Shown here: piece after piece, positions 1 to 37,281 of the stretch
Layout: the number at the start of each line of letters is the position of its first letter
Numbering within the stretch: the first letter of the stretch is position 1
Source: an uncultured Bacteroidales bacterium
Lineage (GTDB): Bacteria > Bacteroidota > Bacteroidia > Bacteroidales > Bacteroidaceae
DNA: 37,281 nt
Assembly (NCBI GenBank): GCA_902801485.1
Contig: CADCIP010000027.1
Span: 1 to 37,281, forward strand
Direction of reading: 5' to 3'
The notes under the pieces: model-generated
Told to the model about the DNA's origin: nothing
The model's database searches: none
Seen by the model: the letters and a program-made list of their open reading frames with translations, nothing else
Program-made: the position numbers and the translations under genes

Positions 1-14
1 CAAAAACACGGAAA

Positions 15-39
15 TAAGGAATAGGTTTTAAGGAATAGG
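15..39. repeat. Short direct repeat upstream of the HU-like gene
   Basis: The 11-base word TAAGGAATAGG occurs at 15-25 and again at 29-39, just before the HU-like gene. It may be a binding site pair or chance in AT-rich DNA. No clear promoter is visible in the 72 bases before the gene. Confidence 0.4.
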
Positions 40-72
40 AAAAAGTTTTACAACCTTAAAATTTATCAATTT

Positions 73-627
73 ATGGCACTTAAGGTAAAGGCAGTGGAAC
101 GACTGCTGAAGTTTGACAAGGAATCTGCGGGCAAGTACCGCTATGTGATGAAGGCCGACCTGTACACCAGCCTGACTCAGGCAAAGGTCATCAAGGAGGC
201 TGCCCTGCGAAGCGGCGTAAGTCAGGGCGTGATGAAGGCCTGCTGGGATGCAGCCGGCGAAGTGATTAAGGCTTGGGCTACGGAAGGCCACTCGGTGGCT
301 CTGCCCGGACTGGGAACCATGCGCTTCGGTCTGCGAAGCAAGGCTGTGGAGAAGGTTGAGGACGTGAAGACCAGCCTCATCGAGAGTCGCCGCATCATCT
401 TCACTCCCTCGGTTGATTTGAAGGACGAACTGGCCAACACCGCTATCCAGATCACCTGCATCGACCGCAACGGCAACGAGGTGAAGCGCGTAACCAGCAC
501 CAGCGGCGAGGTGGAAGATCCCGAGAACGGGAACGAAAACGTTAACGATAACCCTAACGACAACGGGAACGAAAACCAAAACGGCAACGGCGGCAACGGT
601 GGTGGCGATAGCGGCGACGAGGACTAA
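73..627 (+). CDS. HU-like DNA-binding protein with acidic Asn/Gly-rich tail
   Basis: A 184-residue protein of the Bacteroidetes HU-like (HU-HIG) family, nucleoid-associated proteins that bind and bend DNA. Residues 1 to about 125 hold the HU-like fold, with a central LPGLGTMRFGLRSKA stretch corresponding to the DNA-gripping arm region. From about residue 150 the chain becomes a disordered acidic tail of Asn, Gly, Glu and Asp (PENGNENVNDNPNDNG...GDSGDED). The tail DNA contains a 15-base direct repeat (526-540 and 562-576), so it has probably grown by slippage. The ATG at 73 is the natural start: it opens the MALKVKAVERLLKFD family N-terminus. A smalltalk-type gene follows after 21 bp, the usual partner in Bacteroidales. 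An N-acetylmuramoyl-L-alanine amidase often comes next in such loci, but here there is a terminator instead. The family call is good; the exact role is unknown. Confidence 0.85.
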   Translation: MALKVKAVERLLKFDKESAGKYRYVMKADLYTSLTQAKVIKEAALRSGVSQGVMKACWDAAGEVIKAWATEGHSVALPGLGTMRFGLRSKAVEKVEDVKTSLIESRRIIFTPSVDLKDELANTAIQITCIDRNGNEVKRVTSTSGEVEDPENGNENVNDNPNDNGNENQNGNGGNGGGDSGDED

Positions 628-648
628 TCAACAACGGAGGGCTGACGT

Positions 649-759
649 ATGAAGAAGTATAGTCTGATTGAGATTGCGGTGAAGGTGATAGTAGCCGCGC
701 TCACAGCTTTCCTGACGGCACTCACCACCACGAGTTGCATGGGACACGGACCGTTTTAA
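649..759 (+). CDS. Smalltalk-type small membrane peptide (36 aa)
   Basis: A 36-residue ORF, MKKYSLIEIAVKVIVAALTA followed by FLTALTTTSCMGHGPF. It has a short basic N-terminus, one hydrophobic helix (about residues 9-27) and a Cys at residue 31. This matches the Bacteroidales 'smalltalk protein' family, which lies directly downstream of HU-like genes. A good ribosome-binding site, GGAGG at 636-640, sits 8 bases before the ATG, which supports real translation. A strong terminator follows 26 bases after the stop. The TTSC stretch resembles a lipobox but does not fit a standard one. The function is unknown; co-transcription with the HU-like gene is inferred from spacing. Confidence 0.8.
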   Translation: MKKYSLIEIAVKVIVAALTAFLTALTTTSCMGHGPF

Positions 760-785
760 TGTGAATTTGCTCTCTCTCCTATGAT

Positions 786-829
786 GAGCCGCCGATATCC
801 GATGATGACGGGTACCGGCGGCTCTTTTT
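786..829 (+). terminator. Rho-independent terminator after HU/smalltalk
   Basis: The nine-base arms GAGCCGCCG (786-794) and CGGCGGCTC (816-824) pair perfectly. The stem can extend inward with a few imperfect pairs, and a TTTTT run follows. It closes the HU/smalltalk transcription unit. Confidence 0.9.
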
Positions 830-881
830 ATTGCTTTATGTCAATAAAATCAACAAATTGCTTTCAAAAAGAAGAAAAATA

Positions 882-913
882 TTTGCACATAATTGCAAAA
901 AGTATTACCTTTG
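882..913 (+). promoter_or_regulatory. Bacteroidetes-type promoter for dapF
   Basis: TTTG at 882-885 is followed after 20 bases by TACCTTTG (906-913). This matches the Bacteroidetes primary sigma consensus TTTG-N19/20-TAnnTTTG. It lies 49 bases before the dapF ATG and after the preceding terminator. Confidence 0.7.
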
Positions 914-962
914 TCGCGTTTTGTTACGGATAGAAAGCATAAACAATAGAAACTAAAACAAA

Positions 963-1829
963 ATGTCAGAGAAGATTCACTTTACCAAGATGCACGGTGC
1001 AGGCAACGATTACATATACGTTGACACTACCTTATATAATATAAAGGACCCTGCCGCAGCTGCCATCGCCTGGAGCGACCGGCACAAGGGCATCGGATCA
1101 GACGGATTGGTGCTGATCGGGCGCAGCCCGCTTCCCGAGGCGGACTTTACCATGCGCATCTTTAATGCTGACGGTTCAGAGGCTATGATGTGTGGTAATG
1201 CCAGCAGGTGCATCGGCAAATACCTATATGAGAGGACTCACCCCTGGCCCCTCCCTTGTAAGGAGGGGGATGGTTACCAAGAGACGGTGATTCGCCTGCT
1301 TACGCTTTCAGGAATAAAATTGCTCTTCCTGCGCATTGTGAACGGCATCGTGGAAAGTGTGACGGTAGATATGGGCGAACCGGTTTTCGAGGACGAAAGG
1401 CTGTTTAACCCTGCATGTGATCCCCTCGCCCAAAGTGTTCCCCCTGCCCACGGGGCCGGGGCCCAATTTGTCTCCATGGGCAACCCCCACTATGTAATCT
1501 TTACCAATGATGTGGACGCAGTAGAGACGAAGGGATGTGAGTTAGAATTCCATGCCGCTTTTCCCGAACGCTGTAACATCGAATTTGCCGAAATGCGTCC
1601 TGACGGCATTCGGGTTCGCGTTTGGGAGCGCGGCAGCGGCATAACACAAGCCTGTGGAACAGGCGCCTGCGCTACGGCTGTGGCAGCTTGTAAGACGGGA
1701 CGCTCGGGTCGCAAAAACCGTATTATCATGGATGGCGGCGAGCTGGAGATTGAATGGAACGAGGCTGACAACCATGTGTATATGACGGGCCCGGCAGAGT
1801 TTGTGTTTGAGGGAGAGGTTGATTTTTAG
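963..1829 (+). CDS. dapF: Diaminopimelate epimerase
   Basis: Converts LL- to meso-diaminopimelate for lysine and peptidoglycan synthesis; cytosolic and cofactor-free. The two catalytic cysteines are visible: C77 in MMCGNASRC and C231 in the [12 protein letters not shown] motif. The substrate-binding signatures [11 protein letters not shown] (residues 9-19) and [11 protein letters not shown] are intact. The protein has 288 residues, against roughly 270 usual. The excess matches two in-frame palindromic elements: residues about 92-104 ([13 protein letters not shown]) and 154-167 ([14 protein letters not shown]). Both fall between conserved blocks and leave the catalytic motifs untouched, so the enzyme is probably active. 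dapL follows, giving two consecutive steps of the LL-DAP aminotransferase pathway. The 299-bp gap to dapL is filled with tandem repeats, so co-transcription is plausible but unproven. Confidence 0.95.
1237..1274 (+). repeat. In-frame palindromic element, forward copy, in dapF
   Basis: A diverged forward copy (CTCACCCCTGGCCCCTCCC...AAGGAGGGGGAT) reading [13 protein letters not shown]. Its codon register is shifted by one base relative to the other forward copies, yet the frame stays open. Confidence 0.75.
1422..1463 (-). repeat. In-frame palindromic element, reverse copy, in dapF
   Basis: A 42-base (14-codon) reverse-oriented copy reading [14 protein letters not shown]. Its reverse complement contains the ...GTGGGC(A/G)...GGGGGAACACTTTGGGCGAGGGG layout of the long 57-bp form. 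It pairs with the forward copy at 1237-1274. Confidence 0.75.
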
Positions 1830-2003
1830 AGTTTACAGTTTAGAGTTTAGAGTTTAGAGTCAGTTTAGAGAGTTTAGAGTTTAGAGTCAGTTTAATAAGT
1901 TTAAGAGTTTAATAGTTTAAGAGTTTAATAAGTTTAAGAGTCTGTTTATTTAGTTTAGAGTTTAGAGTTTAGAGTTTAGAGTCAGTGTTTGAAGTTTAGA
2001 GTA
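1827..2003. repeat. Degenerate tandem repeat between dapF and dapL
   Basis: About 25 imperfect copies of a 6-8 base unit (GTTTAGA, GTTTAAGA and variants) start at the dapF stop codon and fill most of the 299-bp gap. A short GCCG hairpin near 2030-2043 and a CTCTCTTAGGAGAGAG palindrome near 2079-2094 follow. The palindrome resembles the core of the intragenic elements. No gene is seen here. Confidence 0.8.
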
Positions 2004-2128
2004 GCAGGTTTGAAGTACTATTTTACTCCGCCAGTGGCGGCACTATTTATCAACTTTAAACTATCAACTCTCAACTTTCTCTCTTAGGAGAGAGGGCCGC
2101 TAACCGCTAACCGCAGAGAATAAAGAAT

Positions 2129-3325
2129 ATGAAAATAAACGAGCATTATATGGAGCTGTCGGGCAACTATCTGTTCGCAGATATTGCTAAGAAGGTGCAG
2201 GCCTTCAAGGAAGAGAACCCCGAAGCAAATGTAATAAGCCTTGGTATCGGTGACGTAACACAGCCGCTTTGTCCTGCTGTGGTGGAGGCCTTGCATAAGG
2301 CTGCCGACGAGATGGGACAGACGGCGACTTTCCGCGGCTACGGCCCCGAGCGGGGGTACGACTTCCTGCGTAATGCTATTGTCGAGAACGATTATCGTGC
2401 ACGTGGTATCGATATAGATGCCGAGGAGGTGTTCGTAAGTGACGGGGCCAAGAGCGATACAGGCAACTTTCAGGAACTGCTGAGTGATGAGTGCGTAGTA
2501 GCCGTTACAGATCCCGTCTATCCTGTCTATGTGGATTCTAACGTAATGGCCGGTCGTCGTATCGTGAAACTGCCCTGCACAGCAGAGAATAGTTTTGTAC
2601 CCGGTATTCCCGGGGAACGTGTGGATGTTGTGTATTTGTGCTATCCCAACAACCCGACAGGAACAACACTGACAAAGGATCAGTTGAAGAAATGGGTGGA
2701 TTATGCACTCCGGAACGATGTGCTTATCTTCTACGATGCTGCATACGAGGCATTCATCCAGAGTGAAAACGTTCCGCATAGCATCTACGAGATTCCTGAA
2801 GCCAGGCGGTGTGCCGTGGAGTTTCACAGCTTCTCCAAGACGGCAGGGTTTACAGGAGTCCGTTGCGGATACACGATTGTTCCCAAAACGTTGAACGTAC
2901 CCTTGAATCGGTTGTGGAGCCGCCGCCAGTGCACCAAGTTTAACGGCACCAGCTACTTGAGTCAACGTGCTGCCGAGGCTATCTATACGCCTGAGGGGAA
3001 GAAGCAGATACGGGCTACCATCGCATACTATATGGAGAATGCCCGTTTGATGCGTGAGACGTTGACCGGCATGGGCTTTACCGTTTATGGCGGCACCGAT
3101 GCGCCCTATCTGTGGGTGAAGACACCAAGCCTCACCCCCGCCCCCGCTCCAAAGGGCGAGGGGAGTAGTTGGAGATTCTTCGACTGGATGCTACACTCCG
3201 CTCACGTGGTTTGCACTCCCGGCGCAGGCTTCGGTCCCAGCGGAGAGGGGTACGTCAGACTGACTGCGTTCGGTACACATGAAGCAACGATGGAAGCACT
3301 CCAGCGTATAAAAAATAAATTGTAA
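2129..3325 (+). CDS. dapL: LL-diaminopimelate aminotransferase
   Basis: A PLP-dependent class I/II aminotransferase that makes LL-diaminopimelate directly from tetrahydrodipicolinate, bypassing the acylated DAP intermediates. Visible family blocks are [47 protein letters not shown], the PLP lysine K237 in [16 protein letters not shown], and [16 protein letters not shown] near the end. It has 398 residues, slightly shorter than the usual ~410, because loops near residues 145-155 and 255-265 are short. At 334-346 it gains one in-frame palindromic element, [13 protein letters not shown], between WVKTP and SWRFFDWML, where relatives have only a short turn. All active-site motifs are intact. It lies downstream of dapF and upstream of gltB. 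Confidence 0.95.
3128..3166 (+). repeat. In-frame palindromic element, forward 39-bp copy, in dapL
   Basis: Exactly 13 codons reading [13 protein letters not shown], in the standard register (AGC CTC ACC CCC ...). It is the only copy in dapL, placed in a surface turn between conserved blocks. Confidence 0.85.
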
Positions 3326-3366
3326 ATCGTAAATTGTCAAATTACTGAAGTTTCGGAAGTTTAAAT

Positions 3367-3490
3367 GGAAGTTAACTCGTTACGCTCGTGGGAGTTAAAA
3401 AGGACAACGGTTTTACACGTGCATAACTATCGTCCAGCCAGCTGCTGGCTTAACTTCCTGCGCGCAGCGCATAACTCCCAGTTTAACTTC
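3367..3490. repeat. Interleaved inverted repeats between dapL and gltB
   Basis: GGAAGTTAA (3367-3375) pairs with TTAACTTCC (3450-3458), and GGGAGTTA (3390-3397) with TAACTCCC (3472-3479), an interleaved a-b-a'-b' order. GTTTAACTTC (3481-3490) offers an alternative partner. Small near-palindromes (AGCCAGCTGCTGGCT, TGCGCGCA) lie inside. It looks like an intergenic palindromic repeat or a structured leader before gltB. Confidence 0.5.
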
Positions 3491-3526
3491 ATCTTATAAC
3501 TCCCGAAATTAAAATCAAATTATACA

Positions 3527-6500
3527 ATGAATCAGGGATTATACAACGAAGCTTACGAGCATGATGCTTGCGGCGTGGGAATGGTAGTGAACATCCACGG
3601 CGGAAAGAGTCATGAACTGGTGGACAATGCACTGAAGGTGCTGGAGAATATGGAGCACCGTGGTGCTGAGACACGCGACAAGACGGGTGACGGTGCTGGT
3701 ATTATGGTGCAGATTCCGCACGAGTTTATTCTGCTACAAGGCATACCCGTACCCGAAAAGGGCCGCTACGGAACAGGATTGGTGTTCCTTCCCAAAGACG
3801 AGAAGGCACAACAGGAGATTCTCTCTGTGATGATCGAGGAGATTGAACGCGAAGGACTGCAACTGATGCATATGCGCACGGTTCCCACCTGCCCGGATGT
3901 CTTAGGTGCTGCCGCACGTGAGGTGGAGCCGGAAATCAAACAGATTTTCGTAACCGCCCCCAACAGCCTTACCCCTAACCCCTCTCCCGTGGGCGAGGGG
4001 AACTTTGTGGGCGAGGGGAGCGCTCTTCTGCCTAGCAATACGTCAGAACTTGACCGTAAACTATATATTATAAGGAAGAGAATAGAGAACAGGGTGGAAG
4101 CACTAACAAAGTCTGAAACTCCCCTCTCCCCTTGGAGAGGGGCCGGGGGTGAGGCTTTCTATATCTGCTCTCTCTCCACAAAGAACATCATCTACAAGGG
4201 TATGCTCACCAGCGGGCAGCTGCGCCGCTACTTCCCGGACCTCTCCAATCCCTACTTTACCAGCGGACTGGCATTGGTACATTCACGTTTCTCGACCAAC
4301 ACGTTCCCCAAGTGGAAGCTGGCACAGCCCTTCCGCCTGTTGGCTCATAACGGCGAAATCAACACTATCCGCGGCAACCGAGGCTGGATGAAGGCACGCG
4401 AAAGTGTGCTGAGCAGCGAGGCATTAGGAGATATCAAGGACCTTCGTCCCATAGTTCAGGAAGGCATGAGCGACTCTGCCAGCTTGGACAACGTATTCGA
4501 GTTCCTGATGATGAGCGGGCTCTCGCTACCACAGGCGATGGCTATTTTGGTGCCGGAGAGTTTCAACGACAAGAACCCCATCTCTGAAGACCTGAAGGCG
4601 TTCTACGAGTATCATTCTATCCTGATGGAGCCGTGGGACGGTCCTGCTGCTCTGTTGTTCTCGGACGGTCGTTTTGCCGGCGGTATGCTCGACAGAAACG
4701 GTCTGCGCCCCAGTCGTTACACCATCACCAAGAACGGTATGATAGTTGTTGCCTCCGAGGTTGGCGTAATGGACTTCGAACCCGGTGATGTGGTCAGCAA
4801 GGGACGTCTGCAGCCCGGAAAGATTCTGCTCATAGATACCCAGGAAGGCAAGATATACTACGATGGCGAGATCAAGGAGCAGCTGGCCAAGGCTCACCCC
4901 TATCGCGAATGGCTGAGCACCAACCGTATCCAGCTGGAGAAGCTGAAGAGCGGTCGTCACGTAGAAAATTCTGTAGAGAACCTCGAACGCAAACTCGTAC
5001 AGTTCGGCTACGGACAGGAAGACATTGACAAAACCATCATCCCTATGGCAACAGCCGGTCAGGAGCCTGTGGCTGCAATGGGTAACGATACGCCGCTGGC
5101 TGTTATCAGCGACCGCCCCCAGATATTCTTCAACTATTTCCGTCAGCAGTTCGCGCAGGTTACCAACCCCGCCATCGACCCCATCCGAGAGGAACTGGTG
5201 ATGAGTCTGACAGAGTATATCGGTGCCGTGGGAACCAACATCCTGACACCCGATGCCAGCAACTGCAAGATGGTTCGCCTGCCACAACCTGTGTTGACGA
5301 ATACACAGTTGGATCTATTATGTAATATCCGATCTAGAGGTTTCAAGACCATCAAGCTGCCGATGACCAGCCCCCTGCCAACCTCCAGCCTCACCCCCGG
5401 CCCCTCTCCCGTGAGAGAGGGGAGCTTTGTGGGCGAGGGGGACAATTACTCCCAGGCCGGAGAAGCGTTGGGAATGGCCCTGGACAAGCTTTGCAAGGAT
5501 GCAGAAGAGGCAGTAGATAACGGCTATAACTACATTATACTAACTGACAAGATGGAACTCCTCCCCCAAGGGGGAGGTCGGGAGGGGGCTTTCTACATCC
5601 CCTCGTTGTTGGCCGTGAGCGCTGTTCACCATTATCTTATCGGTGTGGGCAAGCGTGTGCAGACAGCCCTGATTGTCGAAAGCGGCGAGATACGCGAGGT
5701 GATGCACGCCGCTCTGCTCTTAGGTTACGGTGCCAGTGCTATCTGTCCTTACATGACCTTTGCCGTGTTGGACGACCTGGTGAAGAAGCACAAGATTCAG
5801 GAGGATTATGCAACAGCCGAGGCTCATTATATTAAAGCCGTAGATAAGGGGCTGAAGAAGATTATGAGCAAGATGGGTATCAGCACCATCCGCAGTTATC
5901 GCGGTGCCAAGATATTCGAGAGCATCGGACTGAGCGAAGACCTCCTGCGCCGCTACTTCGGCACGGAGGTGAGCACCATTGGCGGTATCGGCCTGAAGGA
6001 AATTGCGAGGGATGCAATTCGCTTGCAGAAGAAGAGCCTCACCCCTAACCCCTCTCCCGTGGGCGAGGGGAACACTTTACTGCAGAACAACGGCCAGTTC
6101 TCTTGGCGCAAGGACGGCATCCTTCATGCATGGAATCCTGACACCATAGCTAATCTGCAGATAGCTACCCGATTGGGCTCATACAAGAAGTTCAAGGAGT
6201 GGTCTGCTATGGTGGACGAGAAGGAGAAGCCTATCTTTATCCGTGACTTCTTCAGCTTCAAGAAGGCTGCCAAGCCCACACCTATTGACGAGGTAGAGCC
6301 TGTAGAGAACATCGTTAAACACTTCGTAACAGGTGCCATGAGTTTCGGTGCCTTGAGTATTGAAGCCCACGAGGCTTTGGCTCTGGCGATGAATAAACTG
6401 GGCACACGAAGCAACACCGGTGAGGGCGGTGAGGATAATGCCCGCTATCACTCGGATGTGGACGGTGTTTCGCTCTCCAGCAAGACCAAACAGATTGCAT

Positions 6501-8278
6501 CAGGCCGTTTTGGTGTCACAGCCGAATACCTGGTGAATGCCGAGGAGATACAGATCAAGGTGGCACAGGGTGCGAAGCCCGGCGAGGGCGGTCAGCTTCC
6601 CGGTTTCAAGGTGAACGACATTATCGCCAAGACACGTAACGCCATCCCTGGCATCTCATTGATTTCACCTCCACCTCATCACGATATCTATTCTATCGAG
6701 GATTTGGCACAGCTTATCTTCGATCTGAAGAATATCAATCCCACAGCAGCCGTGAGCGTAAAGCTGGTTGCCGAGAGTGGTGTAGGAACCATTGCTGCCG
6801 GTGTAGCCAAGGCTAAGGCCGACCTGATTGTAATCAGCGGTGCCGAGGGCGGTACGGGTGCCAGTCCTGCCAGCAGTATGCGCTTTGCCGGTATCTCGCC
6901 AGAGATAGGTCTTGCCGAGACACAGCAGACGCTGGTGATGAACGGACTGCGTAATCAGGTCCGCCTGCAGACCGACGGTCAGCTGAAGACTGCCAAGGAT
7001 GTTATCATCATGGCGATGTTAGGTGCCGACGAGTTCTCGTTCGGTACGCTGCCCCTGATTGTTTTGGGTTGCGTAATGATGCGCAAGTGTAATACCAACA
7101 CCTGCCCCGTAGGTGTTGCCACGCAGGACGAACGGCTCAGAGCCCGTTTTATGGGTCGGGCTGAATATGTGGTGAACTTCTTCACTTTCCTGGCCGAGCA
7201 GGTTCGCGAATACCTGAGCGAAATCGGTGTGAAGAGTCTGAAGGAGATTATCGGTCATACAGAACTGATCGAGAGCCTCACCCCTAACCCCTCTCCCGTG
7301 GGCGAGGGGAACTTTACCGCTGGGAAGTGGCGCACCATCGACTTCGGTCGCCTGCTGTACAAACCCCAGACGGATAAGGTGCTCTACTGGGACCGTGGCG
7401 ACTATACTGGAGTGAACGGTAACCTACTCAACAAACAGATACTGGCAGACTTTGAGGAAATATTATCTTCTCCCCTCGCCTCCGGGAGAGGGGACGGGGG
7501 TGAGGCTTCGTACGCTATCAAGAACACAGACCGTGCAGCCTGCACCATGCTCTCAGGCGCTATTGCCCGGAAGTACGGCGAGAAGGGTTTGCCCGACAGT
7601 ACTATCAATATCAAGTTCAAGGGCTCGGCCGGTCAGTCCTTTGGTGCCTTTGCCGTTCGCGGTCTGAACCTGCGTCTGGAAGGCGAAACCAACGACTATT
7701 TCGGCAAGGGTCTTTCCGGTGGTCGCATCAGCATCCTTCCTCCCGCAAGAAGTGACATCAACTTCCATGCCGAGGACAACATCATTGCCGGTAACACAGG
7801 TTTATACGGAGCCACCAGCGGAGAACTGTATGTGAACGGCCAGGTAGGCGAGCGTTTTGCAGTCCGCAACTCTGGCGCTATCGCTGTTGTGGAGGGTGCC
7901 GGCGACCATTGTTGCGAGTACATGACAGGCGGTCGTGTCGTTGTCTTGGGTAAGACGGGACGCAACTTTGCTGCAGGTATGAGCGGTGGTGTAGCATACG
8001 TTTACGACCCCGACCACACCTTCGACTACTTCTGCAACATGGATATGGTGGAGATTAACTTGGTGGAGGAAGCTTCTCACCGCAAGGAACTGCTGGAGCT
8101 TATCCGTCAGCACTATCTCCACACAGGCTCGGCCCTGGCAGGCCGTATGCTGGACGACTGGAACCGCCACGTGGAGGACTTCATACAGGTTGTTCCCATC
8201 GAGTACAAGCGCGTCCTGCAGGAAGAACAGATGGCCCGTCTGCATGAGAAAATCGCAGATATCCAGAGAGACTACTGA
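3527..8278 (+). CDS. gltB: Glutamate synthase large subunit
   Basis: Transfers the glutamine amide to 2-oxoglutarate to form glutamate, working with GltD. After a 14-residue propeptide, C15 (HDACGVGM) is the N-terminal nucleophile of the class II amidotransferase domain (to about residue 450; LAHNGEINTIRGN is conserved). A central domain follows, then the FMN-binding synthase domain (about 880-1240; GAMSFGALSIEAHEAL, GGTGASP), the Fe-S cysteines in CVMMRKCNTNTCPVG, and the GxGxG C-terminal domain. The protein has 1583 residues; seven in-frame palindromic elements add about 101, so without them it is about 1482, the family's usual size. They sit at residues 147-165, 198-210, 621-639, 678-688, 837-849, 1250-1262 and 1315-1327, all in weakly conserved linkers. 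gltD follows after 144 bp. Confidence 0.96.
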   Translation: MNQGLYNEAYEHDACGVGMVVNIHGGKSHELVDNALKVLENMEHRGAETRDKTGDGAGIMVQIPHEFILLQGIPVPEKGRYGTGLVFLPKDEKAQQEILSVMIEEIEREGLQLMHMRTVPTCPDVLGAAAREVEPEIKQIFVTAPNSLTPNPSPVGEGNFVGEGSALLPSNTSELDRKLYIIRKRIENRVEALTKSETPLSPWRGAGGEAFYICSLSTKNIIYKGMLTSGQLRRYFPDLSNPYFTSGLALVHSRFSTNTFPKWKLAQPFRLLAHNGEINTIRGNRGWMKARESVLSSEALGDIKDLRPIVQEGMSDSASLDNVFEFLMMSGLSLPQAMAILVPESFNDKNPISEDLKAFYEYHSILMEPWDGPAALLFSDGRFAGGMLDRNGLRPSRYTITKNGMIVVASEVGVMDFEPGDVVSKGRLQPGKILLIDTQEGKIYYDGEIKEQLAKAHPYREWLSTNRIQLEKLKSGRHVENSVENLERKLVQFGYGQEDIDKTIIPMATAGQEPVAAMGNDTPLAVISDRPQIFFNYFRQQFAQVTNPAIDPIREELVMSLTEYIGAVGTNILTPDASNCKMVRLPQPVLTNTQLDLLCNIRSRGFKTIKLPMTSPLPTSSLTPGPSPVREGSFVGEGDNYSQAGEALGMALDKLCKDAEEAVDNGYNYIILTDKMELLPQGGGREGAFYIPSLLAVSAVHHYLIGVGKRVQTALIVESGEIREVMHAALLLGYGASAICPYMTFAVLDDLVKKHKIQEDYATAEAHYIKAVDKGLKKIMSKMGISTIRSYRGAKIFESIGLSEDLLRRYFGTEVSTIGGIGLKEIARDAIRLQKKSLTPNPSPVGEGNTLLQNNGQFSWRKDGILHAWNPDTIANLQIATRLGSYKKFKEWSAMVDEKEKPIFIRDFFSFKKAAKPTPIDEVEPVENIVKHFVTGAMSFGALSIEAHEALALAMNKLGTRSNTGEGGEDNARYHSDVDGVSLSSKTKQIASGRFGVTAEYLVNAEEIQIKVAQGAKPGEGGQLPGFKVNDIIAKTRNAIPGISLISPPPHHDIYSIEDLAQLIFDLKNINPTAAVSVKLVAESGVGTIAAGVAKAKADLIVISGAEGGTGASPASSMRFAGISPEIGLAETQQTLVMNGLRNQVRLQTDGQLKTAKDVIIMAMLGADEFSFGTLPLIVLGCVMMRKCNTNTCPVGVATQDERLRARFMGRAEYVVNFFTFLAEQVREYLSEIGVKSLKEIIGHTELIESLTPNPSPVGEGNFTAGKWRTIDFGRLLYKPQTDKVLYWDRGDYTGVNGNLLNKQILADFEEILSSPLASGRGDGGEASYAIKNTDRAACTMLSGAIARKYGEKGLPDSTINIKFKGSAGQSFGAFAVRGLNLRLEGETNDYFGKGLSGGRISILPPARSDINFHAEDNIIAGNTGLYGATSGELYVNGQVGERFAVRNSGAIAVVEGAGDHCCEYMTGGRVVVLGKTGRNFAAGMSGGVAYVYDPDHTFDYFCNMDMVEINLVEEASHRKELLELIRQHYLHTGSALAGRMLDDWNRHVEDFIQVVPIEYKRVLQEEQMARLHEKIADIQRDY
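3965..4021 (+). repeat. In-frame palindromic element, forward 57-bp copy, gltB no. 1
   Basis: Nineteen codons reading SLTPNPSPVGEGNFVGEGS: the 39-bp core plus an 18-bp extension that repeats the GTGGGCGAGGGG half. It pairs with the reverse copy at 4118-4156. Confidence 0.9.
4118..4156 (-). repeat. In-frame palindromic element, reverse 39-bp copy, gltB no. 2
   Basis: Thirteen codons reading TPLSPWRGAGGEA on the gene strand. The native segment KLYIIRKRIENRVEAL lies between it and copy 1, so the pair is two separate insertions rather than one mobile unit. Confidence 0.88.
5387..5443 (+). repeat. In-frame palindromic element, forward 57-bp copy, gltB no. 3
   Basis: Nineteen codons reading SLTPGPSPVREGSFVGEGD, at the junction after the LPMTSPLPTS stretch. 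It carries the same 18-bp extension as copy 1. Confidence 0.9.
5558..5590 (-). repeat. In-frame palindromic element, reverse short copy, gltB no. 4
   Basis: A variant of about 33 bases reading LLPQGGGREGA, with the CTCC...CCCAAGGGGGAGG palindrome and a GGAGGGGGCT end. It sits just before the conserved IPSLLAVSAVHHYLI block. Confidence 0.75.
6035..6073 (+). repeat. In-frame palindromic element, forward 39-bp copy, gltB no. 5
   Basis: Thirteen codons reading SLTPNPSPVGEGN, the consensus peptide. It is the only gltB copy without a reverse partner nearby. Confidence 0.92.
7274..7312 (+). repeat. In-frame palindromic element, forward 39-bp copy, gltB no. 6
   Basis: Thirteen codons, identical in peptide to copy 5 (SLTPNPSPVGEGN). 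The DNA of copies 5 and 6 is the same over the whole 39 bases. Confidence 0.92.
7469..7507 (-). repeat. In-frame palindromic element, reverse 39-bp copy, gltB no. 7
   Basis: Thirteen codons reading SPLASGRGDGGEA on the gene strand, located before the conserved INTDRAACTML-like block (IKNTDRAACTML). It pairs with copy 6, 156 bases upstream. Confidence 0.88.
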
Positions 8279-8280
8279 TA

Positions 8281-8422
8281 TTTACAATTTGACGATTTAC
8301 GAATTACGATTTATATACTATTTCAAGGATTTAGTTATTTAAGCCGCTGAGAGTAAATCATCAAATCATAAAATCGAAAAATAAATAGTAAATTGTATAT
8401 TTGTAAATAGTAAATCATAGAG
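8281..8422. repeat. AT-rich degenerate repeat between gltB and gltD
   Basis: A 144-bp gap made of variants of ATTTACGAATT, AAATCATAAAATCG and GTAAATAGTAAATC. The part at 8287-8313 is close to an inverted copy of the sequence at the dapL stop (3321-3342), so gltB is flanked by related inverted words. No promoter of the TAnnTTTG form is evident. Confidence 0.5.
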
Positions 8423-9877
8423 ATGGGAAATCCAAAAGCTTTTTTAGAGATACATCGCAAGGAGGCCGGTTATCGCCCCGTTAACGATCGTATTCATGAC
8501 TTTGGCGAGGTGGAACAGACGCTGAATACCAAAGACAGACAGGAACAGGCCTCACGTTGTATGGATTGTGGCGTGCCCTTCTGCCACTGGGCTTGTCCCT
8601 TGGGCAATAAAGACCCCGAATGGAACGATGCCCTGTATCATGGCGAATGGGAAACGGCATATAAGTTGCTCAAGAAGACCAATCCTTTCCCTGAGTTTAC
8701 GGGCCGTATCTGTCCCGCGCTCTGCGAGAAGGCTTGTGTCCTGTATCATACCACAGGCGAGGCCGTTACCAATCGCGAGAACGAATGCGCCATTGCCGAG
8801 CGTGCTTTCCTGGAGGGCTATGTGACCATAGAGAACCCCCAACGCAACGGCAAGAAGGTGGCAGTTATCGGTGCCGGACCTGCCGGACTGGCTGCTGCCA
8901 ACGAGCTGAACCTGATGGGTTACAGCGTAACGGTCTTCGAGAAGAACGAGGCTGCCGGCGGTCTCCTCCGCTACGGCATCCCCAACTTCAAACTCAACAA
9001 GGCCGTCATCGATCGCCGCATCCAAGTAATGGAGCAGGAAGGAGTCGAGTTTAAGTACAATACCAGCCTCACCCCTAACCCCTCCCCCGTAAGGGAGGGG
9101 AACACTTTGGGGGAGGGGAACTCAAATATATGCGATTCCTTATGTATTCAGGATAGAGATGGAAATGTTACTCCCCTCGCCCACGGGAGAGGGGACGGGG
9201 GTGAGGCTTTTGATGCCATCGTCCTCGCCACAGGCACTCCCACAGCACGCGACCTCAAGGCTCCTGGCCGTGAACTGAAAGGCGTGCATCTGGCCCTTGA
9301 GCTGCTCTCGCAGCAAAACCGTGTGCTGGCCGGCATGACTTTCTCCGACGAGGAGCGCATTACCGCCAAGGGCAAGGATGTCCTCGTTATCGGTGGCGGC
9401 GACACGGGCTCCGACTGCATCGGAACGGCTCATCGTCAGGGCTGCAAGAGCGTTACGCAGATAGAGATTATGCCTAAGCCTCCCGTTGGACACAACCCCA
9501 ACACCCCTTGGCCCAACTGGCCCGTCATCTTGAAGACTACCAGCAGCCACGAAGAGGGTTGTACCCGACGCTGGAACATCAACACCCTGGAGTTTCTGGG
9601 TAAGGACGGAAAGGTTACTGGCGTAAAGGTTCAGCCTATTGACTGGAAGCCCAATCCGGAGGGCGGCAGACCCCTTATGATTGAAGCCGGTGAGCCCGAG
9701 GTCATCAAGGCCGAGCTGGTATTGCTGGCAATGGGATTCCTGAAGCCAGAGCATCCCGAATACCCGGAAAATGTGTTTGTCTGCGGCGATGCCGCCAATG
9801 GCGCCTCCCTCGTTGTTCGTGCCATCGCCAGCGGCAAACAAACCGCCCAAAAGGTGGATGCTTTCCTGAAACGATAA
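8423..9877 (+). CDS. gltD: Glutamate synthase small subunit
   Basis: The FAD- and Fe-S-containing subunit that passes electrons from NAD(P)H to GltB. The N-terminal Fe-S region shows CMDCGVPFCHWACPLGN and CPALCEKAC. The FAD-binding GAGPAGLAAANELN lies near residue 150, a second dinucleotide fold GGGDTGSDC near 325, and the closing VFVCGDAANGASLVVRAI is the usual FAD contact. It has 484 residues, against about 450 usual; two in-frame elements at residues 215-233 and 250-262 account for the excess. They flank a short native-looking segment NICDSLCIQDRDGNV just before FDAIVLATG. It lies downstream of gltB, and a strong hairpin terminator follows. Confidence 0.95.
   Translation: MGNPKAFLEIHRKEAGYRPVNDRIHDFGEVEQTLNTKDRQEQASRCMDCGVPFCHWACPLGNKDPEWNDALYHGEWETAYKLLKKTNPFPEFTGRICPALCEKACVLYHTTGEAVTNRENECAIAERAFLEGYVTIENPQRNGKKVAVIGAGPAGLAAANELNLMGYSVTVFEKNEAAGGLLRYGIPNFKLNKAVIDRRIQVMEQEGVEFKYNTSLTPNPSPVREGNTLGEGNSNICDSLCIQDRDGNVTPLAHGRGDGGEAFDAIVLATGTPTARDLKAPGRELKGVHLALELLSQQNRVLAGMTFSDEERITAKGKDVLVIGGGDTGSDCIGTAHRQGCKSVTQIEIMPKPPVGHNPNTPWPNWPVILKTTSSHEEGCTRRWNINTLEFLGKDGKVTGVKVQPIDWKPNPEGGRPLMIEAGEPEVIKAELVLLAMGFLKPEHPEYPENVFVCGDAANGASLVVRAIASGKQTAQKVDAFLKR
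9065..9121 (+). repeat. In-frame palindromic element, forward 57-bp copy, in gltD
   Basis: Nineteen codons reading SLTPNPSPVREGNTLGEGN, with the 18-bp extension. It pairs with the reverse copy 48 bases downstream, forming a long inverted repeat inside the gene. Confidence 0.9.
9170..9208 (-). repeat. In-frame palindromic element, reverse 39-bp copy, in gltD
   Basis: Thirteen codons reading TPLAHGRGDGGEA on the gene strand, joined directly to the conserved FDAIVLATG block. Confidence 0.9.
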
Positions 9878-9891
9878 AATCCCCAACAACT

Positions 9892-9929
9892 AAACGCCCC
9901 GATGGGCTTCACGGCTTATCGGGGCGTTT
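9892..9929. terminator. Hairpin terminator between gltD and the S41 peptidase gene
   Basis: A perfect 12-bp stem, AAACGCCCCGAT (9892-9903) with ATCGGGGCGTTT (9918-9929), with a 14-base loop. It ends the gltD message; its short T tract is on the + side, so use by the convergent gene is less certain. Confidence 0.85.
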
Positions 9930-9960
9930 CTTGAGAAAATGTTACTTGTTAATCTTGTAT

Positions 9961-11970
9961 TTATCTTATGATGTCTAATGCCTTTTTCAGTATCACATCT
10001 TCTGTAGAGAAGAAAACTTCCTCCTGGGTCAAGGGCACTTCTATATCGGGCAACAAACCTCTGCCATAAGGGAAGCGCTCTGAGACATCAGTTGCTGTAA
10101 TGGCCTTAACAAGTGGCAGATGATATTCTATCCTGGTGTTGGGAAGGAACAGACGGGCAAACTTCAAGGCTGTCATGTAATGATAAGCCGTAGCAGTTTC
10201 ACGTCCGATACTTACGGCACGCTTTGCACGAACCAGATGAGCTGGGAAGTCGGTTGCGGCACTGACAGAGCCCTCGTTGATAAGAACATATAGCTTTCCT
10301 TTGTAGATAGCATCGTTCTTCTTAGGTTTTGCTGAGGTCTTTGTCTCAGAAAATGCATCTCTGTTATAGAATCCTTCTTTCCCCTCTATCTTCACGAAGT
10401 CTTCAAAGGGCTTCATTTCTTTGCTCCAGTTATAGCAATGGCTAAAGCTGCGGTATGTGCTGTTGCTGTTCACCATCTGGCAGTTGAATGTTACAGGCTT
10501 CTCAAACAGGAACATATCCAGGAGCCGTCCCTCGCAATTGGCATCTCCCCCATAGTTGTCACGTACATCTATAATAAGGTTAGGTACTTTGGCGTGAGCC
10601 TTTAGACTGTCTGCTATGTTGTCCATCTGTACTTCATTCAACTGAAAGTGGCCCAACGTCAACAGAGCCGTTTTGTCATTCAGCATCTTAAAGCTCCAAT
10701 CCTCTTTTCTGTTTTGGTTTTTGTGAACGTAGTAGGCGATGGGGCCAGTTGGTTGTGGTGTGTAGCGTTTGACCTGATCGCGCTTCAGGTAAGGCGCATC
10801 CACACTGGTGCCGTCGGTAAAGGTCAGGTGTGCTCCTGTACCTGTGAATGTGTCATCGTATTGTCCCCACCAGTTTGCCAGCAACTGTATAGCAACTGTT
10901 GATTCTACTTTTGCATCGAAGAGTTCTGTTTTCTGACGATGACGAGCCGCCTGCTCCTTGGCCGGGATGCCATTGACGGTAGCAACCTCCTTGCCGATAT
11001 GTTCCTCATAACCTGGCTGCACCTGACGCACAAACATACGGTCACCCAATGTGCAGAGCATGATAGCCGGGTACTGAACGTTGCTGCTGGGATTAGGGAA
11101 TGGGTTGGAAGATTGCCTCCATGCGTGGGAATCATGAAAGAAACGGGCCGTGAAGGCATCGCCCACTATGTCGTGAAGCGTAGTAAAGCTGACCGAATCG
11201 GCATCCAGTTTTGCCTTACAATTGCGTACGAACTCGGCTTCAAGTTCTGGCGTGATGATGTCACGATAAGAAGGAATACATTCGCGAAGGCTCTCCATAA
11301 AGAAATCGAAGTCCTCGTTGGCCTGCTCTCGGGTAAGCTTCTCCGGAGGCGTGAACGATTCGCCCTCCTTGAATGTAGTCTGCAATCCGAAGGGGGTCAT
11401 AGGGTCTATGGGTTTGCCGTCCTTGCTGACAGAAATGGAAATGTGCGGCTCGCCTACTTTCTCGAAAACGTAGCTGACCGTACCCAGTACCGTTCCTGCT
11501 TTTATGCTCTGTCCGGATTTGAATGCGGCATTGCCGCGAAGTCCGGAGAAGTGTATCTCCCTGCCATCCGCCAGTTTCAGGCCAATGTCGCCATTGATAT
11601 ACTTCTTAGGGTCACGGACATCAGGGTCTTCCTCCATTTTCTTACGCATAGCATCAAAGGTCCTGGCATCATCATAACCATAAGTCCGGCTTTGGTACAG
11701 GCCGGAACGATAGCCAAGCATCTGCCACGTGATTACTCCGTCAGCCGGAGCAATAACTTCCGTGCCTTCCTTGGCTCCGATGATAAGGTTGCAATAGTTG
11801 GCCTCATGGTCCAGCGGGTCTTGTGGACGAAGCAGAATGTTAGCACCAGCCTTTTGTCCCTCAATGGGCCAAAGCCAGACGTTTTCAGATTGTGCTCTGC
11901 CTTGGCAGATGGGGCACAGTAGTAGCAGGATGAGGGTGGCTGCTCTCATCCAAAAGGTGAGATGTTTCAT
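9961..11970 (-). CDS. Exported S41 peptidase with degenerate M23-like domain (cassette A)
   Basis: A 669-residue exported protein with a signal peptide (residues 1 to about 27, ending GRAQ). Residues about 32-200 resemble an M23/LytM fold (WLWPIEGQKAG...GTEVIAPADGVITW...SGQSIKAGTVLGTV...PHISISV). Most zinc ligands are missing: the first His/Asp region reads YCNLIIGAKEGT, and the usual HxH is reduced to H176-I-S. The C-terminal half is an S41 (tail-specific protease) domain with FFHDSHAW, LIIDVRDNYGGDAN and the serine motif NEGSVSAAT (S568/S570). It is the last gene of a sigma/membrane protein/peptidase cassette, 19 bp after its partner, and is paralogous to the product of 13336-15495. Inferred role: a cell-envelope protease that may act on the membrane partner. 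The substrate is unknown. Confidence 0.8.
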   Translation of the reverse strand: MKHLTFWMRAATLILLLLCPICQGRAQSENVWLWPIEGQKAGANILLRPQDPLDHEANYCNLIIGAKEGTEVIAPADGVITWQMLGYRSGLYQSRTYGYDDARTFDAMRKKMEEDPDVRDPKKYINGDIGLKLADGREIHFSGLRGNAAFKSGQSIKAGTVLGTVSYVFEKVGEPHISISVSKDGKPIDPMTPFGLQTTFKEGESFTPPEKLTREQANEDFDFFMESLRECIPSYRDIITPELEAEFVRNCKAKLDADSVSFTTLHDIVGDAFTARFFHDSHAWRQSSNPFPNPSSNVQYPAIMLCTLGDRMFVRQVQPGYEEHIGKEVATVNGIPAKEQAARHRQKTELFDAKVESTVAIQLLANWWGQYDDTFTGTGAHLTFTDGTSVDAPYLKRDQVKRYTPQPTGPIAYYVHKNQNRKEDWSFKMLNDKTALLTLGHFQLNEVQMDNIADSLKAHAKVPNLIIDVRDNYGGDANCEGRLLDMFLFEKPVTFNCQMVNSNSTYRSFSHCYNWSKEMKPFEDFVKIEGKEGFYNRDAFSETKTSAKPKKNDAIYKGKLYVLINEGSVSAATDFPAHLVRAKRAVSIGRETATAYHYMTALKFARLFLPNTRIEYHLPLVKAITATDVSERFPYGRGLLPDIEVPLTQEEVFFSTEDVILKKALDIIR

Positions 11971-11989
11971 AAATAAATTGAATTAAGTG

Positions 11990-12754
11990 TTACTTTTGCC
12001 GTGAAGTCTTGTTTAATCTAAAGTTAATAGGCATGTTAAAGTAGCTGCGAACAATCTTGCCTCGATCGTTCTTTGCAGGATTCCACTTTGGCATCTGCTT
12101 TATAACACGCTCAGCCTCGATAAATAACAAGTCTCTGTTCTGTCCAACCTTTAGATTGTCTTTGTTGTCAGGATAGGCGGCATTGTAGTCATCCACTTGC
12201 TTCTGCGTTAGTTTGATGCCAGGTCCACGCACCTTGCGAATATTAGTGATTCTGCCGTCTTTCTCCACAACAAAGTTTACTATGACTCTACCTTGAATTT
12301 CAAAGAATTCACAGGGGCGTGGATAGCTGATATGAGCTGCAATAAACTTATAACATTGCTCCCAACCATCAGGGTAAGAGGCGTCGACTGTTACAATGTT
12401 ATAAATAGAGTCTGACTCTGCTGTAGTTTCCTGCTTTGGCATAACTTTTTGATACGCCGCAAAGGAAACGCCAGTAATGAGCAGCACGATGATGAATGAG
12501 GCGGCAATCTTCATCCAGCTGGAGCGTTGCTTCTGCATCTTGCGCCTTTGATTGAAACGTTTCCATGCTGCATCAACGTTAGTAAGATTGTTGGCATGTG
12601 TATGACGGCTACTGCGTTTGGCTTCCACCATCAGGCGATAAGCCTCGCGCGTCTCCTCATCATGGTTGATGATGTCGCGTATTTCCTGCTCGGTATATGT
12701 CTCAGGGTTATCGAGCATTTCCAGAAGCTGCTGGATAGTCTTTTCCTCTTTCAT
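11990..12754 (-). CDS. Single-pass anti-sigma-type protein with TonB C-terminal domain (cassette A)
   Basis: A 254-residue protein. The cytoplasmic part (1-80) contains MLDNPETYTEQEIRDIINHD and ETREAYRLMVEAKR, strongly shared with the paralog at 15549-16238; its position after an ECF sigma gene suggests sigma binding. One transmembrane helix lies at about 82-100 (IAASFIIVLLITGVSFAA). The periplasmic part (about 128-247) looks like a TonB C-terminal domain: GRVIVNFVVEKDGRITNIRK and, near the end, MPKWNPAKNDRGKIVRSYFN then MPINFRL. The start codon overlaps the 3' end of the sigma gene by 47 bp, implying translational coupling. No zinc-binding anti-sigma motif is visible. The anti-sigma role is inferred from position and topology; the TonB-like domain rests on motif recognition. 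Confidence 0.75.
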   Translation of the reverse strand: MKEEKTIQQLLEMLDNPETYTEQEIRDIINHDEETREAYRLMVEAKRSSRHTHANNLTNVDAAWKRFNQRRKMQKQRSSWMKIAASFIIVLLITGVSFAAYQKVMPKQETTAESDSIYNIVTVDASYPDGWEQCYKFIAAHISYPRPCEFFEIQGRVIVNFVVEKDGRITNIRKVRGPGIKLTQKQVDDYNAAYPDNKDNLKVGQNRDLLFIEAERVIKQMPKWNPAKNDRGKIVRSYFNMPINFRLNKTSRQK

Positions 12755-13232
12755 AATTCCCTTGTTTAAAGTGGTTCTTAATTCTCTGAATGCTTTGTGT
12801 GAGATACTTGTAGGTAGTGTTAGGATTCAGGTTAAGCCTACGGGCAATCTCTGCGATGGTCAGGTCTTCGTCGAAGCGGAGACGGAAGATGCTGTGATGC
12901 GGCTCCTCCAACTGCTCATCCACATAGGCTGCAATATCCTCCAGTTGTTCCATATTAACGGTCTGCTGGTCAGTTTCAGTCTCCACTGGCAACAGGTTCT
13001 TTACCCTCTGTTGCAGTTGCATCTGTCGGATTCTGTTCAGACAGGCATTTCTGACGGCAGTCAGCAGATAACTGTCGTTTTGGGGAAGAATATCGCTGTC
13101 AGCCAGTTTTAGGAAGATGTCCTGCACCACATCCTCTGCTTCGCCGCCGTCTCCCAGCAGTACGCTGGCCAGATGAATCATCTTGCTGTAGTTCTGGCGG
13201 AAAAGTTCCTCAAGTTTTCTTTGTTCAAGCAT
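12708..13232 (-). CDS. ECF-type RNA polymerase sigma factor (cassette A)
   Basis: A sigma-70 family ECF factor of about 174 residues from the chosen ATG. Region 2 is visible as YSKMIHLASVLLGDGGEAEDVVQDIFLKL plus the DNA-contacting SYLLTAVRNACLNRIRQ. Region 4 is HSIFRLRFDEDLTIAEIARRLNLNPNTTYKYL. The ATG at 13232 (MLEQRKLEELFRQ) is preferred because it aligns without gaps with the start of the paralog at 16739 and follows an A-rich leader. In-frame alternatives are ATG 13256 and GTG 13271. It overlaps the following membrane-protein gene by 47 bp. A conserved block at 13284-13317, shared with the other cassette, lies upstream and suggests autoregulation. Confidence 0.88.
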   Translation of the reverse strand: MLEQRKLEELFRQNYSKMIHLASVLLGDGGEAEDVVQDIFLKLADSDILPQNDSYLLTAVRNACLNRIRQMQLQQRVKNLLPVETETDQQTVNMEQLEDIAAYVDEQLEEPHHSIFRLRFDEDLTIAEIARRLNLNPNTTYKYLTQSIQRIKNHFKQGNYERGKDYPAASGNAR

Positions 13233-13283
13233 ATCTTTTTTTTTGTTCTTGTGCATCCCGTTCAGGGACACTTCTACCTATAA

Positions 13284-13317
13284 GACACTTCTGGCCTATT
13301 GTTTTTTTACGATAGAT
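13284..13317 (-). promoter_or_regulatory. Candidate autoregulated promoter of sigma cassette A
   Basis: Read on the minus strand: ATCTATCGTA (13308-13317), an A-tract ending in ACA, then 20 bases after the first block TGTC (13284-13287) running into TTATA. The same two blocks in the same order occur upstream of the sigma gene of cassette B. It does not match the housekeeping TTTG/TAnnTTTG form. Confidence 0.5.
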
Positions 13318-13335
13318 TCCATTTTTTTTAAACCC

Positions 13336-15495
13336 TCACCTTTTCCTTGTATAATAATAAAGTAACAAGATAAGCAAGAGGCAGATGAAAGCAATTGCCA
13401 TTAGGAGCGATGGATGGAATCTCCACCATTTAGCCCTGACAGCTGTGGTGGGGATTTCTATATATGTGCCGTCAGCAATGAGTTGGAGGGTGCGGTCCAG
13501 AATGTAATCACCATCGTAGTGGAACTCCTCCTCGCTGAGAGGGATGTTACAGTCGGGTATCACACCACGTCGGGCAGGCAGGCGGTCGTTAGTGGTCTCA
13601 TCAAAGACTATGCGAACCATGGGAATCGAAGCTGTGAACTGACTGTTGGCAAGCTGGATGTTGGCAAACTTGATGGCAGTCTCGCAGTGGTATGCGCTCT
13701 TGGTTTCCCTGCCCACAATATAACCACGATAATTGCGTTTGATGGTTCCTGCCAGGAAAGCGGAAGCTGAAGCGGAGTGACTGTCTATTAGAACGTAAAG
13801 GCGACCGTTATAGCCAAGGGAATCGACAGATGGGCTATCGTTATCTTCTTCGTTAGGCATCTGGTAAAGTCCCTTCCGTCCTTCAACGGGTTTGTAATCG
13901 CTAAAGATTGTATCGCCAGCAATCCAGTTTAAGGTGGGACTGCTGAAAGTGGCAGCATTGACTTTCAGGTAACCTTTATGCGGACAGTCGGGTGTTCGTC
14001 CCATCAGGGCGCGAGTGATACGTGCCATTACATCACCATGCCCGCCATAATTGTTGCGTACGTCGAAAATAAGGTTGGGCACCTTATTGCGTTCTGCAGC
14101 ATGGATGGCTTTTACAATGCTGTCGCAATCCACCTGACTGAGTTCGAAGGTGCTAAGGCCAATGTAAAGGACGCTGTCGTTCAACTGCCGGATGCCAATG
14201 GGACTGTCCTTATAGCGGTTGATATCGTTGCGACGAAACCACTTCTTTCTGTCAGCATCGCTGCCCCGGAAATAATCTGTCAAGGGAAGTTCTACCCGTT
14301 CGCCGTCCTCAAATTCATAAACAGTGGCCTTTTTCGCATTCTGGTCTCCCTTCTTGAAGGAATAGACGATTTTTCCCCCGTAAAAGAGAACCTCATCTGC
14401 CACAGAAGTCACGCCGGCATCGTAGAGCGCCAAGCCACGTCGGGCTTTATTCCGTAGTTCGCTGACAGGCTTCCCGTCTATGCGTGCTACGCGTCTGCCC
14501 ACATAATTAGAATGGATTCCATCAGCGGCAAGCAATACCACACAGGCATAATTAGACGAGTCGCCTTCTGCTACATGCCCAACCAAGAGGGGCGAATAAT
14601 AATACTCCAGCCCTTGCTTCTTGTCCTCAGGCTTATCGGGCACGGGGCAGCGAATATCGAGGTGCGAATCGTGGATGACTTGGTTATAATCACATATGAT
14701 GTTGGCAAAATCCTTAAGCGCAATGCCTTCTGCAGGAATGCGCTTCAGTTGCTTACTGACAAAACTGTCGTATTCCTGTTCGGTCATGAAATCTTCAAGA
14801 GAAGGATAAATCTCCTTTATGCTATTGGTCAACTGTTTGTAGTCGGCCACCGCCTCGTCGTGTGTCAGATGGAATTTGGTGGGCTGTGGCTCACACCTGC
14901 GAAAGGTAGAACGCAGACCGAAGGGTGTCATGGGGTCACCCCCATCCGGATCGTTTGAAATGCTCAGACGGATACTTGGCTTCTGGATAACATGGTAGCT
15001 ATAGCCCATGGTGCCAAGCACATCGCCACGCTTCAGGCATGTGCCTGTGGGGATAGCTTTGTCGTGTCGCAAGCCTCCAATCCATAGTTTTTTGTTTCCT
15101 ATCTTAAGTCCAATCATAATAGAAAGACAGCGAATGTCCCATCCTTTGTTACGGAATTCTGCTTGATATTCTGCAATCACCTTGTCGTATGGCTTATCGT
15201 GAAAGCCAAAAGTCGATGCTGTATATAGTGAAAAACTGTAATCGTAACTATAGAATTCCACCACAGCATCATCTGGACAGATAATCTCCGTCCCTTCGGG
15301 AGCGGTAATAAAGAGGTTTCCAAAGTTCAGTTCATCCCCAATCTTGTCTTGCGGACGATAGAGGATGCCTTGCCCCGCCTTCTGCCCCTTGACGGGCCAG
15401 AGCCAGTTACTTTTATACTGTGCTTTACCAACGAACGGGCATAATAGTAGCAATATGAAGGTGGCGACCTTCATCGGAAGAGAAGGATGTTTCAT
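13336..15495 (-). CDS. S41 peptidase with degenerate M23-like domain and C-terminal membrane anchor (cassette B)
   Basis: A 719-residue paralog of the product of 9961-11970, with the same opening (LLLLCP...QYKSNWLWPVKGQKAGQGILYRPQDK). After the signal peptide (1 to about 25) comes an M23-like region (about 30-200) in which every expected zinc ligand is gone: LNFGNLFITAPEGT at the first site, and KPSIRLSI where active enzymes have HxH. The S41 domain contains IHDSHLDIR, LIFDVRNNYGGHGDV and the serine motif SHSASASAF (S574/S576/S578). Unlike its sibling it ends in a transmembrane helix (about 690-715) and a basic TRKR tail, so it is anchored at its C-terminus. It is preceded by its own sigma and membrane-protein genes. 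Function inferred: membrane-tethered envelope protease, perhaps part of a signalling cascade. Confidence 0.8.
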   Translation of the reverse strand: MKHPSLPMKVATFILLLLCPFVGKAQYKSNWLWPVKGQKAGQGILYRPQDKIGDELNFGNLFITAPEGTEIICPDDAVVEFYSYDYSFSLYTASTFGFHDKPYDKVIAEYQAEFRNKGWDIRCLSIMIGLKIGNKKLWIGGLRHDKAIPTGTCLKRGDVLGTMGYSYHVIQKPSIRLSISNDPDGGDPMTPFGLRSTFRRCEPQPTKFHLTHDEAVADYKQLTNSIKEIYPSLEDFMTEQEYDSFVSKQLKRIPAEGIALKDFANIICDYNQVIHDSHLDIRCPVPDKPEDKKQGLEYYYSPLLVGHVAEGDSSNYACVVLLAADGIHSNYVGRRVARIDGKPVSELRNKARRGLALYDAGVTSVADEVLFYGGKIVYSFKKGDQNAKKATVYEFEDGERVELPLTDYFRGSDADRKKWFRRNDINRYKDSPIGIRQLNDSVLYIGLSTFELSQVDCDSIVKAIHAAERNKVPNLIFDVRNNYGGHGDVMARITRALMGRTPDCPHKGYLKVNAATFSSPTLNWIAGDTIFSDYKPVEGRKGLYQMPNEEDNDSPSVDSLGYNGRLYVLIDSHSASASAFLAGTIKRNYRGYIVGRETKSAYHCETAIKFANIQLANSQFTASIPMVRIVFDETTNDRLPARRGVIPDCNIPLSEEEFHYDGDYILDRTLQLIADGTYIEIPTTAVRAKWWRFHPSLLMAIAFICLLLILLLYYYTRKR

Positions 15496-15548
15496 AAGTT
15501 TATGGTGTTAATTAATAAAGGTAATTTCCTGTGATTTCACTTGTATTC

Positions 15549-16238
15549 TTATTCTCCGTAGGAATCGTCAGCGTGTGGAATCTCTACAGGTGTGGTTATA
15601 AGGTTGACGATTCGCCCTGCAGTAAAGCGGATTTCCATCTTGTTTACTGATGAGGCAGGGAGGTCAGGAAGGTTGTCAATATCAATTTTCTCCCCGTTCA
15701 GTTTTATGGTGGCTTTATACTCGCCATAGAGCGGTAAGGCGGGCGAGTGCTCTATGGGGTCAGCCTCGATATAGCTTCCAAAATCGCCCTCCACCCAGGT
15801 TCCCTTTAGCCAGGTTATAATAATACGTTCTCCGTCATCGGAAAGCTCCAGCATTTTCTCTTCAGCAAACTCTTGGGTCTTCATTTCATGCCTTGATGCT
15901 TTGGCGCGATGAGTAGCGTAAGACAGACCTGCGGCAAAGGAAAGTCCTGTGAGGAAAATGGCACCGAGGAAAAAAGCGGCAACGCGTATCCAAAAGTGTT
16001 GTGTGGTTTTGCTTTTAGTATAGTTTTTCTGCTCAAACTGTTGCCACGAAGTATCTGTGTCTTTCCCTCCGTGCGTCTGTCTGTGGCGATAGCCTTGTTT
16101 TGCTGCCACCATCAGATGGTATGTCTTGCGAGTCTCGTCGTTGCTATTGATGATGTCCTGGATTTCTTGCTCGGTATATATGCTGGGGTTGTCGAGCATT
16201 TTCAATAGTTTACTGATATTGTCAAGTGTTGTGTTCAT
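15549..16238 (-). CDS. Single-pass anti-sigma-type protein with plug-like periplasmic domain (cassette B)
   Basis: A 229-residue protein. The cytoplasmic part repeats the motifs of its cassette A paralog (MLDNPSIYTEQEIQDIINSND, ETRKTYHLMVAAKQ), followed by a transmembrane helix at about 83-107 (VAAFFLGAIFLTGLSFAAGL). The periplasmic part is different. After an acidic stretch it ends in ATIKLNGEKIDIDNL, SSVNKMEIRFTAGRIVNLIT and TPVEIP. This follows the NGxxI...SIxxIEV...GIVxITT pattern of plug-like segments found in TonB-dependent receptors and in some TonB-linked proteins. It lies 12 bp after the sigma gene and 53 bp before the peptidase gene. The anti-sigma role is inferred from position; the plug-like match is weak, on a short motif. 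Confidence 0.65.
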   Translation of the reverse strand: MNTTLDNISKLLKMLDNPSIYTEQEIQDIINSNDETRKTYHLMVAAKQGYRHRQTHGGKDTDTSWQQFEQKNYTKSKTTQHFWIRVAAFFLGAIFLTGLSFAAGLSYATHRAKASRHEMKTQEFAEEKMLELSDDGERIIITWLKGTWVEGDFGSYIEADPIEHSPALPLYGEYKATIKLNGEKIDIDNLPDLPASSVNKMEIRFTAGRIVNLITTPVEIPHADDSYGE

Positions 16239-16250
16239 AACTTCGGTATT

Positions 16251-16739
16251 TTAAATGGTGAAATGTTTATGGATTTCATCGATAGATTGACTGAGATACT
16301 TGAAAACAGTCTTGAGGTTCATGCCGAGTTGGTTGGCTATGTCTTTCAGCTTCATGTCATCCTCAAAGCGAAGCCGAAAGATTGTGAGGTGCGGTTCTTG
16401 AAGATGGTTCTCGGCATAGTCGCAAATGGCATCAATAGTTTCCATCCGTTGTTCAATGTGCTGCCAATCAGAATCAATATCCATAGAATAGAGTTCGCGG
16501 AACTGGTTGGTTATGGACTTCTTCCTGATGCGGTTAATACAGCCATTACGTACGGCTGTCATCAAGTAGGCTCTCACTTTGTCATCTGCAGGAAGAATGT
16601 CGCTTTGCATGAGTCGCACGAAGATATCCTGAACGATGTCTTCAGCTTCGGAATAGTCGTACATGAGCGTTCTGGCCAAGCGAATCATCTCGCTGTAGTG
16701 CAGGCAAAAGAGTCTGTGAAGTATCGTCTTGTCAATCAT
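16251..16739 (-). CDS. ECF-type RNA polymerase sigma factor (cassette B)
   Basis: A 162-residue sigma-70 family ECF factor. Region 2 shows YSEMIRLARTLMYDYSEAED, IVQDIFVRLM and VRAYLMTAVRNGCINRIRKK; region 4 shows LTIFRLRFEDDMKLKDIANQ and LGMNLKTVFKYLSQSIDEI. It is colinear with the sigma factor of cassette A, with the same DILP linker between helices of region 2. The start at 16739 follows the candidate promoter block by about 24 bases, so the leader is very short. It heads the cassette B operon and is divergent from glnN. No PAS, SnoaL or other extra C-terminal domain is present. Confidence 0.88.
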   Translation of the reverse strand: MIDKTILHRLFCLHYSEMIRLARTLMYDYSEAEDIVQDIFVRLMQSDILPADDKVRAYLMTAVRNGCINRIRKKSITNQFRELYSMDIDSDWQHIEQRMETIDAICDYAENHLQEPHLTIFRLRFEDDMKLKDIANQLGMNLKTVFKYLSQSIDEIHKHFTI

Positions 16740-16762
16740 ATACTGTCGTTTTCTATTTTATA

Positions 16763-16795
16763 GACAATCCTGCTTGCTGTTTTTCTACGATAGAT
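16763..16795 (-). promoter_or_regulatory. Candidate autoregulated promoter of sigma cassette B
   Basis: Read on the minus strand: ATCTATCGTA (16786-16795), then GAAAAACA, then 19 bases after the first block TGTC (16763-16766) running into TATA. Similarity to the cassette A region covers about 54 bases with a single one-base gap. Confidence 0.5.
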
Positions 16796-17049
16796 AACAC
16801 TTTTTGTAAAAAAGTGCTCTGTAATGCAGCTATCAGAAATCAAAAGTACTTCTTTTCTGTAGAAAAACAAAGGAAGAAGAATCTTTTTATACCTTATTAA
16901 ATATATTCTCTGTCTTGAAATCAAATCTTTTTCTGTCGGATTGTGCTGGTTTTTTGTCCGACATTGCTTCTTTCTGCAAGCGAAATGGTATATTTTATGA
17001 CGAAAATCAATAAATTTGCATAAATATAATACATTCTGTTTGAAAATAT

Positions 17050-17080
17050 TTTGTTTTAATTGCAAAATGATGTATCTTTG
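17050..17080 (+). promoter_or_regulatory. Bacteroidetes-type promoter for glnN
   Basis: TTTG (17050-17053), 19-base spacer, TATCTTTG (17073-17080): a perfect fit to TTTG-N19-TAnnTTTG. The leader to the ATG is about 78 bases. Confidence 0.85.
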
Positions 17081-17163
17081 CAGCGTCGTTTATGAATAAT
17101 GACACAAATAATAAAGAAATGTAGGCAAAAAGTATTGTAATTAATCCTAAATCAAGCACAATT

Positions 17164-19383
<2,220 letters not shown>

Positions 19384-19414
19384 ATCCCCAACGACTAATC
19401 TCTATATATAACGC

Positions 19415-19450
19415 AATCAGGAACCTCTTGTGGGGCTCCTGATTGTTTTT
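19415..19450 (+). terminator. Rho-independent terminator of glnN
   Basis: AATCAGGA (19415-19422) pairs with TCCTGATT (19437-19444), with further partial pairing inside, followed by GTTTTT. It lies between the convergent ends of glnN and sprA. Confidence 0.85.
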
Positions 19451-19482
19451 ATTGATAGTAGCTTGTAAAAACCTTAATATCC

Positions 19483-22400
19483 TTATCTTGTAAGTGAGAA
19501 CTTCATACTGAAACCAAAGTCCTGGGTAATGGTGGGGTAGCTGCTGCTGGAGAGCAGGGGCTGAGAACGCTGGCGGTCGTAGAATATGCTGAGGGTAGTC
19601 AGTCGGCTTACAGCATAGTCCAACTGGGCGCTGGTCTTGAACGCTTTTTGTCCGCTTGTCGCCTCGCAAAGGCCTGTCTGGATATCACGCTTAATGGCAT
19701 CTTGGTTACGGATGCTGAAATCGAATCGCATAGAAAGGCTATGTGCAAAATTACTCTTGTTACTCCTGTTGTTATTGCTGTTATTGTTGTTCTGGTTGGC
19801 AGCCGCGTTTTTATTATTGGTATTTTTGCTGTTCTTGTTTCGGAGATTGTTCCTGGTCTCCTGGCGTGCACTGGCCCTCTTGGAACGGAAGAGGTCTGCA
19901 ATCTTGAAATCGTTAATCTTATAGCCCCAACCGATGACAAAGTCTTTAGATCCGGTCTCGTTCAGCTGGGCGCTGGTAAGGCTGAGGTTCAGCACGCGTG
20001 TGGAGCGGTATTCTACCTTTAGGGTCATGTTGTTATTGAACGTCATATTCAAACCCATAAGAGGGGCAAAGCTCTCGTTGATGCTGACGGTGCTGATGTC
20101 GTACATAGATGATGGTTGGAACTCGCCTGTTGTGGTATTCTGGACAAATCCCATTCCGTTACCTGCTCCCATGCTTTCCAACCAAGAGCTATACGAGTTG
20201 TAAGAGCCTACGGCATAAATACTCTTATAGGCATGAGTCAGGGTAACGCTCTTCAGGTGGTCGCGAACCCAGGGAAGGTTGCTCAGGCCCTTATATGTAA
20301 ATGTCCAGTTGGGGAGCATGCGGGTCAGGGATGGGAAGATATCCATAGAGCTGGATCCTGTATAGGCATTCAGGAAGGCTGGTATCATCACGTCCGGACC
20401 AAATTTGTTTACGGGAGCATCTGTCTCGGGGTTATAAGTGCCTGTCTTGCCTGTTCTGGCAGGATATGGAACACCGGAATATCGTTCGGCAACGCGTTGC
20501 TGATAGTATTCCAGATTCTCACAGAACTTCTGGAAGGGTGCGCTGTAATATCCGTTGGCGGCAGAACCTCCGCTGGCAAAGGCAGTCTTAATAGATATTG
20601 TAGTGATGTTAAATGAACCGCTATTGGTTGAAGGAATGAAACCATCGGCATCGCGGTACATATACTGGATGCTGCGGTTTTTGTTGTGGGTTCGACTCAT
20701 GTTAAGGTCTATCTTAAAGTCGGTGAATGGCTCCAGTGTCATTTTTACCTGTACGTCCTCGGTGGTGGCAGAGTTGGCAGGTGACGATACGCCGTCTCCG
20801 CTTCCCATCAGCCAGCCACGTTCTTGAGCCCTTTCGATATAGCTGTCATTTATGAAACCCAGACCGAAGTCGATACCGGGAGCCAGGAATCCGTTGTTTT
20901 TCCCCTGACCCAGCAAGTCGCCAACTTCGGGACGGAAACCGGGCAATGCCAGATTATAGGTGTTGCGGTATGAAACGCTGACGTTGCGGAGTGTCATAAG
21001 GAAGCGTGCACCGGCTTGAGCCCAGTCGAACCACTTCTTCTCCGAGAGTGCAGGCAAAGCAATTACATTTAAGCGTATCTTGGTGGTGTCAACAGGCGTC
21101 TTACGCAGAACCAGTGTATTCTCGTCCTTCTTTTTATAGTAAATCTTAAATGCATGGCCTGCTGTATCGAGGGCTGTGATGCGCAGACGCTTACTTTTCT
21201 GTCCGTGGTTGATGGTGATGTTGCTGTCGGGCAGAAGAACAATCTCCTGAGCAAAGCCTTTCTTCTCAGGCTCTTTCTTCTGGCTGATACCGTTCTTGTT
21301 GGTCTGTTTCTTTGCCTGACTAGCCTTCTGACGGGCAAGAATCGAATCCACAGGCTCGCCTGTCTTCATAGCCTCTTCTTCAGCCTGAACGCGTGCATCG
21401 TCCTGCTTCGCCTGTTCTTTCTTCTTTGCGTCTTTTTCCCGTTGTTTCTCCTGCTTCTTCTTGCTGGCCTCTGACTTGGCGCTTGAAGCAGAGAATCGCT
21501 TGTTGACTTCCTTCAGGAAGTTACTGTGATTGTAAATCTTCTCCAGGTCGATTTTGCCGTTTACATTGATATTACGCTGTGTGTTGATGGTATTGCCCAG
21601 ACTTCTGCCGTCTTCCAACACACTGCCTCGACGCCATGAATAGTTGCTGTTGTAAGACACATCTGCAGAAAGCCAGTCTGTAACAGGTATTTTTTCGAAT
21701 GGTACCTTATAACTGATCTGTACGCTTTGATTGTAGTCTAACGGGCGGCCAAAGTGCAGCAAGCTATGTTTTATAGAGTCTTTCCATGCGGAATACTGAT
21801 CGGGATAGAGGTCTTTGTTCACCTGCATGTAGGGTTCTTCAATTTCGGCCCTTGTGCCACTTTGGAAAGTAAAGTGCAATGCCTTGAAAATGTCCCAACG
21901 GAGTTGGAAACTACGGTTCCAGAAGAAACTCTGGCTCCACGTAGCAGGAATAGAGTTGGGCGAACCGATATTCTCGAGGTCGCGCTCCTGCAGTTCATAG
22001 TAGTTGCGGGTGATATCTGTATTGAATGTAATGCTCTGCGGCGAGAAAGACAGATTCTGCGCTTTGATAATATCCAGCCACTTGCTCTTACCTTTCAGAT
22101 TCTTAAAGGGCTCCCAAGGTTTCCAGTTAGGACTCCAAGCGTAATTCATGCCTCCCTTCCAGTTGTATTCGTGCTCATAGACAATGGTCTGTCCTTCGGT
22201 TGTCTGCTGTGAATGGCTATAGTTGAAGGTGAAGTTTGCCGGATCATAGGGCATAGGATGCTTGCGGGTTGCAATGTTCACCTTGACACCGCTGAACGAG
22301 ATATTCTTGCTGACCTCAACATGATTGGTAAGGCTGGAAAGAGAATCCCTTTCTTTCTCGGTAGCCATAGCCTCCAAAGCATCGGCGAGCAGCATATCCG

Positions 22401-25400
22401 TATCGAAGGGATTATACTTGGGCTTTATCGTTTCCTTGCTGTAAGAATAATACATGGGGAAGGAAACTTTGGCCTTCTCGGGTAGCAGACGTCCCAGTTC
22501 AACGTTAGTCGAGATAGTATAGTCTAAGTTATTTTCGTCGGTACGCTGTGCAACAGTCTGTTCAATGCCTCCGAATCCTGCTTTCACGTACTTGGCTGTA
22601 ACATTTACAGAGCCAATGTCGCTCAATTGGACATTCAGGTTACCCTGAGCAGCCCAACCGCCGCTGTTGGAGAATTCCTGAAGACGGAGCTCGTTGGCCC
22701 AGACTTCAATACTCTTGACGGTACGTCCGTTGTTTCGAATACCAATCATAATGGTCTTTACCTCGGCTAAAGTGGGGTTACCCATGATGGAGATTTTGTT
22801 GCTGGGGTGTGCCTCGTCGTATTCCGAGAAAAGTTGGTTGATGCTGGTAATATTGGCGCTAACCTGTGCATTACGCTTTTTCTTCAGGTTGGTGAAGAGT
22901 TCCAGATTAATGTCCATCATATTCTCTTCTGGCCATACGGCACGACATGATGCAGCACTATAGGTATCGTAGGTGCCCTCGGGGGTTAAGTGCATAGGCA
23001 CTTCATACTCGTAGTAGTTGCTCTTGTAGTCGGAGCCCACACGTAGAAATACACTACACTCTCCATCGGTTGTCTCTGTGTAATTCTCGGCCAGTGCATT
23101 GGCATGCAGGTAAAGTTGCAAATGCTTGTACTGTCGCATATTGTACGTACAGTTTTTGTAAACGGCACGTGCATCGCCAGGACTTAGGTTGCGGGTTATC
23201 ATACACAAAGCCTGTTCGTTGTTCTCAACCAACTGAGACTGCGAAGGGTCTGTGATACGGCTGATGCCCGGTGGCAGAACGTAGTTGACAGGTGTTTTAT
23301 CGCTGTTCTCTTCTATGCTGACATTGCTGATTTCCAATGTTCCGCTACTGCTGGGAGCCTGTCCTGTATAGAGCGGACGCTCGTATGGACGCCAACTTCC
23401 CTGAACCATGTCAAGTGTGGCCAGACGCAGTATTACATCCTGTTCAAAGTTGGTAAGGAAAAGGCGCATGAAGCGGATGCTCGTGAAGTCATTGATATTT
23501 CCTTCCTTGCCTTCGTAAGCCGATAAAGGTACACGGAAGAGATACCACTTACATTCTTCTGTATTGCCGTTACGTAACTTAACACTAGCTGTACGCATAT
23601 CCGCAATGTGGTTGCGTCCTACAACCATATCCTCTGGACGGATACTGATGTGATACTGATAGTATTTCTCGTACTCGTTGAGGGTGAAGTCTTGGTTGAT
23701 GTCCTCGATATCGGGTGTACTTTTCCATGAGGTTTCATAACTTTCAGGACTGGTATCGCTGTCTGCACTGTTACCTTGAGGCATATTGATGCGCTTGTAA
23801 CGGTCCAAAATGGATGTCTTGAGCTGGTCAAAGTCTGTACCTCGATAGTAATGATAGTTATCGTTGGCAGGGTCTGCGAAGATACTGTCATAAACCTCAG
23901 GGCGTACAATACCTTGCATCTGCTGCAGATACTGCTGGTAAGTGTTGAATTGTTGCTCTTCGTCGTCGTTCAGACCGTTCAGGCCCACATCCTGACGGAT
24001 ACGCGAGCCAGCCTCGTTATTGAAGGCATAGGTGACACTGGTTGTGTTGGGAATGCGGCCCCATACACTCTCGGTCCAGTATTGGCTGTTGCCATCAACA
24101 GGCATTCCGCTCTCAAAGAATTTTTTTCCGTCTTTAAGGATATCCTCGCTAACTTCTCCCAGATTGATGTAGAAATCTCCACCACGGTTTGCTCCAGTCG
24201 TGTTATAGATAAATGGGTCCATCATCCAAAACTCTATGTACTGAATGTTCTGGGCTTCAAAATCGGTATTTTCAATCTTACGCATCAGACCTCCCCATTT
24301 CGAGCGGGGATTTTGCAAATGTCCGTCACGATCTACTTCGGTGGTAAGGTTGTAGGCTCCGCGTTCGTTAGGATAATATGCCAGGTTCAGAACATTTAGG
24401 CTACTGGCGCTGTTGTAGCTGTTCTGTGCTTTCTGAGGATAAAGTTCGCGCTCATGCACTTCGCGTACATAATGGTTGGACAGCTGGTCAAGGTCGCTTT
24501 TGATATGACTTGGTGTAAGGGTACTGCTTCGGCGGGTGAAGATGGGGTCAACATAGTACCAAGCCAACAATGCACGGTTATATCCGTAGGCCAGGTTGTT
24601 TGAGAGCTTGCTCTCGGGGAACATACTGGGTGTACTGCAAAGAGTCCAATAAGTGGGCTGGGTGAGGCTGTTCTTGATGCTGCTCTGTTCAAAATCGTCA
24701 AGGTAAGAGGCTCGTCCCTGTACACTATGGTTCTGACCGGCGATAAGTTGTGCAAATTCGCCATTGAAAGTGATGAAGCTGGGCTGTGTACACTGTATAA
24801 TCGGCAGTTTGTCTATCATATTTGTCAGCCACTGACTCTCTTTCTTCCAACTGATATGGGCACCCCACAGAGTATTCTTAAGAGGTTCGCTACCCATATT
24901 GACTTTAGTGGTAAGGGGCTGTTCGTTAAGGTACATCAGAGTTCCGCCCACAGTCAGGTTCTTGTTGAACTCGTAGTCTGCATTGAATCCTAACATCGTC
25001 TTGCGTTGCATACCATAAGTATCGTTGCTTTCCACACTGGCGCTGATAGAGGTACCTGCATCAATGAGACTTTGATTGATAATGATTACACGACCCATGT
25101 TGTAGTCAACCGTGTAATCCGAATTCTCGGTAAGTGTTACACCTCCGGCTGTAACCTTCACAGAACCTGGCGCGATGTTCGTGACCCCCAGATCAATTTC
25201 TGCTGCGCTACTTCCCTTGTATTTACCGGTAATCATGAACTTGTCGTGTTCCGCAATCTGCTTTGCAACCGTCTTGGTGCTGTCATAAAGTTCCTGGAAA
25301 CAGAACTTGTCTGCCAGGGCATCGTCGGCAATCCAGTTGCGAAGGTGTTGTCCGAAAGGTTCTGCAACGGGGAATACCACGCGTCCTCCCTTCAGTATGG

Positions 25401-27213
25401 TATAGCCTTCCACATAGTCGAAGTAGCCGTTGCTGTGGGCATTGTTCTTGTCGTCCAGACGGTCGGCATTCAATGCTTTAATCAGCGGAGTGTTCTTGAG
25501 TCGCTCATCAGGCAGGTAGGTCAGATAAACGCCAGTAGAGTCACTCAGGTATTTAACGTCCAAACGGAAGTTTTCTTTCTGGATAGTGGTGGCTCCCAAA
25601 TTATAGACGTTCTTCATCATCAGTTTCCATGTGGGGAACTTGGGGCTGCCAGTTGTACTCTTCAAAAGTTTAACAAAAAGGGCTTGGGAGTTATTGGTTA
25701 CATCAGCAGCAAATTCACCAACCTGATAAGTTGTACCGTTGTAAGTGTATTCGAATGCTACCGCCAACACATCATCTGTTTGAAGATTGTTATTCAGACT
25801 AACGTATCCAAGTGCTGAGTTAAGGTTATATTCACTGCTGTTCAGTTTGCGGGCCGACTGCAGTTTCTCATAGTCCCGGCTGCCTTCGAATTCACCGGGC
25901 GAACCAATTTGGTCCAATATAGCTGTAGCCTGTGCGATATCCCTTGCGTTAGGGTAACTTGTGATAAGAGTCTCGTATTCTGTATTGGCACGGTTTGCCG
26001 GCACATTGAGGTCAGTAGGATTCCACATAGAATTACTGATGTGTGACGGTTCGCCAAGGTCGGCCAATGCTATGATGTTTCTGTTGTTCTCTGTGCTGGC
26101 ACTTTTGTTTGTTACCCAGATTTCTATTCGTTTGATGGTAATACCGCTACCTATGGTGGGTAGGGTCTTCATGTTGTCGTCGTATCGCTCACGGAAGAAG
26201 TGGGAGAGGAAGAAGTGACGGTTCTCTTCGTAATTTGTGGCACTGAACTCAAAAGGTGTTGTCTGCTTTCCGCCCTTGCTGGTAGCGCTGGCACTGGCAC
26301 TCTTTTTCTGACTGACAACGGTCTGTAGCTTCAATTTTCCAAACTGAACATCGGTGCGCAAGCCAAACAAACTGCTTATACCGGAGACCAGATTCATGTT
26401 GCTGGGGAAAGATACGTTACCCGCTTCAATGAGTTTAATGATTTCATCTTCCTTGCCATCGTACTTCAACTTCATCATTTGGGAGTCGTAATCAAATGTG
26501 GATTCCGTGTTGTAGTTCAGGTTCATGTTGATTTTGTCTCCCACCTTACCGTTAAGACTAAGGTTAATCTTCTGGTCGAAATCAAAACCTATGGTCTTAC
26601 GGCGTGAGGCAGCCAAAGCAGGGTTGTTAACCTTTTTGGCGTTGATACCCAGTTTCAGCTCGGCACTTCCCTGTGTCTTAATCTGTACACCACCGGGGCC
26701 GAATATCTTTTCAGCAGGTCCCAGGTCGAAGTGCATATCCGTAAAGTCGAACTTGTTCTTGCCTTCCGATTCGAAGGCATCTGCATTCTTCTTGCGCCAG
26801 TATGCCTGCATACTATTTTTCAATGACCACTTCTGGTATTCCTCTGGCGACATCAATAAGGGCGCGTTCAGGTAGCTGGTTGCCTGACCGAGTGTCATAG
26901 CCGGTGATGCAGTCTTGCTGCCAGAGGTGCTGCTGGAGGCCGTTCCTTTGCCTGATGGTAATTTGTCTAATGTTGTTCCAACTGTGTATGTGTTATCTTT
27001 CTCGTCATAGATAACATCTGTCTTCAGGTTGTCCGGCTCCTTAAGGTCGGCAGTCTTGGTCTTAAGATTATCTTGATTCTCTGCTCCTGTTTTGCGCACA
27101 CTATACCGGGGCTTCCGTGATTGGACAGAATCGGCAGGAGTTTGGGCAAGCATATTTATGCTTACCAAAACAAGTAGAACTGATATGAATTTTCGCGCGC
27201 TCACGTTAAACAT
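19483..27213 (-). CDS. sprA: Type IX secretion outer-membrane translocon SprA
   Basis: A 2576-residue exported protein of the SprA/Sov family, the giant outer-membrane beta-barrel through which type IX secretion cargo leaves the cell; relatives are about 2400-2500 residues. The N-terminal signal peptide is KFISVLLVLVSINMLAQ. Early motifs LNAPLLMSPEEYQKWS, DMHFDLGPAEKIFGPGGVQI and GKVGDKINMNLNYNTESTFD are family hallmarks, and the chain ends as a beta-barrel with an aromatic last strand (DFGFSMKFSLTR). Two low-complexity tracts stand out: a Lys/Glu/Ala-rich stretch at about residues 1905-1985, predicted helical or coiled, and an Asn-rich stretch at about 2452-2488. It is divergent from ruvA and convergent with glnN. 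It implies a working type IX system encoded elsewhere, since no other T9SS gene is in the window. Confidence 0.92.
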   Translation of the reverse strand: MFNVSARKFISVLLVLVSINMLAQTPADSVQSRKPRYSVRKTGAENQDNLKTKTADLKEPDNLKTDVIYDEKDNTYTVGTTLDKLPSGKGTASSSTSGSKTASPAMTLGQATSYLNAPLLMSPEEYQKWSLKNSMQAYWRKKNADAFESEGKNKFDFTDMHFDLGPAEKIFGPGGVQIKTQGSAELKLGINAKKVNNPALAASRRKTIGFDFDQKINLSLNGKVGDKINMNLNYNTESTFDYDSQMMKLKYDGKEDEIIKLIEAGNVSFPSNMNLVSGISSLFGLRTDVQFGKLKLQTVVSQKKSASASATSKGGKQTTPFEFSATNYEENRHFFLSHFFRERYDDNMKTLPTIGSGITIKRIEIWVTNKSASTENNRNIIALADLGEPSHISNSMWNPTDLNVPANRANTEYETLITSYPNARDIAQATAILDQIGSPGEFEGSRDYEKLQSARKLNSSEYNLNSALGYVSLNNNLQTDDVLAVAFEYTYNGTTYQVGEFAADVTNNSQALFVKLLKSTTGSPKFPTWKLMMKNVYNLGATTIQKENFRLDVKYLSDSTGVYLTYLPDERLKNTPLIKALNADRLDDKNNAHSNGYFDYVEGYTILKGGRVVFPVAEPFGQHLRNWIADDALADKFCFQELYDSTKTVAKQIAEHDKFMITGKYKGSSAAEIDLGVTNIAPGSVKVTAGGVTLTENSDYTVDYNMGRVIIINQSLIDAGTSISASVESNDTYGMQRKTMLGFNADYEFNKNLTVGGTLMYLNEQPLTTKVNMGSEPLKNTLWGAHISWKKESQWLTNMIDKLPIIQCTQPSFITFNGEFAQLIAGQNHSVQGRASYLDDFEQSSIKNSLTQPTYWTLCSTPSMFPESKLSNNLAYGYNRALLAWYYVDPIFTRRSSTLTPSHIKSDLDQLSNHYVREVHERELYPQKAQNSYNSASSLNVLNLAYYPNERGAYNLTTEVDRDGHLQNPRSKWGGLMRKIENTDFEAQNIQYIEFWMMDPFIYNTTGANRGGDFYINLGEVSEDILKDGKKFFESGMPVDGNSQYWTESVWGRIPNTTSVTYAFNNEAGSRIRQDVGLNGLNDDEEQQFNTYQQYLQQMQGIVRPEVYDSIFADPANDNYHYYRGTDFDQLKTSILDRYKRINMPQGNSADSDTSPESYETSWKSTPDIEDINQDFTLNEYEKYYQYHISIRPEDMVVGRNHIADMRTASVKLRNGNTEECKWYLFRVPLSAYEGKEGNINDFTSIRFMRLFLTNFEQDVILRLATLDMVQGSWRPYERPLYTGQAPSSSGTLEISNVSIEENSDKTPVNYVLPPGISRITDPSQSQLVENNEQALCMITRNLSPGDARAVYKNCTYNMRQYKHLQLYLHANALAENYTETTDGECSVFLRVGSDYKSNYYEYEVPMHLTPEGTYDTYSAASCRAVWPEENMMDINLELFTNLKKKRNAQVSANITSINQLFSEYDEAHPSNKISIMGNPTLAEVKTIMIGIRNNGRTVKSIEVWANELRLQEFSNSGGWAAQGNLNVQLSDIGSVNVTAKYVKAGFGGIEQTVAQRTDENNLDYTISTNVELGRLLPEKAKVSFPMYYSYSKETIKPKYNPFDTDMLLADALEAMATEKERDSLSSLTNHVEVSKNISFSGVKVNIATRKHPMPYDPANFTFNYSHSQQTTEGQTIVYEHEYNWKGGMNYAWSPNWKPWEPFKNLKGKSKWLDIIKAQNLSFSPQSITFNTDITRNYYELQERDLENIGSPNSIPATWSQSFFWNRSFQLRWDIFKALHFTFQSGTRAEIEEPYMQVNKDLYPDQYSAWKDSIKHSLLHFGRPLDYNQSVQISYKVPFEKIPVTDWLSADVSYNSNYSWRRGSVLEDGRSLGNTINTQRNINVNGKIDLEKIYNHSNFLKEVNKRFSASSAKSEASKKKQEKQREKDAKKKEQAKQDDARVQAEEEAMKTGEPVDSILARQKASQAKKQTNKNGISQKKEPEKKGFAQEIVLLPDSNITINHGQKSKRLRITALDTAGHAFKIYYKKKDENTLVLRKTPVDTTKIRLNVIALPALSEKKWFDWAQAGARFLMTLRNVSVSYRNTYNLALPGFRPEVGDLLGQGKNNGFLAPGIDFGLGFINDSYIERAQERGWLMGSGDGVSSPANSATTEDVQVKMTLEPFTDFKIDLNMSRTHNKNRSIQYMYRDADGFIPSTNSGSFNITTISIKTAFASGGSAANGYYSAPFQKFCENLEYYQQRVAERYSGVPYPARTGKTGTYNPETDAPVNKFGPDVMIPAFLNAYTGSSSMDIFPSLTRMLPNWTFTYKGLSNLPWVRDHLKSVTLTHAYKSIYAVGSYNSYSSWLESMGAGNGMGFVQNTTTGEFQPSSMYDISTVSINESFAPLMGLNMTFNNNMTLKVEYRSTRVLNLSLTSAQLNETGSKDFVIGWGYKINDFKIADLFRSKRASARQETRNNLRNKNSKNTNNKNAAANQNNNNSNNNRSNKSNFAHSLSMRFDFSIRNQDAIKRDIQTGLCEATSGQKAFKTSAQLDYAVSRLTTLSIFYDRQRSQPLLSSSSYPTITQDFGFSMKFSLTR

Positions 27214-27292
27214 ATAACGTATAGGTATGCCGATTTATTATTCTGAGGAAGGTTTTTCTTCATCTTTTTCTCTTTTTTTCAGAAAAAACACC

Positions 27293-27369
27293 TAACTTTG
27301 CCCCGTTGAACAAGATGAAAGATGTAAGAAGTAAGATGTACACTAACCTCTAACCTCTAACCCCTAACC
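27293..27369 (+). promoter_or_regulatory. Possible ruvA promoter and CTAACCY repeat
   Basis: TAACTTTG at 27293-27300 fits the -7 element TAnnTTTG, but no TTTG is found 19-20 bases upstream. Between it and the ruvA ATG lie a purine-rich AAGATG repeat and three to four copies of CTAACC(T/C) (27345-27369). Confidence 0.4.
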
Positions 27370-27386
27370 ATCAGTATTAAACAAAA

Positions 27387-27995
27387 ATGATTGAATATCT
27401 CAAAGGAACACTTGCCGACCTTACTCCTGCTCTGGCCGTTATTGACTGTAACGGGGTAGGGTATGGTGTGAACATAAGTCTTAACACCTTTTCCGGCATA
27501 CAGGGAAAGGAAAGCGTAAAGTTGTGGATAACAGAATCCATTCGCGAGGATGCCTACCAGCTGTGGGGCTTCTCCACTCGGGTAGAACGTGAGTTGTTCC
27601 TGCTCCTCACCAGCGTCAGCGGCATCGGTGCCGCTATGGCACGTATGATTCTTTCCGCCATGACTCCTGCCGAACTCTGTAATATCATCAGCGAGGGCAA
27701 CGACAAGATGCTGAAACAGGTAAAGGGCATCGGCCCTAAGGCAGCCCAACGCATCATTGTAGATTTAAAGGATAAAATCGGAGCTCTGGGTGTCGATGCA
27801 GCTGCAGGCAGCGGCTCAATGCAGAATGCCCAGTCCTCTGTGATTAACAAGGAGGTACAGGAAGAGGCTGTGTCAGCTCTTACTATGTTGGGCTTCAGTC
27901 CTGCTCCTACCCATAAAGTCGTCCAGCAAATTCTTAAGGACGAACCTGATGCTCCTGTCGAGAAGGTCATCAAACTGGCACTAAAGATGTTGTAG
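27387..27995 (+). CDS. ruvA: Holliday junction branch migration protein RuvA
   Basis: The DNA-binding subunit of the RuvAB branch-migration machine. It has 202 residues, normal for the family. The N-terminal OB-fold begins [20 protein letters not shown]; the tandem helix-hairpin-helix motifs are visible as [17 protein letters not shown] and [22 protein letters not shown] (about residues 70-130). After a Gly/Ser/Ala linker comes the RuvB-binding domain III ([20 protein letters not shown]). It is followed after 2 bp by the CysQ-type gene, so the two are probably co-transcribed. ruvA next to sprA is also seen in Flavobacteria, though there the two genes point the same way. Confidence 0.96.
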
Positions 27996-27997
27996 CC

Positions 27998-28786
27998 ATG
28001 AATGAACTTCTGGAGATAGCCAAACAAGCTGCCTTGGAAGCCGGAGCAGAGATAATGAAGATATATACCGACCCCAGTCAGGACTTCGGTATAGAGAAAA
28101 AAGCAGACAACAGCCCTATTACCTTAGCCGATAAGAACGCCCACCTCTGCATCATGCGATACCTTGGGGAGACAGGGATTCCCGTCCTGAGCGAAGAAGG
28201 TTTGCATTTGCCTTATGAGGAACGTAAGGAATGGAAGCGTATGTGGGTAGTCGATCCCCTTGACGGCACTAAGGAGTTTATCAAGAAGAACGGAGAGTTT
28301 ACCGTAAATATAGCCCTTGTAGAGGATGGCGCACCCGTTCTGGGGGTTATCTATATTCCTGCCACAGATGTGTTGTATTACGGTATAGTAGGTGAGGGCG
28401 CATGGAAGGAGGCCCCCTCAAACTCCCCCTCTATGTGGAAGACAAAAGAAAACCTCCCCAAAGAGAGGGAGGTCGGAAGAGGGTCTTTTGTTGTTGTAGC
28501 CAGTCGCAGTCACATGACCATGGAAACAGAACTTTACATTGAGGAGGTCCGTCGCCGACATGCCCAAGTAGAGTTGATGAGCAGCGGCAGCAGCATCAAG
28601 ATATGTCTGGTTGCAGAAGGAACAGCTGATGCCTATCCTCGTTTTGCCCCTACTATGGAGTGGGATACTGCAGCCGGAGATGCCGTAGCTCGTGCCGCAG
28701 GCAGGCATGTTGTGAATGTACAGACGGGGCTTCCCCTTGTTTACAACAAAGAAGACCTTCACAATCCCTGGTTCCTGGTGGAATAG
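27998..28786 (+). CDS. cysQ: 3'(2'),5'-bisphosphate nucleotidase, CysQ type
   Basis: An inositol monophosphatase superfamily enzyme, expected to hydrolyse 3'-phosphoadenosine 5'-phosphate to AMP in sulfur metabolism. Metal-binding motifs are intact: SEEG (about residue 65), D86-PLDGT-91 followed by KEFIKKNGEFTVNIAL, and WDTAAGDAV with D223. It has 262 residues. Residues 139-163 (APSNSPSMWKTKENLPKERE then VGRGS) come from a diverged pair of the same GC-rich palindromic elements. They lie between VGEGAWKE and FVVVASRSH, in a loop that varies in the family. It lies immediately downstream of ruvA and converges with the next gene. CysQ is preferred over a true inositol phosphatase because of the KEF(I)KKNGEFTVNIAL signature. 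Confidence 0.88.
   Translation: MNELLEIAKQAALEAGAEIMKIYTDPSQDFGIEKKADNSPITLADKNAHLCIMRYLGETGIPVLSEEGLHLPYEERKEWKRMWVVDPLDGTKEFIKKNGEFTVNIALVEDGAPVLGVIYIPATDVLYYGIVGEGAWKEAPSNSPSMWKTKENLPKEREVGRGSFVVVASRSHMTMETELYIEEVRRRHAQVELMSSGSSIKICLVAEGTADAYPRFAPTMEWDTAAGDAVARAAGRHVVNVQTGLPLVYNKEDLHNPWFLVE
28412..28486. repeat. In-frame palindromic element pair (diverged) in cysQ
   Basis: A forward half (GCCCCCTCAAACTCCCCCTCT) and a reverse half (CCTCCCC...GAGAGGGAGGTCGGAAGAGGG) flank about 20 bases. The total is 75 bases, 25 codons, with no stop. It is a more diverged subtype than the gltB copies. Confidence 0.65.
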
Positions 28787-28791
28787 GTTTC

Positions 28792-29655
28792 CTACTTTGT
28801 GGCATAGCAGACACCTCGGAAGTAGCCTACGCTTTCGGCTATTCCCATAAAGGGGTTGCTCATGTCTTTCTCGTATTCCAGGCTTACGCTGCCTGTGTAA
28901 TTGTATTTGCGAAGAAGTTTTACAAATAGGGGGAAGTCGATGCGTCCGCGTCCCAGTTCTACACTCTTGTCGGCCTTGGTGGTGCCGGTAACATCTTTCA
29001 GATGGATGTCGAAGACGCGGGTGTGGTATTTCCTGAGGTCGGAGAGGGAATCGCTTCCATACCGAAGATTATGGCCGATATCCAAGCACATTCCCATGCG
29101 GGCATCGCGGTCCTTTACGTGGTTCCAGATGTCCTCGGCATTAGGGTACATAGGCATATCGGGTCCATGCAGATGGATGGCTAACTTGATGTCGTACTGT
29201 TTGACTTTTTGTTCTACATAATCCAAAAGCTCATAATTGGGAACGCCTACAAGCACTTTTACTCCCACACGCTGGGCGTATGCAAAGGCTCGGTCTGCCT
29301 CGGCTTCGCTTTTCATATAGATAGGCCCTACGCCATAGCCGGTTACACCGTATTCTGCCAGTTTCTGGTGGAAGGCGGCAATCTGCTCGTCGGTACTGTC
29401 GAGGGGCAGGTGGAAGTCCTTGATGCAAAGGTAGTGGACATCCAGTTGCTTCATGGTCTCGAGGGTTTTCTGGAGGTCGAATTTATGAAATGTCCAGCCT
29501 GCCATCCCCAGATGGAAAGAATCTTCGGCATGTGGGGTTTTCAGGGTGAAGTTTTTCTTGACAGTCTCGGCAGCTTTTGCCTGACTTCCAGTGCCAAAAA
29601 ATGAAATTGCAGCAGCACTGGCTAATCCTGTTTTGATAAATGCTCTTCTTTTCAT
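28792..29655 (-). CDS. Exported sugar phosphate isomerase/epimerase-like TIM-barrel protein
   Basis: A 287-residue protein of the xylose isomerase-like TIM barrel / AP endonuclease 2 superfamily. The N-terminus MKRRAFIKTGLASAAAISFF looks like a twin-arginine-type signal (RRAFIK) with an AxA cleavage region near residues 25-28. Barrel motifs include HLGMAGWTFHKFDL, DVHYLCIKDFHLPL, LAIHLHGPDMPMYP, GMCLDIGHNLRYG, VFDIHLKDVT, and the metal/substrate Glu in VSLEYEKD. Such exported epimerase-like proteins are common in Bacteroidetes, and the substrate cannot be told from sequence. It ends 5 bp from the convergent cysQ stop. A TATTTTTG box on the minus strand (29739-29746) may be its promoter. Confidence 0.85.
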   Translation of the reverse strand: MKRRAFIKTGLASAAAISFFGTGSQAKAAETVKKNFTLKTPHAEDSFHLGMAGWTFHKFDLQKTLETMKQLDVHYLCIKDFHLPLDSTDEQIAAFHQKLAEYGVTGYGVGPIYMKSEAEADRAFAYAQRVGVKVLVGVPNYELLDYVEQKVKQYDIKLAIHLHGPDMPMYPNAEDIWNHVKDRDARMGMCLDIGHNLRYGSDSLSDLRKYHTRVFDIHLKDVTGTTKADKSVELGRGRIDFPLFVKLLRKYNYTGSVSLEYEKDMSNPFMGIAESVGYFRGVCYATK

Positions 29656-29661
29656 TATTTT

Positions 29662-29690
29662 AAGTTGACGAGTTGACGAGTTGACAAGTT
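29662..29690. repeat. Tandem AGTTGACG repeat
   Basis: Three copies of an 8-base unit AGTTGAC(G/A), plus a partial fourth, just upstream of the epimerase-like gene, in the leader region of its message. The rest of the gap 29656-29837 holds the two divergent promoter candidates and nothing else seen. Confidence 0.7.
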
Positions 29691-29776
29691 GGTTGCTATA
29701 CTCTTGTTCCTTGTCCCTAAATTCTGCTTGTTCGGGGACAAAAATAACGATTATTTTTGAGATAGAAAAAAATATC

Positions 29777-29808
29777 CTTGCATATTTGAAACAGAATCCG
29801 TATCTTTG
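29777..29808 (+). promoter_or_regulatory. Bacteroidetes-type promoter of the TIR/AAA/DUF4435 operon
   Basis: CTTG (29777-29780), 20-base spacer, TATCTTTG (29801-29808). The -7 box is perfect; the -33 box is one base off TTTG. It lies 29 bases before the first ATG. Confidence 0.65.
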
Positions 29809-29837
29809 CTATAGAAAACGCATTATTTACATGTTTT

Positions 29838-30365
29838 ATGAATAGTAATAAGACGTATGTAGCTTTTGACACTGTTGGGGTGGCTGATCACGTGAACAGC
29901 AATCTTTCCTCTTTCCGTCAGATACGTGAATGGGAAAGGCAGAATCCTGACAGATTCCATTTTCTGAACATGGAAGAAATAGAGTTCCTGTCGGAACATG
30001 AAGATTTGGTTGACAGCACGCTGAAGAACCGTTTTCTTCATTTGATGGAATCTGCAGACAATCTGTTGGTTCTTTCCAGCTCTAAAATGGATGTGGAAAG
30101 TCCGATGCTGAATTGGCAGATAAGCCGTGCTGTCAATCGTTTCCGGCTGCCTGTGATAGTGGCTTACGTAGGTCTGGACAGAGTTGATGATAATACCATA
30201 AAAAAGGAATGGAATAATCTGCCCAACAAGATAAGGAAATACATAGGTCGCGATAGCGCTAACATGGCGCATATCCCTCTGACAAAGGACAAACTGGAAA
30301 GAGCACTGGGGTTCTTCTCGGCAAGAAAAGAATTGTATTCATGGAACTCAACCACAATTTTCTGA
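29838..30365 (+). CDS. TIR-like (MTH538/DUF1863-type) domain protein
   Basis: A 175-residue single-domain protein. The first strand KTYVAFDTVGVADHVNSNL, then ADNLLVLSSSKMDVESPMLN, WQISRAVNRF and the strand RLPVIVAYVGLD match the flavodoxin-like TIR fold of the MTH538/DUF1863 type. Many such domains, including Thoeris ThsB, serve in anti-phage defence. Where members of the group usually show NWEI, this protein reads N92-W93-Q94-I95, so the Glu expected in that helix is Gln. It may thus lack NAD-cleaving activity or use another residue. It is the first gene of a tight operon, 3 bp before the AAA ATPase gene. The fold assignment is by motif only; the function is inferred from neighbours. Confidence 0.7.
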   Translation: MNSNKTYVAFDTVGVADHVNSNLSSFRQIREWERQNPDRFHFLNMEEIEFLSEHEDLVDSTLKNRFLHLMESADNLLVLSSSKMDVESPMLNWQISRAVNRFRLPVIVAYVGLDRVDDNTIKKEWNNLPNKIRKYIGRDSANMAHIPLTKDKLERALGFFSARKELYSWNSTTIF

Positions 30366-30368
30366 CGT

Positions 30369-31184
30369 ATGAAACAGCCGGCTAATTATATCAAGAGCAT
30401 TGAGATAGAATCGCTCTGGAGTGGAAAAAAACATGTTAAGTGGGAACTGAGTCCTACCGTTAACATCCTGAGTGGTGTAAACGGTGTAGGCAAGAGCACC
30501 ATCCTTAACAGGGTTATCATGCATTTGTTGAATATAGACAAATTGGACAGGCAAGCCGACGGTGTTAAGCTTACTTATGATGTGGAAGGGGCACATTGTG
30601 TGGATTTCGATGTCATACGTTCCTTTGACCGTCCTATACTGAGCGGTGATATCCTGAATAAGGTTACAGATACCCAGATGCAGACAGAATTGGATTTCCA
30701 TCTGTACGTGTTGCAACGCCGTTATCTGGATTTCCAGGTTAGCTTGAGTAATCGTATGGTAGAGCTTTTTACTTCGCAGGATCCAAATGCACAGGAGAAG
30801 GCACAGGAGCTGGCCCAGGAAAAAACGCATTTTCAGGATTTAGTGGACAGACTTTTTCGCGATACGGGCAAAACCATCCAACGGGAGAAGAACGAGCTGT
30901 ACTTTACATCTTTTGGTGAAACCTTATCACCTTATAAGCTTTCGAGCGGCGAAAAACAGATGCTGATTATCTTGCTTTCTGTGCTTGTTCAGAATAAACG
31001 TCATTATACTTTATTTATGGATGAGCCGGAGATAAGTCTGCATGTGGAATGGCAGCAGCAGTTGATTTCTCTGATACGCGACTTGAACCCCAATTCTCAG
31101 ATTATTCTTACTACGCATAGTCCTGCCGTGATTATGAACGGATGGGCAGATTGTGTGACGGATGTTGAAGACATTGTATCTTAG
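30369..31184 (+). CDS. AAA (ABC-type, AAA15/21-like) ATPase, AriA-like
   Basis: A 271-residue ATPase with all ABC/SMC-type motifs: Walker A GVNGVGKST (residues 36-44), signature LSSGEKQM (191-198), Walker B LFMDEPE with D218-E219, and the H-loop TTHSP with H250. A charged helical insertion with a QEKAQELAQEK repeat lies at about residues 135-165. It is compact for the AAA15/AAA21 (OLD-like) group and has no nuclease domain of its own. The DUF4435 gene that starts 11 bp downstream would supply the TOPRIM-like part, the pairing known from PARIS (AriA ATPase plus AriB DUF4435). A TIR-like gene precedes it. Defence function is inferred from architecture. Confidence 0.8.
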   Translation: MKQPANYIKSIEIESLWSGKKHVKWELSPTVNILSGVNGVGKSTILNRVIMHLLNIDKLDRQADGVKLTYDVEGAHCVDFDVIRSFDRPILSGDILNKVTDTQMQTELDFHLYVLQRRYLDFQVSLSNRMVELFTSQDPNAQEKAQELAQEKTHFQDLVDRLFRDTGKTIQREKNELYFTSFGETLSPYKLSSGEKQMLIILLSVLVQNKRHYTLFMDEPEISLHVEWQQQLISLIRDLNPNSQIILTTHSPAVIMNGWADCVTDVEDIVS

Positions 31185-31195
31185 AGTACGGAAAT

Positions 31196-32203
31196 ATGGG
31201 AAAACGCTTGCAAGACAATATAAATTCTCAGTATATTGCATCTGCCAATAAACTGAGACCCAAGGATGCCCGAAAGAGAATTGTCGCATACGTAGAAAGC
31301 TATGATGACATATTCTTCTGGCGTTCTGTCTTGCAGGATTTCGAGACGGATAAATTTTTCTTTGAGGTGATGCTTCCCAGTAGGACAACCTTAGGGAAGG
31401 GAAAGAGAACCGTCTTGATGAACCAACTGGGGAAGGGGCTCGGGCAATACATGATTGCTTGTGTTGATGCCGACTACGACTGGTTGTTGCAAGGGCGAAC
31501 GGAAATCAGCAAATACCTCTGTGAGAATCCTTATGTAATGCACACCTATGTCTATGCCATAGAGAATTACCAGTGCTATGCACCCAGTCTTCACTCGACA
31601 TGTGTGATGAGCACGCTGAACGACCGTCTCTTAATAGATTTTGAGGTTTTCTTTACTGACTACAGCCTTATTATATGGCCTCTTTTTGTATGGAACATCT
31701 GGGCATACCGGTATGGCCATTATAAGGAATTTACTATGAGTAATTTCTGTGATATTGTTTCGATCCACGATATCAACCCCCGCAATGTAGAACCCACATT
31801 GGATAAGGTACGCCGACGGGTTAACAAGTGTATCGGCTGGTTGCAGCGGACTTTTCCCGAGGGTCACAAGACTTATCCGCAGGTAAAGGCTGAATTGCAG
31901 CGTATGGGCATCAAACCCGAGAACACCTATTTATATATGCACGGCCACACACTTTTCGAAAATGTGGTGATGACGCTGCTTACACCTATTTGTAATATCT
32001 TGCGTAGAGAACGTGAAAGGGAGATTAACGACTTGGCTGTTCACGAAACGCAGAAACAGAACGAACTGTCAAGCTACAGACATAGCCAGATGCCTGTGGA
32101 TGTTATGTTAAAAAGATCCATCGGGTTCAAGAATAGTCCTCAGTATCAGTTGTTGAAAGCTGACTTGATGCGGCTGATGGCAGATGTTGGCTTAGAGAAG
32201 TAA
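31196..32203 (+). CDS. DUF4435 TOPRIM-like protein, AriB-like
   Basis: A 335-residue protein with DUF4435/TOPRIM-like acidic motifs: E34 in AYVESYDDIFFW, D91-A-D93-Y-D95 in IACVDADYDWLL, and E123-N124 in VYAIENYQCY. These match the metal-binding set of TOPRIM-type nucleases such as AriB of PARIS. The C-terminal half is a mostly helical region with VFWN-like WPLFVWNIWAYRYGH. It is the third gene of the TIR-like/AAA/DUF4435 operon. Its last 58 bases overlap tail to tail with the 3' end of trkA. Inferred role: effector nuclease released or activated by the ATPase; not provable from sequence. Confidence 0.78.
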   Translation: MGKRLQDNINSQYIASANKLRPKDARKRIVAYVESYDDIFFWRSVLQDFETDKFFFEVMLPSRTTLGKGKRTVLMNQLGKGLGQYMIACVDADYDWLLQGRTEISKYLCENPYVMHTYVYAIENYQCYAPSLHSTCVMSTLNDRLLIDFEVFFTDYSLIIWPLFVWNIWAYRYGHYKEFTMSNFCDIVSIHDINPRNVEPTLDKVRRRVNKCIGWLQRTFPEGHKTYPQVKAELQRMGIKPENTYLYMHGHTLFENVVMTLLTPICNILRREREREINDLAVHETQKQNELSSYRHSQMPVDVMLKRSIGFKNSPQYQLLKADLMRLMADVGLEK

Positions 32204-33540
32204 CGGTCTATCTTCTTTATTAAACCGCTCTTACAGAAAAGCACAACGGTATCGCCTGGCATGATTTGTGTGTTTCCGTAGATAGGCTTACCAACTCCGT
32301 CACGAACCAAACCTCCTAACGTAACACCTGAAGGTAAACGCAGATCCTTGACTTCCGTTTTTGTAATAAGACTATCTTCGTTGGCATTAAACTCTGCAAC
32401 ATCTGCATTTGCAATGGTAAGGCATTTTACGTTTGACACATCAGTATCCAGCATCATCTGATAGATATGGCTTGCAGCAATCATTTTCTTATTGATAATG
32501 GTTCCGATATCCAATTTCTCGGCCATAGAAACATAGTCCATGTTTTCTACCAGCGCAACGGTTTTCCGCACTCCCATGCGTTTTGCTGCCAGACAAGCCA
32601 ATATGTTGGTTTCTGTTTCAGGTGTAAGTGCGGCAAAAGCCTGTACCTCTTTCAGTCCTTCGTCAAGCAGAAGACTGGTGTCCCGTCCGTCGCCTTGTAT
32701 GATACGTATATCGCTGTCATCCAGTATCTCGTTTAGCTGCATGCAGCGTTCCTCGTTCTGCTCGATGATTTTCAGGGAGTAAAAGTCGGGCATTCCTTCT
32801 GCCACATGTACGGTGGTTCTTCCGCCTCCCATAATCATCACATCTTTTACGTCGGCATAATCTTCCTTCCCGACAATCTCGCGGATGTACTGAATGTGTT
32901 TCTTCGTGGTCATGAAATAGGCTATATCACCGACTAAGAGCATATCGTTACCGCCTGGGATTATGGTATCATCACCGCGCTTGATTGCTACCACATGATA
33001 TGGTGTATCGTGATTACAGAGATCCTTGAGTTTTATGTTGATAACATGTGCTGTTTCGCGGAGTTTTATTCCCAGCATGACCAATGCGCCTTCATGCACT
33101 TCCCAGTACTGTCTGACCCATGAACGTTTCAGGCCATCCAGGATTTCCCGTGCGGCAAGCGCTTCTGGGTAGATGATGGAGTCGATGCCCATTTTCCGGA
33201 AAAGGTCTTTGTAATGAGATCGGGTATATTCGGCATTGTCAACACGTGCTACAGTCTTGGCGGCTCCAAGAGCATGAGCCAGCATACAGCAGGTGATGTT
33301 GCGTGTCTCCTCAGGCGTAACGGCAATAACAAGGTCGGCCTTGGGCACACCTGCTTCTTTCAGTCCGCTGATGCTGGTTGGGGAGACGTTCAGTGTCATA
33401 AGGTCATACTCGCCTGCTTGGGTAAGGCGAGCTGTCTTCTCGGGGTTCTCGTCGATGAGGATGATGTCTTGGTCTTCACGGGAGAGCAACTCCGCCAAAT
33501 GCGTTCCTACGGCGCCTGCGCCACATATTACTATCTTCAT
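32146..33540 (-). CDS. trkA: Trk potassium uptake regulatory protein TrkA
   Basis: The peripheral NAD-binding regulatory subunit of the Trk K+ transporter. Its 464 residues hold two RCK repeats: [18 protein letters not shown] at the start, and a second Rossmann motif [18 protein letters not shown] at about residue 237. Each is followed by an RCK-C domain (for example [20 protein letters not shown] and MPGDTVVLF). The start overlaps the dxs stop by 4 bp (ATGA), so it is translationally coupled to dxs. No trkH follows on the same strand; the DUF4435 gene converges instead. The last ~14 residues after DRYFSK ([14 protein letters not shown]) are encoded by DNA shared with the DUF4435 gene and look like an unusual extension. 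Confidence 0.93.
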
Positions 33541-35423
33541 AAAATGGCCTTTTTTATTGATTCAACGTCTAATCCGACTATCTGATAGAGTTCTTCTGGT
33601 GTTCCGTGCTCCACGAAATGGTCGGGGAGTCCCAGGCGGATGATGTCGGGATGCAGATTGTGGTCTGACATATATTCCAGAACGGCAGATCCCAACCCTC
33701 CGTTCTTTACTCCGTCCTCTATGGTAATGATACGACTGAAATTCTTTCCTACGTATGCGAGGATGTCCTCGTCTATGGGCTTGAGGAACCTCATGTCGTA
33801 ATGTGCTATGCTAATCTCTTGTGATGCCAGTTCGCTGATGGCCTGTGTTACGATGTTGCCAATGGGGCCAATGCTCAGTACGGCTACATCCGTTCCTTCC
33901 TTTAGGCATCTGCCTTTTCCTATCGGAATCTCTTGCATTGGGCATCTCCAATCTACTATAACCCCTCTTCCGCGTGGGTAGCGAATGACAAACGGCCCCT
34001 TGTCTGGCAGCTGAGCTGTGTACATAAGATGGCGCAACTCATGCTCGTTCATCGGTGAAGAGATAATCAGGTTGGGGATAGGGCGCAGGGCTGCTAAATC
34101 GAATGCTCCGTGATGTGTCGGACCGTCTTGCCCTACCAGTCCTGCGCGGTCGAAGCAGAAAACTACATTCTGCCTGTTGAGTGCCACATCGTGAATGATA
34201 TTATCAAAAGCACGTTGTGAAAAGCTGGAGTAGATATTACAGAAAGGAAGCAGTCCTTCCTTGGCCATTCCGCCGGAGAAGGTTACGGCGTGTCCTTCAG
34301 CAATACCTACGTCGAAGGTGCGTTCTGGTATCTCTTTCATCATGATGGTCATGCTGCAGCCTGTTGCCATAGCAGGTGTGACACCCACAATCTTCTGGTT
34401 TTCCTTGGCTAACTCGAGTAACGTATTTCCAAAGACATCCTGATATTTAGGAGGCAGGTTTTTGGCCTCTGATTTTATCCGTTCTCCTGTTTCGGGGTCG
34501 TATCTCCCGGGTGCATGGAAAACTACGGGGTCTTCCTCGGCTGCCTGGAATCCTTTGCCTTTTATGGTATGAATATGTAGCAACTTAGGGCCTTTCATGT
34601 CCTTGATCTGACGCAGTGTTGCTACCAGTTCTATCACATTGTGTCCGTCGCTGGGTCCGAAATAGCGGATGTTCATGCCGTCGAAGATATTCTGCTGGTT
34701 GGTCAGAAGGGATTTCAGGGAGTTGTTGAACCGGATAATCTTCTGTCTGCGGTTTTCGTTAAGTATTCCCCACTTGAACAAGTGCTGTGATGTTCTGAAC
34801 CTTAGGTAATTGTAGAGCTTGCTGGTGTGCATCTGGTGCAAATAATGTTTCATGCCTCCTACACTATGGTCAATGCTCATATTATTGTCGTTCAGAATAA
34901 TCAGCAGATTGTTTTGGGTACTCGATACGTTGTTCAGACCTTCGTATGCCAGTCCGCCGCTCATGCTTCCATCGCCAATCACAGCTACAACCTGTCTGTC
35001 TGTCTCACCTTTTTCCTGAGCAGCAACAGCCATTCCTAATGCTGCAGAGATGCTGTTAGAAGCATGTCCGCAGGCAAAGGTGTCATATTCACTTTCCTGT
35101 GGTGAAGGGAAGGGGCGCAGACCATGCAGTTTCCTGTAGGTGCTGAATTTATCCTTTCTGCCAGTCAGAATCTTATGACCGGCAGTCTGATGTCCCACAT
35201 CCCACACGATACGGTCGTATGGTGTATTGAACACATAGTGCAGGGCAACGGTAAGTTCCACAACACCTAAACTGCTGGCAAAATGACCTGGGTTATCTGC
35301 CAGTTCTTGGATAATGGTCTGCCTGAGTTCTTCGCAGACACTCGGAAGTTCTGATATGGGCAATTGCCTTAAATCAGAAGGGAATTGTATGTTGTCCAGT
35401 AGTCCTTTGGGCTCTTTTTCCAC
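33537..35423 (-). CDS. dxs: 1-deoxy-D-xylulose-5-phosphate synthase
   Basis: The thiamine-diphosphate enzyme that condenses pyruvate and glyceraldehyde 3-phosphate in the first step of the MEP isoprenoid pathway. It has 628 residues, the normal length. Visible motifs are [17 protein letters not shown], the ThDP motif [16 protein letters not shown]...NDNNMSID, the middle pyrimidine-binding domain ([41 protein letters not shown]) and the C-terminal transketolase domain ending [11 protein letters not shown]. It is co-transcribed with trkA. It is divergent from the GSCFA gene, with an 86-bp shared promoter region. Confidence 0.97.
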
Positions 35424-35445
35424 AATTATTCATTTTTTGATAATG

Positions 35446-35453
35446 CAAAATTA
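35446..35453 (-). promoter_or_regulatory. -7 box for dxs
   Basis: On the minus strand TAATTTTG fits TAnnTTTG, 22 bases before the dxs ATG. No clear -33 TTTG is seen at 19-20 bases. Confidence 0.45.
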
Positions 35454-35474
35454 CATATTTTCGATGAAGTTGCG

Positions 35475-35482
35475 TAATTTTG
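35475..35482 (+). promoter_or_regulatory. -7 box for the GSCFA gene
   Basis: TAATTTTG on the plus strand, 27 bases before the ATG at 35510. It is the mirror of the dxs box in the same divergent gap; the -33 element is poor. Confidence 0.45.
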
Positions 35483-35509
35483 TACAAGAAAAAATGTCAT
35501 CTTTGTTGA

Positions 35510-36463
35510 ATGAATTACCAAGAGCATCTTTTTAGGACTAAGGTGGATATTCCCAAATGGGACAAGCCGATGTCGGTTTCGGACCATGTGGTGTTCCTCG
35601 GATCGTGCTTTGCCCAATATATGGGAGAGCGATTCCAAAGCTTCGGACTTCATGCTTTGTGCAATCCGTTAGGTGTCCTTTACAACCCCGAGAGTATTCG
35701 GCTTCAGGTGCATGCAGCTCTTCATTGCGATGAAGTGAATATTCCTCTGTTCCGTATAGATGATGAATGGCGATGTTGGTGGGCGGGCACACAAATAAGT
35801 GGTAGCTCCGAGAAGGAATGTAAAGATGCTGTAGAGGGAGCGTTGCAGATGTTACGTCTCTCCATCCTGTCCGCCGATTATCTGTTTGTTACCCTTGGTA
35901 CTAATGTCTGTTACCAGTTGAAAGATAATGGTCTGGTGGTGGCCAACTGCCATAAGGCTCCGGGAAAAATGTTCTCTGAAGAATGGATGCCGCTTCCTGA
36001 TTGTATAAAATCCCTGATGGATTTGGTTGACGATGTACATGAGCAGAATCCGGATTTGAAGCTTGTTTTTACCATCAGTCCTTTCCGGTACGCTAAATAT
36101 GGGTATCATGGCAACCAGTTGGCAAAATCTGCCCTGATGCTGGCTGTAGAGGAGGTGCGTAAGACGTATCCCGTTCAGGTGTCCTATTTCCCTGCCTACG
36201 AGATTATGATGGACGAGTTGCGCGACTACAGGTTCTACACCGAGGATATGCTTCACCCCTCAGGTGTGGCTGTGGATTATATCTGGGATTGTCTGGTGAA
36301 AACAGCAATGAGCGACACGATGCAGGAATATCTGCAGGAGTATGCTCCCATCCGCGGTGGTCTTTTTCATAAGCCAAGTAAACCCGACTCCGAGGTATAT
36401 AAGAATTTCCTTGCATCGTTGGACGAAAAAGCAAAAATGCTAAAAGCAAAATATAATATATAA
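35510..36463 (+). CDS. GSCFA domain protein
   Basis: A 317-residue protein of the GSCFA family, named for the motif seen here as VFLGSCFAQYMGERF (about residues 28-42). The GSC motif, FVTLGTNVCYQ, NCHKAPGKMF, FTISPFRY and a late ML-HPSG block (EDMLHPSGVAVDYIW) resemble the blocks of SGNH/GDSL-type hydrolases, with Ser and Asp/His candidates in the usual places. No signal peptide is present, so it is probably cytoplasmic. It is 9 bp upstream of murF, an arrangement common in Bacteroidales, which suggests a link to cell-wall precursor metabolism. The substrate is unknown. Confidence 0.9.
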   Translation: MNYQEHLFRTKVDIPKWDKPMSVSDHVVFLGSCFAQYMGERFQSFGLHALCNPLGVLYNPESIRLQVHAALHCDEVNIPLFRIDDEWRCWWAGTQISGSSEKECKDAVEGALQMLRLSILSADYLFVTLGTNVCYQLKDNGLVVANCHKAPGKMFSEEWMPLPDCIKSLMDLVDDVHEQNPDLKLVFTISPFRYAKYGYHGNQLAKSALMLAVEEVRKTYPVQVSYFPAYEIMMDELRDYRFYTEDMLHPSGVAVDYIWDCLVKTAMSDTMQEYLQEYAPIRGGLFHKPSKPDSEVYKNFLASLDEKAKMLKAKYNI

Positions 36464-36472
36464 TATATAATA

Positions 36473-37281
36473 ATGTATTCGATAAGTGATATCTCCATAT
36501 TGATAGGTGCGCATAGGATAGGCGCCTATGAGCAGCAGATAGACTGGCTGTTGACCGACAGCCGGAGCCTCAGCTTCCCCGAAAGCACGCTTTTTTTTGC
36601 CATCCGAACCGGAAAGGGCGACGGGCATGCTTACATTCGTGATTTGTACGATAGGGGAGTGCGTGCGTTTGTGGTGGAAGTGGTTCCAGAGGGCGATTTT
36701 CCCGATACCAACTTCCTGCTTGTTCCCAACACGTTGCAGGCATTACAACGACTGGCCGAACGGCATCGCGATTCGTTCTCCATTCCCATCTTCGGCATTA
36801 CCGGCAGCAATGGTAAGACTGTTGTCAAGGAATGGCTCTATCAGATGCTTTCGCCCGATTATACGGTAACACGCAGCCCTCGCAGCTATAACTCCCAGAT
36901 AGGTGTTCCCCTTTCTGTTTGGGGCCTGTGGGAGAAGAGCCAAGTGGGTATTTTTGAGGCCGCCATTTCTCTTCCGGGTGAGATGGAAAGCCTACAGCGC
37001 ATCATCCAGCCTACGCTGGGAATCTTCACATGCCTGGGTTCTGCCCATCAGGAGAATTTCGATTCGATGGAACAGAAGTGCTTGGAGAAACTCCAACTCT
37101 TCAAGGATGCAGAAGCCCTTATTTATCCTGCCGATGATGCCATCGTAACCCAGTGCATCCGGCAGTTGAACTTAAAGTGCAAACTCATTCCCTGGCACAG
37201 CACAGGCAATGCTATCGACGATGATAAGGCCGTCTGTCGGGTTGTTTGCCAGTATCGGGGCATGAAAGCCGAGGTGATAGA
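36473..37281 (+). CDS. murF: MurF (UDP-MurNAc-tripeptide:D-Ala-D-Ala ligase), probably fused to alanine racemase; 3' end cut by window
   Basis: Partial gene: 269 full codons are present and the frame is open to the window edge. The N-terminus MYSISDISILIGAHRIGAYE and DSRSLSFPESTLFFAIRTGK are typical of Mur ligase domain 1. The P-loop is FGITGSNGKTVVKEWLYQML (about residues 107-126), followed by YNSQIGVPLSVWGL and FEAAISLPGEMESL. In Bacteroidetes this type of MurF is usually a bifunctional fusion with a C-terminal alanine racemase, which would lie beyond the window. It adds D-Ala-D-Ala to the peptidoglycan precursor, using the meso-DAP-containing tripeptide that dapF/dapL ultimately supply. 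It follows the GSCFA gene by 9 bp. Confidence 0.9.
   Translation, partial: MYSISDISILIGAHRIGAYEQQIDWLLTDSRSLSFPESTLFFAIRTGKGDGHAYIRDLYDRGVRAFVVEVVPEGDFPDTNFLLVPNTLQALQRLAERHRDSFSIPIFGITGSNGKTVVKEWLYQMLSPDYTVTRSPRSYNSQIGVPLSVWGLWEKSQVGIFEAAISLPGEMESLQRIIQPTLGIFTCLGSAHQENFDSMEQKCLEKLQLFKDAEALIYPADDAIVTQCIRQLNLKCKLIPWHSTGNAIDDDKAVCRVVCQYRGMKAEVI

Follow-up and report, generated by a model that had tools for sequence, protein, structure and literature searches.

Palindromic Elements within dapF, dapL, gltB, and gltD

The window, that is, the whole analyzed stretch of 37,281 nt from contig CADCIP010000027.1 of an uncultured Bacteroidales bacterium (assembly GCA_902801485.1), contains the genes dapF, dapL, gltB, and gltD, which carry the twelve copies of a short GC-rich palindrome that an initial annotation had reported. 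We searched for this element using a 39-column weight matrix with window copies as seeds and five shuffled windows as a control. Ten copies match the matrix. Nine of them score 52.5–60.6, values that are high partly by construction because the seeds are the window copies themselves, and the dapF copy, which was not among the seeds, scores 22.6; the maximum in the five shuffled windows is 8.0. Two further diverged copies were recognized by eye only. All ten matrix copies lie within open frames of the four genes, and the open ORFs involved also contain the two diverged copies, so that, as had been claimed, every copy keeps the frame open. No Rfam RNA family gave a match at gathering score in the window.

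The matrix-matched dapF copy (1234..1272, + strand) has a diverged head and occupies a sense slot at approximately residue 89, whereas the second dapF copy (1416..1465, − strand) is strongly diverged and was assigned to an antisense slot by eye and by allele comparison, the sister genome L133 having a different element there in a block of equal length. The dapL copy (3128..3166, + strand) has no partner that we could find. In gltB, the sense element of slot 145 (3965..4021, + strand) is extended by an 18-bp repeat of its own 3' half and has an antisense partner in slot 172 (4118..4156, − strand); the sense element of slot 580 (5387..5443, + strand) carries the same type of 18-bp extension and is followed in antisense slot 622 (5555..5596, − strand) by a related but different GC palindrome, the second of the copies recognized by eye, in a slot that has recognizable elements in nine loci. 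Sense slots 768 (6035..6073, + strand) and 1177 (7274..7312, + strand) contain elements identical over 39 bp, and slot 1226 (7469..7507, − strand) holds the antisense partner of the latter. In gltD, slot 213 (9065..9121, + strand) contains a sense element with a repeat of its own 3' half and slot 225 (9170..9208, − strand) its antisense partner, both of which are lacking in the sister genome L133. Orientation is thus mixed in gltB and gltD, and antisense copies come after sense copies at a distance of 105–195 bp from start to start.

GltB is 1,583 aa compared with 1,496 aa in the element-free reference L141, GltD is 484 aa compared with 448–450 aa (L141 and L133), and DapF is 288 aa compared with 266–270 aa (L194 and L134). 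The excess lengths given earlier (approximately 101, 32, and 27 residues, respectively) are somewhat off when measured against these relatives.

Anatomy and Distribution of the Element

The element is an asymmetric hairpin with the head AGCCTCACCCC, a GC stem, and an AAC/AGT end. An alignment of 23 copies shows invariant head and stem positions; the palindrome is short and imperfect, and one of its ends is asymmetric. Both the 39-bp and the 57-bp forms occur, but complete copies are not limited to these lengths because forms of 37 and 38 bp, in which the loop is shorter, are also common in the genome. A more sensitive search identified 76 copies genome-wide; among the 74 that were placed, 42 (31 in sense and 11 in antisense orientation) are internal to ORFs of 200 aa or more, 23 are outside long ORFs, and 9 are at ORF ends. 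The host proteins include GltB, GltD, DapL, AsnB, a CarA/CarB fusion ORF, LeuRS, and HerA as well as UxaA-like, GH2, and NtrC-like proteins, and the element is dispersed and in frame in unrelated genes, as had been proposed from the window.

A search of the genus recovered matches in at least 78 of 101 genomes, our own included, with 0 to at least 64 copies per genome among the matches listed. Among named isolates, P. communis E15-14, whose genome is complete, and X. brevis ATCC 19188 are examples of carriers. Only 10 stretches of viral contigs contain an exact 23-base version of it, and we rejected a phage origin on this count.

Fixed Slots, Orientation, and Pairing

Slot position, orientation, and mostly codon phase persist across relatives. 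We assigned 99 elements to 13 slots, and 98 of them share the orientation of their slot, in a count that includes related genomes, so that the events are not independent, and in which the assignment rule lumped the antisense element of L064 at residue 1185 with slot 1226. The dapF slot at 1234 is occupied at the same position and in the same orientation in 10 mapped loci, including the window. Sense and antisense elements alternate along gltB, and in 80 loci 36 of the 39 close pairs (members within 300 bp of each other) have their heads outward, two being on the same strand and one having heads inward. The gap between pair members is approximately 21–199 bp, and single copies exist. Because gltB pairs enclose native enzyme sequence, with the native LYxxRKRIENR segment as spacer, the two members of a doublet did not enter this gene together as a single piece.

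A pattern for slot length matched 76 of 105 GltB sequences (29 were unmatched), and in 47 of these 76, scattered over the gltB tree, the first slot pair has a length of 31 residues. This recurrent empty slot argues that the inserts are not ancestral protein sequence. Many relatives have no recognizable element at these slots, and the tree does not distinguish gains from losses. Intragenic copies presumably are tolerated at particular points of the protein, in surface loops.

Block Replacement and Interspecies Transfer

We compared the genome of the window (G000) with a sister genome (G396), placing copies by both flanks. Among 77 scanned G000 copies, 46 could be placed, of which 31 are concordant and 15 were flagged. 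Eight flagged copies at seven sites have been replaced or rewritten (both gltD copies being one site); the others comprise one diverged variant (L119), one copy with diverged surroundings (L128), two cases of a shared element with a neighboring indel, and three ambiguous placements. Among the 46 placed copies, three of them placed ambiguously, we saw neither a clean 39-bp gain nor a clean loss, and no usable case for identifying a target duplication by empty/filled comparison of the two genomes was found. Starting from G396, we could place 44 of its 85 copies, and the flagged cases aligned were dapF, L292, L298, L301, L303, L304, L289, and L317 (the last flagged only by falling below threshold), leaving out L296, L310, and L316. 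At the changed slots, a block has been replaced, frequently by other repeats, with length differences of 30 bp in CarA, 18 bp in one histidine kinase, 102 bp in gltD, and 0 bp in dapF; a second histidine kinase has block replacements at two slots with length differences of 3 and 108 bp. Insertion again and again with recent spread, as suggested in the initial annotation, is therefore not supported by these near-identical genomes.

Around eight block replacements, mismatches amount to 30 of 400 positions within 25 bp of the block edges, 19 of 380 at 25–50 bp, and 2.4–3.8% beyond, the edges having been set by a rule of our own that misplaced them in the dapF, CarA, and second-kinase cases. The raised mismatch near the edges fits short imported tracts.

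In one case it is clear that an element-bearing gltB tract crossed between species by short-tract recombination. The gltB genes of L165 and L143 are 84.8% identical overall but match at 75 of 75 and 107 of 108 nt around an element, whereas the L165 relatives L161, L164, and L174 (approximately 86% overall) lack that element and match at 12–13 of 30 alignable nt there. We also considered the slots as recombination hotspots and rejected this, 12 of 38 long shared runs having their center near a slot compared with the 31.6% of the gene that such regions represent.

Genome-Specific Hairpin Sequence

Identity downstream of the head averages 0.839 for copies at other sites of the same genome (n = 123) and 0.880 for pair partners (n = 31) compared with 0.785 for the same site in other genomes (n = 362) and 0.772 for unrelated copies (n = 3,312). 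The difference between within-genome and same-site identity is 0.062, and the maximum in 500 permutations is 0.034. Hairpin sequence tracks the genome rather than the site, and recombination by itself is insufficient to explain this. The identity of the copies at 6035 and 7274, which two further copies in the genome share (C4:104576 and C8:104031), had been taken as a sign of recent spread, but it fits this within-genome likeness. We rejected the possibility that pair partners share a hairpin type beyond that of their genome, since 236 of 2,000 permutations reach the observed value (20 pairs in 8 genomes). At 28 of the 31 concordant sites, element mismatches number 25/1,068 compared with 457/11,155, an apparently slower evolution that is biased by the requirement for both copies to match the matrix.

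Candidate Mobilizing Enzymes

A somewhat unlikely alternative to inheritance within host-gene alleles is that a RAYT-like Y1/HUH enzyme is still transposing the element. Each in-frame copy would then be a separate insertion, and target preference together with selection for peptides that are tolerated would account for the regularities of slot, orientation, and phase. The anatomy and pairing of the element, which resemble those of REPs and REPINs, favor this alternative. So does the distribution of a Y1/HUH family of approximately 350–550 aa (seed G000:C3:53861, RAYT-like), which is found in 61 of the 101 genomes, namely in 41 of 45 with at least 10 listed element copies compared with 20 of the 56 below that number (Fisher P = 1e-8); match counts, which include split hits of one gene, correlate with listed copies (Spearman 0.60). 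PF01797 matches are likewise commoner in the former genomes (25/45 vs. 16/56, P = 0.008). However, in nine genomes with the Y1/HUH enzyme zero copies were found, in four with at least 10 copies the enzyme was not found, and a tree-paired test on 29 genomes is not significant (2.5 for and 0.5 against, of 4 pairs). Moreover, the element lies beside Y1/HUH genes in only 2 of 20 fetched loci (flanks of approximately 1.5 kb), which is about chance by a copy-density estimate, and in the fetched flanks of genes from the PF01797 search in 1 of 29 loci; the lack of any clean insertion among the 46 placed copies also argues against it, as does the absence of a GT[AG]G foot. The earlier statement that no transposase is known for the element is qualified by the co-occurrence of this family with high copy number, but the genes of the family are not flanked by the element.

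The Y1 genes contain in-frame repeats between their HuH and Y motifs. The internal 39-bp repeat of the Y1 gene was rejected as a source of the element, which it does not resemble in sequence; a 21-base piece of it has two matches in our genome, both within that Y1 gene.

Comparison with Known Palindromic Repeats

The element resembles REPs and REPINs and, in its behavior, also Rickettsia palindromic elements, but it has neither a GTAG/CGTC tag nor a RAYT gene flanking it. GTAG- and CGTC-tagged REPs are described as palindromic repeats of 20–40 bp, some in frame in genes, and recB of two Xanthomonas species is reported to have different REPs at approximately the same position (PMC3733652). Our element is alike in size class and in-frame genic copies, whereas GT[AG]G is found at either foot in 0 of 74 copies and CGTC in 4 and 2 of 74. 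The tagged REPs are mostly intergenic according to that account (PMC3733652), unlike the element here with its majority of placed copies inside long ORFs, for which block turnover and interspecies tract transfer are also documented. It shares with REPs in general a short asymmetric-ended palindrome dispersed in many copies but not a mostly extragenic location, and in the loci fetched no cognate RAYT gene flanked by the repeat, as in REP/RAYT systems, was found. Inverted doublets are common to REPINs, where they are reported for 93% of 430 (PMC3116915), and to our element, but here the gap is variable rather than part of a fixed unit, and in gltB doublet and spacer do not form the single mobile unit described for REPINs.

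Rickettsia palindromic elements are described as in-frame palindromes of approximately 150 bp in unrelated metabolic genes (PMC10969869), and RPE-4 and RPE-6 have been grouped with CGTC repeats (PMC3733652). The resemblance noted in the initial annotation holds for in-frame presence in functional genes, as a likeness of behavior in which only the CGTC tag was compared; the element differs in this tag and in its length of 37–39 bp. TnpAREP subclass 2.4, described as abundant in Bacteroidetes, has in-frame repeats between the HuH and Y motifs and is flanked by REPs with a GT[AG]G tag (PMC6006769); by that description the Y1 genes here are similar in their in-frame repeats, whereas our element is neither GT[AG]G-tagged nor gene-flanking. 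Inverted repeats of up to 284 bp are reported to be embedded in protein-coding genes of Nematomorpha mitochondria (PMC6649704), a likeness in a mitochondrial setting that implies no relationship.

Origin and Maintenance of In-Frame Elements

We consider it somewhat more probable than not that REP-like elements are fixed in tolerant loops, spread as alleles of host genes, and are kept alike within genomes. A non-autonomous REP/REPIN-like hairpin with an asymmetric head is dispersed in the genus, its first insertion probably occurring by a RAYT-like single-strand process. In-frame copies would be tolerated at particular protein points, presumably surface loops, with a near-neutral effect on the host protein, and an established slot would then behave as a polymorphic allele. 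The repeat within the slot would turn over by block replacement, element-bearing tracts would pass between species by ordinary short-tract homologous recombination, and copies within a genome may be kept alike by conversion, a putative homogenizer, or by re-seeding from common source copies.

It is improbable that selection on an mRNA or DNA hairpin instead keeps facing pairs as a long stem that, for example, tunes mRNA stability or translation. The gltD pair region does fold at −74.4 kcal/mol (z −4.66) compared with a z of −0.98 for a single-copy region, and gltD loops of some relatives, judged from peptides only, seem to have inverted AT-rich repeats; however, any facing inverted repeat yields such a fold, the heads-outward order that predominates is not needed for a hairpin, single copies occur, and many relatives lack a recognizable element at the slots. 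That the copies reflect misassembly, pseudogenes, or ancestral protein sequence is scarcely credible, for although the window comes from a draft genome (85 contigs, 85% complete), the same gltB copies are present in an independent sheep-rumen assembly (gltB 96.7% identical), cultured isolates including one with a complete genome carry elements, gltB differs from that of L133 by 139 synonymous differences as against 22 in residue-changing codons, and empty slots of 31 residues are found repeatedly across the tree.

In-frame palindromes were already known in Rickettsia and among some REPs. Here they are widespread and sit in nitrogen-assimilation and other core enzymes, and the fixed orientation of slots, the genome-specific sequence, block replacement, and interspecies tract transfer are new. 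Because many species have empty and filled alleles, the life cycle of alleles carrying REP-like elements is traceable, making it testable how a hairpin repeat lives in coding sequence, turns over with the frame intact, and crosses species with its host gene. Where such proteins differ in loop length, the reason may lie in repeat cassettes and not in function. Tentatively, and with more doubt than confidence, we suggest that core enzyme genes of rumen Prevotella have fixed, oriented slots that are shared among species, filled by interchangeable in-frame repeat cassettes, and recombined across species; the kinds of cassette are this palindrome, other GC palindromes, and AT-rich repeat arrays. 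If this is true, selfish or domesticated repeats would have in protein loops a standing habitat that is shared horizontally, and the rule that sense precedes antisense would reflect a genuine constraint on the entry of paired cassettes into genes.

Structure of the Element and Its Copies in the Window

The element is hosted in the window by four genes, dapF, dapL, gltB, and gltD. The initial annotation counted twelve copies in these genes, and the count stands: a 39-column matrix recovers ten copies of one element, and two more palindromes, which have diverged, were recognized by eye. The element is asymmetric. Its head (AGCCTCACCCC) is followed by three bases that vary and then by an imperfect GC-rich stem (CCCCTCTCC..GGGCGAGGGG), and its end reads AAC or AGT. 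Complete forms had been described as exactly 39 or 57 bp; some copies are indeed lengthened by 18 bp that repeat their 3′ half, but 37-bp and 38-bp forms, which differ in the loop, also exist. In RNA folding the copy at 9065 forms a clear hairpin (−17.7 kcal/mol, z −2.43), and the copy at 6035 prefers an alternative pairing (z −0.83). At gathering scores the window has no match to any Rfam family. In-frame palindromic repeats have established precedents in REPs (PMC3733652) and in Rickettsia palindromic elements (PMC10969869).

Two other explanations had been raised, an assembly artefact and peptides ancestral to these proteins, and neither is borne out. An artefact is ruled out by the locus of a sister genome from sheep rumen (L133), which was assembled independently and shares segments of 89.6–97.2% identity with the window (96.7% for the segment holding gltB), together with elements at the same sites in named isolates, including P. 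communis E15-14 (L143, a complete genome) and X. brevis ATCC 19188 (L157). The coding part of gltB aligns between the window and L133 without indels, with 139 synonymous differences versus 22 in residue-changing codons. Ancestry is ruled out by the first gltB slot pair (slots being the points, numbered by residue, where relatives hold the element), which is 31 residues long in 47 sequences scattered across the gltB tree among the 76 of 105 that matched the slot-pair pattern, the other 29 not matching it; with element-like inserts the pair spans about 41 to 69 residues.

The window has further features. An ORF at 73–627, HU-like by eye, ends in a 12-bp tandem repeat (522–588) encoding an Asn/Gly/Glu-rich tail. 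Two similar modules (11912–13271 and 15437–16739; stretches 71–75% identical), each with a sigma factor-like, a short membrane protein, and a large peptidase-like ORF by eye, suggest a local duplication. Near the 3′ end of a 719-aa minus-strand ORF, a 40-bp segment at about 13416 is missing in L133, and because 40 bp is not a multiple of three the C-termini of the two versions should differ.

Fixed Slots and Orientation

The matrix gave 140 hits in 36 of 110 loci, 101 of them within the four genes; because sampling was centered on gltB, genic counts from these loci are biased. Mapped hits occupy gltB slots 145, 580, 768, and 1177 in the sense orientation relative to the host gene and slots 172, 622, 845, and 1226 in antisense, gltD slots 213 (sense) and 225 (antisense), dapF slots 89 (sense) and 155 (antisense), and dapL slot 332 (sense). 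Orientation is kept by 98 of the 99 slot-assigned elements, a count that includes one antisense element at residue 1185 (L064) grouped with slot 1226 by the assignment rule and actually located next to slot 1177, behind a sense insert that has decayed; the lone exception is a sense element at slot 172 in L189. Codon phase is mostly constant per slot, with a few exceptions: sense copies encode SLTPxPSPxGEGS or xTHPQPLPxxEGS and antisense copies TPLxxGRGxGGEA or TPLPHREGxGxG. Among pairs less than 300 bp apart in 80 loci, 36 of 39 point their heads outward, two lie on the same strand, and one points inward; the orientation, phase, and pair counts take in related genomes and their events are not independent. 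By reading of the copy list, the window's own genome has seven outward pairs, one same-strand pair, and no inward pair. Between sense and antisense copies in gltB lies native enzyme sequence (e.g., LYxxRKRIENR between slots 145 and 172), and a pair is therefore not one inserted REPIN. Judging from alignments, the slots probably lie in protein loops.

Dispersal in the Genome, Genus, and Phylum

A covariance model based on 23 copies of the own genome found 76 copies in the 3.6-Mb draft genome (E ≤ 0.001), a count free of the gltB-centered bias. Within the genus it matched at least 78 of 101 genomes, counting the own genome, and at least 34 of 296 genomes of the phylum, both lower bounds because at most 66 and 22 candidates per genome, respectively, were scored. 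One genome from another genus of the same class (G266) has 17 matches among 22 scored candidates, outward pairs included, and its assembly in four contigs suits a test of the pairing rule outside the genus.

Fetched stretches of the own genome cover 74 copies. Of these, 42 sit within ORFs of 200 aa or longer (31 sense and 11 antisense) and 9 at the ends of ORFs; for the remaining 23 there is no long ORF. Pfam families were found at 1e-5 in 26 of 29 ORFs with internal copies (one only below the curated cut-off), gltB being left out of the 30. Hosts include AsnB, a CarA/CarB fusion ORF (two copies), LeuRS, HerA, altronate dehydratase, GH2, GH88, GH97, GH127, a sigma-54 activator, and a sugar transporter.

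Candidate Mobilizers

The own genome has two Y1_Tnp (IS200-like) matches, one of which belongs to an HUH family of roughly 350–550 aa encoded at several places per genome in 61 of 101 genomes. This family is present in 41 of 45 genomes with at least ten elements versus 20 of 56 with fewer; when tested on independent pairs from the tree, the association does not reach significance. The element does not flank the family's genes, occurring in 2 of 20 of their loci and in 1 of 29 loci from a PF01797 search, and none of 74 copies has a GT[AG]G foot. Between their HUH and Tyr motifs, several of these Y1 genes contain in-frame tandem repeats of their own, which vary in number (L028:712–1974, minus strand, where the unit is 13 codons; G000:C3:53861–55123 in the own genome; L244, L247, L250, and L252), a trait also described for TnpAREP of subclass 2.4 (PMC6006769). 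A piece of the internal repeat matched the own genome only inside the gene that carries it.

Block Replacement at Slots

On the gltB tree the six commonest slots require 5 to 10 presence changes each, with gain not separable from loss; decayed inserts, visible in several tips, are missed by the matrix, so these are changes in recognizable presence only. Between the own and sister genomes, no clean presence/absence was seen among the 46 of 77 scanned copies placed by both flanks (three placements being ambiguous). Near-identical flanks enclose blocks that differ as a whole: CarA has a palindrome versus an AT-rich array of AATGTTC type (30 bp difference), one histidine kinase an element pair versus a pair of CTCCCCCAAAGGGGGAG palindromes (18 bp), and gltD an element pair versus a short segment that contains two small hairpins (102 bp). 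The dapF antisense slot is rewritten at constant length, and in a second histidine kinase the hairpin core alone differs at one slot (3 bp), the other holding an intact element in the sister versus a block 108 bp longer in the own genome. All six coding length differences are multiples of three. Intergenic copies also change (by 2, 9, and, next to the start of a gene, 59 bp). Mismatches are more frequent within 50 bp of block edges, as expected of short imported tracts, although the edges follow our own rule, which placed them badly for dapF, CarA, and the second kinase. In recB, two Xanthomonas species are reported to hold different REPs at roughly one site (PMC3733652). Searches of open-licence PMC papers yielded no account of this element, nor of exchange at slots in Prevotella.

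AT-rich repeats occur elsewhere too. An intergenic array 3′ of dapF (1823–2090) consists of AGTTTAGAG-type units followed by roughly inverted units (AACTTTAAACTATCAACTCTCAAC), and similar repeats lie in frame in the carA/carB ORF of L130 and L268. In some relatives the gltD loop encodes repeat-like peptides (L144:13227, KVKSEER...LFTLSSSLRN; L163:13224, MDNGQWTIDN...NSQFSILNSQF) that resemble the product of inverted AT-rich repeats facing each other where the window has its GC palindrome pair.

Likeness within Genomes and Transfer between Species

Element sequence tracks the genome, not the site. For the part after the head in 88 elements from 29 genomes, mean identity reaches 0.880 between pair partners (n = 31) and 0.839 between other sites of one genome (n = 123); elements at one site in different genomes average 0.785 (n = 362), and unrelated pairs 0.772 (n = 3,312). 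The within-genome minus same-site difference of 0.062 compares with a mean of −0.004 and a maximum of 0.034 in 500 permutations; pair partners show no significant extra likeness over other pairs of their own genome (236 of 2,000 permutations). We infer that conversion keeps copies alike within a genome.

Slot contents also cross species. The gltB genes of L165 and P. communis L143 are 84.8% identical overall, yet the slot-622 module agrees at 75 of 75 nt and the stretch next to it on the left at 107 of 108 nt; in the relatives of L165 (L161, L164, and L174; ~86% overall) slot 622 has no recognized element and 12–13 of 30 alignable nt match. Likewise, the slot 145–172 module of L182 is 92.8% identical to that of X. 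brevis L157 (83.2% overall) versus 56–57% to its own relatives L194 and L175. These tracts are direct evidence of transfer. Among 5,445 pairs at 90% identity or less, 38 identical runs of at least 80 nt occur throughout gltB and are not enriched at slots (12 of 38 versus a slot share of 31.6%). With short identical tracts all over gltB and no concentration at slots, the element seems to ride as a passenger on ordinary recombination rather than to cause it.
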